DNA of 64,000 bases from Streptomyces sp. NBC_00654 (GTDB lineage Bacteria; Actinomycetota; Actinomycetes; Streptomycetales; Streptomycetaceae): assembly GCF_026341775.1 (NCBI RefSeq), contig NZ_JAPEOB010000002.1, forward strand, positions 2,542,001-2,606,000, given 5' to 3'. Each line of letters begins with the position of its first letter. Position 1 is the first letter of the stretch. Both the position numbers and the translations under genes were made by a program. Below the pieces are notes generated by a model. It saw nothing but the letters and a program-made list of their open reading frames with translations. It ran no database searches and was not told where the DNA came from. This document shows positions 1 through 64,000 of this stretch, piece by piece.

Positions 1-2369
1 TCCTCGTCGACAACATTGCGCCACAGCCGCTGCAACAGCCGGTACTGCCCCACCACCGCACGCGTGTCCCAGGGCCGCGACACGTCCAACGGACCCATCG
101 CCATCTCGTACAGACGCAGCGTGTCCGCCCCGTACTCCGCACAGATCTCATCCGGAGTGACCGCGTTCTTCAGGGACTTGCCCATCTTGCCCAGGACCCG
201 GCCGACCTTCTCGCCCCCGTAGTAGAACGCCCCGTCGCGCTCCTCCACCTCCGCGGCCGGAACCGCGATACCACGGCTGTCACGGTAGACGAACGCCTGG
301 ATCATCCCCTGGTTGTACAGCTTGTGGAACGGCTCGCTGGAGGAGATGTGCCCCAGATCGTGCAGCACCTTGGACCAGAAACGGGCGTACAGCAGGTGCA
401 GCACCGCATGCTCGGCACCACCGATGTACAGATCCACACCGCCACCGGGCCGGCCCTCGCCCGGCCCCATCCAGTACTCCTCGATCGCCGGGTCGACCAG
501 CCGCCGGTCGTTGAACGGATCCAGATACCGCAGCTCGTACCAGCAGGAACCCGCCCAGTTCGGCATCGTGTTCGTCTCACGCCGGTACTTCCGCGGCCCC
601 CTCCCGTCACCCAGATCCAGAGTGACGTTCACCCAGTCCGCGTTCCGCGACAGCGGCGGCTCCGGCCTGGAGTCCGCGTCCTGCGGGTCGAAGGTCCGCG
701 GCGAGTAGTCCTCCACCTCCGGCAGCTCCAGCGGCAGCATCGACTCCGGCAGCGCATGCGCCACACCCTCCTCGTCGTACACGATCGGGAACGGCTCACC
801 CCAGTACCGCTGACGGCTGAACAGCCAGTCCCGCAGCCGGAAATTGACCGTCCCCTCACCGACACCGCGCTCCGCCAGCCAGCCGGTGATCCGCGCCTTC
901 GCCTCGACGACACCCAACCCGTCCAGCGAGACCTCCTCGTTCGAGGAGTTCACCAGCTTCGCGTCGGACGAACCGAACGCGTCCTCCCACACCGACGGAT
1001 CCGTACCCCGGCCGTCCGACGGCTCCACGACACACCGCATCGGCAGTTCGAAAGCACGCGCGAACGCGAAGTCCCGGGCATCGTGCGCCGGGACAGCCAT
1101 GATCGCGCCGGTGCCGTAACCCATCAGCACATAGTCCGCGATGAAGACGGGCACCTCCTCACCACTGACCGGGTTCGTCGCGTACGCACCGGTGAACACA
1201 CCCGTCTTGTCCCTGGCCTCCGCCTGCCGCTCGACCTCCGACTTCGCCGCCGCCTGCTTCCGGTACGCCGTCACCGCCTCCGCCGGACTCCCGTACCCAC
1301 CCGTCCACACCGGCGGCGTACCCTCCGGCCACGCGGCCGGAACGATCCGCCCGACCAGATCGTGCTCCGGGGCCAGCACCATGTACGTCGCACCGAACAG
1401 CGTGTCCTGCCGCGTCGTGAACACGGTGATACTGCCCGCACCGTCGACCGGGAAGTCCACCCGCGCACCCTCGGAACGCCCGATCCAGTTCCGCTGCTGC
1501 AGCTTGATCGCCTCGGGCCAGTCCAGCCCGTCCAGATCATCCAGCAGCCGGTCCGCATACGCCGTGATCCGCATGTTCCACTGACGCAGCTTCGCCTTGA
1601 ACACCGGGAAATTCCCGCGCTCGGAACGCCCGTCCGCCGTCACTTCCTCATTCGCCAGTACGGTGCCCAGGCCCGGCGACCAGTTCACCGGCGCGTCCGA
1701 CGCATATGCCAGCCGGTACCCGCTCAGGACCTCCGCACGCTCAGCCGCGCCCAGCGCATCCCACGCACGCCCATCAGGCGTCGCACGCACCCCGCTCTCG
1801 AACTGCGCCACCAGCTCCGCGATCGGCCGCGCCCGGTCAGCCTCCGTGTCATACCAGGAATTGAAGATCTGCAGGAAGATCCACTGGGTCCACTTGTAGT
1901 ACTCGGCCTCGATCGTCGCGAACGAGCGGCGCTTGTCGTGGCCCAGGCCCAGCCGGCGCAGCTGGGCCTTCATGTTCTCCATGTTGGCCTCGGTGGAGAC
2001 CCGCGGGTGCGTGCCGGTCTGCACGGCGTACTGCTCCGCCGGCAGCCCGAAGGCGTCGAAGCCCAGGGTGTGCAGGACGTTGTGGCCGGTCATCCGCTGG
2101 TGACGGGCGTAGACGTCGGTGGCGATGTAGCCCAGGGGGTGGCCGACATGCAGACCCGCGCCCGAGGGGTACGGGAACATGTCCATGATGAACTTCTTCG
2201 GCTTGGCGGCCAGCTCCGGGTTGTCCGCCAGGTCGCCGGTCGGGTTCGGCGCCTCGTACGTCCCCTCGGCGTCCCAGAAGTCCTGCCAGCGTGCCTCGAT
2301 GTCGGCGGCCATCGCCGCCGTGTAGCGGTGCGGCGCGGCCGTCTCGGCTGCGGAATTCGTCTCGCTCAT
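1..2369 (-). CDS. leuS: Leucyl-tRNA synthetase (3' end outside window)
   Basis: Class I aminoacyl-tRNA synthetase that charges tRNA-Leu in the cytoplasm. The frame is open from an ATG at 2369 to the left edge, about 789 residues, so the C-terminal anticodon-binding region is cut off by the window. The HIGH signature appears as HVGH within [14 protein letters not shown]. The KMSKS loop reads KMGKS. The sequence between them is long enough for the usual inserted editing domain. The start is supported by a GAGGAT stretch just upstream. A Leu-rich leader peptide and hairpin lie 74 to 176 nt upstream, pointing to attenuation by charged tRNA-Leu. The identity is clear. Confidence 0.97.
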
Positions 2370-2442
2370 GATCCTCAAAGCTCCATCGATCGTCATCTGC
2401 CGGCGTCCACGTCTACGGACACGCGTCTACGGAAACGAAAAA

Positions 2443-2462
2443 TCCCCTCGCACAGGAGGGGA
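2443..2462 (-). promoter_or_regulatory. Attenuator terminator in the leuS leader
   Basis: A seven-base-pair stem (TCCCCTC pairing with GAGGGGA) around a six-base loop is followed, in the minus direction, by a run of five T residues. It lies between the Leu-rich leader peptide and the leuS ATG, so transcription of leuS must pass through it. This is the arrangement of a classic transcription attenuator. It could also be a constitutive terminator with leuS served by its own promoter. Confidence 0.65.
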
Positions 2463-2506
2463 CGCCGCGCCGATTCCGACCAGGCATTCTCACCGGTCGG
2501 GACTGA

Positions 2507-2545
2507 TCAGCGCGGCTCACTAAGCAGAAGGCGTACGGCACGCAT
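2507..2545 (-). CDS. Leader peptide of leuS, 12 residues with Leu-Leu-Leu
   Basis: A 13-codon frame, ATG to TGA, encodes MRAVRLLLSEPR, with three consecutive leucine codons (CTT CTG CTT). In Streptomyces CTT is a rare codon, which suits a sensor of charged leucyl-tRNA. TACCCT, a plausible -10 hexamer, ends six bases before the ATG, so the transcript may be leaderless; no good -35 was found. A terminator hairpin follows 44 nt downstream and leuS 137 nt downstream. The sequence shows the peptide and hairpin. Regulation of leuS by leucine starvation is inferred from analogous leader peptides in actinobacteria. Confidence 0.7.
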   Translation of the reverse strand: MRAVRLLLSEPR

Positions 2546-2653
2546 GGCGTCAGGGTACCGCACGGGCCCGGAGCCGCGCCGGGAGCGACCGGCCCGTGGA
2601 CGGCTCCGCCGGGGTCACCGCAGATGCCTTCGGCGTGCGCGGGACGACAACGA

Positions 2654-2686
2654 GAAGCGGGCCACCCGATCCGGATGACCCGCTTC
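2654..2686 (-). terminator. Terminator after tRNA-Ala copy 1
   Basis: Inverted repeat GAAGCGGG / CCCGCTTC around a 17-base interior, which itself contains a short GATCCGGATC-like palindrome. It begins 8 bases beyond the 3' end of the tRNA. There is no U-tract, as is common in high-GC actinobacteria. Confidence 0.6.
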
Positions 2687-2693
2687 CCTACTG

Positions 2694-2766
2694 TGGAGCT
2701 AAGGAGAATTGAACTCCTGACCTCCTGCATGCCATGCAGGCGCTCTACCAACTGAGCTATAGCCCC
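2694..2766 (-). tRNA. tRNA-Ala (anticodon GGC), copy 1
   Basis: 73-nt cloverleaf read on the minus strand: acceptor stem GGGGCTA / TAGCTCC with discriminator A, D-stem GCTC/GAGC, anticodon stem CCTGC/GCAGG with loop ATGGCAT giving anticodon GGC, and T-loop GTTCAATTC. CCA is not encoded. It reads GCC and GCU alanine codons. An identical copy lies at 3553-3625. Confidence 0.97.
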
Positions 2767-2891
2767 TTGTTGTCCGCCGCCCGGTTTCCCTTGGCGACAT
2801 CGAGAACATTACACGGTCCCCCCGGTCCTCCACCAAATCGTTTCCCATCTGAACCGTTATGCCCGAATTTCACTCAGGCCGCCATGGAGGT

Positions 2892-3125
2892 TCAGGCCGT
2901 CGCGAAGGAGTAGAAGCGCTTGAGGGTGCAGTGCTCCTCCAGGAGCCGCCCGTAGATCGGCTCCCCTTCCAGCTCGCGGTAGGTCTCGATGGGGTCGCCT
3001 TTTATGATCAGCGCCCGCGCGCACTCCTCGCACCAGTACTGGTACTCCGGATTCACCGGGTCCATGTCCCTGACGATGGGCGTACCGCTGCCGCACCAGT
3101 CGCACTTACGCCTGTGTGCACCCAT
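2892..3125 (-). CDS. Small zinc-ribbon-like hypothetical protein (77 aa)
   Basis: A 77-residue protein with two CxxC pairs, CDWC at residues 8-11 and CEEC at 32-35, spaced as in a zinc ribbon, followed by a charged helical C-terminal half. There are no membrane segments. The ATG at 3125 is preceded by GGAG seven bases upstream, and that site lies inside the last codons of the upstream gene, whose stop is only three bases away, so the two are very likely co-translated. Both genes sit between two identical tRNA-Ala genes. I do not know the function. Nucleic-acid or tRNA binding would fit a zinc ribbon but is only inference. Confidence 0.75.
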   Translation of the reverse strand: MGAHRRKCDWCGSGTPIVRDMDPVNPEYQYWCEECARALIIKGDPIETYRELEGEPIYGRLLEEHCTLKRFYSFATA

Positions 3126-3128
3126 CAG

Positions 3129-3317
3129 TCAGCTCCAGCTGTGGCCGCAGGCCGTACACACGTATGAGACCCCGCCGTCGCCACCCAGCGCTTGGGCCAC
3201 GTGGGACGAACCGGGGGACGGGCAGCCGGGACGGGATCGGTCTTCGGGAGTTACGGAGCCGGCGGGCGGGGCGGGAACAACGGGCAGGTCGGGGACCTGT
3301 TCGCGACTCGCAGGCAT
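3129..3317 (-). CDS. Small hypothetical protein ending in a single CxxC (62 aa)
   Basis: The frame from ATG 3317 (preceded by GGGAGGGAG) encodes 62 residues. It has a Pro/Gly-rich, low-complexity N-terminal two thirds and a C-terminal segment VSYVCTACGHSWS with one CxxC, resembling half of a zinc ribbon or rubredoxin-like knuckle. A longer frame exists upstream, but it would run through low-complexity sequence with no ribosome-binding site. It is tightly coupled to the following 77-aa zinc-ribbon gene. With one CxxC only, metal binding would need a dimer or the neighbouring protein. Function unknown. Confidence 0.6.
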   Translation of the reverse strand: MPASREQVPDLPVVPAPPAGSVTPEDRSRPGCPSPGSSHVAQALGGDGGVSYVCTACGHSWS

Positions 3318-3516
3318 CGCGCTCCCTCCCGATCGGTCCATCGCCCCCTCCGGCGCTCCGATTCTGCCATGACCCCGCAAGAGGGTCAGCCCGCGAACGG
3401 ACGGAGAGCGAACGAAGGGCGGGCGGGAACAGTCGGAGTGCGGGTAGGAGCGGTCGCGGTACGGGCGGGAGCAGCCGGGGTACCGACGGCATACGGGCAG
3501 CGCCGGACACACGCAA

Positions 3517-3547
3517 AAGATCCCGCCCCTGAAAGGGACGGGATCTT
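3517..3547 (-). terminator. Terminator after tRNA-Ala copy 2
   Basis: A nine-base-pair stem, AAGATCCCG with CGGGATCTT, encloses an inner CCCCTGAAAGGG hairpin. It lies six bases past the tRNA 3' end and is followed by a short T-run on the minus strand. Confidence 0.75.
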
Positions 3548-3552
3548 GATTG

Positions 3553-3625
3553 TGGAGCTAAGGAGAATTGAACTCCTGACCTCCTGCATGCCATGCAGGC
3601 GCTCTACCAACTGAGCTATAGCCCC
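3553..3625 (-). tRNA. tRNA-Ala (anticodon GGC), copy 2
   Basis: Identical over all 73 nt to the gene at 2694-2766, with the same GGC anticodon loop and no encoded CCA. The flanks are different except for short similarity on the 5' side (TGTCCGC and TTTCCC blocks), consistent with an old local duplication. It has its own terminator hairpin. Confidence 0.97.
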
Positions 3626-3741
3626 GCTGTCCGCTGTGTTTCCCTGCGTTTCCGCGCTGCGAACAAGAAGAACTTTAGCGTGTGACCAGCCAGAAAGTGA
3701 AATCCGGCCGGTGCCGCCCCGGGACGGCCTGCGGGCACCGC

Positions 3742-4395
3742 CTAGTCGTCGTCGCCGAGCACCGGCTCGGGCAGCGTGCCGGCGTTGTGTTCCAGCAGGC
3801 GCCAGCCGCGCGCACCCTCGCCCAGCACGGACCAGCAGCAGTTGGTGAGCCCGCCGAGCCCTTCCCAGTGGTGCGCTTCCAGGCCCAGCAGCCGGCCGAT
3901 GGTGGTCCTGATCGTGCCGCCGTGGCTGGCCACGACCAGCGTGCCCCCGTCGGGCAGCTTCTCGGCGTGTTCCAGGACGACCGGGGCGGCCCGGTCGGCG
4001 ACCTCGGTCTCCAGCTCGCCGCCGCCCCTGCGCACGGGCTCGCCGCGCTTCCAGGCCGCGTACTGCTCGCCGTACTGTCCGACGATCTCCTCGTGCGTCA
4101 GGCCCTGCCAGGCACCCGCGTACGTCTCGCGCAGCGCGGAGTCGTGGGCGACCGGGAGGCCGGTGACGGCGGCGAGCTCAGCGGCCGTGGCCGCCGCCCG
4201 CCGCAGGTCCGAGGCGACGATCGCGTCCGGCTTCAGCGAGGCGAGCAGCCGGGCGGCCCGACGGGCCTGCCCGACGCCGGTCTCGGTGAGTTCGATGTCC
4301 GTGGAGCCCTGGAAACGGCGCTCCAGGTTCCACGCCGTCTGGCCGTGTCGCCAGAGGACGATCCTGCGGCCCCTGCCGCTGCTGCTGCCGTTCAG
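3742..4395 (-). CDS. Histidine phosphatase (phosphoglycerate mutase family)
   Basis: About 217 residues with the family's RHG motif near the N-terminus (VLWRHGQTAWN), an internal ASDLRRA motif, the TYAGAWQG segment and the second catalytic histidine in VASHGGTIR. It is probably a soluble broad-specificity phosphatase; the substrate cannot be read from sequence. No ATG, GTG or TTG codon precedes the conserved RHG block in frame after the last upstream stop. The best start is a CTG at 4395 that overlaps the rsfS stop, with GGAAGG nine bases upstream. The gene would then be translationally coupled to rsfS. The start is the uncertain part; the family is clear. Confidence 0.85.
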   Translation of the reverse strand: MNGSSSGRGRRIVLWRHGQTAWNLERRFQGSTDIELTETGVGQARRAARLLASLKPDAIVASDLRRAAATAAELAAVTGLPVAHDSALRETYAGAWQGLTHEEIVGQYGEQYAAWKRGEPVRRGGGELETEVADRAAPVVLEHAEKLPDGGTLVVASHGGTIRTTIGRLLGLEAHHWEGLGGLTNCCWSVLGEGARGWRLLEHNAGTLPEPVLGDDD

Positions 4396-4823
4396 CTCCG
4401 GTCACCTTCCGTGCCGCCGTTGAGCTGGGCGTGCTCCTCGGCCTTGCCCCGGGTCTTGACGGCGTCCTCGGGGAGCGCGATCTCGGGGCAGTCCTTCCAC
4501 AGGCGTTCGAGCGCGTAGAAGACACGCTCCTCGCTGTGCTGAACGTGGATCACGATGTCGACATAGTCGAGAAGGATCCAGCGGGCGTCGCGGTCGCCCT
4601 CACGGCGCACCGGCTTGGCGCCGAGCTCCTTCTGCAGCCGCTCCTCGATCTCGTCGACGATCGACTTGACCTGGCGGTCGTTCGGGGCCGAGGCCAGCAG
4701 AAAGGCATCGGTGATGGACAGCACATCGCTGACGTCGTAGGCGATGATGTCGTGCGCGAGCCGGTCGGCGGCCGCCTGAGCGGCGGCGTTGATGAGCTCG
4801 ATGGAGCGGTCCGTGGCGGTCAC
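4392..4823 (-). CDS. rsfS: Ribosomal silencing factor RsfS
   Basis: 143 residues matching the RsfS/Iojap/YbeB family, which binds uL14 on the 50S subunit and blocks subunit joining when growth slows. Visible landmarks are the N-terminal helix AAAQAAADRLAHDI, the strand AYDVSDVLSITDAFLLASA, the RQVKSIVDEIEE helix, ARWILLDYVDIVIHV and the FYALERLW segment. The acidic tail is typical of actinobacteria. GTG start at 4823. The location downstream of nadD and an LCP-type gene is the usual streptomycete order. Confidence 0.95.
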   Translation of the reverse strand: MTATDRSIELINAAAQAAADRLAHDIIAYDVSDVLSITDAFLLASAPNDRQVKSIVDEIEERLQKELGAKPVRREGDRDARWILLDYVDIVIHVQHSEERVFYALERLWKDCPEIALPEDAVKTRGKAEEHAQLNGGTEGDRS

Positions 4824-4962
4824 ATGCAGGCTTTCGTCGGCGGTCAGATCAACCTCTAGGGTCTCACGGACCGCCGACAGCCCCTACTGCGATCTGCCGC
4901 CGCGCTCTTCAAAGGCCGGCGCGGGGCGCCGGCCTCCGGGCCGTCCGGCCCTCCCCGCCCTC

Positions 4963-6780
4963 CTACTTGATCTTGTAGTCCTGGCCGAGCACGACCGTCA
5001 CGTCCGCGTTCGCGGCGGGTTTGCCCTGCTTCACGTCCTCCTCGGACAGCCCCAGGGTCTTGGCGACCTCCGCCGCCTTCGCCTTGTCCTCGGCGGTCCG
5101 GTACAGCACCTCGGACGACGCCTCGGCGTCGGCCTTCCCCCCGTCGACATAGGCGTAACCACCGTTGACCAGCTGAACCCGGGCCCTGTCGCCGGCGGCC
5201 GCGTTTCCGGTGGCGTTCCGGACACCGACCCGGACCGGCGCGCCCTCTTCCGGGGCCTTGACCGCGCCGCCCAGGATGTCCTTGACCACGCTTTCCGTGG
5301 CCTCGTCGGAGAGGGTGCCGTCGTCGTGGACCGGCAGGAGCTCCGTCTTGTAGTCCCCGACCTTGGCATGCCCCGCCAGTTTGGCCAGGGAGGCGCCCAG
5401 GTCCTGCTCGGGCAGTGACGGGTCGAGGATCTGCGCCAGCGTCTCCACGGTGACCGTCGCGGCCTTCGGGTCCTCGGAGAGCTTGCGCAGCACACCCCGT
5501 ACGACCGCGCCGAACCGCATCAGCTGCTTCGCCTCGGGCTCGCCCTCACCCCGGTAGGTGGCGTACGCGACGGCCATCGGACCGCTCAGCGTCTGGGCTT
5601 CGCCCTTGTTCACGAGGGGCGAGGCGCCCTTCTTGGCATCGGGCACATCGGTGTCGGTGTCGATCTCGATGTTGCCGACCAGCTCGACGAGGTTTTCCAG
5701 GTACGGGGTGTCCAGCCGCCACGTACCGCTGATCCTGGTGCCCAGGAGGCTGTCTATCGACTCACGGGTGCCGGTGCTGCCGTCGTCCTCGACGGACTTG
5801 CCCAGCGTGGTGGTCGTGGCGCCGTCGTCGGAGGCGACGGCGAGCGAGTTGGGGAGCAGGACGGTGGTGCCCTGCTTCGTGGTGGTGTTGTCGACGAGCA
5901 GCGCCGTGGAGGTGCCGCCCTTCTTGGTGTCGTGCAGATGGACCACGATGACGTCCCGCTGCTGCGGGCCGGCGGTGGTGCCGTTCTTCCCTTCCGAGCC
6001 GGAGAGGCCGGGCAGCTTGTCCGCGGACCAGAGGTAGCCGACCCCGCCGACGAGCACGAGGGCGACGACCACGATCAGCGCGACCATCCGGTTGCGGCCC
6101 TTGCGCCGTGCTTCCTCGCGCCGTTCGCTGCGGCTCTCGGTGAACTTCAGCCAGTCGATGACGTCTTCGGAGTCCTCGTCGGGCTCCTCGATGAACGAGA
6201 ACTGCTCGGTGCGGTAGTCGGCGGCGGGACGCCTCTGCTCCGGCAGCACGGGCTCCGGTTCCGGTGCCGGATCCTCGGCGGGTTCCTCGGCCGGCCGGGC
6301 GGGCGCGGAAACGGGAGCGGCAGCGGGAGCCGAGGCCTGCGCCTGGGGCGGGGCGGCTCCCTGATGCGGGATGTTCCACTGTTCGGCGGTGTCGACCGCG
6401 ACGGGCTGCTGGGCGGTGCTGTACCCGTAGTCGGTGTAGTTCCCGTAGCCGTACCCCTGGTCGGCGGCCTGTCCCTGCTGGGGCTGCTCCGCGTAGGGGT
6501 CGTACTGCTGGGCGTGCTGGGCGTGCTGCGGCTGGTGCGGGTACTGAGGGTGTTCCGGTTGCTGCGGCTGCTGCTGCGCCTGTTGGGGCCGGCCGTACGG
6601 GTCGTAGCCGTACCCCTGGTCCGGAACCTGGCCCTGCTGGAATTCCTGGCCCTGCTGAGGGGCGTAGGGGTCGTACTGCTGCTGCCCCTGCTGCTGGTAC
6701 ACCGGCTGCCCGTACTCGTCGTAGCCGACGATCTGCGGCTGCTGGTAGTACGGGTCGTACGGGTTCTGTCGGTCGTTCAC
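4963..6780 (-). CDS. Membrane-anchored LCP-like protein with LytR C-terminal domain
   Basis: 605 residues from GTG 6780 (GGAGAGG upstream). Residues 1 to about 160 are a cytoplasmic Q/Y/P-rich tail with many YDPY and QQP repeats, then an acidic linker, a basic stop, and one transmembrane helix (MVALIVVVALVLVGG). The external part starts with an LCP-like domain, including LLVDNTT, LENLVELVG and LNGDEA-like SGPMAVAYA, and ends with a LytR_C domain (VRVGVRNATGN, then VVLG). Classic LCP enzymes ligate glycopolymers to peptidoglycan. Here the PRD arginine motif reads LPNSL, and the later arginine cluster is poor. From memory, the S. coelicolor protein at this locus is PdtA (SCO2578), linked to a diglycosylphosphate wall polymer; this needs checking. 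Confidence 0.8.
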   Translation of the reverse strand: MNDRQNPYDPYYQQPQIVGYDEYGQPVYQQQGQQQYDPYAPQQGQEFQQGQVPDQGYGYDPYGRPQQAQQQPQQPEHPQYPHQPQHAQHAQQYDPYAEQPQQGQAADQGYGYGNYTDYGYSTAQQPVAVDTAEQWNIPHQGAAPPQAQASAPAAAPVSAPARPAEEPAEDPAPEPEPVLPEQRRPAADYRTEQFSFIEEPDEDSEDVIDWLKFTESRSERREEARRKGRNRMVALIVVVALVLVGGVGYLWSADKLPGLSGSEGKNGTTAGPQQRDVIVVHLHDTKKGGTSTALLVDNTTTKQGTTVLLPNSLAVASDDGATTTTLGKSVEDDGSTGTRESIDSLLGTRISGTWRLDTPYLENLVELVGNIEIDTDTDVPDAKKGASPLVNKGEAQTLSGPMAVAYATYRGEGEPEAKQLMRFGAVVRGVLRKLSEDPKAATVTVETLAQILDPSLPEQDLGASLAKLAGHAKVGDYKTELLPVHDDGTLSDEATESVVKDILGGAVKAPEEGAPVRVGVRNATGNAAAGDRARVQLVNGGYAYVDGGKADAEASSEVLYRTAEDKAKAAEVAKTLGLSEEDVKQGKPAANADVTVVLGQDYKIK

Positions 6781-6799
6781 CGGTGCCCCTCTCCGTGGC

Positions 6800-7417
6800 T
6801 CATTCGCCGCGGTACAGCTGGCGCTTGTCGATGTAGCGGACCACACCGTCCGGCACCAAGTACCAGACCGGATCCCCCTGCGCGACCCTCCCGCGGCAGT
6901 CGGTGGACGAGATCGCCAGTGCCGGAACCTCCACGAGGGAGACTCCTCCCTTGGGCAGTCCGTCATCCGTGAGCACGTGACCCGGCCGGGTCACACCGAT
7001 GAAGTGGGAGAGCGAGAACAGCTCCTCCGCGTCCCGCCAGGTGAGGATCTGGGACAACGCGTCGGCGCCGGTGATGAAGAAGAGGTCCGCGTCGCCATGG
7101 ACCTCGCGCAGGTCCCGCAGCGTATCGATCGTGTATGTCGGTCCGCCACGGTCGATGTCACTGCGGCTGACCGAGAACTGCGGGTTGGACGCCGTGGCGA
7201 TGACCGTCATCAGATAGCGGTCCTCGGCCGGGGAGACCTGCTTGTGGCTCTTCTGCCACGGCTGCCCGGTGGGGACGAAGATGACCTCGTCGAGATGGAA
7301 CTGGGCGGCCACTTCGCTGGCCGCCACCAGGTGTCCATGATGAATCGGGTCAAACGTCCCGCCCATCACGCCGAGTCGGCGCTTGACGCGGCCGGTAGGC
7401 ACTTCCTGCTCTCCCAT
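6800..7417 (-). CDS. nadD: Nicotinate-nucleotide adenylyltransferase
   Basis: About 205 residues with the nucleotidyltransferase signature [12 protein letters not shown] and the family motifs [28 protein letters not shown] and [10 protein letters not shown]. It converts nicotinate mononucleotide plus ATP to deamido-NAD in the cytoplasm. The ATG at 7417 gives MGEQEVPTG at the N-terminus. A GTG at 7402 with GGGAG eight bases before it is an alternative start five codons in. It precedes the LCP-like gene by 19 bases, so they are probably one transcript. Confidence 0.95.
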
Positions 7418-7455
7418 GCGTGCAGAGCCTACTGGCACGGTTGTACGCCCCCGCC

Positions 7456-7617
7456 TCAGCGGTCGCGGTTGAAGCGGGTGGTGACCCACAGCAGGAACAG
7501 CAGCGCGAAGAGGGCGCCACCACCGGTCAGGTAGGGGTTGAGGCTTTCGTGGTTGCCGCCCTCGCCCCCCTCGGAGGCGAGAGTGACCAGCTGGTGTGCG
7601 GTGCTCGTGAGGCTCAT
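7456..7617 (-). CDS. Tiny single-TM membrane protein (53 aa)
   Basis: ATG 7617 to TGA 7456 encodes 53 residues: a hydrophilic, Gly/Glu-rich N-terminal half (ASEGGEGGN), then one strong hydrophobic helix ([16 protein letters not shown]) ending in FNRDR. This is a positive-inside C-terminus, so the N-terminus probably faces out. It lies 38 bases upstream of nadD. A second tiny single-TM gene follows upstream at 7702-7854. Function unknown; the clean start, stop and typical TM make a real gene more likely than not. Confidence 0.65.
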
Positions 7618-7701
7618 CTTCAGCAGGACCTATCGATCGGGAGTCGGAAGGAAGACGTCGGGCACATCGTATGCGGGCGCCCCGGGCACGCTCACGCCGA
7701 C

Positions 7702-7854
7702 TCAGTCGTTGTTGTCGTCGTTGCGGTATCCGCGCAGCAGGAACCAGGCGAGCAGGGCCGCTCCGACGATCGAGACGAGCAGCACGATCCGAAGGGTGTT
7801 GCCCGGCCCCTGCTCCTCGGATGCGGCGGCGAGCAGTGCGACGGTGTGCGGCAT
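7702..7854 (-). CDS. Tiny single-TM membrane protein (50 aa)
   Basis: ATG 7854 with GAGGAGC well placed upstream, TGA at 7702; 50 residues. It begins [15 protein letters not shown], has one TM helix ([20 protein letters not shown]), then [10 protein letters not shown], an acidic tail after a short basic stop. It is similar in size and topology to the 53-aa gene downstream, with 84 bases between them. It is divergent from the M48 peptidase gene, whose start is 112 bases away, so the promoters of both directions must lie within that gap. Function unknown. Confidence 0.65.
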
Positions 7855-7965
7855 TTCGGGCGCTCCTCAAAGTTATCCACAGCCCCCCGCACACCGTAGC
7901 GCCAGCACATACGCTGGGATTTGTCAGGGGGACGGGCAACGTCTCGTACGAACAGGGGGCCATCC

Positions 7966-9072
7966 ATGACCGACAGCAGTCACGAGAACGTGCCGAGCAG
8001 GCAGCGCACGCGATTCCCGGGAATCTCCTCCCGGGCGTACGAACACCCGGCGGACCGTTCGGCGCTGGTCGCCCTGCGCAAGCTGAGCGGTTTCGACACC
8101 GTGTTCAAGGCCCTGAGCGGGCTGCTTCCGGAGCGCAGTCTGCGACTCCTCTTCCTGTCCGACTCCGTCCGGGTGAGCGACGCGCAGTTCACCCACCTCA
8201 ACGACATGCTGAGGGACGCCTGTTACATCCTGGACCTGGAGAAGGTCCCGCCGATGTACGTCAACCAGGACCCTCAGCCCAATGCCATGTGTATCGGGCT
8301 CGACGAGCCGATCATCGTGGTGACGACGGGTCTGGTGGAGCTGCTCGACGAGGAGGAGATGCGGGCGGTGGTGGGCCACGAGGTGGGCCACGCCCTCTCG
8401 GGGCACGCGGTGTACCGCACGATATTGCTCTTCCTCACCAACCTGGCGCTGAAGGTGGCCTGGATTCCGCTCGGCAATGTCGCGATCATGGCGATCGTGA
8501 CGGCGCTGCGCGAGTGGTTCCGCAAGTCCGAGCTGTCCGCGGACCGGGCCGGGCTGCTGGTCGGTCAGGACCTCAAGGCCTCGATGCGGGGTCTGATGAA
8601 GATCGCCGGTGGCAATCACCTGCACGAGATGAACGTGGATGCCTTCCTCGCACAGGCCGACGAGTACGAGAAGGGCGGCGACCTGCGCGACTCCGTGCTC
8701 AAGATCCTCAATGTGCTGCCCCGGACGCACCCGTTCACCACGGTGCGGGCCGCCGAACTGAAGAAGTGGTCGGAGACCCGCGACTACCAGCGGATCATGG
8801 ACGGCCACTACCCGCGGCGCGACGAGGACAAGGACACCTCGGTGACGGACTCGTTCAGGGAGTCCGCCTCGCACTACGCCGAAACGGTGCGCACCAGCAA
8901 GGACCCGCTGATGAAGCTCGTCGGCGACATCGCCGGTGGTGCGGGAGACCTGGGCGGCAAGCTGCGCGACAAGTTCACCGGCGGAGGCAGCGGCGGCGGT
9001 CCCGCTAAGGGGTCCGAGGGGTCCGGCCGCCCTCAGGACCCTGAGGAGGGGCCGGCGACGGCGGGGAGCTGA
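7966..9072 (+). CDS. M48-family zinc metallopeptidase
   Basis: 368 residues. The HExxH zinc site is HEVGH at residues 138-142, and the third ligand region is SELSADRAG with Glu 189, as in HtpX/Ste24-like M48 peptidases. A hydrophobic stretch between them ([26 protein letters not shown]) could be membrane-associated. The C-terminus is Gly/Ser/Pro-rich and disordered-looking. ATG at 7966 with GGGGG upstream. Possible role: membrane-protein quality control; no substrate is evident. Its last 68 bases overlap the end of the convergent minus-strand gene at 9005. Confidence 0.88.
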
Positions 9073-10135
9073 TCGCCAGCGTCCCGCACAGCGCCCCCGT
9101 GGGCCGGCCCGAGGTGTACGGGTCGGTACCCGCCGGTCCGCGGTCGTCCGTCCGTTCCCCGGCGAGCAGCGGACGCAGCGCCCCCGCGGTGTCCGCCGAG
9201 CAGGACTGCGGCCCGGCCTGCACATAGGCCTCGCGCAGCTCCGTCCGGTGCAGCCGCAGGTCCTCCCGGTCGAACCGGAAGTGCAGCTCGCGCCGCACGG
9301 TGAACAGGGAGGCGTCGCCCGTCTCGTGGGATCCCCCGGCGGCGGAGCGCAGGGTGTACGTGAAGGTGTGGTCCGAGACGACTTCCAGGGTGCCGCCTTC
9401 CGCCTCGGCGTAGGAGAGGGTGCCCCGGACCCGGACCTGCGGGTCCGCCAGCTCCGCGTCCGCCGGGTCGAAGCGCACCAGCCAGCCGGTCGCGGCGTGC
9501 TGTCCGTCGTCGGCGGGGGCCTTCATGCTCCGCTCGAACTGGGCCGTCTGGTCGGGGTCGAGCAGCTGCTCGACGGGGCGCAGGGCGTGACCGCCCAGGA
9601 CGTCGGGGTTGAGCGAGGACTCCACCAGGTAGTCCTTGGCCGTGGCCAGGGCAGCCGTCACCTGGCTGTCCGAGAAGTTCTGCGTCCGCCGCACCGCGGG
9701 GAAGTTGATGCCCTCGGCACCCGTCGGGTATTCCGCGGCGGGGCTTGTCGCGTAGAGGCGTTCGGGGGTGCCGCCCGGCACGGTGCCCCGGGGCGCGAGG
9801 GGGACCACGGTGGACCGCAGGGTTTCGGCGCGCCGGGCGGCGGGCTGGGGGTACGGATGGCGGAACCCGATGTAGACGGCCAGGGAGAAGGCCAGGGCGA
9901 TGAGCACGACGAGGGCTATGGCGGCCCTGGAGCCGCTCCGGGAAGGGCGGGAAGGGTGTCCGGGAGGGAGGGAGCGGACCGCGCGGGCGTGCTCGCCCAT
10001 CCGTTCCTGGGCGGAGAACTCCTGCAGCCGGGCAGCGCGGACGAACGATTCGTCGAAGACGAGGGAGCGGTACTCGTCCTCGCCGCCCGCGGGATTCTCG
10101 GGCGGGCCTTCCGGTGGATCTCCGCGGCCTGTCAT
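9005..10135 (-). CDS. Single-TM protein with VFDE-FVRAA motif and large external domain
   Basis: 376 residues from ATG 10135 (GGGAGAAG upstream). The cytoplasmic N-terminus carries SLVFDESFVRAARLQE and then SAQERMGEHARAV, followed by one TM helix (AAIALVVLIALAFSLAVYIGF) and a roughly 270-residue external domain, with TLSYAEAEGG, TFTYTL and two cysteines near the end. The same N-terminal motif and architecture recur in the next gene upstream (10353-10970). I do not recognise the external domain. Its 3' end overlaps the M48 peptidase gene by 68 bases on opposite strands. Confidence 0.8.
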   Translation of the reverse strand: MTGRGDPPEGPPENPAGGEDEYRSLVFDESFVRAARLQEFSAQERMGEHARAVRSLPPGHPSRPSRSGSRAAIALVVLIALAFSLAVYIGFRHPYPQPAARRAETLRSTVVPLAPRGTVPGGTPERLYATSPAAEYPTGAEGINFPAVRRTQNFSDSQVTAALATAKDYLVESSLNPDVLGGHALRPVEQLLDPDQTAQFERSMKAPADDGQHAATGWLVRFDPADAELADPQVRVRGTLSYAEAEGGTLEVVSDHTFTYTLRSAAGGSHETGDASLFTVRRELHFRFDREDLRLHRTELREAYVQAGPQSCSADTAGALRPLLAGERTDDRGPAGTDPYTSGRPTGALCGTLAISSPPSPAPPQGPEGGRTPRTP

Positions 10136-10352
10136 GACTTCTCCCGATCTCCACACCACCGGCCGAGATCGGTGTGCAACGGTCTGCTTCGGCCTGGAGG
10201 CGTACGGCAGTGAGAAGCCCCCTCGGAAGAGGGGCCATATCTTCAGGGTAGGTCGATCGGCCCGGACGTAAACGCGGAGGCGGGGGGCAACTGGCCGGGA
10301 GACGGTGGGGCGAACGGGTGAGCCGACGCGTGAAGGCCCCGCGGGAGCCGGT

Positions 10353-10970
10353 TCAGGGGGTGCGCGGTACCGCGGAGACCGCCGGACGGGAGGAGTCGGC
10401 CGAGGCGGAGGGAGCGGCACCGGGCCTCCCGGACCCCGGTTCGGCGGCACCGGGCTTGTCCACGCCGCTGGTCACCGGCGGCGGGAGCGGTTCGCCCCGG
10501 CCGGGCGAGGAGCCGCGGTAGACGGCGGTGAAGGCCAGCGCGACCATGCCGATGCCCATGACCAGGGCGAGCAGCCAGGCCACCGGGCGGTGCCAGCGTG
10601 CGGCGCCCCGGTACGGGCGCAGGGAGCCTCCGTGGCGCCCGTAGGGGCCCCTGTCGGCCGAGTCGCCGTAGTCGGGGTCCAGCGGGTCCTCGTACGCCCT
10701 CCCGCGGCCGTACGCGCCGTCCCGGCCGTAGTCGTCGTAGAGGTCGTCGTCCATGGGGCCGACGCCGCGGCGTGAGCGGGCCGCTTCGGCCTCGGCACGT
10801 GCCTGTGCGGCGGCGAGCAGTCTCTCGACCGCGGTGGGTTCATGGACCGGTGCGGCCCGTACGAAGTCCTCGTCGAACACCACGGCGGCGAAGTCCTCGT
10901 CCGCGCCCCCGCGGTCGTCGTCGGGCTCCCAGCCGTCCGGGAACGGCTTGCCCCCCACGTCGTCCGGCAC
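10353..10970 (-). CDS. Single-TM protein with VFDE-FVRAA motif (205 aa)
   Basis: 205 residues from GTG 10970. The N-terminus has AVVFDEDFVRAAPVHEPTA then VERLLAAAQARAE, a Tyr/Asp/Gly-rich basic spacer (YDDYGRDGAYGRG), one TM helix (PVAWLLALVMGIGMVALAFTAV) and a short, disordered, Pro/Ser/Gly external tail. The N-terminal motif matches the downstream neighbour residue for residue at V-F-D-E-x-F-V-R-A-A. The shared cytoplasmic motif suggests both bind the same partner. The start codon has only a weak ribosome-binding site. Function unknown. Confidence 0.75.
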   Translation of the reverse strand: MPDDVGGKPFPDGWEPDDDRGGADEDFAAVVFDEDFVRAAPVHEPTAVERLLAAAQARAEAEAARSRRGVGPMDDDLYDDYGRDGAYGRGRAYEDPLDPDYGDSADRGPYGRHGGSLRPYRGAARWHRPVAWLLALVMGIGMVALAFTAVYRGSSPGRGEPLPPPVTSGVDKPGAAEPGSGRPGAAPSASADSSRPAVSAVPRTP

Positions 10971-11237
10971 AGCTTCAGCGTAGCCCCGGTGGGGCGGTTT
11001 GGGCAGGGATCACCGCAAACTCACCCGCCCCGTCCACCCCGTCCGCCCCACCGGACGCCCGCAGAATCACGGGGCCCGGCGGAATGCCGCTCGTGCGCCC
11101 GCCCGGGTGACGCGTCCGCACGAGCCCTGACGCCCTGGGGCCCCGGGGCCCAGGACCCGCGAAGCCCCCGGGGCCCGCGAGCTCCCGGGCTTCTGGGGCC
11201 TCCGGGAGCCGCCGGGGCCTCTGCGGCCTCCGGGCGG

Positions 11238-12521
11238 CTACCTGATGTGGCCGTCGCCCGTGACGATGTACTTCGTCGATGTCAGCTCCGGCAGCCCCAT
11301 CGGGCCGCGGGCATGCAGCTTCTGCGTGGAGATCCCGATCTCGGCACCGAATCCGAACTGTCCGCCGTCCGTGAAGCGCGTGGACGCGTTCACCGCGACC
11401 GTCGTCGAGTCGACCAGTTGGGTGAAGCGGCGGGCCGCGGCCTGCGAGGTGGTCACGATCGCCTCGGTGTGACCCGAGGACCAGAGCCTGATGTGCGCCA
11501 CGGCCGCGTCCAGCGAATCCACGACCGCTGCCGCGATGTCGTACGAGAGGTACTCGGTCTCCCAGTCCTCCGCCGTCGCCGCCACCACCGTTGCCTTGGA
11601 GCCCTCCGCGTGGGCGAGCACCCGCTCGTCCGCGTGCACGGTCACTCCCGCCCCGGCCAGCGCGTCCAGGGCGAGCGGCAGGAACTCGGCGGCGATGTCC
11701 TGGTGGACCAGCAGTGTCTCGGCCGAGTTGCAGACGCTGGGGCGCTGCGCCTTGGAGTTGACCAGGATGTCGACGGCCATGTCCAGGTCCGTCGAGGCGT
11801 CGACGTAGACGTGGCAGTTGCCGGTGCCGGTCTCGATGACCGGGACCGTGGACTCCTCGACGACCGTGCGGATCAGCGAGGCGCCCCCGCGCGGGATGAG
11901 GACGTCGACCAGGCCGCGGGCCCGCATCAGTTCGCGTACCGAGTCGCGGCTCTCCCCCGGCACCAGCTGCACCGCGTCGGCCGGGAGGCCCGAGCCGCCG
12001 ACCGCGTCGCGCAGCACCCGTACGAGCGCGGTGTTGGAGGCGTACGCGGACGACGAACCGCGCAGCAGCACCGCGTTGCCGGACTTCAGGCACAGGGCCG
12101 CCGCGTCCACCGTCACATTGGGCCGGGCCTCGTAGATGATCCCGACCACGCCGAGCGGCACCCGGACCTGGCGCAGGTCGATGCCATTGGGCAGGGTCGA
12201 ACCGCGCACCACCTCGCCCACGGGGTCGGGCAGCGCCACCACGTCCCGTACGTCGGCGGCGATGGCACGGATCCGCTCGGGCGTGAGGGTGAGCCGGTCG
12301 ATGATTCCCTCGCTCGTCCCGGCCTCGCGGGCACGGGCGACATCCTCGGCGTTGGCCTCGACGATCTCACCCGTGCGCACCTCCAGCGCGTCCGCGATCG
12401 CCAGCAGCGCGTCGTCCTTGGCGGAGCGCGGAAGTGGCGCGATGTCGGCGGCCGCGGCGCGTGCCCGGTAGGCGGCCTGCGCGACCGGGGACATGTTGTC
12501 GTACGGCGAAAGCGTGGTCAT
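11238..12521 (-). CDS. proA: Gamma-glutamyl phosphate reductase
   Basis: 427 residues of the aldehyde-dehydrogenase-like ProA family, which reduces gamma-glutamyl phosphate to glutamate semialdehyde with NADPH in proline synthesis. Landmarks are [57 protein letters not shown], the catalytic cysteine in [35 protein letters not shown] and the terminal [16 protein letters not shown] at 12521. It is downstream of proB with a 162-aa gene between them, on the same strand. Confidence 0.97.
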
Positions 12522-12601
12522 GCCCGCAGAGTAGTGCGCCCACTGCGGGCATCCGTCACGTATCCCGTGATGCGAGACAACCGCCCCGAGGGGTGGTCCG
12601 G

Positions 12602-13090
12602 TCAGTACGGGTGCACCCCGACCGGGGCCGCGGGCGGCGGCCCGTAGCCCTCGGCGATGCGCTGGTGGTACGTCTCCCGGTCGATCACTTCCAGCCCGAC
12701 GATCTCCCAGGGCGGCAGCTTGGCGCTGGAGCGGTGCTCGCCCCACAGCCGCAGGGCCACCGCCGCCGCGTCGTGCAGATCGCGGGCCTCTTCCCAGTAG
12801 CGGATCTCCGCGTGGTCGTTGGCGTAGCGGCTGGTCAGCAGGAAGGGATGGTCGTGCGCCAGCTGTTCCAGGCCACGTCTGACCTCCTTCAGCGGCGTCT
12901 CCGTGCCCGAGACGGAGAGCGTGATGTGCCACAGCTTCGACTGGGTGTGCTCCTCCTTCACCGTCACCGGTACCTGCTCGGCGGTGCGGTCGGCGGCCAC
13001 GCTCCTGTCGAAGTCGGCCCCCGCTCCGACGCTGGTCAGGGCTCGGCTGCCCGTTCCGCGGGGCGGCGCCCCCGGGCGCGCTCGTCTCAC
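12602..13090 (-). CDS. Conserved hypothetical protein between proB and proA (162 aa)
   Basis: The GTG at 13090 has GGAGG seven bases upstream, giving 162 residues. The first 45 are basic and disordered-looking. The rest forms a compact alpha/beta-looking domain: [74 protein letters not shown]. The pattern resembles a small ferredoxin-like fold, but I cannot place it in a named family. It is followed by proA after 80 bases. The gene is clearly real; no function is assigned. Confidence 0.75.
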
Positions 13091-13220
13091 CGGCGGCCTC
13101 CTGTGAATGTGTTGCCGTGCTGTACCCCTGGTGTCCCCGCTACAAAGTTGACCAGTCCGAGGCCTGGCTTGGGGCGGTTTTGGTGAAGGTCTCTGCCCCG
13201 AGGCTGGACTTTCAGCCGTT

Positions 13221-14360
13221 TCAGGGGGCGAGCCGGGGTTCGAGAACGACCAGATCGTCCCTGTGTACGACCTCGCGTTCGTAGGCGGGGCCCAGTTCCC
13301 TGGCCAGATCCCGGGTGGAGCGTCCGAGCAGTTGGGGGATTTCCTTGGCATCGAAATTGACGAGGCCGCGGGCGACGGGCCGGCCGCTCAGGTCGCGCAG
13401 CTCCACCGGGTCACCGGCGGTGAACTCGCCCTCCACGGCGGAGATTCCGGCGGGCAGCAGCGAGGTGCGGCGCTCGACGACGGCCCGTACGGCCCCGTCG
13501 TCGAGGGTCAGCGCACCCCGCGGGGTCGAGGCGTGGGCCAGCCAGAGCAGCCGGTCGGCGGAGCGGCGCCCGGTGGGGTGGAAGTACGTACCGGTGTCGC
13601 GGCCCGCCAGGGCGTCGGCGGCCCGGCTGGCGGAGGTGAGGACGACCGGGACGCCGGCGGCGGTGGCGATCCGGGCGGCCTCGACCTTGGTCACCATGCC
13701 GCCGGTGCCGACGCCCGCCTTTCCGGCGCTGCCGATCGTGACGCCCACCAGGTCCTCGGGGCCGCCGACCTCGGCGATCCGGGAGGTGCCCGGGGTGCTG
13801 GGGTCGCCGTCGTACAGGCCGTCCACGTCGGAGAGGAGGACCAGCAGGTCGGCGTGGACGAGATGGGCGACGAGCGCGGCGAGCCGGTCGTTGTCGCCGA
13901 AGCGGATCTCGTCGGTGGCCACCGTGTCGTTCTCGTTGACGACGGGGAGGGCGCCCATGTCCAGGAGCTGGTCGAGGGTGCGGTAGGCGTTGCGGTAGTG
14001 GGCACGGCGGCTGGTGTCGTCGGAGGTGAGGAGCACCTGGCCGACGCGTACGCCGTAGCGGGCGAACGAGGCGGTGTACCGGGCGACGAGCAGTCCCTGC
14101 CCCACGCTCGCGGCGGCCTGCTGGCGGGCCAGGTCCTTGGGCCTGCGGACCAGTCCGAGGGGGGCGAGTCCGGCGGCGATGGCACCGCTGGAGACGAGGA
14201 CGATCTCCCGTTCGCCGCCGCTCCTGACCTTGGCCAGTACGTCGACGAGTGCGTCGACCCGGTCGGCGTCCAGTCCTCCGGCCGCCGTGGTGAGCGAGGA
14301 GGATCCGACCTTGACGACGATCCGGTGGGCTTCGGCCACTCCCGGCCTTGCAGCTGTCAC
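13221..14360 (-). CDS. proB: Glutamate 5-kinase
   Basis: 379 residues, the first committed enzyme of proline synthesis (ATP-dependent phosphorylation of glutamate). The amino-acid-kinase domain shows IVVKVGSSSLT, VLVSSGAIAAG, PVVNENDTVATDE, RFGDNDRLAALVA, LLSDVDGLYD and GTGGMVTKVEAA. Residues from about 280 form the PUA domain (GALTLDDGAVRAV, ARGLVNFDAKEI). GTG start at 14360 with GGAAG upstream. In most actinobacteria proB follows obgE directly; here 8.8 kb separates them. Confidence 0.97.
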   Translation of the reverse strand: MTAARPGVAEAHRIVVKVGSSSLTTAAGGLDADRVDALVDVLAKVRSGGEREIVLVSSGAIAAGLAPLGLVRRPKDLARQQAAASVGQGLLVARYTASFARYGVRVGQVLLTSDDTSRRAHYRNAYRTLDQLLDMGALPVVNENDTVATDEIRFGDNDRLAALVAHLVHADLLVLLSDVDGLYDGDPSTPGTSRIAEVGGPEDLVGVTIGSAGKAGVGTGGMVTKVEAARIATAAGVPVVLTSASRAADALAGRDTGTYFHPTGRRSADRLLWLAHASTPRGALTLDDGAVRAVVERRTSLLPAGISAVEGEFTAGDPVELRDLSGRPVARGLVNFDAKEIPQLLGRSTRDLARELGPAYEREVVHRDDLVVLEPRLAP

Positions 14361-14553
14361 GTGCTTCCTCGCTCTGGCTCGCCCGGTGGATCCTCGGACC
14401 GGCCGCGGCCGCCGTGACGCTGTGCCGGGGCCGCCCCCGGCACAGCACAGTACGCGAGGGGTGGCCCCCCGCGCCGCCCGTTCCGTCCGGTGGACAGGGA
14501 CGGGCGGCGCGGGGGCAGGGGCCGGCGGCGCGAACCGGCCGGTCCGAGCCGGG

Positions 14554-17304
14554 TCAGCCGTCGTTGACGCTCAGCATGCGGTCGACGACCCGGGCCGCGG
14601 CCCGGCCGTCGGAGGGCTCGCAGAAGTCGACACGGAACTGCGCGTACTTCTCCTTGTACTCCTCCGTCACGGCGTCGATGTTCCGGATCGCGGAGACCAG
14701 GTCCTCGGAGGTCTTGATCAGCGGGCCCGGGGCGCGCGAGGTGAAGTCGAAGTAGAAGCCGCGCAGGGTGTCGCGGTAGTGCTCCAGGTCGTACGTGAAG
14801 AACAGCATCGGCCGCCCGGAGTGGGCGAAGTCGAACAGCACCGAGGAGTAGTCCGTGATCAGCACATCGGCGATCAGGTAGAGGTCGGCGATGTCCGGGT
14901 AGTACGTGACGTCCCAGACGAAGCCCTGTCCGGCGCCGGGGATGCTGTCGAGGACCTTGTGGTGCTTGCGGTACAGCAGCACATGGTCCTCGCCGAGCTC
15001 CCGCCGGGCCGCGTCGACGTCGATCTGGTTGTCCAGCTTGAAGCGGCGTCCGCCGTAGCGTTGGTCGTCGCGCCAGGTGGGGGCGTACAGGACGACCTTC
15101 TTGCCGGCGGGGATGCCGAGCTTCTCCCGTACCGCCGCCGCGCGCTTGACCCGGTCCGGGGCGTGGAAGACGTCGTTGCGCGGGTAGCCCGCCTCCAGGA
15201 CCTCGCACTCCAGCCGGAAGGAGTTGGTCATGATCGGGGTGGTGAAGGAGTTGGGCGTGATGAACAGGCTGTACTGGCGGGAGCGCTGCGGCAGGCTCGC
15301 GATGTAGGCCAGGTTGGCCTTCGGGGTGCCGAGCAGGTCGGCGCCGATGCGCTTGAGCGGGGTGCCGTGCCAGGTCTGGACGACGACCTGGCCCTCGCGG
15401 CGGACGAACCACTCGCGGATGCCGCCGTTGGTGACGACGTAACGGCTGCGCGCCAGCGCCTCGTACCACTCCTTGCTGCCCCACTCCACGCCGCGTACGC
15501 CGGGCGGCAGGACGACCTGCTGGTCGTGGACCATCGCGATGTGCTCGACCTCGGTCCCCCGGCGCACCAGCTCCTCGTAGACGGCGCGGGGCGAGTCGGA
15601 GAACTGCTTGCCGCCGAAGCTGTTGTAGAGCACGGCCTCGCGCAGCGGCAGCTCGCGCTGCTCGGGGGTGTACACATCGCGCATCAGCCGCTGCCGGTAG
15701 GCGCCGCGGAGTTCGGGGGCGAGGACCGCGCCGGACTCCACGAAGATCCGGTCGAAGTCGAGCCGCTCCACGGTGTACGTGCGGTGCGCGCCGCTATGCG
15801 TCAGCGGCAGGGTGCCGACCAGGTCGGGGCGGATCGTGACGGGGATGTCGCGGGTGTGGTCCCACTCGGTGCGGGCCCGCAGGAAGGGCAGCCAGCGCCC
15901 GGCGCGCAGGGGCAGCGTGCCCTCGTACGCGGGCATGGTGTCCGGTGTGACGCGGGCGGTGAAGCGGCCGTCCGCGAACTCGGCCGCCAGCGGCCGGTCC
16001 TCGTTGCGGCCGGTGTGACGCAGGATCAGCTTCATCGCCCCGGCGGGGCCGGTGTAGGTGCCGGACAGCACCAGTTCGCCGCCGCTCGACCACTCGACGC
16101 CGTCGACGACGGGCTGGACGCACCGCAGCTGCGGGGTGAAGTTGCCCGCGCCGTCGGTGACGACGGCGAATTCGAGGCCGTCGGGCAGCGGGTGGACACC
16201 GGTGGCCGGCTTGCGGCCGATGGTGGCGCGGCGCGTGGTGCCGTCCGCGAACACGATCAGCGCGCGGTACTTCCTGGCGCGGCCGGGGGTGACCCCGTCC
16301 ACCGGGAGGTCCGCGAAGGACAGCCGGGCGGTGTGGCGGAGCCAGCCGTCGGTACCGGTGGCGCCCTTCTCCAGCGGGAGGTCGGTCACATATCCGGTGG
16401 CCTCGTGGTCGATGCGCAGCGCGGTGGGCTTCTTGCCCGTGGCGCGGGAGCGCAGGGTCACGGTGAGGGTGTCGGCGTCCGCCTCCTGGGCCTCGACCTC
16501 GGCGGGCACGACGTCCACCGTGAGCTTGAGCCGGTTGCGGTCGAAGCCCGCGACGAGCCGTACGCCGTCGTCGAGCACATGGACCTGGCTGTGTCCGGCG
16601 GCGCCCGCGTTGTTCTTGGTCACGCTGCCGACGGACATGCCGCCGGGGCGCGGGATGCCGATGCCCAGGCGCCAGGTGCCCGGCTGCCACTGGCCGCGGG
16701 TGCGCAGGCGGGACGGGTCGATGCCGATCTCGAAGCCCGACCAGTCGTAGTTGTGCAGGGCGCCCTTGGCCTCGGCGGTGGCCTTGGGTTCCAGGACGGT
16801 GCGCACGCGCAGCGGCAGGGTGCTGCGGCTGCCCTGGCGGCGCAGGACGGCCACGCGGAGCGAGCGCCTGCCCGTCGCGGAGGGGACGTTGGGGATGTAG
16901 GCGTACCCGTGGACGACCAGCTTGCCGTCCTTCCAGGCCAGGTCCAGCAGCTTGCCGCGGACGGGGAGCTCGCTGCGGTTGAAGTTGCGCACCGTGGCGG
17001 GCAGCGAGGAGTTCTCCACACCGGGCAGTTCGATGCGGGCCCGGCGCAGGCCCCGTACCGAGAAGGCGCCGGGGTTCTCCCGCTCGTAGTGCAGCAGGCC
17101 CACGAGCTCGTCACCGCGCCCGCTGGCCGCCAGGTGCCACTTGACCCGGGCCATCGGCGAGAACTTCCGGACCAGCTTGGGGGCGGCCTGTGCCAGGAAG
17201 TCCTTGGCGGCGCTGTGGAATGCGGGGCGCTCCTCGACCGGGGTCTCCGGGAAGTACTTCATGAGCCGGCTGAGCTCTTCGGGAATCGCTTCGAGGGACG
17301 CCAC
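14554..17304 (-). CDS. TagF-like CDP-polyol phosphotransferase (polymerase-type)
   Basis: 916 residues. The C-terminal part (about 530-910) is a Glyphos_transf/TagF-type GT-B domain: SKEWYEALARSRYVVTNGG, TWHGTPLKRIGAD, FITPNSFTT, LYAPTWRDD, LLYRKHHKV, ITDYSSVLFDF, GRPMLFFTYDLE. The middle (about 90-500) is beta-rich, all-new to me, probably substrate-binding modules. The first 80 residues resemble the linker that usually follows a GT2 domain in GT2-TagF fusions. The GT2 itself is absent and a separate GT2 gene lies just upstream. The donor is probably CDP-ribitol or CDP-glycerol. GTG start with GGAAAGG upstream. It acts at the inner membrane face. Confidence 0.88.
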   Translation of the reverse strand: MASLEAIPEELSRLMKYFPETPVEERPAFHSAAKDFLAQAAPKLVRKFSPMARVKWHLAASGRGDELVGLLHYERENPGAFSVRGLRRARIELPGVENSSLPATVRNFNRSELPVRGKLLDLAWKDGKLVVHGYAYIPNVPSATGRRSLRVAVLRRQGSRSTLPLRVRTVLEPKATAEAKGALHNYDWSGFEIGIDPSRLRTRGQWQPGTWRLGIGIPRPGGMSVGSVTKNNAGAAGHSQVHVLDDGVRLVAGFDRNRLKLTVDVVPAEVEAQEADADTLTVTLRSRATGKKPTALRIDHEATGYVTDLPLEKGATGTDGWLRHTARLSFADLPVDGVTPGRARKYRALIVFADGTTRRATIGRKPATGVHPLPDGLEFAVVTDGAGNFTPQLRCVQPVVDGVEWSSGGELVLSGTYTGPAGAMKLILRHTGRNEDRPLAAEFADGRFTARVTPDTMPAYEGTLPLRAGRWLPFLRARTEWDHTRDIPVTIRPDLVGTLPLTHSGAHRTYTVERLDFDRIFVESGAVLAPELRGAYRQRLMRDVYTPEQRELPLREAVLYNSFGGKQFSDSPRAVYEELVRRGTEVEHIAMVHDQQVVLPPGVRGVEWGSKEWYEALARSRYVVTNGGIREWFVRREGQVVVQTWHGTPLKRIGADLLGTPKANLAYIASLPQRSRQYSLFITPNSFTTPIMTNSFRLECEVLEAGYPRNDVFHAPDRVKRAAAVREKLGIPAGKKVVLYAPTWRDDQRYGGRRFKLDNQIDVDAARRELGEDHVLLYRKHHKVLDSIPGAGQGFVWDVTYYPDIADLYLIADVLITDYSSVLFDFAHSGRPMLFFTYDLEHYRDTLRGFYFDFTSRAPGPLIKTSEDLVSAIRNIDAVTEEYKEKYAQFRVDFCEPSDGRAAARVVDRMLSVNDG

Positions 17305-17571
17305 GGCGGGAGGGCCTTTCCGGGGGGACGTGCAGAGATGAACCCCTGGAATACGGGGCGTAAATGAGACGCCTACAACGGTCTCATGGTTGCCCCACAG
17401 TATGACGTGACACCAGTCACAGGATCGACCCGCCCCCGGGTCCGTCCCGGCCCTGCCCCGGGGTCATTTCCGGGGGCCGTTCCGGGGGCCGCCCCGGCCC
17501 TGCCCCGAGGTCCGTTCCGGGGCCTGTTCCGGGCCTGTTCCGGGCCCGAACGGCCCCCCGGGCGCCGGGTG

Positions 17572-18810
17572 TCAGGCGCGGTGCGCCCGTGGTGCGCGCA
17601 GTGCCGCCAGCACCGTCCTGCGGGCCTTGCGGACCACCCGCCGGGCGAAGGACACGGAGGGCCGCCGCTCCGGCGCCTCGATCCGTCTGCCGCCGACCCA
17701 TTCGGTCACGGTCACCTCGTAGGCCTCGTCGGGCAGTCCGGAACCGTCCCCGAAGTGCGGATACGCCAGGTACAGCCGGGCCGGGCCCGTCCTGCGCACG
17801 AGTTCCGGCTCCTCCTTGGCCCGCAGGAAGCGCAGGACGTCGAGCAGCAGGTCCAGCCTTCCGGTCGCCACGCAGACCAGCCGGAGCCGCTCCTGGGCCT
17901 TGAGGCGGCGCGCCAGACCGGGGGTCCAGTAGGCCTTCATCAGCGGGGCCGCGAGCGCCATCTTCTTCCGGTGGACCGCGTCCGACTGCTTCAGCATCTT
18001 CGGGCCGAACTGCGGCAGCAGTGTGATGACGAACGGGCGGACCATCAGGGCGTCGCGCCGGGGCCCGGCGGGCACATGGGCGGCGATGAGTCTCATGAGC
18101 GCCCTGGCCGAGTCGAAGCGCAGGACGTAGGTGCCGCTCTTGGTCACGTGCTTGCCGTCGTCACGGCCCACCAGGTAGTAGCAGGTGTAGTCGGCGACGA
18201 CCGAGACACCGCTGCCCCGCAGGTACGCCTCCATGGTGAAGAGGGCGTCCTCGCCGGTCTTCAGCTCCTCGTCGAAGGTCATGCCGAGCCGGGTGAGGAG
18301 CTCACGCCGGAACAGCTTCTGGGCGCTCAGGGTGAACTTGATGTTGGAGGAGTACAGGTCGGCGTGCTCGACGGTCTCCTTCCACATCGACTTGGCCGCG
18401 CCCCGGTTGACGCCGACGACCTTGCCGAGGACCACGTCCGTACCGGCCCGGTCGCCCATCGCGACCATGCGCTCCAGGGCCTCCTCGCCGAAGTAGTCGT
18501 CGGCGTCGAGGAAGAAGACGTACCGGCCGCGGGCCAGCCCCAGGCCGACGTTACGGGGCCCGCTGGGCCCGCCGGAGTTCGGCTGCCGGACCACCCGCAT
18601 GGGGATGTCCGTCCGGGCCGCGAACTCCTCCAGATACTCCCCCGTACCGTCCGTGGAACCGTCGTCGACGGCGACGATCTCCATGCGCCCGGCGCCGAGC
18701 GTCTGCGCTTCGACGGACTCCAGACAGCGGATCAGGTAGGGCATCGCTTCATAGGCACCGATGATCACGCTGACATCGGGCTCGCTGGTCCTGTTCGGCA
18801 TTTCGGCCAT
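17572..18810 (-). CDS. Family 2 glycosyltransferase
   Basis: About 412 residues. The GT-A domain covers roughly the first 240: VSVIIGAYEAMPYLIRCLES, VAVDDGSTDGTGEYL, NSGGPSGPRNVGL, FFLDADDYFGEEALERM (DxD-type metal site) and the acceptor helix TGEDALFTMEAYLRG. The C-terminal part is helical and basic. ATG 18810 with AGGTG upstream is preferred; a GTG two codons earlier is possible. It is paralogous to the GT2 at 34526-36145 over the whole GT-A domain. It lies 267 bases before the TagF-like gene, which lacks its own GT2. Probably adds a linkage sugar or a side-chain sugar. Confidence 0.9.
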   Translation of the reverse strand: MAEMPNRTSEPDVSVIIGAYEAMPYLIRCLESVEAQTLGAGRMEIVAVDDGSTDGTGEYLEEFAARTDIPMRVVRQPNSGGPSGPRNVGLGLARGRYVFFLDADDYFGEEALERMVAMGDRAGTDVVLGKVVGVNRGAAKSMWKETVEHADLYSSNIKFTLSAQKLFRRELLTRLGMTFDEELKTGEDALFTMEAYLRGSGVSVVADYTCYYLVGRDDGKHVTKSGTYVLRFDSARALMRLIAAHVPAGPRRDALMVRPFVITLLPQFGPKMLKQSDAVHRKKMALAAPLMKAYWTPGLARRLKAQERLRLVCVATGRLDLLLDVLRFLRAKEEPELVRRTGPARLYLAYPHFGDGSGLPDEAYEVTVTEWVGGRRIEAPERRPSVSFARRVVRKARRTVLAALRAPRAHRA

Positions 18811-18883
18811 GTGCACCTGTTGATTTGATCACGATATAGGCAAAATTGTCCGACTCTCGCACCTGATGTGCATGAATATGCCG

Positions 18884-18927
18884 AACGGCCCGTGCATCCC
18901 TCCAGGGGGAGAGATGCACGGGCCGTT
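18884..18927 (-). terminator. Terminator after the six-TM transferase gene
   Basis: Perfect 15-base-pair inverted repeat (AACGGCCCGTGCATC with its complement) around a 14-base loop, 108 bases past the stop of the gene at 19036 and upstream of the GT2 start. It separates the two transcription units on the minus strand. Confidence 0.8.
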
Positions 18928-19035
18928 GCCGGGGTTGCGTCGTTTTCGGCCGACACGGACAGTTTGGCCAGGTGTTGGTCAGGCGTTGGCCGGCTGTTCA
19001 ACAGGGGTTGGCCCGCGGGCCGGGGAAGGCCTCGC

Positions 19036-21183
19036 TCAGCGGCCGGCCACCGCGTCCGCGTCCGCCGTGGTCCCGGCCTCGGCCAGAACCTCCGCCTCGC
19101 CGGTCCCGGCGCCGCTGGAGGCCGCCTCCCGGTCGGGCAGTGCCGCACTCTGCTCACCGAGGCGCTGCGCGACGCCCGCGTTGCGCGCCTCGGCCTTGGC
19201 GGCGAGGGCACGCACAGCGGCGTTGAACTGCTCCATGGAGGTCGGCTCGTCCGGACCCAGGAGGTAGCTCTTCAGCTCGCGGCGGGCTCCGGCCAGCGAG
19301 TCCGCCGCCGGGTCGGTGACCGCTGCCAGCAGTTCGCCGATCTCCTCGGCACCGTTGGAGAGGATCACGGCGGCCCGGACGGCGGTGTTCTGCCGCTTGA
19401 ACTCCTCGGCACCGAGCTCGGCGGAGTCGGTGACCGCGTACGGCTTGCCGCTCGCGATGAAGTCGGAGACCACGCTGGAGATGTCCGACACCATCGCGTC
19501 GGACTCGTTGAAGCAGTCGTACAGCTTCGGCTGCGCGCCGGACACCGTCCGGTGCTCCCACCAGCCGAAGGAACGCCAGTAGGCGTCGTTCCACTCGGCC
19601 CGCAGGGCGGCCGTCTCGGCCTCACGGGCGGGGTCGGCGAGCGAGACCCGCGACTCCTCGGCGTCGTCGCCGCCGGAGCGGCCGGTCGCCGTCAGCGCGG
19701 CGAGACGGGCCTCGATCCGCGTCAGCTCGGCCTTGGCCGCGCTCTGCCCGGCGGCGGCCGAGGCCGCCTCCTTCGCCCAGCGGGGTTCGGCGGCGCGCTG
19801 GGCGGCGGCCTTCTCCAGCATGGCCTTGATCCGCGCGTCGACGGCCTTGGCCCTGGCGCTGCGGATGCCCGTGAAGGGGTGCGGCTTGTAGATGATCCGG
19901 ACCGGCCGGTCGGCGGCCACCAGCCGCCGCACGATGTTCTCGCCGGCCAGCAGCAGAGAGGTGTTGCCCGGGTTGTCGTCCCAGCCCTCCCAGGTGGGGG
20001 CGTACAGCACGGTCGGGACGGGGTTCTTCGTCGTACCGGTCCAGCTCTTGATCGGCGCCAGCTGCGGGCGGCCGACCTCGACGATGTCCTCGTCGCGGAT
20101 ACCCACGTCGGCCAGGGCGTACCGGTCACGTCCGGCCCGGCCCGCGGTCCACACCTCGTCGTACACCTTGGAGTACGGGTTGACGCTGGCCAGCTTGTCG
20201 CTGTCGCCGTGCCCGATGAAGACGTGCTTCATGGTCGGGACCCGCAGCATGTGGATGTTCTTGCCGACATTGGCGGGGTAGAGGCAGACCCGGACGGTGG
20301 AGAGGTCCAGGTTCATCAGGTGGGTGCCCGCGGGCATGCAGATCACCGGTACGCCGGTCTCGGCCAGCTGCGGCACCAGGCTGCGCTCACGCATGATGAT
20401 CAGCGGGCGTCCCTCGACCTGCGCCATCGTGTCGAGCCACATGTTGCCCTGGTACGCCGACTCGTTCGAGCCGGAGAAGTAGAGCACGACGCTGGGCTGG
20501 TACTCGCGCATCCAGGTGTCGACGGCCTTGAGCACGGCGGCGGCCGACGGGACCAGCCGGCCGCGGCGCAGGTACGGGACGAGCACCGCGTTGTACAGGA
20601 CGGCCAGCACCAGGGTGATGCCGGCGCCGACGTAGCCGACGATGTCCCTGCCGGTCTCGGCGGCGATCAGTATGCCCGCCATGGCCGGGATGTCCAGGTG
20701 GAGCATCTTCTCGGCGGAACGGTGCAGCAGCGTGTTCGGCGGCGCGTCGGGGATGCGGACGGCGTGCAGGTCCACATTGCGGGTGACGACCGGCATGGTG
20801 CGGCGCAGCTTGATCAGTGTCGTCAGGGCGCCGTGCGGGGCCTGGAGTCCGTAGAAGACCAGGAAGCAGGCGACCGCCGTGTAGAACAGCGGCTCCTCCG
20901 CGAGGTCCAGCCGGGCCAGCAGCAGGATGAGCATCAGCTGGCGGAGCAGGAAGCGGATGGGCAGTCCGGCCCGCACCTTGCCGAGCCGGTTGACCAGATA
21001 GCTCCCCCGCTGATGCAGGTACCAGTCCGTGACGTACGTGACAGCGGTGGCCGCCGCGAAGAACCAGATGTTGGGGAGAAGGGCGGCGACCATGACGCAG
21101 GGATATCCCAGCCCCATCAACAATGCTGCCGCCAGTTCCGACCTGCTGCCCACACGGGCCAGGCGAATGGCTGTCGAGATCAC
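19036..21183 (-). CDS. Integral-membrane TagB/TagF-like transferase (six TM + GT-B)
   Basis: 715 residues. About six hydrophobic helices occupy residues 12-230 (for example AALLMGLGYPCVMVAALL, FFAAATAVTYVTDWYL, FYTAVACFLVFYGL, IVGYVGAGITLVLAVL), then a cytoplasmic GT-B domain with Glyphos_transf-like motifs FIGHGDSDKL, TVLYAPTWEGW, RIIYKPHPFTG and DISSVVSDFIASGKPYAVTD. The region between the two GT-B halves is Ala/Glu-rich and probably coiled. The tail is disordered. GTG 21183 with GGAG upstream. Unlike TagB/TagF, which bind membranes through amphipathic helices, this protein is polytopic. Its donor could be CDP-ribitol made by the upstream gene. Confidence 0.82.
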   Translation of the reverse strand: MISTAIRLARVGSRSELAAALLMGLGYPCVMVAALLPNIWFFAAATAVTYVTDWYLHQRGSYLVNRLGKVRAGLPIRFLLRQLMLILLLARLDLAEEPLFYTAVACFLVFYGLQAPHGALTTLIKLRRTMPVVTRNVDLHAVRIPDAPPNTLLHRSAEKMLHLDIPAMAGILIAAETGRDIVGYVGAGITLVLAVLYNAVLVPYLRRGRLVPSAAAVLKAVDTWMREYQPSVVLYFSGSNESAYQGNMWLDTMAQVEGRPLIIMRERSLVPQLAETGVPVICMPAGTHLMNLDLSTVRVCLYPANVGKNIHMLRVPTMKHVFIGHGDSDKLASVNPYSKVYDEVWTAGRAGRDRYALADVGIRDEDIVEVGRPQLAPIKSWTGTTKNPVPTVLYAPTWEGWDDNPGNTSLLLAGENIVRRLVAADRPVRIIYKPHPFTGIRSARAKAVDARIKAMLEKAAAQRAAEPRWAKEAASAAAGQSAAKAELTRIEARLAALTATGRSGGDDAEESRVSLADPAREAETAALRAEWNDAYWRSFGWWEHRTVSGAQPKLYDCFNESDAMVSDISSVVSDFIASGKPYAVTDSAELGAEEFKRQNTAVRAAVILSNGAEEIGELLAAVTDPAADSLAGARRELKSYLLGPDEPTSMEQFNAAVRALAAKAEARNAGVAQRLGEQSAALPDREAASSGAGTGEAEVLAEAGTTADADAVAGR

Positions 21184-21255
21184 GAAGAACCTGCTCCAGG
21201 GGGGTGCCGGTTAATTCACGTATAGAGGGAAATGTGAAGGTGCGGCTTCACGCAC

Positions 21256-21296
21256 TCGGGCCTCTGCGGTCGCACAAAGCGATCACAGAGGCCCGA
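21256..21296 (-). terminator. Hairpin between cytidylyltransferase fusion and six-TM transferase
   Basis: An 11-base-pair stem (TCGGGCCTCTG with CAGAGGCCCGA) around 19 bases, just past the stop of the gene at 21320, in AT-rich surroundings. It probably acts as a terminator or processing element between the two minus-strand genes. Confidence 0.65.
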
Positions 21297-21319
21297 AAAA
21301 TCACAATTGTCAAGAATTA

Positions 21320-22819
21320 TTACACATCTTCTTGACGATCAAGCACCGAGGCCAGCGCCTGCTCGAACCCGGAGGATTCGGCGGCACCGCGCGTCGGGTC
21401 CTGCTGCCGTACGTCGATGACATGGCCGGTCAGCTCGGACAGGAGGACGTCCAGCGAGGTGCGCGCCACCGCCTCCGAGGAGAGCAGCGAGCCCGCGGGC
21501 TCCTGGCCGAACGCCTTGGTGCGCATCGGCGTCGCGGTCCGTTCCGGATTGACGCAGTTGACGCGGATGCCCTCGCCCGCCCACTCGTCGGCCAGCGCCT
21601 GGGTGAGGTTCACCATGGCGGCCTTGGTGGAGGAGTAGAGGCTGTACTCGGCGCGGCCCCGGGTGTAGCTGCTGGAGGTGTAGAGCAGCAACTGGCCCTG
21701 GGTCTCCGCCAGATACTTGTACGAGGCGCGGGCGATCTGGACGGGCGCCAGGTAGTTGACGTTCAGCGCTTCCTGGATCGTGGTGTTGTCGGTCTCGGCC
21801 AGCTTGCCGATGCGCAGCACGCCCGCGGTGTTGATGACGTAGTCGACGCGGCCGGTCTCGGCGTACGCCTTGGAGAGCGCGTCATCGACGTGTTCCGGGT
21901 TCTCGACGTGCGTACCGGTGGTGGAGCGGCCCAGCGCGTAGACCTTCGCGCCGTACTGCTCGGCCAGCGTGGCGATGTCGGCGCCGATGCCGTACGAGCC
22001 GCCGAAGACGACCAGGGTCTTGCCGGAGAGCAGCTCCCGGTAGGCGGCCTCGTCGGCCTGGCGCGGGGCGGCGGTGGAGGCCAGCTGGAAGAGCTTGTCG
22101 GTGATGAAGACGTCGACCGGCTGGGTCACCTTCATGTTGTACTCGTCGCCCGCGACCACGTAGATCGGTACGTCGGGGAGGTACTTGAGGACCACCGAAC
22201 AGTCGTCGGTGGCCTGGAAGTTGGGGTCGCCCGCCGCGATCCGGTACGCCTTGCGGATCGTCGAGAGCTTGAAGGCCTGCGGGGTCTGCCCGCGGCGCAG
22301 CCGGGACCGGTCGGGGACGTCGGTGATGAACTCCCCGTCCTCGCCGTGGGTACGCGTCACGATGATCGTGTCGGCGGAGGGGATGGCGACATCGACGGCC
22401 TGGTAGCGGTCGAGCGCGTCGACACAGTCCTTGATGACGCGCTGTGACAGCAGTGGCCGGACCGCGTCGTGGAAGAGGACATTGCGGTCCTCGCCCTCGG
22501 CAAGGCCCTCGCCGAGGGCCGCGATGGCGCGCTCGGTGGTCTCGTTGCGGGTGGTGCCGCCCTCGATGATCCGGGTGACCTTGGTCAGTCCGGCCTTGGC
22601 GACGATCTTCTCGACGTCGGGCACGAACCCGGGCGCCATCAGCACGATCACATCGTCGATGCTGTCGGCGTTCTCGAAGATGGTCAGCGTGTGCTCGATG
22701 ACTGCCTTGCCGGCGATCTTCAGCAGCTGCTTGGGGATCGACAGTCCCACGCGCTGACCGGTACCACCGGCGAGCACGACTGCTGTGGTCCGGGGCTTGG
22801 CTTCATGCGGCACAGACAC
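21320..22819 (-). CDS. Bifunctional cytidylyltransferase / SDR reductase (Bcs1-like, CDP-ribitol synthesis)
   Basis: 499 residues. Residues 11-245 are an IspD/TarI-type cytidylyltransferase: VVLAGGTGQRVG, IPKQLLKIAGK, HDAVRPLLS, RGQTPQAFK, TDDCSVV and DVFITDKL. Residues 265-470 are a short-chain reductase with the nucleotide motif VFGGSYGIG, INTAGVL and the catalytic YSLYSSTK (near 393-401). In Bcs1/Acs1 of Haemophilus this pair reduces ribulose 5-phosphate and makes CDP-ribitol, the donor for ribitol-phosphate polymers. Here the second domain has the GGSYGIG and YxxxK of that family. GTG start at 22819. CDP-ribitol as product is an inference from architecture and from the TagF-type neighbours. 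Confidence 0.88.
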   Translation of the reverse strand: MSVPHEAKPRTTAVVLAGGTGQRVGLSIPKQLLKIAGKAVIEHTLTIFENADSIDDVIVLMAPGFVPDVEKIVAKAGLTKVTRIIEGGTTRNETTERAIAALGEGLAEGEDRNVLFHDAVRPLLSQRVIKDCVDALDRYQAVDVAIPSADTIIVTRTHGEDGEFITDVPDRSRLRRGQTPQAFKLSTIRKAYRIAAGDPNFQATDDCSVVLKYLPDVPIYVVAGDEYNMKVTQPVDVFITDKLFQLASTAAPRQADEAAYRELLSGKTLVVFGGSYGIGADIATLAEQYGAKVYALGRSTTGTHVENPEHVDDALSKAYAETGRVDYVINTAGVLRIGKLAETDNTTIQEALNVNYLAPVQIARASYKYLAETQGQLLLYTSSSYTRGRAEYSLYSSTKAAMVNLTQALADEWAGEGIRVNCVNPERTATPMRTKAFGQEPAGSLLSSEAVARTSLDVLLSELTGHVIDVRQQDPTRGAAESSGFEQALASVLDRQEDV

Positions 22820-23168
22820 AGACGACCTACCTTGCTATGACGGGGGAACAGTGTGATGGTCGCACTCTCCGTGACCGTCTCGCAAGGCGGACGTCGGTCG
22901 CCGCATGCCGTGCGGAAACCCGCAGTTCACTGCCTGGCCAGGGAGATTGGGTTCCGCCGGACCGGTACGCGGGGTGACCGAATCCACAGAGGTGTTGCGC
23001 AATCCGCACATCTACCGCACGGGCAACGGCCGTCACCAGGCATTTTTCCGGTGCGGTACGTCCCCGGGCGGGCAGCCGCGCGGGTCCGGCGGCGGCCGGA
23101 CCGGCGGGCCCGGCACGCGTCACGCGCGGCGGGCCCGCCCGGAACGCGGACGCGGGCCGTCCTCTCCT
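22820..23168. other. 349-base gap between the CDP-ribitol gene and obgE
   Basis: It holds no credible coding frame. The right-hand 80 bases, just past the obgE stop, are rich in self-complementary GGCGGGCCCG-type blocks and probably form the obgE terminator. The left part should contain the promoter of the leftward CDP-ribitol gene. No clear -35/-10 pair was found. Confidence 0.4.
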
Positions 23169-24605
23169 TTAGAAGGGGTCGAACTCGTCGTATTCCTTCT
23201 GGGCGTCGTCCCGCTCGGCGGTGCGGTCCCGGCGGCGCTGCGCGGCGGGGCGCGGCTCCTCCAGGCGGTGGTCCTCGCCCCGGCGGCCCAGCATCTCGGC
23301 GCCGGCCGTCACGGTCGGCTCCCAGTCGAAGACGACCGCGTTCTCCTCGGGGCCGATGGCGACGCCGTCGCCGGCCCGGGCGCCCGCCTTCATCAGGGCG
23401 TCCTCGACACCGAGGCGGTTGAGCCGGTCCGCGAGGTAGCCGACGGCCTCGTCGTTGTTGAAGTCGGTCTGCCGCACCCAGCGCTCGGGCTTCTCGCCGC
23501 GCACGCGGTAGATGCCCTCGTCGTCCACGGCCACGGTGAAGCCCGCGTCGTCGACGGCCTTCGGGCGGATGACGACCCGGGTCGCCTCTTCCTTCGGCTT
23601 GGCGGCGCGCGCCTCGGCGATGATGCCCGCGAGCGCGTACGAGAGCTCCTTGAGGCCCTTGTGCGCGATGGCCGAGACCTCGAAGACGCGGTAACCGCGG
23701 TCCTCCAGCTCCGGGCGGATCATGTCGGCGAGGTCCTGGCCGTCGGGGATGTCGACCTTGTTCAGGACGATGACGCGCGGCCGGTCGTCGAGACCGCCGT
23801 ACTGCCGCAGCTCCTCCTCGATGATGTCGAGGTCGGAGACGGGGTCGCGGTCCGACTCCAGCGTGGCGGTGTCCAGCACGTGCACCAGCACCGAGCAGCG
23901 CTCGACGTGGCGCAGGAACTCCAGGCCCAGCCCCTTGCCCTGGCTGGCTCCGGGGATGAGGCCGGGGACGTCCGCGATGGTGTAGACGGTCCCGCCGGCG
24001 GTCACCACTCCGAGGTTTGGCACGAGGGTGGTGAACGGGTAGTCCGCGATCTTCGGCTTCGCCGCGGAGAGCACGGAGATCAGCGAGGACTTGCCGGCGC
24101 TCGGGTAGCCGACGAGTGCGACGTCGGCGACGGTCTTGAGCTCCAGGACGATGTCCCGGTCCTCGCCCGGCTCACCGAGCAGCGCGAAGCCGGGCGCCTT
24201 GCGGCGGGCGGAGGCGAGCGCCGCGTTGCCGAGGCCGCCGCGGCCGCCCTGGCCGGCGACGAAGGTGGTGCCCTGGCCGACCAGGTCGGCGAGCACATTG
24301 CCCGCCTTGTCGAGGACGACGGTGCCGTCGGGCACGGGCAGGACCAGGTCCTGGCCGTCCTTGCCGGAACGGTTGTCGCCCGCACCGGGCTGGCCGTTGG
24401 TGGCCTTGCGGTGGGGGCTGTGGTGGTAGTCCAGCAGCGTGGTCACGGCCTGCTCGACGACGAGGATCACATCGCCGCCGCGCCCGCCGTTGCCCCCGTC
24501 GGGGCCGCCGAGCGGCTTGAACTTCTCACGGTGGACGGAGGCGCAGCCGTGGCCTCCGTTACCCGCGGCGGCATGCAGCTCGACGCGGTCCACGAAGGTG
24601 GTCAT
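23169..24605 (-). CDS. obgE: Obg-family GTPase
   Basis: 478 residues from ATG 24605 (GAGG upstream). The Gly-rich Obg fold (residues 1-160: [32 protein letters not shown]) precedes the G domain with P-loop GYPSAGKSS (166-174), [11 protein letters not shown] switch, DVPGLIPGA, and NKVD. A C-terminal Obg-type domain ([25 protein letters not shown]) and a charged tail follow. It is a ribosome-associated GTPase; in Streptomyces Obg has been linked to the onset of sporulation. It lies downstream of rpmA. Confidence 0.97.
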
Positions 24606-24660
24606 GGTTGGTGCCTCCAGGTACAGCGGAAAAATACGGAATTGTCTCTGTCGTAACACG

Positions 24661-24713
24661 CCGAGGGCGGACCCGCTTCCCCGTTTGCCGGGAAAGCTGA
24701 GATCCGCCCTCGG
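24661..24713 (-). terminator. Hairpin between rpmA and obgE
   Basis: An 11-base-pair stem, CCGAGGGCGGA with TCCGCCCTCGG, around a 31-base interior that contains a second small stem. It lies between the rpmA stop and the obgE start and could lower obgE expression relative to the ribosomal protein genes. Confidence 0.7.
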
Positions 24714-24750
24714 AAGGTGCTGTGTGTCGCTCCGCGTGCGCCGAAATGGA

Positions 24751-25008
24751 TCAGGCGGCGAGCGGAACGATGTTCACGACCTTGCGGCCACGGTGCGTAC
24801 CGAACTCCACCGCACCGGCGGTCAGCGCGAACAGCGTGTCGTCGCCGCCCCGGCCGACACCCGTGCCCGGGTGGAAGTGGGTGCCACGCTGGCGGACCAG
24901 GATCTCACCGGCGTTGACGGCCTGACCGCCGAAGCGCTTCACGCCGAGCCGCTGAGCATTGGAATCGCGCCCGTTCCGAGTGGAGGATGCGCCCTTCTTA
25001 TGTGCCAT
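24751..25008 (-). CDS. rpmA: 50S ribosomal protein bL27
   Basis: 85 residues starting [19 protein letters not shown], followed by the family block [20 protein letters not shown] and [15 protein letters not shown]. bL27 reaches the peptidyl-transferase centre with its N-terminus. Stop-to-start spacing from rplU is 14 bases, so they are one transcript. Confidence 0.99.
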
Positions 25009-25022
25009 GTCTCCTCAGTCCC

Positions 25023-25343
25023 TTACTTCGCAGCCGCGGGGATACCGGTGACCTTGATCGCCGTGTACTGCTGGCGGTGACCCTGGCGACGGCGGTAGCC
25101 GGTCTTGTTCTTGTAGCGAAGGATGTCGATCTTCGCGCCCTTGTGGTGGTCCACGATCTCGGCCTGGACCTTGATCCCGGCCAGGACCCACGGGTCGCTG
25201 GTGACGGCGTCGCCGTCGACCACGAGCAGCGTAGAGAGCTCTACGGTGTCGCCGACCTGGGCGGTGGGAATCTTGTCAACCTCAACGATGTCGCCGACAG
25301 CAACCTTGTGCTGGCGACCACCGCTGCGCACGATGGCGTACAC
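25023..25343 (-). CDS. rplU: 50S ribosomal protein bL21
   Basis: 106 residues from GTG 25343, matching the family's [13 protein letters not shown] start. The [22 protein letters not shown]-terminal block is typical of bL21, which binds 23S rRNA. A longer in-frame extension upstream exists but has no family support. It is the first gene of the rplU-rpmA-(obgE) operon. Upstream lies a 13-kb glycan island rather than the usual neighbour rne. Confidence 0.98.
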
Positions 25344-25680
25344 GCGGATCTCTCTTTCGCTCGGAACGGATCCCCTGATGCCAGCCGCTCGCACGGGCCG
25401 GGGCCCGGGACGATCCGGAAGGATGAGCGGCCTCTCCCGTACGGAAGGCGCGAACGCCGACCGGGTCCGGAAGGGATGTGCTCAGGGGTAGGTGCGTACG
25501 GAAACACACCGAGGGTCAAGGTTACGGGGCGGGGTTCGGGGGGTCAAACCGGGCCCCGGCCGCCGGGGACCGGGTCGGCAGCGGCTCCGTACGCCGGGCG
25601 AGGGCGCCCTCGCCCACGGCCGCCGGGGCCCGGGATCGTAAGCTCTCCCAGCACACCAGCTCTCCGGAAGGCACACGCGC
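25344..25680. promoter_or_regulatory. 337-base divergent region between rplU and the WbpD-like gene
   Basis: The leftward promoter of rplU and the rightward promoter of the acetyltransferase gene must both lie here. A TTGACC hexamer on the minus strand (about 25515) is a candidate -35 for rplU, but the -10 is not convincing. Next to it is a C/G-only stretch (GGGGCGGGGTTCGGGGGG). No gene is visible. Confidence 0.4.
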
Positions 25681-26283
25681 GTGAACTACAGGGTCCAGCC
25701 CACCGCCCAGGTCGACGAGACCGCCGAGATCGGCGACGGCAGCAGCGTCTGGGAGCTCGCCCAGATCCGTGAGCGGGCCCGCCTCGGCAAGGGCTGCGTC
25801 ATCGGCCGGGGCGCCTACGTCGGCACCGGCGTGCGGATCGGCGACAACGTCAAGCTCCAGAACTACGCCCTGGTGTACGAGCCCGCCGAGCTCGGCGACG
25901 GCGTCTTCGTCGGCCCCGCCGTCGTCCTCACCAACGACCACAACCCGCGCTCCGTCGACCCCGAGGGCAACCAGAAGCGCGGCGGCGACTGGGAGGCCGT
26001 CGGTGTGAAGGTGGCCGAGGGCGCGTCGCTCGGCGCGCGCTCCGTCTGCGTGGCTCCGGTGCGGATCGGGCGCTGGGCGATGGTGGCGGCCGGCGCGGTG
26101 GTCACCAAGGACGTGGCGGACTTCGCCCTGGTGGTGGGCGTACCGGCGCGGCAGATCGGCTGGGTGGGCCGCAGCGGGGTGCGCCTGGTGGAGCGCGTCG
26201 GCGAGCCGGGCGTCTGGGAGTGCCCGCAGAGCGGTGCGGTGTACGAGGAGAAGGACGGGGTTCTCGGCGAGCGAGCCGCGTAA
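25681..26283 (+). CDS. Left-handed beta-helix acetyltransferase (WbpD/WlbB-like)
   Basis: 200 residues of hexapeptide-repeat sugar acetyltransferase: PTAQVDETAEIGDGSSVWELAQI, GKGCVIGRGAYVGTGVRIGDNVKLQNYALVYEP arranged as repeats, the PAVVLTNDHNPRS loop, then VAPVRIGRWAMVAAGAVVTKDV and VVGVPARQIGWVG. The NDHNPRS loop and PARQIGWV ending are typical of WbpD/WlbB, which N-acetylates the 3-amino group of UDP-GlcNAc3NA. GTG start with GGAAGG upstream. Partners with matching chemistry lie at 33.2-38.3 kb and 29.4 kb. The acetyl-CoA-dependent role in UDP-ManNAc3NAcA synthesis is an inference from family plus context. Confidence 0.88.
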   Translation: MNYRVQPTAQVDETAEIGDGSSVWELAQIRERARLGKGCVIGRGAYVGTGVRIGDNVKLQNYALVYEPAELGDGVFVGPAVVLTNDHNPRSVDPEGNQKRGGDWEAVGVKVAEGASLGARSVCVAPVRIGRWAMVAAGAVVTKDVADFALVVGVPARQIGWVGRSGVRLVERVGEPGVWECPQSGAVYEEKDGVLGERAA

Positions 26284-26364
26284 CCGGTGCGAGGCGGGTC
26301 GCCTTTCGATCTCGATCCGACGTGTTCCACCTAGAAAGCGACACGTTCGGCCGAGGATGAGGCA

Positions 26365-27516
26365 GTGAACTCTCCTTCTCTGTCTGCCAAGACCGATGCT
26401 CACCCGCCGGACAAGGCGCGACCGGAGATTCCGGCCCCCGGTGCCGCCTCCGGTGACGGCGGCGGCACCCCCAGGACCCCGGCGCCACGGCTCTACGCGC
26501 TCGACGCGCTGCGGGTCGTGGCGGCGCTGGCCGTTCTCGCCTTCCACTTCGCGGGGATCGACAAGGCGACCGCGGTCAACTGGGGCGAGAGCCCCCGCGA
26601 GCTGTTCCCCTGGCTCTTCCCCTTCGCCAAGTACGGCTCCTACGGCGTCCAGCTCTTCTTCATCATCAGCGGCTTCGTGATCTGTCTGTCGGCCTGGGGC
26701 CGGACCCCGGGGCAGTTCGTCCGCGCCCGGTTCCTGCGGCTCTTTCCCGCCTACTGGTTCTCGGTGGTCGTCGCCCTCGCGCTGTACCGGCTGCTGCCGG
26801 ACCCGGTCCGCGAGTCCCCCAGCTTCAGCGACGCCCTGACGAACCTGACGATGTTCCAGGTGCCCCTGAAGGCACAGCACATGGTCGGTGCCTACTGGAC
26901 GCTCTGGCTGGAGCTCTGCTTCTACCTGGTCTTCCTGGTCGTGCTGATCAAGGAGATCGACTTCCAGCGCGTGTACATCTTCTGCTGGTCGTGGCTGATC
27001 CTGTCCGTGCTGCTCCAGCAGGGCCCCGCCGTACCGCTCCTCACCACGCTGGCCCCCGCGCTGAACACCTCGCTGTTCGTCGCCGGGATCACCATGTACC
27101 TGATGTACCGCTTCGGGCCCGGCCTTAAGCTGTGGCTGCTCCTCGGCATGAGCTGGCTGACCATGCAGAGCGACCTCGTGGAACACGGGGACCGGCTGCG
27201 GGACGACCTGGGGTTCGACCGCAGCCCGTATGTGGCCCTGGCCGTGGTGACGGTCTCCTATCTCCTGGTGCTCGCGGTGGCGCTGCACCGGCTCGACGGG
27301 GTGCGGTGGCGCTGGCTGGCCACGGCGGGGGCGCTGGTGTACCCGCTGTACCTGCTCCACGAGGAGCTGGGCTGGGCCCTGATCCGTACCCTCCACGGGC
27401 ACCTGGGCGCATGGCCCACGCTGGCCGTCACCGTGCTGGTTCTGCTGGTGCTGTCCTGGCTGGTGCACCGCTGCGTGGAGCGGCCCTCGGTCCGCTGGCT
27501 GCGTACAAAGCTGTGA
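26365..27516 (+). CDS. Acyltransferase-3 family membrane protein
   Basis: 383 residues, with about ten hydrophobic helices after a disordered 40-residue N-terminus. It has the family's N-terminal LDALRVVAALAVLAFH, the YGVQLFFIISGFVI motif with FVRARFLRLFPAYW, the WTLWLELCFYLVFLV segment and the ending RPSVRWLRTKL. These enzymes move acetyl or other acyl groups to sugars, usually O-acetylation of wall or exported glycans. GTG 26365 has GAGGATGAGG upstream. Start 81 bases after the WbpD-like gene, so they are one operon. Possible role: O-acylation of the polymer encoded by this island. Confidence 0.9.
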   Translation: MNSPSLSAKTDAHPPDKARPEIPAPGAASGDGGGTPRTPAPRLYALDALRVVAALAVLAFHFAGIDKATAVNWGESPRELFPWLFPFAKYGSYGVQLFFIISGFVICLSAWGRTPGQFVRARFLRLFPAYWFSVVVALALYRLLPDPVRESPSFSDALTNLTMFQVPLKAQHMVGAYWTLWLELCFYLVFLVVLIKEIDFQRVYIFCWSWLILSVLLQQGPAVPLLTTLAPALNTSLFVAGITMYLMYRFGPGLKLWLLLGMSWLTMQSDLVEHGDRLRDDLGFDRSPYVALAVVTVSYLLVLAVALHRLDGVRWRWLATAGALVYPLYLLHEELGWALIRTLHGHLGAWPTLAVTVLVLLVLSWLVHRCVERPSVRWLRTKL

Positions 27517-27536
27517 CCCCGTGCGGACTGCGTGAG

Positions 27537-27574
27537 GAAGGGCCCCGCACCGGTTTTCCGGTGCGGGGCCCTTC
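27537..27574. terminator. Bidirectional terminator between acyltransferase and GT4 gene
   Basis: A 17-base-pair perfect stem, GAAGGGCCCCGCACCGG with its complement, and a TTTT loop, between two convergent genes (stops at 27516 and 27602). It can serve both strands. Confidence 0.85.
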
Positions 27575-27601
27575 TCGTGTCGGGTCAGCCGGAGCAGGGG
27601 C

Positions 27602-29209
27602 TCACGCGTGGGCGTCCGTCCGGGTCTCCGAGGCCGCCGCGGGCACCTTGGGGCGGTCCGGCAGCAGACGGCTGTAGATGCCGTCGAGGACCTCGGCCTG
27701 CGCCTCCCAGGTCCACTTCTCCAGCAGCCCCGGCTTGTCGTAGGCGGCCCGGTAGCGCTCGGGGTCGGCCAGCACGGCCTTCACCGCCCGGACGTAGTCC
27801 TCGGTGTCCTGGGCGCGGAAGACCTCGCCCTGGCCCGTCGACTCGACCATCTCGGACATCGTGCGGATGTCGCTGACGATCTGCGGGAGCCTGGCCTGCG
27901 AGTACTCGAAGAACTTGTTGCTCAGCGCCAGCTCGTGGTTGGCCAGGTGATGGAGCGGGCTGACGGCCGCGTCGGCCGGGGCCACGAACTCGGCGACCTG
28001 CCAGTGCGGGACGAACGGCAGGAAGTGCACCCGGTCGCCGACCCCCAGCTCGTCGACGAGCTTGCGGATCGTGGCGGTCGCCGCGTACGGCTTGCCCGGC
28101 GGCACGGAGACCATCGCGACATGCACGTCCGGCATGCGGGTGAGGCCCTCGATGATCGTCTCGACCCCGCGGACCGGGTTGATGCCACCGACGTACGCGA
28201 GGAGCGGGGTGTCCGCGCCGACGCCGCACAGCTCCCGCAGGTCCGGTACGGGGTCGGCTCCGGCGACCTCGTCCGCGCCCGGGGAGAGCACCGGGGCGTT
28301 CAGCACGACCGTCGGCAGTACGGACAGGCCGTGGCCCTCCTTGAGCAGCTCCGCCAGGGCCGGGGAGACCGTGATCACCGCGTCGGCGAACACGGCGTGC
28401 TCCTTCTCCCACGCCACATGGCCGGGCAGCCAGCGGCCGTGCCGCGGGGGCAGGCCGGGGACGTACTCATGGGCGTCCCAGACCAGCTTCACGGGCCGGC
28501 CGGCCGCGCGGGCGCGCACGGCGGCGCGGGCGCCGACGCCGAGCATCTTGAAGTCGTGGGCGTGGATCAGGTCGGGCTTCAGCGCGTCGATGTGCTTGGC
28601 GAAGGCCAGCTCGAAGTCCCACAGGTTCGGCATCAGACGGCGCCAGGAGCGCTGCTTCATCAGCGTCTGCCACACGGCGGTCGTGGTCCGGTCCAGGGAG
28701 GCGTCCAGCATGGACCGGCGCTTCTGCAGGTTCGTCGTCTCGCGGGCGCGCAGCGCGACCCACTTGCTGTAGATCTTGGCGCTCACGCGCGGCACCAGCA
28801 GACGGGCCTTGGAGCCGCCCGCGCTGCGGCCCGGGTGACCTGCCCTGGCCGCCTTCTCGGCCGCCTGCCGGAAGCTCAGGTCCGAGCGCCACGCCTTGGC
28901 GGCCTGCACCCGGTAGCGCGCCACCTGGGGCGAGCGGTAGGCGAGCGGGCGGCGGGGGAACGGGCGGCGCATGTCGTGCCGGCGCGGGTTGAGCGGGGTG
29001 GGCTTGGGGATCAGCCGCACCTCGGCGCTGCCGACCTTCCAGGAGTGCTTCTCGCTGTCCGGCGAGACTCCGAACAGCACGACGTCCCAGCCGGCGTCCG
29101 CCGCGGACCGGGCCGCCTTCTGTACCCGGGAGTCACCCCTGACCCCGTTGTCGACGAGCATGACCACTCGACCCCGGGGCTTGTGCCGCGTGGTGCTTTC
29201 GGGCTCCAT
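27602..29209 (-). CDS. GT4-type glycosyltransferase
   Basis: 535 residues from ATG 29209 (GGAAAGG upstream). GT-B fold: N-terminal MLVDNGVRGDSRVQKAARSAADAGWDV-type start, long basic insertion (residues 85-170), LIHAHDFKMLG, VWDAHEYVPGLP, ITVSPALAELL, then the donor-binding half with YVGGINPVRGVETIIEG, VHFLPFVPHWQVAEFVAPADAAVSPL and the E-x7-E-like block ELALSNKFFEYSQARLPQIVSD. It is paralogous to the N-terminal half of the gene at 30578-33190. The donor sugar is not readable. It is divergent from the WbpI-like gene. Confidence 0.9.
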   Translation of the reverse strand: MEPESTTRHKPRGRVVMLVDNGVRGDSRVQKAARSAADAGWDVVLFGVSPDSEKHSWKVGSAEVRLIPKPTPLNPRRHDMRRPFPRRPLAYRSPQVARYRVQAAKAWRSDLSFRQAAEKAARAGHPGRSAGGSKARLLVPRVSAKIYSKWVALRARETTNLQKRRSMLDASLDRTTTAVWQTLMKQRSWRRLMPNLWDFELAFAKHIDALKPDLIHAHDFKMLGVGARAAVRARAAGRPVKLVWDAHEYVPGLPPRHGRWLPGHVAWEKEHAVFADAVITVSPALAELLKEGHGLSVLPTVVLNAPVLSPGADEVAGADPVPDLRELCGVGADTPLLAYVGGINPVRGVETIIEGLTRMPDVHVAMVSVPPGKPYAATATIRKLVDELGVGDRVHFLPFVPHWQVAEFVAPADAAVSPLHHLANHELALSNKFFEYSQARLPQIVSDIRTMSEMVESTGQGEVFRAQDTEDYVRAVKAVLADPERYRAAYDKPGLLEKWTWEAQAEVLDGIYSRLLPDRPKVPAAASETRTDAHA

Positions 29210-29382
29210 GTACGCGCCTTTCCTGATAGCCGCCGTCACGGCCTTCTCCCCGCCGCAGACATACCGCAGCCAGCGAGCATACCGGCCCCCCGGGACCCTG
29301 CGGTGACCGTGCCCCGCAAGGCTCCACGTACCATCGGACCCGGCCCGCAACGGGCCCGGCAGCCTCCAAGGAGAAGAACAAC

Positions 29383-30474
29383 GTGAAGGTCCTCAGCGTC
29401 GTCGGGGCCCGGCCCCAGCTCGTGAAACTCGCCCCCATCGCCGCGGCCTTCGCCGGCACGTCCCATCAGCATGTCATCGTGCACACCGGCCAGCACTACG
29501 ACGCCGATCTGTCCGATGTGTTCTTCGACGGGCTCGGCATCCCCGCCCCGGACGTCCACCTGGGCGTGGGCTCCGGAAGCCACGGGGTGCAGACCGGAGC
29601 GGTGCTCGCCGCCATGGACAAGGTACTGGAGGACGAGCGGCCGGACTGGGTCCTGGTCTACGGGGACACCAACTCCACCGTCGCCGGCGCGCTGTCCGCG
29701 GTGAAGATGCACCTGCCGGTCGCCCACCTCGAAGCGGGCCTGCGCTCGTTCAACCGCCGGATGCCCGAGGAGCACAACCGGGTCCTCACCGACCACTGCG
29801 CCGACCTGCTGCTCGCCCCCACCGAGGAGGCCATGCGCCACCTGGCCAACGAGGGCCTGGCCGGGCGTTCCCGGCTCGCGGGTGACGTGATGGTCGACAT
29901 CTGCCTGCGCATCCGTGACGCGGTGGCCGCCGGGGAGCACCCCGCACCGGCCCTGCCCGAGGGCATCGACCCGGCAGCGCCGTTCCTGCTCGCCACGCTC
30001 CACCGGCCGGACAACACCGACGACCCGGAGCGGCTGTCGGCGATCCTTGCCTCGCTGGCCGCGCTTCCGGTGCCGGTGGCGCTGCTCGCGCACCCGCGTC
30101 TGGTGGCGCGCGCCGAGGAGCACGGCATCAAGCTGGAGCAGGGCAACCTGCACGTCGGCCGCCCGCTGCCGTACGCCGGTCTGGTCGCCGCCGTGGTGGC
30201 CTCGGCCGGTGTGGTCACCGACTCGGGCGGTCTCCAGAAGGAGGCGTTCCTGCTCGGCCGGGCGTGCACCACGGTCCGCCCGGAGACGGAGTGGGTGGAG
30301 ACCCTGGAGGGCGGCTGGAACGTCCTCGTCCCGGACCCGCACGAGCTGCCCGCGGACGAGTTCGCGGCGCTGGCGACCCGCCCGGCCCCGGAGACCGAGC
30401 GCGGTACGCCCTACGGCGAGGGCACCGCGGCCGTACGGGTCGTGGAGCTGATGGAGGAGGCGCTGCGCGGCTGA
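29383..30474 (+). CDS. UDP-GlcNAc(3NAcA) 2-epimerase, WecB/WbpI-like
   Basis: 363 residues of the non-hydrolysing UDP-GlcNAc 2-epimerase family: VVGARPQLVKLAPI, HTGQHYD, VYGDTNSTVAGALSA, HLEAGLRSFNRRMPEEHNR, GDVMVD, TLHRPDNTDD, and VVTDSGGLQKEAF. ATG 29383 after AAGGAGAAG. Family members act either on UDP-GlcNAc (WecB) or on UDP-GlcNAc3NAcA (WbpI/WlbD). Because all four other enzymes of the second pathway are in the same island, the WbpI-type role is preferred, but residues cannot settle it by eye. Confidence 0.92.
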   Translation: MKVLSVVGARPQLVKLAPIAAAFAGTSHQHVIVHTGQHYDADLSDVFFDGLGIPAPDVHLGVGSGSHGVQTGAVLAAMDKVLEDERPDWVLVYGDTNSTVAGALSAVKMHLPVAHLEAGLRSFNRRMPEEHNRVLTDHCADLLLAPTEEAMRHLANEGLAGRSRLAGDVMVDICLRIRDAVAAGEHPAPALPEGIDPAAPFLLATLHRPDNTDDPERLSAILASLAALPVPVALLAHPRLVARAEEHGIKLEQGNLHVGRPLPYAGLVAAVVASAGVVTDSGGLQKEAFLLGRACTTVRPETEWVETLEGGWNVLVPDPHELPADEFAALATRPAPETERGTPYGEGTAAVRVVELMEEALRG

Positions 30475-30495
30475 CCGAGGCCAACCGGCGTACGA

Positions 30496-30535
30496 GAAGG
30501 GGCTCCCCGGCCGACTGCGGCCGGGGAGCCCCTTC
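30496..30535. terminator. Bidirectional terminator between epimerase and double-GT gene
   Basis: 18-base-pair perfect stem (GAAGGGGCTCCCCGGCCG with its complement) with a four-base loop, between the convergent stops at 30474 and 30578. Confidence 0.85.
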
Positions 30536-30577
30536 TGTCATGTCCTCGCGCGAAGACGGGCGTCCTCGCGGTGCCGG

Positions 30578-33190
30578 TCAGCGCCTCAGGAAACCGTCCA
30601 GGGCGCGGGCCGTGGCGGTGCCGTCGTGGTACTCCCGTGCGAACGCGGCCGACTCGGCGCCGATCCGGGCCGTGCCCTCACGGTCGGCGAGCAGCGCCTC
30701 CATGACCGAGTCCAGCGTCTCCGGGGTGGCGTTGACGATCGGCGGGGTCACTCCGCACGCCGCGATCGACTCCTTGTCGAGGTGGGCGACCACCGGCTTG
30801 CCGGCGGCCATGCCCTCGCAGGCGAACGTCCCGTACGTACCGATGGCGAACTGGTCGACGATGATGTCCGCCTCCATCACCATCTCCCGGACCGTGGCCC
30901 AGGAGACCTTCTCGGCCAGCCGGAAATCGATCAGGCCCCGGTCGTGGAGGTCCTGGAGCACCGGCAGCACCCGGTCGGTGCCCTTGGTCCAGCGCGCCGA
31001 GGGGGCGTGCAGGACGACAGGGCGTTCGCGCTGCATCACCGGCCGGTCGCAGGCCCATGCCTCGACGTCCACGACGAGCGGCGCCCAGGTGGCCATCGGC
31101 AGGTCCAGCAGCAGGTCGGGCGTGGTGACGAAGACCGGCAGCCCGCTCTCCCGCGCGATACGCCGGTTCCGCTCCGCGATCGCCGCCAGCTTGTCCTCGT
31201 AGCCCTCGGGGGCGTCGAGGAAGAGGGAGTACGGGTTGCGCTTCCGGTGCTGTGCGGGGTCGCGCACCTCACTGCCGTGGGCGAGCAGCGCGACCTTCAG
31301 CCCGCCGTTGAGGAGCGCGGGCAGGTCGCCCTCGATGCTGTCGCCGTTCAGTCCGCCGAAGACGGGGCGGAAGGCGTCGGCGATGAGGTGCGTGTAGCGC
31401 GGCACGATCCGCTGCACCTGTTCGAGCTGCACATCGAGGTTCTTGAGGGACTTGCCGTCGACATAGACGTCGGCCGGGTACTCGTGCGTCTGCGCGGTGC
31501 GGTGCTTGACCACTTCCGCCGAGACGTCGGAGCGCTCACGGGTGACTGCCTGCGCGAAGGCGGCGAGCTGCCCGGCGTAGTTGGCCGGGCCCAGACCGAG
31601 CTTGACCGGGGTCTTGCCGAGCGGCGTCCAGCCCCGCTCCAGCTCCTCGCGCGGCTCCTCGTCCTCCTCGGTGTCGGTGACGGCGCGCTCGACGGCTCCC
31701 CAGGAGAAGCCCGCCGCGGGCGCGGGCGGGGTGAGGCCCGAGATCTCGCTGTAGAGCGCCATCAGGCCCTCGCACTGATGCTCCCAGGAGAGCTCGGTGA
31801 GGATGGGCTCGGTGATGTGCTCCTTCATCTCCGCGACACCGGCGATGCCACGGGTGACGGCCTCGACGAACGAGGCGGCGTCGCCGGAGACGAACACCTC
31901 GCCGACGCCGTGCTCCCGTACGAACGCGCTGAGGGTCTTCACATCGCTGGCGATGATCGGCAGCCCCGCGTGCAGGTACTCGGCCGTCTTGGTCGGCAGG
32001 GACAGCTCGTAGTTGATCGTCCGCTGGGAACAGATCAGACCGAGGTCCGCGGTGGAGAGGTAGTCCGCCACCTCGTGCTGGGCCACGTAGGGAACCACAT
32101 GGATGCGGTCCCGTACGCCGGTCTCCTCGGCGAGTTCCAGCAGTCTGACCAGCTCCGGGCTGCGCTTGCCCGCGACGACCGCGAGGTGGTAGCCGGGCAG
32201 CCCGGCCAGACCCTCCACCGCGGTGCCGAGCCCGCGTTCGGAGGAGATCCAGCCGGAGTACACGAGCAGCGGGACGCTGTCGTCGAGGCCGCAGGCCTGC
32301 CGGACCGACACGCGCCCGGCGGCGCCGCCGATGGTCTCGCGGATCGGGGTGTTGCGGACCACGAGGGGCGTCTTCGCCAGTGCGTAGTCCTGCTGGATGA
32401 CCTCGGCGATCTCCGGGGAGACCGTCACCACGGCGTCGGCCTTGCCGATGAACTCCTTCTCCACGGCGGGGAAGGCGGTGGTCATCAGCGGCTGGGGCCA
32501 CTCGACGCCCGCGACGTACTCGTGCGCGTCGTACAGCCAGGCGCACTTGCGGCCGCTCGCCCGCAGCCGGGCGGCAGCCATGGCACCCAGGTTGATGGCG
32601 GTGATGTCGTTGGCGTGGATGACGTCCGGCGCGAGCTTCTCGATGACGGGGCCGAATGCCAGGTCCAGGTCGAGCAGGGCCGGCCAGTCCTTGCGCCAGT
32701 CGCCGGTGGGCTGCTGCTCGGGCTTGCGCCGCTGCTCCCACTTGTAGGCCTTCAGCCGCAGCTTGTGCGCGCCGCGGCGGGCCCGCACCACGGCCTTGAG
32801 CCCGACGGCAGCCGGTCCGCCGAGGGCCGTGGACTGGCTCAACCACCCGATCCTGGCGGTCTGTTCACGCACCCAGGTGCCGTGCGCGGCACGCAACTGC
32901 TCCAGTCCCGCACGGTCCTTGATGCCGAACTGCGTCAGATGCGCGCGGGCGCCGCCCTGGACGGCGCGGGCCGCCACCCGTCGCTTCATATGGGCGGCGA
33001 CCGGTACACGTACGACCTTGACCGGTCCGAACCAGGAGCGCTCGGTGTGCTTGGAAAGGCTGCGGCCGATGAGAGTGACGTCCCAGCCGGCGCGAGCAGC
33101 GGCGAGCGCCGTCTTCTGCACCCGGGAGTCCCCAGTGATGCCGTTGGCGACGATGACGGCAAGTTTGGGGCGGGCGACAGATGTTGACAT
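30578..33190 (-). CDS. Fusion of two glycosyltransferases (GT4 + GT-B-like)
   Basis: 870 residues from ATG 33190 (AAGGA upstream). Residues 1-510 form a GT4-like enzyme: VANGITGDSRVQKTALAAA, VIHANDITAINLG, YDAHEYVAGVEW, VTVSPEIAEVIQ, VYSGWISSERGLGTAVEG, and NYELSLPTKTAEYLHAGLPIIASD. A linker of about 40 acidic residues (TDTEEDEEPREELE) follows, then a second domain (about 540-870) with DVYVDGKSLK, LIADAFRPVFGGLNGD, RPVVLHAPSARWTKGTDRVLP, VDQFAIGTYGTFACEGMAAGKPVVAHLD. That is again a GT-B donor half. Two sequential sugar transfers by one polypeptide are likely. The first domain is paralogous to the gene at 27602-29209. Confidence 0.85.
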   Translation of the reverse strand: MSTSVARPKLAVIVANGITGDSRVQKTALAAARAGWDVTLIGRSLSKHTERSWFGPVKVVRVPVAAHMKRRVAARAVQGGARAHLTQFGIKDRAGLEQLRAAHGTWVREQTARIGWLSQSTALGGPAAVGLKAVVRARRGAHKLRLKAYKWEQRRKPEQQPTGDWRKDWPALLDLDLAFGPVIEKLAPDVIHANDITAINLGAMAAARLRASGRKCAWLYDAHEYVAGVEWPQPLMTTAFPAVEKEFIGKADAVVTVSPEIAEVIQQDYALAKTPLVVRNTPIRETIGGAAGRVSVRQACGLDDSVPLLVYSGWISSERGLGTAVEGLAGLPGYHLAVVAGKRSPELVRLLELAEETGVRDRIHVVPYVAQHEVADYLSTADLGLICSQRTINYELSLPTKTAEYLHAGLPIIASDVKTLSAFVREHGVGEVFVSGDAASFVEAVTRGIAGVAEMKEHITEPILTELSWEHQCEGLMALYSEISGLTPPAPAAGFSWGAVERAVTDTEEDEEPREELERGWTPLGKTPVKLGLGPANYAGQLAAFAQAVTRERSDVSAEVVKHRTAQTHEYPADVYVDGKSLKNLDVQLEQVQRIVPRYTHLIADAFRPVFGGLNGDSIEGDLPALLNGGLKVALLAHGSEVRDPAQHRKRNPYSLFLDAPEGYEDKLAAIAERNRRIARESGLPVFVTTPDLLLDLPMATWAPLVVDVEAWACDRPVMQRERPVVLHAPSARWTKGTDRVLPVLQDLHDRGLIDFRLAEKVSWATVREMVMEADIIVDQFAIGTYGTFACEGMAAGKPVVAHLDKESIAACGVTPPIVNATPETLDSVMEALLADREGTARIGAESAAFAREYHDGTATARALDGFLRR

Positions 33191-33236
33191 GCTTCAATCC
33201 TTACACGACAAACTGAGCTATCCCGGACATATTAGG

Positions 33237-34520
33237 TCAACCTCCGATAACAACGCGGCGAACACCTTCCCAGCGGGCCGGGTCCGTCGTCCGCCGCCCG
33301 TCGACCAGGACGCGGACGTCCGGCAGGTCGGCGGCGGCCAGCTCGCGGTACTCGGCGTGGTCGGCCTGGAGGACGGCCGCGGTGACGGTCTGGCCCTCGT
33401 GCGGGACGAGACCGTGCGCGGTCAGCTCCTGGGGGGTGTACATCGGGTCCGAGACGAACGGCACCGCGCCGCGCGCCTTCAGCGCCTCGACGACTCCGAA
33501 GACACCGGAGAACGCGGTCTCCTTGACCCCGCCGCGGTAGGCGGCGCCCAGCACCAGCACGCCGACGCCGTCCAGGTCGCCGTAGGCGGCGGCCAGCAGG
33601 TCCACGGCGTACTCGGGCATCGCGGCGTTGGCCTCACGGGCCGAGCGCACGACGGTCGCCTCCGGGTCGTTCCACAGGTACATCCGCGGGTAGATCGGGA
33701 TGCAGTGGCCGCCGACGGCGATTCCGGGCTGGTGGATGTGACTGTAGGGCTGGCTGTTGCAGGCCTCGATGACCTTCTTGACGTCGATGCCGCTCCGGTC
33801 GGCGAACCGGGCGAACTGGTTGGCCAGACCGATGTTGACGTCGCGGTAGGTGGTCTCGGCGAGCTTGGCGAGCTCGGAGGCCTCCGCCGTACCGAGGTCC
33901 CACACGCCGTTGGGCCGCGGCAGGTCCTCGCGCTCGTCGAAGTCGAGCACGGCCTCGTAGAACTCGACACCGTGCCGGGCGGACGCCTCGTCGATGCCGC
34001 CGACGAGCTTGGGGTAGCGGCGCAGGTCGGCGAAGACCCGGCCGGTCAGCACCCGCTCCGGGGAGAAGACCAGGTGGAAGTCCTCGCCCGGGGTGAGTCC
34101 GGAGCCCTCGGCCAGCATCGGCGCCCAGCGGGTACGGGTGGTGCCGACCGGCAGCGTGGTCTCGTAGCTCACCAGGGTGCCCGGCTTCAGCCCGGCGGCG
34201 ATCGCCTTGGTGGCGGCGTCCATCCAGCCGAAGTCCGGGGTGCCCTCGGCGTCCACGAAGAGCGGGACGACGACCACGACGGCGTCGGACGCGGCGACCG
34301 CGGCCGTGGTGTCCGTCGTCGCGGAGAGCAGACCGGCGCCCACCGTCTCCTTGAGCATGACGTCCAGGTCGTGCTCGCCGGGGAACGGCTCGGTGGCCGC
34401 GTTGACCAGCTCGACGACCTTCTCGTTGACGTCCGCGCCGATGACCGTGTGGCCCTTGGCTGCGAACTGCACGGCGAGCGGAAGTCCGATCTTGCCGAGC
34501 GCGACTACACAGATGTTCAT
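33237..34520 (-). CDS. UDP-sugar 6-dehydrogenase (WbpA-like)
   Basis: 427 residues of the UDP-Glc/GlcNAc/ManNAc dehydrogenase family. It has N-terminal Rossmann ALGKIGLPLA, FSPERVLTG, KLAETTYRDVNIGLANQFA, the catalytic cysteine C273 in GGHCIPIYPR, and VLGAAYRGGVKETAFS in the C-terminal NAD-binding-like domain. It would oxidise C6 twice, giving a uronic acid. ATG 34520, GGAAG upstream. The stop of the GT2 gene is five bases away, so it is the last of a coupled four-gene run. UDP-GlcNAc as the substrate is inferred from the neighbouring WbpB/WbpE-like genes. Confidence 0.9.
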   Translation of the reverse strand: MNICVVALGKIGLPLAVQFAAKGHTVIGADVNEKVVELVNAATEPFPGEHDLDVMLKETVGAGLLSATTDTTAAVAASDAVVVVVPLFVDAEGTPDFGWMDAATKAIAAGLKPGTLVSYETTLPVGTTRTRWAPMLAEGSGLTPGEDFHLVFSPERVLTGRVFADLRRYPKLVGGIDEASARHGVEFYEAVLDFDEREDLPRPNGVWDLGTAEASELAKLAETTYRDVNIGLANQFARFADRSGIDVKKVIEACNSQPYSHIHQPGIAVGGHCIPIYPRMYLWNDPEATVVRSAREANAAMPEYAVDLLAAAYGDLDGVGVLVLGAAYRGGVKETAFSGVFGVVEALKARGAVPFVSDPMYTPQELTAHGLVPHEGQTVTAAVLQADHAEYRELAAADLPDVRVLVDGRRTTDPARWEGVRRVVIGG

Positions 34521-34525
34521 CGGGT

Positions 34526-36145
34526 TTACTTCCTCTTCCGGCCGGACAGCTTGCGGCGCAGCCGCGCCAGCATCCCGGGCCTGGTCTCCCACAGCGGGGC
34601 CGTCGTGATCACGAGCCGGCCCTTGGTGTTCGGATTCGCGGCGACGCGATAGGGGACGGCCCGCCCCCACCGCCGCGCCAGTGGCATCGGCAGTCCGTCG
34701 GTGCGCACGGGGATCTCGTACGTCGAGCCCGCCACATCGGCGTAGACCCGCACACCCCGCTTCGCCTTGACGGGCTGGATCGGGATGCGGGCGCTCAGCA
34801 GGGTGCCCCGGCCCTCGCCCGCGGGCTCCCTGACGAACTCTCCGACCGCCTCGGGGCACCGGGCGTCCTTGGGCATCCGCAGCGCTCCCGGCTTGTCCGC
34901 GCTCTTGGGCATCGCGCCCTGCGCCAGGGCGACCACGGCCGAGGACGTGTCACCGATGATCCCGAGCCGCAGCCTCAGGGCGAGGGACAGCTCCGCCCCG
35001 TCCTGCTCCCACGCGGCCGACTCCAGCTCCGTGCTCTTCGAGAGCCTGCCCGGTACCGCCTCGCCGAGCACCTCGTAGAAGCGGTCCTCCAGGCCGACCG
35101 CGTCGTCCCGGAAGCCAGGGTAGGCGGCGAAGGCCCGCCCGCCCTCCAGGAAGAACGGCGGGGCCCCGTGCTCGGTCTCGTCCGCGATGGCGCGGCTGAG
35201 CTCCTCGACGGCACCGCGCCGGGCGAGACCGAAGCGCACCCGTCGCGTCACCCCCGTACCGTCGCGCAGGCCGTCGGTGTAGTACTCGTCCAACAAGGCG
35301 GCCAAGCCCTCGCACACCAGGCGCTTGGTGCCGGTGTCGAGGGCGGGGAAGTCCTTCTGCAGGAGCTTGGACAGCTCCCAGTCGAAGTGCCGCTTGAACA
35401 CGGCGTCGCGCTGCGGGCCCGGCTCGATGAGACCGGCCGTGTGCTTCATGATCTTCGCGGTGCACCGGAGCCGGGCCAGATGGTCGGCCCGGTAGGTGAT
35501 GTTGCTCGCGTCACCGCGCTTGACCGCGTAGTAGTACGTGTAGTCGGAGAGCACCGAGATCCTGCGGGCCCGGACGCACGCCTCGATCGTGAACGGCTGG
35601 TCACTGCCGACCGGCAGGTCCTCCGGGAACCGCAGGCCGTGCTTCTCCACCAGTTCACGGCGGAAGAGCTTGGTGTTGGCCAGCGTGAACGGAAGAGCCG
35701 AGGTGTAGAGGCTGATATCCGGATTGTTCCCGGTGTACAGCTTCTGGTGGACATAACGGCCGTTCGTCCCGACCATCTTGCCGACGACCACATCGGAGTC
35801 GTGCTTGTCGGCGCAGGCCACCATCCGTTCCAGCGCCTCTTCACCGAGGTAGTCGTCGGAACCGATGAAGTAGACATAACGCCCGGTGGCGATGTCCAGG
35901 GCCCGATTACTGGGAGCGGCCGGCCCGCCGGAATTCTCCTGGTGAATAACCTTGACCGTATCCGGATAAAGCGCCGCGAAACGGTCCAGTTCGTTACCGC
36001 TGTCGTCGGTGGACCCGTCGTCCACCGCGATCACTTCGAGCCGCTCCCGTCCGATGCTCTGTCCCACGAGCGAATTCAGACACTCGGTGAGATACGGCAT
36101 GGTGTTGTAAACGGCTACGACGACGGTGACAGCCGGTTCGGTCAA
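34526..36145 (-). CDS. Family 2 glycosyltransferase with C-terminal extension
   Basis: 539 residues. The GT-A domain is at residues 1-230: VTVVVAVYNTMPYLTECLNS, VIAVDDGSTDDSGNEL, NSGGPAAPSNRAL, YFIGSDDYLGEEALERM and SDQPFTIEACVRARR. In the DxD region the first Asp is replaced, reading GSDD. Helical and then beta-rich parts (to 539) are not recognised and may bind the polymer. Start: a TTG at 36145 whose last two bases overlap the upstream stop TGA; no better start precedes the conserved VTVVVAVYN. Paralogue of the GT2 at 17572-18810. The TTG/TGA overlap implies translational coupling. Confidence 0.86.
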   Translation of the reverse strand: MTEPAVTVVVAVYNTMPYLTECLNSLVGQSIGRERLEVIAVDDGSTDDSGNELDRFAALYPDTVKVIHQENSGGPAAPSNRALDIATGRYVYFIGSDDYLGEEALERMVACADKHDSDVVVGKMVGTNGRYVHQKLYTGNNPDISLYTSALPFTLANTKLFRRELVEKHGLRFPEDLPVGSDQPFTIEACVRARRISVLSDYTYYYAVKRGDASNITYRADHLARLRCTAKIMKHTAGLIEPGPQRDAVFKRHFDWELSKLLQKDFPALDTGTKRLVCEGLAALLDEYYTDGLRDGTGVTRRVRFGLARRGAVEELSRAIADETEHGAPPFFLEGGRAFAAYPGFRDDAVGLEDRFYEVLGEAVPGRLSKSTELESAAWEQDGAELSLALRLRLGIIGDTSSAVVALAQGAMPKSADKPGALRMPKDARCPEAVGEFVREPAGEGRGTLLSARIPIQPVKAKRGVRVYADVAGSTYEIPVRTDGLPMPLARRWGRAVPYRVAANPNTKGRLVITTAPLWETRPGMLARLRRKLSGRKRK

Positions 36146-37167
36146 CTGGCCACACCCTCGAACGGCGCGTCCAGGTCCTTCAGCGACACCGCGAGTCCGG
36201 TCGACGCCGATTCGAGCACGGCGGCGGCCACCTCCACGGTACGGAGCCCCTGGCGCAGGGTGCAGATGTCGGACGACTTCCCCTGCACGGCGTCCCGGAA
36301 CAGCTCGTGCTCGACGAGCAGCGGCTCGCGCTTCGGGATGGCGTAGCGGATCATGTCGCCCTCGGAGACCCCGCGGAACGCGCGCAGCGCCTCCCACTCG
36401 GTGGTCACCGACGCGTTCGAGTGGAACGTGAGGTCGGCGGTGAGGGTGTCGGCGATGAAGCAGCCGCGCTCACCGGTGACCGAGGTGAACCGCTCCTTGA
36501 GCGGGCTCAGCCAGTTGACCAGGTGGTTGACCATCGTGCCGTCCGAGAGCTGGCCCACGGCGGAGACCATGTCCTCGTGCGGGCGGCCGGACTTCGACAC
36601 GGTGTGGGCCGCGATCGAGTTGTACGTCTGACCGGTCACCCAGCCCGTCAGGTCGATGTCGTGGGTCGCGAGGTCCTTGACGACGCCGACGTCGGCGATC
36701 CGGTGCGGGAAGGGACCCTGACGCCGGGTGACGACCTGGTACACATCACCGAGTTCGCCGGCCTCCAGACGGCTGCGCAGCGAGCGCAGGGCCGGGTTGC
36801 AGCGTTCGATGTGGCCGACACCGGCCACCAGGCCGCGCGCCTCGAAGGCCTCGACGAGCCGGCGGGCGCCCTCCACGGTGTCCGCGAGCGGCTTCTCGAT
36901 CAGCGCGCAGACACCGGCGTCGGCGAGCTGCAGGCCGACTTCCTCGTGCAGCCCGGTGGGGCAGGCCACGACGGCGTAGTCGATGCCCAGGGCGATGAGT
37001 TCCTCGACGGTCGACAGGACGGGGGCGCCCTGCGCCCAGCCGTTCTTGTCGCCCATCGGGTCGACGACGCCGACCAGGTCCACACCCTCCAGGCCGGCGA
37101 GCACCCGGGCGTGGTGGCGGCCCATGGAGCCGAGCCCGATGAGGCCGGCCTTCAGTACGGCGCTCAC
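36142..37167 (-). CDS. Gfo/Idh/MocA-type sugar 3-dehydrogenase (WbpB-like)
   Basis: 341 residues of the Gfo/Idh/MocA family: the nucleotide motif GLIGLGSMGRHHARVL, CPTGLHEEVGLQLADAG, the ALIEKPLADT active-site lysine motif, VGHIERCNPALRSL, DLATHDIDLTGWVTG. WbpB/WlbA enzymes oxidise C3 of UDP-GlcNAcA, regenerating NADH from an internal 2-oxoglutarate cycle. The GTG start at 37167 overlaps the stop of the aminotransferase (GTGA), the usual partner in a coupled dehydrogenase-aminotransferase pair. The 3-keto product would be taken by the aminotransferase encoded just before. Specificity is inferred from context. Confidence 0.88.
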   Translation of the reverse strand: MSAVLKAGLIGLGSMGRHHARVLAGLEGVDLVGVVDPMGDKNGWAQGAPVLSTVEELIALGIDYAVVACPTGLHEEVGLQLADAGVCALIEKPLADTVEGARRLVEAFEARGLVAGVGHIERCNPALRSLRSRLEAGELGDVYQVVTRRQGPFPHRIADVGVVKDLATHDIDLTGWVTGQTYNSIAAHTVSKSGRPHEDMVSAVGQLSDGTMVNHLVNWLSPLKERFTSVTGERGCFIADTLTADLTFHSNASVTTEWEALRAFRGVSEGDMIRYAIPKREPLLVEHELFRDAVQGKSSDICTLRQGLRTVEVAAAVLESASTGLAVSLKDLDAPFEGVAS

Positions 37168-38282
37168 AGGTTCTCCCCCAGCGCGTTCACGGCGGCGGCG
37201 ATGCGCGCCAGGTCGCCCTCGGTGAGCGAGGGGTGCACCGGCAGCGAGACGACCTCGGCGGCGGCCCGCTCGGTCTCCGGCAGATCCCAGGTGCGGCCGG
37301 CCTTCTGGTCCGGCTCCCAGTAGGGCTTGAGCCGGTGGATCGGCGTCGGGTAGTAGACCGCGTTGCCGACGCCCGCCTCGGTGAGCTTCGCCATCGCGGC
37401 GTCCCGGTCGCCCCGCACCCGGATCGTGTACTGGTGGTAGACGTGACGGGCGCCCTCGGCGACCGGCGGCGTCACGACGCACGGCGCGGTGATGTGCGCG
37501 TCGAGGTACGCCGCGTTGGCACGGCGCTGCTCGGTCCAGGCGTCCAGCTTGGTCAGCTGCACCCGGCCGACGGCGGCGGACACGTCCGTCATACGCATGT
37601 TGGCGCCGACGATCTCGTTGGCGTACCGCTGCTCCATGCCCTGGTTGCGCAGCAGGCGCAGGGTGCGGGCGGTCTCCGCGTCGGCGGTGGTGACCATGCC
37701 TCCCTCCAGCGAGTGCATGTTCTTGGTGGGGTAGAAGCTGAAGGTGCCGCCCGCGCCGAACGCGCCGACGGGGGTCCCGTTCAGCGCCGCGGCGTGTGCC
37801 TGGCAGGCGTCCTCGACCACGGCGAGCTTGTGCTTGTCCGCGATGGGCATGAGCCTGTCCATCGCCGCCGGGTGACCGTAGAGGTGCACGGGCATGATCG
37901 CGGCGGTGCGCGGGGTGATCGCGGCCTCGACCGCGGCCGGGTCGAGGCCGAAGCTGCCGGGCTCGATGTCGGCGAAGACGACGTCGGCGCCGACCAGGCG
38001 GACCGCGTTCGCGGACGCGGCGAAGGAGAAGGAGGGGACGATCACCTCGTCGCCCGGACCGATGCCCAGGGCGAGCAGCAGCAGGTGAAGTGCCGAGGTG
38101 CCCGAGTTGACGGCGACACAGTGCCGGCCGTCGACCAGGTCCGAGAAGCCTTCCTCGAAGGCCGCGACCTCGGGCCCCTGCACCACGCGGCCGCTGCGCA
38201 GTACGCGTACCGCGGCCTCGATCTCGTCTTCCCCGATGACCGGGCGGGCAGCAGGAATCGGCTGCTCGTTGATGCTCGTCAT
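37164..38282 (-). CDS. DegT/DnrJ/EryC1/StrS aminotransferase (WbpE-like)
   Basis: 372 residues of the PLP sugar aminotransferase family. ATG 38282 preceded by AAGGAGG. Motifs: VVQGPEVAAFEEGF, VNSGTSALHLLLLALGIGPGDEVIVPSFSF, VVEDACQAHAA with the PLP-binding Asp 158, the Schiff-base lysine K187 in FYPTKNMHSLEGG, GANMRMTDVSAAVGRVQL and PTPIHRLKPY. It would transfer an amino group to C3 of the 3-keto uronic sugar nucleotide. First gene of a coupled four-gene run (aminotransferase, oxidoreductase, GT2, 6-dehydrogenase). Confidence 0.92.
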   Translation of the reverse strand: MTSINEQPIPAARPVIGEDEIEAAVRVLRSGRVVQGPEVAAFEEGFSDLVDGRHCVAVNSGTSALHLLLLALGIGPGDEVIVPSFSFAASANAVRLVGADVVFADIEPGSFGLDPAAVEAAITPRTAAIMPVHLYGHPAAMDRLMPIADKHKLAVVEDACQAHAAALNGTPVGAFGAGGTFSFYPTKNMHSLEGGMVTTADAETARTLRLLRNQGMEQRYANEIVGANMRMTDVSAAVGRVQLTKLDAWTEQRRANAAYLDAHITAPCVVTPPVAEGARHVYHQYTIRVRGDRDAAMAKLTEAGVGNAVYYPTPIHRLKPYWEPDQKAGRTWDLPETERAAAEVVSLPVHPSLTEGDLARIAAAVNALGENL

Positions 38283-38548
38283 GGACGTCCTCCTTGAACA
38301 CCGCAAGAGCTCTTAACAGGCAGAGGTCTGGGGTGCGGGACGTCTCACGAGGCCGCGCCTAACCCCACCGGCACAATGCCGACGCCCTGCCGAGGATTCT
38401 GGGTCCGGTCTGTCCGCCACCGGGCCGGTCACCGATTGTAGTTTCTGTTCAGAACCGCTACAGGCCAGCAACCGCCGTCACATTATCAGGGATTTCTCAG
38501 GCGATTTCGGGCCCGTTAACCCGTGCTTGCATCAGTTCTGAAACAAAG
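38283..38548 (-). promoter_or_regulatory. Promoter region of the aminotransferase operon
   Basis: About 265 bases with no credible gene. They are noticeably more AT-rich at 38440-38520 than the surrounding coding DNA. A TACAAT hexamer on the minus strand near 38440 is a candidate -10, but no good -35 sits 16-18 bases before it. Together with the terminator at 38549-38587 this fills the space between rne and the glycan island. Confidence 0.45.
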
Positions 38549-38587
38549 CACGTGTCCCGCCCCGAAGGCTTCGGGGCGGGACACGTG
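38549..38587 (-). terminator. Terminator of rne
   Basis: Perfect 19-base inverted repeat (CACGTGTCCCGCCCCGAAG with its complement) with a one-base centre, so an effective tight loop, 26 bases beyond the rne stop. One of the strongest hairpins in the window. Confidence 0.85.
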
Positions 38588-38612
38588 AGTTGAACTGTCG
38601 GTTACGGAATCA

Positions 38613-41600
38613 TCAACTGCCGGACTCCGTGCCCTCCGCTGACGGCGCCGAAGCGGTCACGGAAGGCGACGACTGCTCTGCGGCGACCGTCTTCTTCGTG
38701 GCCTTCTTCGCCGTCGTCTTCTTCGCGGTGGTCTTCTTGGCGGCCGTCTTCTTCGCGGCGGTCTTCGCAGCCGTCTTCGTGGCGGCGGCCTTCTTGGCCG
38801 GCGCCTTCTTGGCGGTCTTGCGTGCCGTCTTCTTCGCCGGCGCCTCGGCGGCCTGGGCCTCCGCAGCCGGTGCGTCGGCGGCAGGTGCCTCGGCGGCGGG
38901 TGCCCCGGACGCGGGGGTACCGGTCACGACCACGACCGCCTGCTCCTCGGCACCCGCGGGCGAGCCCGCCGGAGCGGTGACCTTACGGGTCACCCGGCGC
39001 CGGGCACGCGGCGGGGCGGCCGGGGCCTCGGTGACCTCGGGCGCGGGCGCCTCGACGACCGGGTCCTCGGCGGCGACCGGCTCCGCGGTGGGCTCGGCCG
39101 GCCGGACCGGCTCCGCCGCCTCGGCCTGCTTCGGCGAACCCGCCGGGGCGGACGCCTTCCGGATCGCACGGCGACGCGTCCGGCCCTGCGGTGCCGCCTC
39201 GGCCTCGGGGGCCGCAGCGGCCACCGGGGTCTCGACGACCGGCTCGGGCCCGGCCTGCGCCTCGCTCACCGGGGCGCTCTCCGCCGGAGCGGCCTCCGCG
39301 ACCGGGGCGGTCTCCGCGACCGGCGCCGGAGCGGCGGCCTTCGGCGCTCCGGCCGGGGCCGACACCTTGCGGGTCGCACGGCGACGGCCGCGTCCACGCG
39401 TGGCGGCGGCCTCCGCCTCGGCCGGGCTGCTGTACAGCTCCTCGTCCGCGACGAACTCCGGCTCGGGCAGCGCCACCGGGGCGGCGACCTCCGCGGCCAG
39501 CTCGGCCTCGGTCTCGTCCGCGTGCTCGGCGCCGTGCTCGTGGTGCTCGGCGTACTGCTCGTGCTCGTGCTCCTGGCCCGCGCCGCCGCGGCCGCGCTTC
39601 TTGGAACGCTTGCCACCGCCGCCACCGGCGGACGTCGGCTGCTCCATGTGCACGATCACACCGCGCCCGTTGCAGTGGACGCAGGTCTCGGAGAAGGACT
39701 CCAGCAGACCCTGGCCCACCCGCTTGCGGGTCATCTGGACCAGGCCCAGCGAAGTGACCTCGGCGACCTGGTGCTTCGTACGGTCGCGGCCCAGGCACTC
39801 CAGCAGTCGCCGCAGCACCAGATCCCGGTTGGACTCCAGCACCATGTCGATGAAGTCGACGACGACGATACCGCCGAGGTCGCGCAGCCGCAGCTGACGC
39901 ACGATCTCCTCGGCCGCCTCCAGGTTGTTCTTGGTGACGGTCTCCTCAAGGTTGCCGCCCTGACCGGTGAACTTTCCGGTGTTGACGTCGACGACGACCA
40001 TGGCCTCGGTCTTGTCGATCACCAGCGAGCCGCCGCTGGGCAGGTAGACCTTGCGGTCCAGCGCCTTCATCAGCTGCTCGTCGATCCGGTACGTCGCGAA
40101 GACGTCGACCTCGGAGGTCCAGCGCGACAGGCGCTCCGTCAGGTCCGGCGCGACGTGCGAGACATAGCCGTGGATGGTCTCCCACGCGTCGTCGCCGCTC
40201 ACGATGACCTTCGAGAAGTCCTCGTTGAAGATGTCGCGGACGACCCGGACGGTCATGTCCGGCTCGCCGTAGAGCAGCGTCGGCGCGTTGGAGCTGCCGC
40301 TGTTCTTCGACTTCTTCTGGATCTCCTCCCACTGCTGCTGGAGCCGCTCGACATCACGGCGCAGCTCGTCCTCGCTCGCGCCCTCGGCGGCGGTGCGCAC
40401 GATGACGCCCGCGTCCTCGGGAACGATCTTCTTGAGGATGGTCTTCAGCCGGGACCGCTCGGTGTCGGGCAGCTTGCGGCTGATCCCGGTCATCGAGCCC
40501 TCGGGCACGTACACCAGGTAGCGGCCGGGCAGCGAGACCTGGCTGGTCAGGCGGGCGCCCTTGTGGCCGATCGGGTCCTTCGTCACCTGGACGAGGACCG
40601 ACTGGCCGGACTTGAGAGCCGTCTCGATCCGGCGCGGCCCGTGTGCCATGCCGAGCGCCTCGAAGTTGACCTCACCGGCGTACAGGACGGCGTTGCGGCC
40701 CTTGCCGATGTCGACGAAGGCGGCCTCCATGGACGGCAGAACGTTCTGCACCTTGCCCAGGTAGACGTTGCCGACGTAGCTGGTGGCCTGCTCCTTGTTG
40801 ACGTAGTGCTCGACGAGCACGTTGTCCTCGAGGACGCCGATCTGGGTGCGCTCGCCGCTCTGGCGGACGACCATCACCCGCTCGACGGCCTCGCGGCGGG
40901 CCAGGAACTCCGCCTCGGTGATGATCGGGACGCGGCGGCGGCCCTGCTCACGGCCTTCGCGGCGGCGCTGCTTCTTCGCCTCCATACGGGTCGAGCCCTT
41001 GATGGACTGGACCTCGTCGAAGCCGGTGCCGGGCTCGCGCTCTTCCTTCTTGCGGGGCTCCCGGACCTTGACGACCGTACGCTCCGGGTCGTCCTGACCG
41101 TTGTCGGCCTCGGCGGAGGCGTCACCGCTGCGACGGCGGCGGCGACGGCGGCGACGGCTGCTGCTCGAACCGGCGGCCGAGGAGTCGTTGTCCTCCTCGT
41201 CCTCCGCCTCGTCGGCGTCCTGCCCCTGGTGCTCGTCCTCGGCGGAACGCTCGGAACGCTCGGAGCGGTCGGAGCGGTCGGAGCGGTCGGCGGGTGCCTC
41301 GTCGGTGTGCTGCTCGGCGTCGTCCGCGTCGTTGGTCTCACCGCGGCGACGGCGGCGGCCACCACGACGGCGACGGCGCGAGGGCCGGTCCCCGTACTCG
41401 TCGGTGTCGTCCCCCTCGCCCTCGTGCTCGGCGTCCGCACCGGTCTCGGGCTCGTCCTGCTCGTGCGCGGGCTGCTCGACGGGCTCCTCCACCGGGGCGG
41501 CGGGAGCGGCGGTCTGCTCGGGCTCGGCGGCCTCACCGCGACGGCGGCGACGGCGGCGCGAGCCGCCCTGCGGCGCGGCCTCGGGGGCTTCGGCCTCGGC

Positions 41601-42803
41601 GGGCGCGGCCGGCTGGGCGGTCTCGGCCTCGGCGGTCAGCTCCTCCTCGGCCTCGTCGATCTCGTCGTACGGGGTGACCGGACCGGCGGCGGCAGCGGCG
41701 GCGGCCGCGGTCTCGGGGGTCTGGAACATCGGCTCGGCGAAGACCGGCGCCTGGAAGACGGCCACGGCGGGGCGCGCGGCACGGCGGCCCTTGCGGGTGG
41801 GCTCCTCGGTCTTGCCGGTGAACTCCGGCCGACCCGCGGCGGCGGTGGCGCGACGGCGCTGACGGCCGCGCGGTGCGGCTTCCTCGACCTCGGCGGTCTC
41901 GGCGGCCAGCTCCTCGGCGACGGCCTCGGGGAGGCTCTCGCCGGTCTCGGCGGCCAGTTCCTCGGCGGTGGCCTCGGTGGGCTGCGGGGCACCGGCGGGA
42001 GCGGTGGCCTTACGGGTCGCACGGCGGCGGGCACGCGGCGCGGGAGCCTCGGCCTCCTCGACGACAGGCGCGGTCACGGGCTCGACGATCTCGACGGCGC
42101 TCTCCACGGCCTCGGCGCTCTGCGGCGCACCGGCCGGAGCGGTGGCCTTGCGCGTGGCACGGCGACGGGCACGCGGCGCCGGAGCCTCGGCCTCCTCGAC
42201 GACCTCGGCGACGGGCGCCTCGGCGACCACCGGCTCGGCCACGACAGCGGCTTCCGCGGACTGCGGGGCACCCGCCGGAGCGGTGGCCTTACGGGTCGCA
42301 CGGCGACGGGCGCGGGGAGCCGGCGGCTCCTCGACGACCTCGGCGGCCACCGCGGGCTCCACGATCTCCACGGCCTCGGCGCTCTGCGGCGCACCGGCCG
42401 GAGCCGTCGCCTTACGGGTCGCACGGCGACGGGCACGCGGCGCCGGAGCCTCGGCCTCCTCGACGACCTCAGCGACCTCGGCGACGGGCGCCTCGGCGAC
42501 CACCGGCTCGGCCACAACAGCGGCTTCCGCGGCCTGCGGCGCACCGGCCGGAGCCGTCGCCTTACGGGTCGCACGGCGACGGGCGCGCGGTGCGGGGGCC
42601 TCGGCCTCGTCCGGCGCGGCGTCCGTGCTCGCGGAGACCTCGGCCTCGACGGCCGGCGTGCTGTCCTCGGTGCCCGGTACGCCCGCGGTGGGCGGGCCCG
42701 CGGGGCGGGAGGCCGCGCGGCGCCTGCGGCGCGGCGGCAGCTTGTCCCCGGGGGTGTTGTCTTCGGTGTTCCCGGTCGTACCGGGTTCGTTCGGCTCACT
42801 CAT
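38613..42803 (-). CDS. rne: Ribonuclease E/G family protein, very long (1396 aa)
   Basis: Central core: S1 domain (about 660-750, EQATSYVGNVYLGKVQNVLP), RNase E/G catalytic aspartates in VVDVNTGKF (about 942) and VVDFIDM (about 984), and the Zn-link CVHCNGRG (about 1043). Such enzymes cut single-stranded RNA, mature rRNA and decay mRNA. The first 600 residues hold five copies of a basic motif, RARRRATRKATAPAG, in acidic Ala/Glu/Val spacers, then charged blocks with several RRRRRR runs. The C-terminus has three further copies and ends (about 1324-1371) in a Lys/Ala AKK repeat like histone H1 tails. At about 1396 residues it is long even for streptomycete RNase ES. ATG 42803. Confidence 0.95.
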   Translation of the reverse strand: MSEPNEPGTTGNTEDNTPGDKLPPRRRRRAASRPAGPPTAGVPGTEDSTPAVEAEVSASTDAAPDEAEAPAPRARRRATRKATAPAGAPQAAEAAVVAEPVVAEAPVAEVAEVVEEAEAPAPRARRRATRKATAPAGAPQSAEAVEIVEPAVAAEVVEEPPAPRARRRATRKATAPAGAPQSAEAAVVAEPVVAEAPVAEVVEEAEAPAPRARRRATRKATAPAGAPQSAEAVESAVEIVEPVTAPVVEEAEAPAPRARRRATRKATAPAGAPQPTEATAEELAAETGESLPEAVAEELAAETAEVEEAAPRGRQRRRATAAAGRPEFTGKTEEPTRKGRRAARPAVAVFQAPVFAEPMFQTPETAAAAAAAAGPVTPYDEIDEAEEELTAEAETAQPAAPAEAEAPEAAPQGGSRRRRRRRGEAAEPEQTAAPAAPVEEPVEQPAHEQDEPETGADAEHEGEGDDTDEYGDRPSRRRRRGGRRRRRGETNDADDAEQHTDEAPADRSDRSDRSERSERSAEDEHQGQDADEAEDEEDNDSSAAGSSSSRRRRRRRRRSGDASAEADNGQDDPERTVVKVREPRKKEEREPGTGFDEVQSIKGSTRMEAKKQRRREGREQGRRRVPIITEAEFLARREAVERVMVVRQSGERTQIGVLEDNVLVEHYVNKEQATSYVGNVYLGKVQNVLPSMEAAFVDIGKGRNAVLYAGEVNFEALGMAHGPRRIETALKSGQSVLVQVTKDPIGHKGARLTSQVSLPGRYLVYVPEGSMTGISRKLPDTERSRLKTILKKIVPEDAGVIVRTAAEGASEDELRRDVERLQQQWEEIQKKSKNSGSSNAPTLLYGEPDMTVRVVRDIFNEDFSKVIVSGDDAWETIHGYVSHVAPDLTERLSRWTSEVDVFATYRIDEQLMKALDRKVYLPSGGSLVIDKTEAMVVVDVNTGKFTGQGGNLEETVTKNNLEAAEEIVRQLRLRDLGGIVVVDFIDMVLESNRDLVLRRLLECLGRDRTKHQVAEVTSLGLVQMTRKRVGQGLLESFSETCVHCNGRGVIVHMEQPTSAGGGGGKRSKKRGRGGAGQEHEHEQYAEHHEHGAEHADETEAELAAEVAAPVALPEPEFVADEELYSSPAEAEAAATRGRGRRRATRKVSAPAGAPKAAAPAPVAETAPVAEAAPAESAPVSEAQAGPEPVVETPVAAAAPEAEAAPQGRTRRRAIRKASAPAGSPKQAEAAEPVRPAEPTAEPVAAEDPVVEAPAPEVTEAPAAPPRARRRVTRKVTAPAGSPAGAEEQAVVVVTGTPASGAPAAEAPAADAPAAEAQAAEAPAKKTARKTAKKAPAKKAAATKTAAKTAAKKTAAKKTTAKKTTAKKATKKTVAAEQSSPSVTASAPSAEGTESGS
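41984..42600 (-). repeat. Five imperfect tandem repeats inside rne
   Basis: Five blocks of about 60 bases encode RARRRATRKATAPAGAPQ and are near-identical in DNA (starting near 41984, 42121, 42262, 42383 and 42535). They are separated by 60-90 bases of GC-rich acidic spacer, a period of about 120-150 bases. Near-identity including silent sites suggests recent expansion or gene conversion. Confidence 0.85.
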
Positions 42804-43030
42804 GCGGGCGGTTCTCCCGTCACGCTCCCGGGCGCCGCGCCTGATTCCGGTCCGGCACGGTCCGCTGATACGCGGTACCGCCGTCCGGGGCGCGGGCGCC
42901 GCACGGGAGCTGATGTCTGGCTCGCCGGTTCCGTACGCGTTGTACGCACGGCCTGGCGAAAGTCTTCTGGTCAGTGCGCGGCCCGACCCAGGTGGCTCCC
43001 GAGTCCAAGGGCTGCGCTACAACGACCGCC

Positions 43031-43813
43031 TTACGCGGATCCTGTACCTTCCGGCGCCGTCGCGACGGCTGCCTGGGCGACCGCTGGTTGAGCGGTCGGG
43101 GCTGCCTCGCGGTCAGGCGCGAGCGGGTCGGTCACCGTGCCGGACTCCTCGTCGAAGAGCCCCTGCTCCAGCCTGGTCACCGCTGCGGCAACCGGCGGCG
43201 CGAGGTCGGCCACAGCTCGGAGACCGGACAGGACGTCGTCGGGTCGCACGGCAGGTGTCACGTGCCGAACAACCAGCCGCAGTATCGCACAGGGCTTGTC
43301 CCCGGGCCTATCAGGCTGTGGATCAAGAGCCTGCAGGTCGGCGACGGCCGCACGGGCGTCAAAGGTCCGCATCCCGTTCTTCGCCCGGCGCTGGACCTCG
43401 ACGGTCCCGGCGTCGTTGAAGGCGGAAACGGCCTTGCGGGCGTCCTCGGGCGTCACTCCGTCGAGGCGCATCTCCCAGACGGACGCGGTCAGTCTGTCGG
43501 CGAGACCCGAGGTACGGGCCTCCACCGCGTCGGTGATGTCGAGCCCGTCCGGCAGCGACTCGTCGAGCAGTGCGCGCAGCACATCGGGGTCACGCGCCTC
43601 GGTGAGGGCGATCTCCAGGAACTCGGCCTCGCTGCCCGTGCCGGTGGGGGCGGCATTGGCGTACGACACCTTGGGGTGCGGGGTGAAGCCGGCCGAGTAC
43701 GCCATCGGCACCTCGGAGCGGCGCAGTGCCCGCTCGAAGGCCCGCTGGAAGTCTCGGTGGCTGGTGAACCGGAGGCGGCCGCGCTTGGTGTAGCGCAGGC
43801 GGATGCGCTGCAC
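43031..43813 (-). CDS. TIGR03936/DUF2344 family protein
   Basis: 260 residues from GTG 43813, or about 274 if a CTG at 43855 (GGAGAA upstream) is used. It starts with RIRLRYTKRGRLRFTSHRDFQRAFERALRR and continues VPMAYSAGFTPHPKVSYANA, the block that defines the radical-SAM-linked DUF2344 family. In actinobacteria such genes accompany the TIGR03960 radical SAM gene, which is present here at 45621. The C-terminus is Ala/Pro-rich. In some other bacteria the two are one fused protein, so a joint tRNA- or RNA-modifying role is suspected but not shown. Confidence 0.88.
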   Translation of the reverse strand: MQRIRLRYTKRGRLRFTSHRDFQRAFERALRRSEVPMAYSAGFTPHPKVSYANAAPTGTGSEAEFLEIALTEARDPDVLRALLDESLPDGLDITDAVEARTSGLADRLTASVWEMRLDGVTPEDARKAVSAFNDAGTVEVQRRAKNGMRTFDARAAVADLQALDPQPDRPGDKPCAILRLVVRHVTPAVRPDDVLSGLRAVADLAPPVAAAVTRLEQGLFDEESGTVTDPLAPDREAAPTAQPAVAQAAVATAPEGTGSA

Positions 43814-43936
43814 TGCCGGTGCGGGCGGCGGGCCTTCGGGCTGTCGCTTGCCCAGTGGTTCTTCTCCTCGGTGCGGGGCGGGCTCGGTGGAGCGCCGCCC
43901 ACGAAATACGGGTGACCCCGGGGCGCCCGCCCCGGC

Positions 43937-44917
43937 TCACCCCCGCTTGAGGGTTTCCGCTCCAAGCGGGGAGATCTCGGGTGCCTGCGCCGCGCTGGGG
44001 ACAGTCGCTGTCTGTTGCGCACTGCCCAGCGTACGCGCAGCAACCGTGCCCCGTTCCCCGGCCCGGGGGTCCGCTCCTCCCCCGACCAGCGCCCGCCAGG
44101 CGTCCCGGCGGGCCTGCCGTACGCTCTCGCGGGCCGCTCGCAGGGCGTCGCGGGCGGCCCGCCCGGCCTCCACAGCGGCCCATTTGGCGGGGGCCCAGAC
44201 CGCGTCGCGCACAAAATGCCCGACCGGGGTGCACACCGAGCGGTAGGCCCAGGCCACCGGGGCGCCGACCAGATGCCGGGCCAGCCAGGCCAGGGCCCGG
44301 CCGATGGCCCGGGAGAGGTATCCGGCGACCCGCCAGGCGACCTCGATCGCGGCGCCGATCTCCCGGCCGACCGGGGCGAGCACCCGCCGGTACAGCCAGG
44401 AGACGGGGGCGACCAGCAGCGTCAGGACCAGCCGTACGAGGGCTGCCGCCAGGCCCCGCGCGGCGGCCGCGATGCCGCGTCCCACCATGACGAGCAGCCA
44501 GGAGACGCCGTGTCCGACCGGAGTGAGGACCGTCCCGTACAGCCACGCCAGCGGTACGACCAGTCCGTACCGCACCACCGGCACCACCACGTACCGCCAC
44601 AGGCCGATCCAGGGCCGGATGAACAGTGCGGTGGCCAGCCACAGCAGGCCATGGCCGAGCGGGGTGAGGACGGTGCGGTACAGCCAGGCCGACGGGACCG
44701 CGACGAGCGTGTCGAACAGCAGGCCCAGGGCCCGGCCCAGCGGGCGCAGCAGTACCCGTTCGGCGGCACGCCAGGCGACGGCGAGCGCGTCCCGGACCAT
44801 GCGTACGGGCAGCACGATCACCAGGACCACGATCCGTACCGGAATCCTGATCAGGGTGGTCAGGCAGCCTTCACCGGGCTCGTACGCCTGTGGTGCCTGG
44901 TGCTTGCCGTGTTCCAT
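43937..44917 (-). CDS. Repeat-built membrane-associated protein (326 aa)
   Basis: 326 residues from ATG 44917. Four copies of a unit P-x-A-W-L-Y-R-x-V-L-T-P-x-G-H occur at about residues 74-91, 121-138, 170-187 and 219-236, a period of 47-49, each followed by a hydrophobic or amphipathic helix. Basic residues between units suggest repeated membrane-surface helices rather than clean TM segments. The C-terminus is Ala/Arg-rich and ends with a disordered tail. I know of no named family. It sits between the GNAT gene and the DUF2344 gene on the same strand. Confidence 0.78.
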   Translation of the reverse strand: MEHGKHQAPQAYEPGEGCLTTLIRIPVRIVVLVIVLPVRMVRDALAVAWRAAERVLLRPLGRALGLLFDTLVAVPSAWLYRTVLTPLGHGLLWLATALFIRPWIGLWRYVVVPVVRYGLVVPLAWLYGTVLTPVGHGVSWLLVMVGRGIAAAARGLAAALVRLVLTLLVAPVSWLYRRVLAPVGREIGAAIEVAWRVAGYLSRAIGRALAWLARHLVGAPVAWAYRSVCTPVGHFVRDAVWAPAKWAAVEAGRAARDALRAARESVRQARRDAWRALVGGGADPRAGERGTVAARTLGSAQQTATVPSAAQAPEISPLGAETLKRG

Positions 44918-44934
44918 GCCGTGAATGACGCGAC

Positions 44935-44964
44935 GGCCCGGTCCGGAGTTTCCCGGACCGGGCC
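44935..44964 (-). terminator. Terminator after the GNAT gene
   Basis: A 12-base-pair stem GGCCCGGTCCGG / CCGGACCGGGCC with a six-base loop, 16 bases past the stop at 44980 and before the start of the repeat-built membrane protein. Confidence 0.8.
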
Positions 44965-44979
44965 ATCGTCACCGAGCTG

Positions 44980-45552
44980 TCACCCGGCGGGAGCAGGGGC
45001 GGAGTGACCGGTCGGTGTCACCGGCGACCGCACACCGAACCACTGCTCGGCGCCGTACTCCTCGAACCGCTCCAGCTCGGTGAACCCCAGCTTCGCCGCG
45101 AGACGCATCGCGCGGTCGTTGGCGGTCTGCGTACAGAGCACCACCGGCTCGCCGGGAAGCGCGTCGGCGAACCAGTCCAGTGCCGCCGAGCACGCCTCGG
45201 CGGCGTACCCGCGGCCCCACGCCCGCGGCAGGAACAGGTAGCCCAGCTCGGCCTCACCGCCGTCCGGGCGGACGTGCCCCGGGCGCTCCGCGTCGCGCCG
45301 GTCGAGCGTGGTCATGCCGATCATCGCTCCGTCGAGCTCCACCACGAAGAGGCCGGGGCGCCGGCCGGGGACCTCGGGCACCGCGCGTTCCAGTTCGCCG
45401 CGCGGCCGGTGACCACCGATGTGGGTACCCACCTCCGGCGAGGCGAAGAGTTCGACGAACGCCGCACGGTCGCGGGCCTCGGACTCGCGGAGCACGAGCC
45501 TCTCCGTCCTGATCGGGGCGGGCGGCCAGGCGTCGGGTCCCAGCCCGGTCAT
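44980..45552 (-). CDS. GNAT-family N-acetyltransferase (RimJ-like)
   Basis: 190 residues from ATG 45552 (GAGAGG upstream). It has the RimJ/RimL-type start IRTERLVLRESEARDRAAF, the GGEAELGYLFLPRAWGRGYAAEA block (acetyl-CoA P-loop R-G-x-G-x-A with the pyrophosphate-binding core GRGYAAEA), then NDRAMRLAAKLGF and RFEEYG. The target (ribosomal N-terminus, antibiotic or small molecule) cannot be read. Upstream in the minus direction is the TIGR03960 gene, 68 bases away. Confidence 0.9.
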   Translation of the reverse strand: MTGLGPDAWPPAPIRTERLVLRESEARDRAAFVELFASPEVGTHIGGHRPRGELERAVPEVPGRRPGLFVVELDGAMIGMTTLDRRDAERPGHVRPDGGEAELGYLFLPRAWGRGYAAEACSAALDWFADALPGEPVVLCTQTANDRAMRLAAKLGFTELERFEEYGAEQWFGVRSPVTPTGHSAPAPAG

Positions 45553-45620
45553 GGCGGGCATCCTCTCGCGCGCCTGCCGGGCGGGAGCCCCCGGACGGCC
45601 GGCATCACCGCTGGTCACGG

Positions 45621-47546
45621 CTACTTCTTCACGGTGAGTGGGAGCAACTTCTTGCCCGTCGGGCCGATCTGGATGCTGGTGTCCATCTGCGGGCAGACGC
45701 CGCAGTCGAAGCACGGGGTCCAGCGGCAGTCCTCGACCTCGGTCTCGTCGAGCGAGTCCTGCCAGTCCTCCCAGAGCCAGTCCTTGTCGAGGCCGGAGTC
45801 GAGGTGGTCCCAGGGCAGGACCTCCTCGTACGTACGCTCCCGGGTGGTGTACCAGTCGACGTCCACGCCGAACCCGGGCAGCGTCTTCTCGGCGCTGGCC
45901 ATCCAGAGGTCGTAGCTGAAGTGCTCGCGCCAGCCGTCGAAGCGGCCGCCGGCCTCGTAGACGGCGCGGATGACGGAGCCCACCCGGCGGTCACCGCGCG
46001 AGAGCAGGCCCTCGACGATGCCGGGCTTGCCGTCGTGGTAGCGGAAGCCGATGGAGCGGCCGTACTTCTTGTCGCCGCGGATCTTGTCGCGGAGCTTCGT
46101 CAGCCGGGCGTCGGTCTCCTCGGCGCTGAGCTGCGGGGCCCACTGGAAGGGGGTGTGCGGCTTGGGCACGAAACCGCCGATGGAGACGGTGCAGCGGATG
46201 TCGTTCTGGCCGGAGACCTCGCGGCCCTTGGCGATCACCTTGACCGCCATGTCACCGATCTGGAGGACGTCCTCGTCGGTCTCGGTGGGCAGGCCGCACA
46301 TGAAGTACAGCTTCACCTGGCGCCAGCCGTTGCCGTACGCGGTGGAGACCGTACGGATCAGGTCCTCCTCCGAGACCATCTTGTTGATGACCTTGCGCAT
46401 GCGCTCGGAGCCGCCCTCGGGGGCGAAGGTGAGCCCGGAGCGGCGGCCGTTGCGGGTCAGCTCGTTGGCCAGGTCCACGTTGAACGCGTCGACGCGGGTG
46501 GAGGGCAGCGAGAGGCCGATCTTGTCCTCGGTGTACCGGTCGGCGAGGCCCTTGGCGATCTCACCGATCTCGGTGTGGTCCGCGGAGGAGAGGGACAGCA
46601 GGCCGACCTCTTCGAAGCCGGTGGCCTTGAGGCCCTTCTCGACCATCTCGCCGATGCCGGTGATGCTTCGCTCCCGCACGGGGCGCGTGATCATGCCGGC
46701 CTGGCAGAAACGGCAGCCGCGGGTGCAGCCGCGGAAGATCTCGACGGACATCCGCTCGTGGACGGTCTCCGCGAGCGGGACCAGCGGCTGCTTCGGGTAG
46801 GGCCACTCGTCGAGGTCCATGACGGTGTGCTTGGACACGCGCCACGGCACGCCGGACCGGTTGGGCACGACACGGCCGATGCGGCCGTCGGGGAGGTACT
46901 CGACGTCGTAGAAGCGCGGGACGTAGACGCCGCCCGTCCTGGACAGCCGGAACAGCACCTCGTCACGGCCACCGGGACGGCCTTCGGCCTTCCAGGCCCG
47001 GACGATCTCGGTGATCTCCAGGACCGCCTGCTCGCCGTCGCCGATGACCGCGCAGTCGATGAACTCCGCGATCGGCTCGGGGTTGAACGCGGCGTGGCCG
47101 CCCGCGAGGACGATCGGGTCGTCGACCGTACGGTCCGCGGCCTCCAGCGGGATGCCCGCGAGGTCGAGGGCGGTGAGCATGTTGGTGTAGCCCAGCTCGG
47201 TGGAGAAGCTGAGCCCGAAGACGTCGAAGGCGCCGACGGGACGGTGGCTGTCCACGGTGAACTGCGGGACCCGGTGTTCGCGCATCAGCGCTTCGAGGTC
47301 GGGCCAGACGCTGTAGGTGCGCTCGGCGAGGACGCCCTCGCGCTCGTTGAGTACCTCGTAAAGGATCATGACGCCCTGGTTGGGCAGTCCGACCTCGTAG
47401 GCGTCGGGGTACATGAGGGCCCAACGGACGTCGCAGCTGTCCCAATCCTTGACGGTGGAGTTCAGCTCACCGCCGACGTACTGGATGGGCTTCTGCACAT
47501 GCGGGAGCAGAGCTTCGAGCTGTGGGAAGACCGACTCGGCAGACAT
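45621..47546 (-). CDS. TIGR03960-type B12-binding/radical SAM protein
   Basis: 641 residues. N-terminal B12-binding-like region (ALMYPDAYEVGLPNQG, VFGLSFSTELGYTN, VLAGGHAAFNPEPI), then a radical SAM core with C274, C278 and C281 in RGCTRGCRFCQAG, followed by LSLSSADHTEIG and FAPEGGSERMRKV. The C-terminal part ends with a second cysteine cluster, CRWTPCFDCGVC, that may bind an extra Fe-S centre. ATG 47546. This family is always near a DUF2344 gene, which is present at 43031. Exact substrate unknown. Confidence 0.92.
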   Translation of the reverse strand: MSAESVFPQLEALLPHVQKPIQYVGGELNSTVKDWDSCDVRWALMYPDAYEVGLPNQGVMILYEVLNEREGVLAERTYSVWPDLEALMREHRVPQFTVDSHRPVGAFDVFGLSFSTELGYTNMLTALDLAGIPLEAADRTVDDPIVLAGGHAAFNPEPIAEFIDCAVIGDGEQAVLEITEIVRAWKAEGRPGGRDEVLFRLSRTGGVYVPRFYDVEYLPDGRIGRVVPNRSGVPWRVSKHTVMDLDEWPYPKQPLVPLAETVHERMSVEIFRGCTRGCRFCQAGMITRPVRERSITGIGEMVEKGLKATGFEEVGLLSLSSADHTEIGEIAKGLADRYTEDKIGLSLPSTRVDAFNVDLANELTRNGRRSGLTFAPEGGSERMRKVINKMVSEEDLIRTVSTAYGNGWRQVKLYFMCGLPTETDEDVLQIGDMAVKVIAKGREVSGQNDIRCTVSIGGFVPKPHTPFQWAPQLSAEETDARLTKLRDKIRGDKKYGRSIGFRYHDGKPGIVEGLLSRGDRRVGSVIRAVYEAGGRFDGWREHFSYDLWMASAEKTLPGFGVDVDWYTTRERTYEEVLPWDHLDSGLDKDWLWEDWQDSLDETEVEDCRWTPCFDCGVCPQMDTSIQIGPTGKKLLPLTVKK

Positions 47547-47598
47547 CTCGCGAACCTTCGTGAGCTGGCAGGGGTGACCATCCAGCGTACCCCGCTGC

Positions 47599-49167
47599 TC
47601 AGCCCTTCAGATCCGCCCGCACTTCCGGCCCGGACGCCTTCCGCCAGACCTCCGGCAGCTCTCTCTCACCGGCCGCCGCCCGCGCCTCCTCCCTGCCGTA
47701 CAGCAGTCCCCAGGTGAAGGCGGACTCCCCCGCCGCGTGTGCCTGGACCGCGAGGTCGCGCAGCGCCGCGCGGGCGACGACGCTGTCCTGGTGGTCGCCG
47801 AGGAGGGTCTGTACGGCCTTGGTCCTGCGGGCGAACCGCTTGGCGGGCCTGCCCAGCGCGGGCCTGGCCGCCTCGCCCGCGTACCGGGCGCGTTTGGCCG
47901 CCTTGCGGGCCCCGTGCAGCGCCAGGTCGCGTTCGTGGCCGGGCGGGAGCGCGAGGGCGTGGCCGATGCGGGCGGCGAGGCGGTCATGGTCCTTCAGCAC
48001 CGCGCGGGGCAGGGCCTTGGCAGGCTTGCTGGCCGCGCCGGGCAGCAGTGGCGGGTCCGCGCGGAGCGCGTCCAGGGAGTCCAGGAGGGTGAGGTAGCGC
48101 TGCCCGTCGAGCAGGGCGACGGTGCGGCGGCGGGAGCCGGCGCGGCGGGCCGCCGACCAGATCCGCAGCCGGCCGCGGACGGGGCCGAGGCACAGGGTGC
48201 GGGGCAGTTCGGCGAGCGCGGTGCGCAGCCGTTCGTCGAGGACTTCCCGGTCGCGCTCGACGCCGAGCTCGGCGGCGAGCCACTTCAGCTCCTCGCGCAC
48301 CGGATCGGTGACCGCGCGGTCCAGCACCTTGCGGTACGTCGCGAAGGCGCTGCGCAGCCGCCGGGTGGCGACGCGCATCCGGTGCAGGGAGTCGGGCAGG
48401 TCGCGCCGCACGGCGGGGTCGAGGGAGATGATCGCCTCGATCTGTTCGCGTACGTAGGCGAGGACGTGGTCGCCCGCGGTGGCCCGTGCCTTCCGGCCGC
48501 TGCCCCGCCCGTCCCCGGTTCCGCTCCCGCTCCCGTTCCCGCTCCCTCGGCGCGTCGTCGCCGGGGCGGTCTCGGCGAGGGCTCTGGCCAGCTTGGAGGC
48601 GGAGGCCGAGGGGTGTACCCCGGCCTCGCGCAGCCTGCGTTCGACCACGTCCAGGAAGGCGGGGTCGCCGTCGTCGGCCAGTTCCACCTCCAGCTCGGTC
48701 CACTCCGCGGTGGCGCCGCCGCCGTCCTCGGTGAGCCGTTCGGCGCGGACCCGGTCGATGCTGAGCTCGGCGAGGAGGGTGCCGTCGGCGGCGAGCAGAT
48801 GGTGGACGTCACGGGCGGAGCGCAGCCGTACGACGGGGACGAGTGCGGTGTGCCGGACCCGGGAGCGGAGCAGTGCGGCGAGCCCGGCGGGCAGGGTGTC
48901 GGCGAGCGGGGCGCGGATCTCGTCACGGATGCCGGTGGCGACGGGGAACTTCAGGTGCCAGCCCTCGTCGTCGCCGCCGGTCCGGCGCCGCAGGGTGAGG
49001 GAGGCCGCGGCGAGCCGGAGGTCCTCGGTGTCGTAGTAGACGGCGTCGAGCTCATGGACGCCTCGGTGGGCGACTTCGAGGACCCCGGCCGCGCGGGTCA
49101 GGTCGGGCAGCCGGGTTCCGGGAGCCGCTTCGTACTTCCGCTCGATCTCACGCTTCGAGTCCGCCAT
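47599..49167 (-). CDS. CYTH-CHAD domain protein
   Basis: 522 residues. N-terminal CYTH domain (residues about 1-200): EIERKYE at 7-13, YYDTEDLRLAAASLTLRRR, GWHLKFPV, WTELEVEL. A Gly/Ser linker (RRGSGNGSGSGTGDG) follows, then a CHAD domain (about 240-510) with LHRMRVATRRLRSAFATYR and RKAAKRARYAGEAA, a basic histidine-containing helix bundle that binds polyphosphate. Typical members are inorganic triphosphatases or polyphosphate-granule proteins. ATG 49167. The gene is 74 bases from rodA. Confidence 0.92.
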   Translation of the reverse strand: MADSKREIERKYEAAPGTRLPDLTRAAGVLEVAHRGVHELDAVYYDTEDLRLAAASLTLRRRTGGDDEGWHLKFPVATGIRDEIRAPLADTLPAGLAALLRSRVRHTALVPVVRLRSARDVHHLLAADGTLLAELSIDRVRAERLTEDGGGATAEWTELEVELADDGDPAFLDVVERRLREAGVHPSASASKLARALAETAPATTRRGSGNGSGSGTGDGRGSGRKARATAGDHVLAYVREQIEAIISLDPAVRRDLPDSLHRMRVATRRLRSAFATYRKVLDRAVTDPVREELKWLAAELGVERDREVLDERLRTALAELPRTLCLGPVRGRLRIWSAARRAGSRRRTVALLDGQRYLTLLDSLDALRADPPLLPGAASKPAKALPRAVLKDHDRLAARIGHALALPPGHERDLALHGARKAAKRARYAGEAARPALGRPAKRFARRTKAVQTLLGDHQDSVVARAALRDLAVQAHAAGESAFTWGLLYGREEARAAAGERELPEVWRKASGPEVRADLKG

Positions 49168-49241
49168 GTACCGAATCTAGAGGCAGGACAGCCTTTGGAC
49201 GCGTTGTCCGCGACGAGGGCGGGGCGTGGTGTCCGCACGTC

Positions 49242-50435
49242 TCAGGCCGTTATCGGCCGCTGCACCCTGATCGACTGCAACAGCCCGATCGCCACCCAGA
49301 CGGCGAACATCGAGGACCCTCCGTAGGACACGAACGGCAGCGGCAGACCCGCCACCGGCATGATGCCGAGGGTCATCCCGATGTTCTCGAAGGCCTGGAA
49401 GGCGAACCAGGCGATGATGCCCGCGGCGACGATCGTGCCGTACAGCTCGGTGGTCTCGCGGGCGATCCGGCAGGCGCGCCACAGGACGACGCCGAGCAGG
49501 ACGAGGATCAGTCCGGCGCCGAGGAAGCCCAGTTCCTCACCGGCGACGGTGAAGACGAAGTCGGTCTGCTGCTCGGGGACGAACTGGCCGGTGGTCTGGG
49601 TGCCCTCGAACAGCCCGGTGCCGGTGAGGCCGCCGGAGCCGATCGCGATGCGGGCCTGGTTGGTGTTGTAGCCGACGCCCGCCGGGTCCAGCGCCGGGTT
49701 GGCGAAGGCCGCGAAGCGCGCGATCTGGTAGTCGTCGAGCAGCCCGAGCTGCCAGATGGAGACCGCGCCCGCGGTGCCCGCTCCGAGCAGTCCGAAGACC
49801 CAGCGGTTGGAGGCTCCGGAGGCCAGCAGCACACCGAGCACGATGACGGCCATGACCATCACCGAGCCGAGGTCCGGCATCAGCATGACGACGGCCATCG
49901 GGATGACGGCCAGGCCGAGCGCCTTGGCGACCGTCCGGTGGTCCGGGTGCAGCTGGTCGCCCGCGTCGACCCGGGCGGCGAGCAGCATCGCCATGCCCAG
50001 GATGATGGTGATCTTGGTGAACTCGGAGGGCTGGAGGGAGAAGCCGCCGCCGACGATGATCCACGCGTGGGCGCCGTTGACCGTGGCGCCCAGCGGGGTG
50101 AGCACGGCCATGACCAGGAGCACCGAGAGGCCGTACAGGATCGGGACCGCCCCGCGCAGGGTGCGGTGGCCGAGCCAGATCGTGCCGATCATCAGGGCGA
50201 CGCCGATGCCGGTGTTCAGGGCGTGCCGGAAGAAGAAGTAGTACGGGTCGCCGTGGGTGAGCGTGTCGCGGTTGCGGGTGGCGGACCAGACGAGCAGCGA
50301 GCCGATGAAGGAGAGCGCGAGCGCCGAGCCGAGCAGCGGCCAGTCGAGCCGGCGCACGACGGAGTCCCGGGCGGTGAGCTTGGCCCAGGAACCGCGTTCG
50401 GGGGCGTACCGGGAGACGGAGAAGCCGCCGGCCAT
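49242..50435 (-). CDS. rodA: SEDS peptidoglycan glycosyltransferase RodA
   Basis: 397 residues with about ten membrane helices. Landmarks of RodA/FtsW: LVWSATRN, HALNTGIGVALM, HAWIIVGGGFSLQPSEFTKI, LMLMPDLGSVMVM, the long extracellular loop with GYNTNQARIAIGSGGLTGTGLFEG, QTDFVFTVAGEELGFLG and GLPLPFVSYGGSSM. It polymerises lipid II together with PBP2. ATG 50435 overlaps the mrdA stop by one base (TGATG), so they are translationally coupled. In Streptomyces the homologue is required for normal spore-wall growth. Confidence 0.96.
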   Translation of the reverse strand: MAGGFSVSRYAPERGSWAKLTARDSVVRRLDWPLLGSALALSFIGSLLVWSATRNRDTLTHGDPYYFFFRHALNTGIGVALMIGTIWLGHRTLRGAVPILYGLSVLLVMAVLTPLGATVNGAHAWIIVGGGFSLQPSEFTKITIILGMAMLLAARVDAGDQLHPDHRTVAKALGLAVIPMAVVMLMPDLGSVMVMAVIVLGVLLASGASNRWVFGLLGAGTAGAVSIWQLGLLDDYQIARFAAFANPALDPAGVGYNTNQARIAIGSGGLTGTGLFEGTQTTGQFVPEQQTDFVFTVAGEELGFLGAGLILVLLGVVLWRACRIARETTELYGTIVAAGIIAWFAFQAFENIGMTLGIMPVAGLPLPFVSYGGSSMFAVWVAIGLLQSIRVQRPITA

Positions 50436-52609
50436 CAGTCCCGCCTTCCCGGTGCTCCGGCGAGTGCCTGCTGTCCCTCTTCGAGGGGAGGCTTCTGCGA
50501 GTTCGGGTCGTACGGCTTGATCCTCGGGGCGTCGATCGAGCCGTCGGGCTGGATCTTCGGCAGGGCCTTCTGGGGCTTGGGCAGCAGTGCCTTCTTCAGG
50601 TCCTGCTTGCCCGCGGTGTCGAGGCCGTAGAGGGCGTTGTAGATGTTGCGCACGGCGGGCCCGGAGGCACCGGAGCCGGTGCCGCCCTGGGAGATCGTCA
50701 TGACGATCGAGTAGTCCTTGGTGTACGTGGCGAACCAGGAGGTCGTCTGCTTGCCGTAGACCTCGGCGGTGCCGGTCTTGGCGTGCATCGGGATCTTGTC
50801 CTGGGGCCAGCCGCCGAAGCGCCAGGCGGCCGAGCCCCGGGTCGCGACACCCGCGAGGGCTTCGTCTATTTTGTCGCGCGTGTCTCCGGTGAAGGGGAGC
50901 TTGCCGTGCGACGTGGGCTTGATCTTCTGCACGGTCCTGCCGTCGCCGCTGACGATCGCCTTGCCGACGGTCGGGTCGTACAGGGTGCCGCCGTTGGAGA
51001 TGGCGGCGTAGATGGTCGCCATCTGGATCGGGGTGACGAGGGTGTCGCCCTGGCCGATGGAGTAGTTGACGGAGTCACCGGCGCGCATCTTGTTGCCTTC
51101 GAGGCAGTTCTCGTACGCGATCTGCTCGACGTACGTCCCGCCCTTCTTGCCCTGCTTGCACCAGGCGTCCTTGTTCGCCTTGAAGAAGTCCTGCTTCCAC
51201 TTGCGGTCGGGGACACGGCCGCTGACCTCGTTGGGGAGGTCGATGCCGGTCTCCTTGCCGAGGCCGAACTCGTGGGCCGTCCGGTAGAACCAGTCGTTGG
51301 CGTTCTTCTTCGGCAGAGTGCCGCCGTCCTTCTGCCACTCCTTGTGCGCGAGACCGTAGTAGACGGTGTCGCAGGAGACCTCCAGGGCGCGGCCGAGGGA
51401 GATGCTGCCGTAGCCCTGGGACTCGAAGTTCTTGAAGGTCTGGCCGCCGATGGAGTACGAGCTGGGGCAGGGGTAGTTGCCGTCGAAGTCGTATCCCGCG
51501 TTGACGGCGGCGGTGGAGGAGATCACCTTGAAGATGGAGCCGGGGGCCGCCTGCCCCTGGATGGCCCGGTTCAGCAGCGGGAAGTTGGACTTCTTGCTGG
51601 TGAGCTTGGCGTAGTCCTTGCCGGAGATGCCGCCGACCCAGGAGTTCGGGTCGTAGTTCGGCAGGGAGGCCATGGACACGATGCGGCCGGTCTTGGCCTC
51701 CATGACGACGACGGCTCCGGAGTCCGCCTTGTAGTTCACCCCGGTGTTGCGGTCGAGCTCCTTGCGGGCCGTCTCCATGGCCTGGTTCAGCTCGTACTCG
51801 GCGACCGCCTGGACCCGGGCGTCGATGGAGGTGACGACGCTCGCGCCGGGCTCCGCCTTGTCGTTCGCCGCCTGGCCGATGACCCGGCCGAGGTTGTCGA
51901 CCTCGTAGCGGGTGACGCCCGCCTTGCCGCGCAGCGCCTTGTCGTAGGTGCGCTCCAGCCCGGAGCGGCCGACCTGGTCGGAGCGCAGGTACGGCGAGTC
52001 GGTGTTCTGCGCCTTGGTGATCTCGTCGTCCGTGACCGGGGAGAGGTAGCCGAGGACCTGGGCGGTGTTGGCCTTGCCGGGTGCGGCGTAGCGGCGTACG
52101 GCGGTGGGCTCGGCGGTGATGCCGGGGAAGTCCTCGGCGCGTTCGCGGATCTGGAGGGCCTGCTGGGTGGTGGCCTCGTCGGTGACGGGGATCGGCTGGT
52201 AGGGCGAGCCGTTCCAGCAGGGCTGCGGGGTCTTCGCGTCGCAGAGCCGGACCTTGTCGAGGACGTCCTTGGGCTTCATGTCCAGCACTTCGGCGAGCCG
52301 GGTGAGGACGCTGTTGCCCTTGTCCTCCATCTTCATCAGCTCGGTGCGGCTGGCGGAGACGACGAGCCGGGTCTCGTTGTCGGCGAGCGGTACGCCGCGG
52401 GCGTCGAGGATGGAGCCGCGGACGGCGGGCTGGACGACCTGCTGGACGTGGTTGTTCTTCGCTTCGTCGGTGTATTCCTGGCCGTTGCGGATCTGGAGGT
52501 ACCAGAGGCGGCCGCCGAGGGTGAACAGCAGGGAGAAGACGAGGACCTGAATGACGATGAGCCGGATCTGGACCCGCTGGGTCCGGCCGGTCTCGGGGAT
52601 GTTGCTCAC
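50435..52609 (-). CDS. mrdA: Penicillin-binding protein 2 (class B transpeptidase)
   Basis: 724 residues. One N-terminal TM helix (IRLIVIQVLVFSLLFTLGG), dimerisation region with RGSILDARGVPLADN, and the transpeptidase domain: catalytic S358-x-x-K361 in PGSIFKV, S-C-D (412-414) in VSCDTVYYG, and KTG in HAKTGTAEVYG. Four cysteines occur outside, for example in LCDAKTPQPCW, so disulphides are likely. GTG 52609, overlaps downstream rodA. It crosslinks peptidoglycan for elongation or spore-wall synthesis with RodA. The C-terminal tail is basic/Pro-rich. Confidence 0.96.
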   Translation of the reverse strand: MSNIPETGRTQRVQIRLIVIQVLVFSLLFTLGGRLWYLQIRNGQEYTDEAKNNHVQQVVQPAVRGSILDARGVPLADNETRLVVSASRTELMKMEDKGNSVLTRLAEVLDMKPKDVLDKVRLCDAKTPQPCWNGSPYQPIPVTDEATTQQALQIRERAEDFPGITAEPTAVRRYAAPGKANTAQVLGYLSPVTDDEITKAQNTDSPYLRSDQVGRSGLERTYDKALRGKAGVTRYEVDNLGRVIGQAANDKAEPGASVVTSIDARVQAVAEYELNQAMETARKELDRNTGVNYKADSGAVVVMEAKTGRIVSMASLPNYDPNSWVGGISGKDYAKLTSKKSNFPLLNRAIQGQAAPGSIFKVISSTAAVNAGYDFDGNYPCPSSYSIGGQTFKNFESQGYGSISLGRALEVSCDTVYYGLAHKEWQKDGGTLPKKNANDWFYRTAHEFGLGKETGIDLPNEVSGRVPDRKWKQDFFKANKDAWCKQGKKGGTYVEQIAYENCLEGNKMRAGDSVNYSIGQGDTLVTPIQMATIYAAISNGGTLYDPTVGKAIVSGDGRTVQKIKPTSHGKLPFTGDTRDKIDEALAGVATRGSAAWRFGGWPQDKIPMHAKTGTAEVYGKQTTSWFATYTKDYSIVMTISQGGTGSGASGPAVRNIYNALYGLDTAGKQDLKKALLPKPQKALPKIQPDGSIDAPRIKPYDPNSQKPPLEEGQQALAGAPGRRD

Positions 52610-52670
52610 CGGTCACCCCCGGCGGTGGTCCGGCCGGTGGTACGGGGCTCCCGCCCCGGGAAGTACGGCG

Positions 52671-53333
52671 TCACAGTCGCTTGACCCCCTTGATCCTTCC
52701 TGCGCGTGCGGCACGGTTGCGGGCGGCCTTGACGCGCAGTCCGCCGCGCTGGCTGCCGATCCGCAGCCCGGTGCCCGAGGTGAGCCACCCCGCGGCGACA
52801 TCGCCGCCGCCGGAGGACTCGGTGAGCGGGTCGTTCTCGGTACGTCTGGCGAGGGCCATGATCAGCGGCACGGTGAACGGTGCCAGCAGCAGGTCGTAGA
52901 CCGCGGCGGTGAACAGCAGGCTGCCCAGCCCCACATGGCGGGCGGCCGTGTCGCCGACCAGGGCGCCGACACCCGCGTACAGCAGTGTCGAGCCGATGGC
53001 CGCGGCGACCACGACGGCCATCGGGGCGAGCGCCGACTTGAGCTGCCCGTTCGTGGGCCGGGCCAGTCCCGCGAGGTAGCCGATGACGCACAGCACCAGG
53101 GCGTAGCGCCCCGCGGCGTGGTCGGCGGGCGGTGCCAGGTCGGCGAGGAGTCCCGCGCCGAAGCCGATGAGGGCGCCGCTGACGTGCCCGTACACGAAGG
53201 CGAGTCCGAGGACGGTGAGCAGCAGCAGGTCGGGGACGGCGCCGGGGAGCTGGAGGCGCGCGAGTACGGAGACCTGGATGACGAGGGCGACCACGACCAG
53301 GGTGACCGAGAGCAGAGTCCGGTTGAATCGCAT
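52671..53333 (-). CDS. mreD: Rod shape-determining protein MreD
   Basis: 220 residues with about five TM helices, starting MRFNRTLLSVTLVVVALVIQVSVLARL, then VPDLLLLTVLGLAFVYG, ALIGFGAGLLADLAPPADHAAGRYAL and FTAAVYDLLLAPFTVPLI. An unusually long basic cytoplasmic tail of about 60 residues (RVKAARNRAARAGRIKGVKRL) follows the last helix. It has a five-base gap to mreC. Membrane component of the Mre elongation complex. Confidence 0.92.
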   Translation of the reverse strand: MRFNRTLLSVTLVVVALVIQVSVLARLQLPGAVPDLLLLTVLGLAFVYGHVSGALIGFGAGLLADLAPPADHAAGRYALVLCVIGYLAGLARPTNGQLKSALAPMAVVVAAAIGSTLLYAGVGALVGDTAARHVGLGSLLFTAAVYDLLLAPFTVPLIMALARRTENDPLTESSGGGDVAAGWLTSGTGLRIGSQRGGLRVKAARNRAARAGRIKGVKRL

Positions 53334-53338
53334 GGGAA

Positions 53339-54445
53339 TCAGCCCTGCTCCTGGTCGTTTGCCGCATTGCCGGAATCCGCCGCGTTGTCGGCGTTGGCGG
53401 TGGAATTCCCGGCGGGATTCCGCGTGCTGTTCCCGGTGTTCCCGGCCTGTTCGCCCGTGGTGTTCCCCGTGGGTTTCGTGCCGGGCTTCTCGTGGATGTT
53501 GCCGACGACCTTTCCGCCGCCGTCGACAAGATCGCCGTTCGGCTGGAGGGTGACGGTGACCGTGGGGGTGGGCTTCGGCTTTTCGGGTTTCTTCGGCAGC
53601 ACCATGTCGCGGGGGTCCTCGCGCGGTGCCTGGACCACGATGCCGACGATGTCGAGCTTGGTGAACCCGACGTACGGCTTCACATAGACGGTCCGGGTCA
53701 GATCGCCGCCGGACGGGTCGACCCGGACGACCTCGCCGACCGGGACGCCGGGTACGAAGGGCTTGTCCTTGCTGGAGCCGAAGGTGACCAGCCGGTCGCC
53801 CTTCTTCACCTTCGCCTTGCCGTTGAGGAACTGGACCGACAGCGGCCGGGAGCCCTGGCCGGTGGCGAAGCCGAGCTCGTCGGTCCTCTCCATCCGGGTG
53901 CCGACGGTGAAGTCGGGGTCGCTGGCCAGCAGTACGGTCGCGGTGTCCGGGCCGACGGTGGTGACGCGGCCGACCAGCCCCTGGCCGTTGAGCACCGTCA
54001 TGTCGCGCTTGATGCCGTCATTGCTCCCGGCGTCGATGGTGATCGTCCAGGAGAAGCCCTGGGCCGCTCCTATGGCGATGACCTCGGCGCCCTTGATGCC
54101 GTACTGGCCCGCGCCCGCGTTCTTCATCATGGCGTCGAGCTGGCGGACCCGGCTGTTGTTGCGGTCGTCGCTGCCGAGCCTCGCCTTCAGGGCGGCGTTC
54201 TCCCGCTCCAGCGCCGCGATCCGGTCGTGCCGGTCGCCGGAGTCCCGTACGGCACCGATGGCGTTGCCCACCGGGTCGACCGCTGCCGCCACGCCGTTCT
54301 CGACCGGTCCGAAGACCGTTGCGGCGGCCTGCCGGGCGCCGTCCACCGGTGACTCCTCGCCGCCGCGGATATCCACCGTGATCAAAGCGAATGCGATGGC
54401 GATCAGCAGCACCAGGAGCAGCCGGCTCTCTCGTGTGTCCCTCAC
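53339..54445 (-). CDS. mreC: Rod shape-determining protein MreC
   Basis: 368 residues: N-terminal TM helix (LLLVLLIAIAFALITVDI), a coiled-coil region with DRIAALERENAALKARLG, and the MreC beta-barrel region with GAAQGFSWTITIDAGSNDGIKRDMTVLNGQGLVGRV-type features and LVTFGSSKDKPFVPGVPVGEVV. The C-terminal 90 residues are a Pro/Thr/Asn-rich disordered tail. GTG 54445. It links MreB to the periplasmic wall enzymes. It is downstream of a hairpin that overlaps the mreB stop. Confidence 0.94.
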   Translation of the reverse strand: MRDTRESRLLLVLLIAIAFALITVDIRGGEESPVDGARQAAATVFGPVENGVAAAVDPVGNAIGAVRDSGDRHDRIAALERENAALKARLGSDDRNNSRVRQLDAMMKNAGAGQYGIKGAEVIAIGAAQGFSWTITIDAGSNDGIKRDMTVLNGQGLVGRVTTVGPDTATVLLASDPDFTVGTRMERTDELGFATGQGSRPLSVQFLNGKAKVKKGDRLVTFGSSKDKPFVPGVPVGEVVRVDPSGGDLTRTVYVKPYVGFTKLDIVGIVVQAPREDPRDMVLPKKPEKPKPTPTVTVTLQPNGDLVDGGGKVVGNIHEKPGTKPTGNTTGEQAGNTGNSTRNPAGNSTANADNAADSGNAANDQEQG

Positions 54446-54494
54446 GTGCGGCGGCCGTGCCTTCCTCGTCGGAATGTTCGTGCCTGTATATCAA

Positions 54495-54545
54495 CGATCC
54501 GACGTACGGAGCCGCAGCGTCCGCACGTCGGATCGTGGAGTTTCT
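54495..54545 (-). terminator. Hairpin at the mreB-mreC junction
   Basis: An 11-base-pair stem CGATCCGACGT / ACGTCGGATCG around 29 bases; the distal arm overlaps the last two bases of mreB. It would reduce transcription of mreCD-mrdA-rodA relative to mreB, or mark a processing point. Confidence 0.7.
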
Positions 54546-55563
54546 ACCGTCGGGGCTGGGCGTCCAGCACCTGCTGGAGCGCCTCGAACTCCTCGACGCA
54601 CTTGCCCGATCCGAGCGCCACCGAGTCCAGCGGGTCCTCGGCGATGTGGATCGGCATGCCCGTCTCGCGGCGCAGCCGCTCGTCGAGTCCGCGCAGGAGC
54701 GCGCCGCCGCCGGTGAGGACGATACCGCGGTCCATGACATCGCCGGAGAGCTCCGGCGGGCACTTGTCGAGCGTCGTCTTCACGGCGTCGACGATCGCGT
54801 TGACCGGCTCCTCGATGGCCTTGCGGACCTCGGCGGCCGAGACCACGACGGTCTTGGGCAGCCCCGAGACCAGGTCGCGGCCGCGGATCTCGGTGTGCTC
54901 GTCCTTGTCCATGTCGTACGCGGAACCGATCGTGATCTTGATCTGTTCGGCGGTCCGCTCACCGAGGAGGAGCGAGTACTCCTTCTTGATGTGCTGGATG
55001 ATCGCGTTGTCCAGCTCGTCACCGGCGACCCGGATCGACTGGGCAGTGACGATTCCGCCGAGCGAGATCACGGCGACCTCGGTGGTGCCGCCACCGATGT
55101 CGACGACCATGTTCCCGGTGGCCTCGTGGACCGGCAGACCGGAGCCGATGGCCGCTGCCATGGGCTCCTCGATGATGTGCACCTGGCGCGCGCCGGCCTG
55201 CGTCGATGCCTCGATGACGGCGCGTCGCTCGACCCCGGTGATACCGGAGGGCACACAGACGACGACCCGCGGGCGGGCCAGATAGCGGCGCTTGTGGATC
55301 TTGAGGATGAAGTAGCGGAGCATCCGCTCCGTGATCTCGAAGTCGGCGATCACGCCGTCCTTCAGAGGCCGCACGGCAACGATGTTGCCCGGCGTACGGC
55401 CGATCATCTTCTTGGCCTCGGAGCCGACCGCGAGAATTCCGCCGGTGTTGGTGTTGATGGCCACGACGGACGGCTCGTTCAGAACGATGCCGCGCCCCCT
55501 GACGTACACCAGCGTGTTGGCAGTCCCGAGGTCGATAGCCATGTCACGGCCGATGAACGACAT
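54544..55563 (-). CDS. mreB: Actin-like protein MreB
   Basis: 339 residues from ATG 55563, which has AAGGGG six bases upstream; an ATG 21 bases earlier lacks a site. Actin-fold motifs: [79 protein letters not shown]. It is cytoplasmic and guides wall synthesis; in Streptomyces mainly during sporulation. It is the first gene of the mreBCD-mrdA-rodA operon, with a GC-poor 290-base upstream region to ndk. Confidence 0.97.
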
Positions 55564-55795
55564 TGAGTTCCCCTTGTTCCCCATGAGGATGCGTCGGGCC
55601 TTCCCAAGAAGCGGAGATGGCTTTTTCGGTAGGCGAGGGTTGGCGCTGCGGGCGTGGAGGCTTCCATCGTAGTGCCGTATGCACGGACACAGCGCGAGGG
55701 TCCTTCGCCATGGTGAGCGGAACGGGTTCGCGTTCCACCCATGGTGACGTTACGTCGGTGGGATGCGTTCCCGCGATCCCGAACCCTATGCCGAA

Positions 55796-55821
55796 GGGCG
55801 ACCGAATTACTTCGGTCGCCC
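55796..55821 (-). terminator. Terminator of ndk
   Basis: 11-base-pair stem GGGCGACCGAA / TTCGGTCGCCC with a four-base loop, 33 bases past the ndk stop and before mreB. Confidence 0.85.
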
Positions 55822-55853
55822 CAGGTCATGAGCGCTGATTGGCCGATCCGAAG

Positions 55854-56267
55854 TCAGGAAAGTCCCGGAAAGAACAGCTTGAGTTCTCGCTCCGCGGACT
55901 CCTCGGAGTCCGAGGCGTGGATGAGGTTCTCCCGGGTGATCGTGCCGAAGTCACCGCGGATCGAGCCGGGCGCGGCGGCGATCGGGTCGGTGGGGCCGGC
56001 CAGGGCACGGACACCCTCGATGACCCGCTCGCCCTCGGCCACCAGGGCGACGACGGGCCCGGAGGCCATGAACTCGACGAGCGGCTCGTAGAACGGGCGG
56101 CCCTTGTGCTCGCCGTAGTGCTGCTCCAGCGTCTCCTGGTCCAGCGTACGCAGCTCCAGCGCGGTGATCTGCCAGCCGGCCTTGCGCTCGATACGGCCGA
56201 CGATCTCGCCGATCAGCCCACGCCTGACGGCGTCCGGCTTGAGAAGGACGAGGGTGCGCTGAGTCAT
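55854..56267 (-). CDS. ndk: Nucleoside-diphosphate kinase
   Basis: 137 residues: TLVLLKPDAVRRGLIG, RPFYEPLVEFMASGPVVAL, GSIRGDFG, and the catalytic histidine in NLIHASDS. It balances NTP pools by ping-pong phosphate transfer. ATG 56267, with a GGAGCCGC stretch upstream. Downstream of the folC-DUF4233 pair after a 146-base gap. Confidence 0.98.
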   Translation of the reverse strand: MTQRTLVLLKPDAVRRGLIGEIVGRIERKAGWQITALELRTLDQETLEQHYGEHKGRPFYEPLVEFMASGPVVALVAEGERVIEGVRALAGPTDPIAAAPGSIRGDFGTITRENLIHASDSEESAERELKLFFPGLS

Positions 56268-56413
56268 GTGCGGCTCCTTGCAGGCATACGGGTGCGGTGA
56301 GGCGAGATTACAGGGGTACGGGAACGGGCCGGCGCCCGGGTTTACGCAGCGTCATCCTCCGGCCCGGAGCGGCGGGCCAGGGGCCCGGAAGCGGCGGGGG
56401 CCAGGGCCCGGCG

Positions 56414-56764
56414 TCAGGCCGGGGCCTCGGTGGCCTCCTGAGCCGCCCAGCGGGCCTTCGCCTCGTCGATCTTGCGGCCGTAGTGCACCGAGGCCCACCA
56501 CAGACCGCCGAAGACCAGGCCGAGGATGAACATCATCGGGACCACGAAACCGCTGAGCACCAGAGCGACCTGGAGCACCCAGCCAAGCTGCACACCGCCG
56601 GGGCGGGTGATCATCCCGCACAGCAGCACGGACAGCAGCATGCCGATGCCGCAGACCGTCCAGACCGTGGCCGCCGTCAGGTCGTCGGACTTCATCGCGA
56701 CGAGACCGGCGAAGCCGATCACGAAGAACTCGCCGATCAGCGTCGACGCGCAGAGCGTACGCAC
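56414..56764 (-). CDS. DUF4233-like small membrane protein
   Basis: 116 residues with about four hydrophobic helices: STLIGEFFVIGFAGLVAM, VWTVCGIGMLLSVLLCG, GWVLQVALVLSGFV and MMFILGLVFGGLWWASV, then a short charged tail. The GTG at 56764 lies two bases past the folC stop and has GGAAGGGG upstream, so it is coupled to folC. In actinobacteria a DUF4233 protein of this size typically follows folC. Function unknown. Confidence 0.8.
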   Translation of the reverse strand: MRTLCASTLIGEFFVIGFAGLVAMKSDDLTAATVWTVCGIGMLLSVLLCGMITRPGGVQLGWVLQVALVLSGFVVPMMFILGLVFGGLWWASVHYGRKIDEAKARWAAQEATEAPA

Positions 56765-56766
56765 CC

Positions 56767-58290
56767 TCAGCCCCTTCCCAGCAGCAGCCGGGCCTCGCCG
56801 ACCGTGATCACGGATCCGGTCACCAGGACCCCGGCGCCCGCGTACTCCTCGTGCTCCTCGGCGAGCGTGATCGCCGCCTCCAGCGCGTCGTCCAGCCGCG
56901 GCTCGACCTGGACCCGGTCGTTGCCGAAGACCTCGACGGCGATACCGGCCAGCTCGTCCGCGTCCATCGAACGGGCGCTGGAGTTCTGGGTGATCACGAC
57001 CTCGGCGAAGATCGGCTCGAACGCTTCGAGCAGCCCCCGCACATCCTTGTCGCCGCTCGCCCCGACCACACCGATCAGCCGGGAGAAGCTGAACGCCTCG
57101 GAGATCCCCTCCGACGCCGCACGGGCACCCGCCGGGTTGTGCGCGGCGTCCAGGACGACGGTCGGGCTGGAGCGGACCACTTCGAGGCGGCCCGGCGACA
57201 GCACCGAGGCAAAGGCCTTGCGGATCGCGTCGATGTCGAGCGTCCGGGCCTGTTCGGCGCCGATGCCGAAGAACGCCTCGACCGCGGCGAGCGCCACCGC
57301 CGCGTTGTGCGCCTGGTGGGCCCCGTACAGCGGGAGGAAGATCTGGTCGTACTCACCGCCGAGACCGCGCAGCGTCAGCAGCTGGCCGCCGACCGCGATC
57401 TCCCGGGAGGCGACGCCGAACTCCATGCCCTCGCGGGCGACGGTGGCGTCCACCTCGACGGCCTTCTTCAGCATCACCTGCGCCGCGTCGACCGGCTGCT
57501 GCGCCAGGATGACGGTGGCACCCTGCTTGATGACCCCGGACTTCTCCCCCGCGATCTCGGCGGGTGTGGAACCGAGCCGGTCGGTGTGGTCCAGCGAGAT
57601 CGGGGTGACGACGGCGACGGAGGCGTCGATCACGTTCGTCGCGTCCCAGGTGCCGCCCATGCCGACCTCGACGACCGCGACATCGACCGGCGCGTCGGCG
57701 AAGGCCGCGTACGCCATACCGGTCAGCACCTCGAAGAACGACAGCCGGTAGGGCTGCTGGGCGTCGACCATCTCGACGTACGGCTTGATGTCCTCGTACG
57801 TCTCGATGAAGCGTGTGGCCTCGATCGGGGCGCCGTCCAGGCTGATCCGCTCGGTGATCGACTGGACGTGCGGCGAGGTGTAGCGGCCGGTGCGCAGCTC
57901 GAAGGCGTTGAGCAGGGCCTCGATCATGCGGGCCGTGCTGGTCTTGCCGTTGGTGCCGGTGATGTGGATGGAGGGGTACGCGCGCTGCGGCTCGCCGAGC
58001 ACGTCCATCAGGGCCGCGATCCGCGTCACCGAAGGTTCGAGCTTGGTCTCGCCCCAGCGGCCGGCGAGCTCCTGCTCCACGGCGTGCAGCGCCCTGTCGG
58101 TCTCGGGATCGGCCGGGCGGGTGGGGACGGTATCGCCCTGGGGCGGTCCGGACTGGGTGCGCAGGGTGCGGCTCCCGGCCTCGATCACCGCCAGGTCGGG
58201 GTCGCGCTGGGTCGCTTCGTCGACGATCTCCGCGAAGGTGTCGTCGGACTCTGACGCGTCGTGCCGGTCTGAAGGGCGGGGCTCACTCAC
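56767..58290 (-). CDS. folC: Bifunctional folylpolyglutamate / dihydrofolate synthase
   Basis: 507 residues. P-loop GTNGKTST (111-118), the SPHVQSITERI segment, FFEVLTGMAYAAFAD, VEVGMGGTWDATN, PISLDHTDRLG, SGVIKQGATVI, and the C-terminal ligase domain with VVLDAAHNPAGARA. It adds glutamate to dihydropteroate and folates. An acidic N-terminal extension of about 65 residues, not seen in E. coli FolC, precedes the catalytic part. GTG 58290. Downstream of valS, with a 16-bp repeat and terminator between. Confidence 0.96.
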   Translation of the reverse strand: MSEPRPSDRHDASESDDTFAEIVDEATQRDPDLAVIEAGSRTLRTQSGPPQGDTVPTRPADPETDRALHAVEQELAGRWGETKLEPSVTRIAALMDVLGEPQRAYPSIHITGTNGKTSTARMIEALLNAFELRTGRYTSPHVQSITERISLDGAPIEATRFIETYEDIKPYVEMVDAQQPYRLSFFEVLTGMAYAAFADAPVDVAVVEVGMGGTWDATNVIDASVAVVTPISLDHTDRLGSTPAEIAGEKSGVIKQGATVILAQQPVDAAQVMLKKAVEVDATVAREGMEFGVASREIAVGGQLLTLRGLGGEYDQIFLPLYGAHQAHNAAVALAAVEAFFGIGAEQARTLDIDAIRKAFASVLSPGRLEVVRSSPTVVLDAAHNPAGARAASEGISEAFSFSRLIGVVGASGDKDVRGLLEAFEPIFAEVVITQNSSARSMDADELAGIAVEVFGNDRVQVEPRLDDALEAAITLAEEHEEYAGAGVLVTGSVITVGEARLLLGRG

Positions 58291-58407
58291 GGGACCAGTC
58301 TACGGATGGGCACGGACAACGCGCGCAGCGCCCGGCGACGTCGGCGCGGGAGCGACGGGCGGATCGGCCGTCCTGACCTCCGCCGGCGGCCCCACCGGCC
58401 TCGTCCG

Positions 58408-58471
58408 GCCGCGCGGGAGTCCTGAACGGCGAGGGTCCTGAGCGGCAGGGGTCCCGAGCGGCGGGAGTCCT
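58408..58471. repeat. 16-bp tandem repeat, about 3.5 copies
   Basis: Three consecutive 16-base units, GAACGGCGAGGGTCCT, GAGCGGCAGGGGTCCC and GAGCGGCGGGAGTCCT, preceded by a degenerate copy (58408-58423). They lie between the valS terminator and folC, in no coding sequence. Confidence 0.8.
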
Positions 58472-58490
58472 GAGCCGTGCCCGGGTACGA

Positions 58491-58534
58491 CGAAGCCCCC
58501 GCAATCCCGGTCGGTCGGGGGTGCGGGGGCTTCG
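58491..58534 (-). terminator. Terminator of valS
   Basis: 13-base stem CGAAGCCCCCGCA with TGCGGGGGCTTCG, around an inner 18-base loop holding a small CCGG-CGG stem. It lies 12 bases past the valS stop. Confidence 0.85.
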
Positions 58535-58545
58535 CCCTCAGGTCA

Positions 58546-61167
58546 TCATCCCTGCGGCAGGCTCGCCAGCTGGGCGGTGATCCGCTCGATGTCGGCCTCG
58601 GCCTTGGCCAGCCGGCCGCGGATCTTGTCGACCACGTTGTCCGGGGCCTTGGCCAGGAACGCCTCGTTGCCGAGCTTCCCGTTGGCCTGGGCCTTCTCCT
58701 TGCCCGCGGCCTCCAGGTCCTTCGTGAGGCGCTTGCGCTCGGCCGGGATGTCGATCGTGCCGGAGAGGTCGAGGGCGACCGTGGCCCCCGCGACGGGCAG
58801 CGTCGCCGTGGCATGGAAGCCGTCCCCGGCGGGCTGGAGCCGCAGCAGCTGGCGGATGGCCGCCTCGTGCGGGGCGAGCGCCGTGCCGGTCAGGGTCAGC
58901 TCGGCCGGGACCTTCTGGCCGGGCTGGAGGCCCTGGTCCGAGCGGAACCGGCGGACCTCGGTGACGACCTGCTGGACCAGCTCGATCTCCCGCTCGGCCG
59001 CGTCGTCCCGGAAGCCGGAGTCGGCCGGCCAGTCGGCGATGACCACGGACTCCCGGGCCGTGAGCGCGGTCCAGAGCGTCTCGGTGACGAACGGGACGAT
59101 GGGGTGCAGCAGCCGCAGCATCACATCGAGGACCTCACCGAGGACCCGGCCGGAGACCTCGGCCGGCCGGCCGCCCGCGAAGAACGTGGTCTTGGACAGC
59201 TCGACGTACCAGTCGAAGACCTCGTCCCACGCGAAGTGCCGCAGCACCTCGCTGAGCTTGGCGAACTGGTAGTCGTCGTAGAACGCGTCGACCTCGGCCA
59301 CGGTCTTGTTCAGCCGGGACAGGATCCAGCGGTCGGTCACCGACAACTCGTCGGCGGGCGGCAGCTCGCCCTCGATCGTGGCGCCGTTCATCAGCGCGAA
59401 GCGGGTGGCGTTCCAGATCTTGTTGGCGAACTTGGCCGAACCCTGGACCCACTCCTCACCGATCGGGACGTCGGTGCCCGGGTTGGCGCCGCGCGCCAGC
59501 GTGAAGCGCAGGGCGTCGGAGCCGTACTTGTCCATCCAGTCCAGCGGATTGACCACGTTGCCGAAGGACTTCGACATCTTCTTGCCGTGCTCGTCGCGGA
59601 CCATGCCGTGCAGGACGATGGTCTCGAACGGCGGGACGCCGTCATTGACGTACAGGCCGAACATCATCATCCGGGCGACCCAGAAGAAGAGGATGTCGTA
59701 GCCGGTGACCAGGACGGAGTTCGGGTAGAACTTCGCGAGACTGTCGGTCCGTTCCGGCCAGCCGAGCGTGGAGAACGGCCACAGGCCGGAGGAGAACCAG
59801 GTGTCCAGGACATCGCTGTCCTGGGTCCAGCCCTCGCCCGTGGGCGCTGCCTCGTCCGGTCCGACGCAGACGACCTCACCGTTCGGGCCGTACCAGACGG
59901 GGATGCGGTGGCCCCACCAGAGCTGGCGCGAGATCGTCCAGTCGTGGAGGTTGTCGACCCAGTCGAAGTACCGCTTCTCCATCTCCTGCGGGTGGATCTT
60001 GACCTTGCCGTCGCGGACGGCGTCACCGGCCGCCTTGGCGAGCGGCGCGACCTTGACCCACCACTGGAGGGACAGGCGCGGCTCGATGGTGGTCTTGCAG
60101 CGCGAGCAGTGGCCGACCGAGTGGACGTAGGGCCGCTTCTCGGCGACGATCCGGCCCTCGGCGCGCAGCGCGGCGACGATGGCGGAGCGGGCCTCCAGAC
60201 GGTCCAGGCCCTCGAAGGGGCCGGGAACGGTGATGACGGCGCGCTCGTCCATGACCGTGAGGAACGGCAGGTCGTGGCGCTTGCCGATCTCGAAGTCGTT
60301 CGGGTCGTGCGCGGGGGTCACCTTGACGGCGCCGGTGCCGAACTCCGGATCGACGTGGTGGTCGGCGACGACCGGGATCGTGCGGTCGGTGAGCGGCAGC
60401 TTGATCCGCTTGCCGACGAGGTGCCGGTAGCGCTCGTCGTCGGGGTGGACGGCGACAGCGGTGTCACCGAGCATCGTCTCGGCGCGGGTCGTGGCGACGA
60501 CGATGGTCTCCTCGCCCTCACCGTACGTCATGGAGACGAGCTCGCCGTCGTCGTCCTGGTACTCGACCTCGATGTCCGAGATCGCGGTCAGACAGCGGGG
60601 GCACCAGTTGATGATGCGCTCGGCGCGGTAGATCAGGCCGTCGTCGTACATCCGCTTGAAGATGGTCTGGACGGCGGTGGACAGGCCCTCGTCCATGGTG
60701 AAGCGCTCACGGGACCAGGCGACGCCCTCGCCCAGGCGGCGCATCTGCCCCGCGATCTGGCCGCCCGACTCCTTCTTCCACTTCCAGACGCGCTCGACGA
60801 AGGCCTCGCGACCCAGGTCGTGGCGGGACTTGCCCTCCTTGCCGAGCTCCCGCTCGACGACGTTCTGGGTGGCGATCCCGGCGTGGTCCATGCCGGGCTG
60901 GTACAGCGCCTCGAAGCCCTGCATGCGCTTGCGGCGGACGAGGGCGTCGATCAGGGTGTGCTCGAAGGCATGCCCGAGGTGGAGGCTTCCGGTGACGTTC
61001 GGCGGCGGGATGACGATGCTGAAGGGCGGCTTGTCGCTGTGTTCGTCCGCTTCGAAGTACCCGCGTTCTACCCAGCGCTCATACAGCTTCCCCTCTACAT
61101 CGGCCGGCGCGTACTGGGTCGGCAGTTCGGGGTTGCTGGCTGGCTGCTGCTGAGTGTTCTCGGTCAC
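58546..61167 (-). CDS. valS: Valyl-tRNA synthetase
   Basis: 873 residues from GTG 61167. HIGH-type motif SLHLGHAF (63-66), CP1 editing domain with [15 protein letters not shown], zinc-type cysteines in NWCPRC and GHCSRCK, KMSKS loop KKMSKSFGN near residue 532, DRWILSRLN anticodon-binding start and a C-terminal coiled coil ([26 protein letters not shown]). No T-box or Val-rich leader peptide was found upstream. The start has a poor ribosome-binding site, so it could be slightly different. Confidence 0.97.
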
Positions 61168-61304
61168 GGGGGACAGTTTAGGGCCGTCACAGTCCTGCAC
61201 TGAAACGGGATTGTTCAGTAACGGTGTGATCCGCGATGCCCCATGCCAGTGCCGCTTCCGCCAGGATGTTCGGAACGCATAAGCATTCTGGAGGGGACAG
61301 CGCA

Positions 61305-62333
61305 ATGAGCTACAACCAGCCGGGCCCGTACGGCGGGCAGCCGCCGCAGGGCCAGCCCGGACCCTACGGTCAGGGCCAGCCCGGACCGTACGGACAGCAG
61401 CCCGGACCGTACGGCGGCCAGCCGCCCCAGGGCCCGCCGCCGGGTCCCCCGCAGGACCAGCCCGGCTACGGCTACCCGCAGCAGGCCCCCCAGGGCGTTC
61501 CCCCGCAGCAGCCCCCGCAGGGCTACGGCTACCCGCAGGGCCAGCAGCCGGGCCCGTACGGCCAGCAGCCCCCCGCGCCCCCCTACGGCGGCCAGCAGGC
61601 CTACGGCGGCCAGCCCCCGTTCCCCCCGGCCCAGCCGAAGAAGAAGACCGGCCTGGTCATCGGCGTGGCCGTGGTGGCACTGGCGGTCATCGCGGGCGGG
61701 GTGTACTTCCTCACCTCAGGCGGTTCCAGCAACAGCGATGTGGCGGACTCCACCAAGGGCTACAAGCTGACGCCCGCGGCCGCGGTGGACGACTACAAGA
61801 AGGACAGCTCGGAGTCGGCGCCCTCCGGCCCCGTCACCGGGTCGGACAAGGCCAAGGCCGAGGCCATGGGCATCAAGAACGCCAATCAGGCGGGCGCCAC
61901 GTACAAGAGCGGCTCCGAGGAGAACCCGCTCACCATGAAGATGCTCATGCTCACGGGCTTCTGGGGTGAGGTCACCGACCCGGCGAAGGTCGTCGACAAC
62001 GCGTTCAACAACGCCGAGAAGGACATGTCCAGGAGCAGCGGCGGCCAGAAGGTCTCCCTGGTCGGCAGTGCCAAGAACGTCAAGCCGGCCGGTTTCGAGG
62101 GCGCGCTGATGAAGTGCCAGGACCTCAAGATGGTCAACGACAAGGCCGACGGCACCGCGGCGGGCGGGCCGAAGGAGATGATCACGCCGGTCTGTGTCTG
62201 GTCCGACTACAGCACCGTGGGCATCGTCGTCGCGATCGACGTCGGCGGCGCCCTGACGGGCAAGGGCGTGGCGCAGGAGGAGACGGCCGCTCTCGCCGCC
62301 AAGCTCTACAACGCCTCGCGCACCAAGATCTGA
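61305..62333 (+). CDS. PYGQ-rich single-TM protein
   Basis: 342 residues from ATG 61305 with GGAGGGG upstream. The first 112 residues are Gly/Pro/Gln/Tyr repeats ([14 protein letters not shown]). One TM helix ([21 protein letters not shown]) follows, then about 205 external residues with a single cysteine pair, CQDLK and PVCVWSD, and a conserved-looking [17 protein letters not shown]. The family is unrecognised, but such proteins are common in Streptomyces. It is divergent from valS with 137 bases between. The PYGQ tail resembles the N-terminus of the LCP-like protein at 4963-6780. Confidence 0.82.
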
Positions 62334-62361
62334 CGCCCATATACCTGGTCCGAGCAACAGC

Positions 62362-62400
62362 GAAGGGGCGCCCGCCGGTTGACCGGCCGGGCGCCCCTTC
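62362..62400. terminator. Bidirectional terminator between the PYGQ gene and clpX
   Basis: 13-base-pair stem GAAGGGGCGCCCG / CGGGCGCCCCTTC with an inner CCGG-CCGG pair, between the stop of the plus gene (62333) and the clpX stop (62425). Confidence 0.85.
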
Positions 62401-62424
62401 GGCGTACGTCGTACTGCTCTGCCG

Positions 62425-63726
<1,302 letters not shown>

Positions 63727-63817
63727 GAGGTGCTTCCCCTTCGCCTGGGAGACGCCTGGTTCAGCGACTCCTGGTGCCTCTATCCGACGGTACCTTGCCT
63801 GGCCCCCCGTTCGGGCC

Positions 63818-63871
63818 CCCCTTGGCACGGTTCACACGGTCCGGGCCGTGCGATCGGACTGTGCCAAGGGG
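63818..63871 (-). terminator. Hairpin between clpP and clpX
   Basis: 11-base-pair stem CCCCTTGGCAC with GTGCCAAGGGG around a 32-base interior that has its own CCGGGCC-type stem. It could be an attenuator, since clpX is normally read from the clpP promoter. Confidence 0.7.
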
Positions 63872-63882
63872 AAAGACCGACG

Positions 63883-64000
63883 TCAGACGGCTGCGCCGGC
63901 CGTGGTCTTACGGGTGGAGACGATCTGGTCCACCAGACCGTACGCGAGGGCGTCCTCGGCGGTCAGGATCTTGTCGCGCTCGATGTCCTCGCTGATCTTC
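63883..64000 (-). CDS. clpP: ATP-dependent Clp protease proteolytic subunit (C-terminus only)
   Basis: The last 38 codons before TGA at 63885-63883 encode KISEDIERDKILTAEDAL AYGLVDQIVSTR then a short Ala/Thr tail; RDKILTAEDALAYGLVD is the ClpP C-terminal signature. The 5' part, with the Ser-His-Asp triad, is beyond the window. Upstream of clpX, as in the streptomycete clpP1-clpP2-clpX order, so this is probably ClpP2. Confidence 0.93.
   Translation of the reverse strand, partial: KISEDIERDKILTAEDALAYGLVDQIVSTRKTTAGAAV

Follow-up and report, generated by a model that had tools for sequence, protein, structure and literature searches.

A Streptomyces locus between rplU and rne with predicted UDP-ManNAc3NAcA enzymes and a distinct chain-building gene set, very probably for a teichuronic acid

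The window, a 64,000-nucleotide stretch of the Streptomyces sp. NBC_00654 genome, contains a sugar-enzyme and glycosyltransferase locus flanked on the left by rplU (L21; 25023..25343, minus strand; PF00829, 2.7e-32) and on the right by rne (RNase E/G; 38613..42803, minus strand; PF10150, 8.6e-102). All five sugar-enzyme genes lie between these anchors, and each of the enzymes named in the original prediction is encoded by an open, complete coding sequence that displays the codon bias of the window and contains the domains of the named family. The genes are labelled here after utrA-J of Streptomyces griseus (Zhao et al. 2025, PMC13274773); orthology to the named Utr proteins is based on family, order and site, as no comparison record was identified as S. 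griseus. A griseus-like locus, L073, which has a gene order like that published and a C5-epimerase-type gene where utrI sits, was used as the stand-in, its genes receiving the letters E, F and G by family and position. The genes for UtrD (33237..34520), UtrC (34526..36121), UtrB (36142..37167) and UtrA (37164..38282) are arranged D-C-B-A on the minus strand, utrA and utrB overlapping by 4 bases, and those for UtrJ (25681..26283) and UtrH (29383..30474) are on the opposite, plus strand, where two of the five sugar enzymes had been placed. Four coupled minus-strand genes are present, as had been claimed, but only three encode sugar enzymes; the fourth (34526 to about 36121) is UtrC, a TarS-linker glycosyltransferase that adjoins UtrA, UtrB and UtrD.

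The L21/L27-TarIJ-TagF site is also present in the window. Together with rplU (25023) and obg (23169) it comprises a TarIJ-type fusion of an IspD-family cytidylyltransferase and an SDR (21320..22777, minus strand; PF01128, 6.4e-44; PF00106, 7.9e-31) and a TagF-type polyol-phosphate polymerase (14554..17304, minus strand; PF04464, 6.8e-105), and these L21, TarIJ and TagF anchors are those of the published S. griseus utr site (PMC13274773). The wall teichoic acid set further includes a weak CDP-glycerol glycerophosphotransferase-like protein (19036..21093, minus strand; PF04464, 1.6e-5) and a second GT2 enzyme with a TarS linker (17572..18810, minus strand; PF22181, 1e-11; 39% to UtrC). The TarIJ-type fusion, which scored 163.3 bits against a cut-off of 166 for the D-ribitol-5-phosphate cytidylyltransferase model, probably serves CDP-ribitol supply.

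UtrA is a predicted PLP-dependent sugar aminotransferase of the DegT family (PF01041, 9.5e-122), for which WbpE (3nyu, 231 bits) is seventh in the list of matches, six sequences scoring higher and the first, 7b0d, reaching 301 bits. UtrJ is a candidate UDP-sugar 3-N-acetyltransferase of the hexapeptide family (Hexapep). Among solved structures, 3mqg (‘Lipopolysaccharides biosynthesis acetyltransferase'), which we take to be WlbB, scored highest, at 149.7 bits compared with 85.5 bits for the next, and this 64-bit lead is consistent with the WlbB/WbpD kind of acetyltransferase originally proposed. UtrD, a UDP-sugar 6-dehydrogenase by family, scored 282 bits against TIGR03026 (cut-off 189.8) and matched 4r16 at 201 bits and Cap5O at 178 bits. 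It scored 241 bits against the archaeal UDP-ManNAc dehydrogenase compared with 122 and 76 for the UDP-glucose dehydrogenases AglM and TuaD, so that a UDP-glucose-type activity, which the original prediction had named as counting against it, is disfavoured on these scores. UtrB belongs to the GFO_IDH_MocA family and is a predicted UDP-sugar 3-dehydrogenase. Of the five enzymes, only the epimerase and the dehydrogenase passed an NCBIfam cut-off, that of TIGR00236 for the former and that of TIGR03026, a broad subfamily, for the latter; the oxidoreductase, the aminotransferase and the acetyltransferase (the last among the best 25 of 41 families) had no listed family above cut-off.

The UtrH-type enzyme is a non-hydrolysing 2-epimerase and the sole Epimerase_2 match of the whole genome. 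It most resembles the Thermus thermophilus HB27 UDP-GlcNAc3NAcA 2-epimerase (8SXV series, PMC10622841), with a near full-length match of 323 bits to 8sxv compared with 124 bits to WecB, the enzyme whose closeness the original prediction had named as counting against it. In the T. thermophilus report (PMC10622841), the 3-acetamido epimerase is described as having Trp instead of the C3-hydroxyl-binding Arg, Tyr96 in place of His/Gln and Ala18 in place of Leu/Met, the last being a feature of the one enzyme studied and not shown to define the family. Trp304, Tyr93 and Asp95 of UtrH align with Trp307, Tyr96 and the catalytic Asp98 of the Thermus enzyme; Leu16, by contrast, aligns with Ala18, a position that is also Leu in all 56 of the closest rows (at least 55% identity). 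All 94 aligned rows of the UtrH type have Trp at the Arg position, while Arg is found there in all 16 weaker Streptomyces relatives examined. Because the Ala and the Tyr of the 3-acetamido enzyme also occur in 13 of these 16 Arg-type relatives, the Trp alone tells the two groups apart; Tyr at position 96 is a weak marker and site 18 does not follow the Trp.

Among 150 genomes of the genus, which are not independent, the UtrH epimerase type occurs in 14, all of them within the 30 that have the 3-oxidoreductase gene utrB; this gene was found in 2 of the 45 genomes having only other epimerases. The utrB count leaves out G075 (59%) and G147 (40%). Near full-length relatives of UtrC of at least 66% are present in 25 of the 150 genomes, the window's own included. 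Relatives of the A, B, D and J genes were found in 34/34 assessable Streptomyces loci, a set from which L089-L091, split contigs of G073 and G062, were left out. As 27 of these loci and the window were chosen through the B gene and six through the H gene, the presence of B or H reflects the choice, while that of the other genes does not. Since the genes stay together in relatives, the five-gene set is not a chance association. In two Kribbella loci (L108 and L111) the order is J-A-B-H-(weak acyltransferase match)-D-GT on a single strand.

The genes likely to build the chain are less uniform. UtrC (PF00535, 5e-29; TarS_linker PF22181, 3.6e-10) is a GT2 enzyme, and it is accompanied by a 535-residue GT4 glycosyltransferase (27602..29209, minus strand; PF00534, PF13439), which in a tree falls in the same clade as the copies adjoining utrH in rh34 and L084, and by an 847-residue protein predicted to be a tandem GT4-GT4 (30578..33121, minus strand). 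The N-terminal half of the latter matches PF00534 at 2.2e-17 and, by profile, the C-terminal half matches 3c4q (‘Predicted glycosyltransferases') at 2.4e-6; all ten C-terminal halves compared fall within E ≤ 1 for PF00534, the one from the window reaching no better than 0.07. An AlphaFold model of the tandem enzyme from a 10-row alignment (pLDDT 49, pTM 0.29) was unusable and was discarded. No relatives of the L073 E, F and G genes were detected in the locus at E ≤ 1e-25, and the combination of a GT4 and a tandem GT4-GT4 with no such relatives is found in two of the 34 Streptomyces loci, the window included, a count in which one ‘utrE' (L083, 29%) and the ‘utrG' entries of 34% are weak and are perhaps other enzymes. 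Published clusters that lack E and F identify these two genes as a variable feature, while utrG was named in both species studied (PMC13274773). At the UtrI position lies an Acyl_transf_3 membrane acyltransferase (26365..27516, plus strand; PF01757, 3.5e-24), with an open frame from 26365 and a start at 26518 preferred by the gene caller. Relatives of 70-91% occur in eight other loci of the 34.

Enzymes of the DegT and GFO/IDH families are common in antibiotic sugar pathways, and one 60% pair adjoins a utrJ-like domain in locus L092. A role of the genes in making a secreted glycan or an antibiotic, and not a polymer bound to teichoic acid, is nevertheless extremely improbable given the TarS-linker glycosyltransferase, the neighbouring TarIJ/TagF set, the wall polymer genes at the same site in S. 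griseus and the like cluster in S. antibioticus (PMC13274773). If, alternatively, UtrH were a plain UDP-GlcNAc 2-epimerase (WecB/MnaA type) working with a UDP-ManNAcA dehydrogenase, the 3-amino genes serving something else, the polymer would hold ManNAcA. UtrH does pass the TIGR00236 wecB model (248.6 over 210.15), UtrD is nearest UDP-ManNAc dehydrogenases, and Leu at the Ala18 position is, by the Thermus report (PMC10622841), of the UDP-GlcNAc kind. Against these points stand the bit scores to 8sxv and WecB, the strict Trp/Arg partition and the co-occurrence of the epimerase type with the 3-oxidoreductase in 14/14 genomes, and we consider a plain epimerase very unlikely.

A different question is whether UDP-ManNAc3NAcA would be reached in another order, that of GnnA or the archaeal enzymes, with UtrB oxidising C3 of UDP-GlcNAc, UtrA and UtrJ generating UDP-GlcNAc3NAc, and UtrD acting on C6 last before UtrH. 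UtrB scored nearer to the archaeal UDP-GlcNAc 3-dehydrogenase (NF040723, 189.8 bits) and to 7bvj, presumably GnnA, than to 3q2k, which we assume to be WlbA (79 versus 56 bits; 97 versus 73 by profile), and the order of steps may therefore differ from that in Pseudomonas. NF040723 was matched by 6/6 UtrB relatives scanned, and a second utrA/utrB pair of the genome (L093) has no utrD relative at 1e-15 within its 20 kb. The NF040723 score is, however, far under the model's cut-off, which is 450; between 7bvj and 3q2k rank several further oxidoreductases, of which some are annotated as inositol dehydrogenases; the second pair could use a utrD from elsewhere in the genome; and the S. griseus authors drew the Pseudomonas route (PMC13274773). 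The C3-first order is a serious possibility, though not the one we favour.

Sequence comparison shows the gene content, the identity of the locus and the epimerase type, and the locus is very probably a Streptomyces teichuronic acid locus of the utr type with the following pathway, in which the addition of the first sugar, the building of the chain and its acetylation are modelled on the S. griseus work (PMC13274773) and on domains. UtrD, UtrB, UtrA and UtrJ would convert UDP-GlcNAc to UDP-GlcNAc3NAcA, which UtrH would epimerise at C2 to UDP-ManNAc3NAcA. UtrC would prime the chain by adding the first GlcNAc3NAcA to ribitol phosphate in a wall teichoic acid whose backbone would derive from the TarIJ/TagF genes beside obg. 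Elongation with ManNAc3NAcA, and perhaps with another sugar as well, would then fall to the 535-residue GT4 and the tandem enzyme. At its free end the chain may be O-acetylated by the acyltransferase; the O-acylation originally suggested fits the 4-O-acetyl end group published (PMC13274773). ManNAc3NAcA is the expected sugar of the polymer: by NMR the chain of S. griseus, which has utrH, holds ManNAc3NAcA, while that of S. antibioticus, which has no utrH, is GlcNAc3NAcA (PMC13274773). The original prediction of a UDP-ManNAc3NAcA-type sugar in a wall polymer is supported by these data and is in line with what has been published on the chemistry of the S. griseus locus (PMC13274773); the proposal of a wall or surface polymer had the pathway right but missed both the probable nature of the polymer, a teichuronic acid carried by a ribitol wall teichoic acid, and the fact that the locus was known.

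The larger interpretation, a teichuronic acid on wall teichoic acid encoded at this site, was published by Zhao et al. 2025 (PMC13274773), and the pathway itself is already known. Characteristic of this locus is that its sugar genes are conserved while its chain-building set, by sequence, differs from that of L073. More speculatively, and on present evidence unlikely, the polymer would be a further, third type of teichuronic acid in Streptomyces beyond the two solved, holding ManNAc3NAcA and no UtrE-made GalNAc, extended by one protein with two GT4 active sites and a matching GT4, its sugar made C3 before C6 as in GnnA-like routes, and its chain-building genes and utrH having been swapped within a frame of conserved sugar genes, in the manner of antigen-switching loci. 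Published work shows that a polymer of this kind decides umbrella toxin binding to a Streptomyces (PMC13274773). If the sugar can be read from the genes, the target range of the toxins could be forecast from a genome, and the epimerase residue marker and the swapped chain-building genes in a fixed frame make such a forecast testable. The idea that an umbrella toxin gene adjoins the locus, as one does in S. griseus, was dropped: the 12 ALF matches of the genome (150 of 262 candidates scored) are on contigs C10 and C13 and none is on C2. In the related locus L066 an ALF protein adjoins utrJ.

The Bacillus subtilis tua teichuronic acid operon resembles the locus in functional class only, as a source of uronic-acid wall polymer; UtrD scored just 76 bits to TuaD, and according to the S. 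griseus authors Utr and Tua enzymes do not resemble each other significantly (PMC13274773). The Wbp/Wlb pathway of Pseudomonas aeruginosa and Bordetella has the same five enzyme kinds and the expected product UDP-ManNAc3NAcA. In contrast, the proposed use here is a Gram-positive wall polymer, the genes are on two strands, and none of the 3-oxidoreductase, the aminotransferase and the dehydrogenase scores specifically closest to its namesake (WbpB, WbpE and WbpA, respectively). The five kinds originally named stand; the labels ‘WbpB-like', ‘WbpE-like' and ‘WbpA-like' find no specific support in the scores. The S. griseus utrA-J genes direct a GalNAc/ManNAc3NAcA teichuronic acid linked to ribitol wall teichoic acid, the receptor of antibacterial umbrella toxins (PMC13274773). 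Judged through L073, the locus in the window differs in lacking a utrE-like 4-epimerase and F and G relatives and in having the 535-residue GT4 and the tandem GT4-GT4 instead; it also has no umb toxin gene adjoining utrJ. It shares with S. griseus the same site (L21, TarIJ, TagF), A-B-C-D on one strand with J and H opposite, an acyltransferase and five sugar enzymes of matching kinds (PMC13274773).

Nine genes form a 12.6-kb island bounded by rplU (25023-25343) and rne (38613-42803) in the window, which lies on contig 2 of a 9.6-Mb genome and is collinear with Streptomyces sp. rh34 (88.5% over 19 kb). Counted from rne, the minus strand starts with a DegT aminotransferase (37164; utrA, in letters lent by family, order and site from the S. 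griseus teichuronic acid locus) and also encodes a GFO/IDH/MocA oxidoreductase (36142; utrB), a GT2 with a TarS linker (34526; utrC), an NDP-sugar dehydrogenase (33237; utrD) and GT4 proteins of 847 residues (30578; GT847) and, further from rne, 535 residues (27602; GT535). The plus strand encodes a hexapeptide acetyltransferase (25681; utrJ), an Acyl_transf_3 protein (26365) and a 2-epimerase (29383; utrH). Beyond obg lie a TarIJ-type IspD and SDR fusion, two Glyphos_transf proteins, one a strong match (TagF type) and one weak, and a second TarS-linker GT2, which would in kind make up a ribitol wall teichoic acid set. Two tRNA-Ala(GGC) genes (2693-2766 and 3552-3625, both minus strand) are spaced by about 0.8 kb.

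The 2-epimerase provides the strongest single evidence for a pathway to ManNAc3NAcA. Against all solved chains it scored 323 bits with 8sxv, the Thermus thermophilus UDP-GlcNAc3NAcA 2-epimerase, 230 with the UDP-GlcNAc 2-epimerase 4neq and 124 with 1f6d, which we take to be WecB of E. coli. The first and last scores, and the presence of Trp304, place it nearer the 3-acetamido type than WecB, as originally predicted. The report on 8sxv describes Trp307 for Arg, Tyr96 for His/Gln and Ala18 for Leu/Met as accommodating the bulkier substrate (PMC10622841); the window enzyme has Trp304, Tyr93 and Leu16 at these sites. It shares with the T. thermophilus enzyme the binding or catalytic residues Arg10, Gln12, Lys15, Asp95, Glu117, Glu129, His207, Arg208, His237, Ser281, Glu287, Arg299 and Glu303 (window numbering).

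The markers were compared across 110 loci, comprising 94 of the window's epimerase type (14 from the genus sample, including the window, and 80 from a wider set, where one species may count in both) and 16 weaker relatives (40-46% identity) that are part of the genus's weak matches. Trp occupies the 304 site in 94/94 of the former and Arg in 16/16 of the latter. Tyr and Ala occupy the other two sites in 13 of the 16 Arg-type relatives, so Trp alone separates the two groups. That two of the three published markers do not discriminate within the genus makes the main reading slightly less sure, and slightly raises the likelihood of a plain UDP-GlcNAc 2-epimerase, an alternative we nonetheless regard as very improbable. 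Every one of the 56 rows with 55% identity or more has Leu at the Ala18 site, which speaks against exact equivalence to the 8sxv enzyme. No further Epimerase_2 match was found in the window's genome. The preferred assignment of utrH is to the UDP-GlcNAc3NAcA type.

The acetyltransferase scored 150 bits with 3mqg, presumably WlbB (runner-up 85), and the aminotransferase 231 bits with WbpE, below six other sequences led by 7b0d at 301. The oxidoreductase came nearest to an archaeal UDP-GlcNAc 3-dehydrogenase model, at 190 bits and below the cut-off of 450; among structures it gave 79 bits with 7bvj, assumed to be GnnA, and 56 with 3q2k, assumed to be WlbA, with several other oxidoreductases in between, and a profile of six oxidoreductase members gave 97 and 73 bits, respectively. 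The dehydrogenase is closest to UDP-ManNAc-type and Cap5O enzymes. Such scores settle the predicted reaction types of the four enzymes, not substrates or step order; the WbpA-, WbpB- and WbpE-like labels of the original prediction find no specific support in them.

In the genus sample (150 genomes, evenly drawn, the window's own included), utrH occurs in 14 genomes (at least 68%), utrB in 30 (at least 74%) and near full-length utrC in 25 (at least 66%). utrB accompanies utrH in 14/14 genomes, compared with 2 of the 45 having only other epimerases; in one genome (G110) the utrH relative (68%) sits away from the utr site. Window-type utrH is missing from 16 utrB genomes, as utrH is reported to be from S. 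antibioticus. Among 42 loci of the wider set (L098-L139; 37 of at least 17 kb), 32 contain utrA and utrB relatives (at least 50%) within the stretch and 25 utrJ and utrD as well; utrA, utrB and utrJ (at least 25%) were found in 13 of its 38 more distant loci and not in 25. In two Kribbella loci (L108, L111) J, A, B and H follow one another on a single strand and are continued by a gene weakly matching the acyltransferase, by D and by a glycosyltransferase, the layout that would be expected for one pathway.

A 34-locus Streptomyces comparison covered the window, six loci picked by utrH and 27 further utrB genomes (of 29; two, split over contigs, were left out), and species may recur between the utrB- and utrH-picked sets. 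utrA, utrB, utrD and utrJ are present in 34/34, and 30 loci have a utrC of 55% or more. The remaining genes, as scored, form 15 accessory combinations, some entries being weak. The combination of utrH, acyltransferase, GT535 and GT847 is confined to two loci, the window and rh34, and includes nothing related to genes E, F and G (lettered by family and position) of L073. That locus is a stand-in for S. griseus: its order resembles that in print, except that a C5-epimerase-type gene occupies the utrI place. In the closest genus-sample relative by utrB and utrC (G019), obg is 99% and rplU 100% identical, utrA to utrD, utrJ and the acyltransferase gene are at 91-98% and the chain-building genes at just 54-57%, and its locus has no utrH. 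In trees with several long branches, and with the rh34 GT535 row filling 31% of columns, the window's GT535 groups with rh34 and L084, both utrH-adjacent, apart from utrB-adjacent copies, the utrH-adjacent copies of L070 and L099 forming a separate clade; its GT847 groups with rh34 and an Actinoplanes protein. It looks as though chain-building genes are exchanged within a fixed frame. The N-terminal half of GT847 is GT4; the profile of the C-terminal half matches 3c4q, presumably MshA, at 2.4e-6, with a weak Glycos_transf_1 match in 10/10 members (the window's own at E 0.07). By these matches GT847 is a predicted tandem glycosyltransferase.

Related loci provided further observations. Between utrJ and utrH, L073 encodes a protein (5300-6805) with a D-glucuronyl C5-epimerase C-terminal domain (PF06662, 3.5e-18) and relatives in L084 (60%), L101 (55%) and L089 (41%), which may convert uronic acids of the finished teichuronic acid to L-gulo or L-ido sugars. 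Another Streptomyces relative, L066, has a 1030-residue protein with seven ALF repeats (PF03752; 1064-4156) between rplU and utrJ, in agreement with the reported umb-utr neighbourhood. The window's genome has ALF-repeat (umbrella-toxin-like) reading frames on contigs C10 and C13, two C10 copies, of opposite orientation and equal score, being perhaps a repeat. Its contig 1 (2705000-2724900) carries a second utrA/utrB pair (73%, 69%), with no utrH, utrD or utrJ relatives at 1e-15 within 20 kb; its neighbours, judged by eye, seem to encode Stealth phosphotransferases together with an LCP protein and a glycosyltransferase, and G065 shares this site. In G075 (L092:10194-13834) a utrJ-like acetyltransferase (41%) follows an apparent carrier-protein domain (by eye), near a utrA/utrB pair at 60%, perhaps an antibiotic sugar pathway.

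In S. griseus, umbrella-toxin resistance mutations are reported to map to utrA-E and divergent utrF-J, with TagF, TarIJ, L21 and L27 as neighbours or anchors (Zhao et al. 2025, Cell, PMC13274773). That account describes, by NMR, a polymer of repeating GalNAc and ManNAc3NAcA whose free end is 4-O-acetyl-ManNAc3NAcA or GalNAc and which is joined to ribitol phosphate via GlcNAc3NAcA, and a GlcNAc3NAcA chain in S. antibioticus, which is without utrE, F and H. Its authors predict the same five sugar steps, call the pathway not yet proven and describe utr loci as varying widely. In the literature from 2024 onwards, among the matches listed, utrC is named in this paper only.

Comparison establishes the kinds of gene, the identity of the locus and the predicted epimerase type. 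By analogy with S. griseus (PMC13274773), UtrC would add GlcNAc3NAcA as the first sugar, the chain would be attached to ribitol phosphate and its end O-acetylated. GT535 and GT847 probably lengthen the chain, and two active sites within GT847 would make an alternating chain possible. GalNAc is not indicated as partner, because the locus encodes no relative of UtrE or UtrF; a 4-epimerase encoded elsewhere could supply it. The polymer of this strain merits structural study. The originally noted five-enzyme set is real, its chemistry read correctly as far as sequence tells. The S. griseus and S. antibioticus contrast supports utrH as the gluco to manno step and, by extension, ManNAc3NAcA here. 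As the utr locus is in print, its kind is already known, and the window very probably holds such a locus, as described in 2025, for a ManNAc3NAcA-type teichuronic acid, rather than a new pathway.
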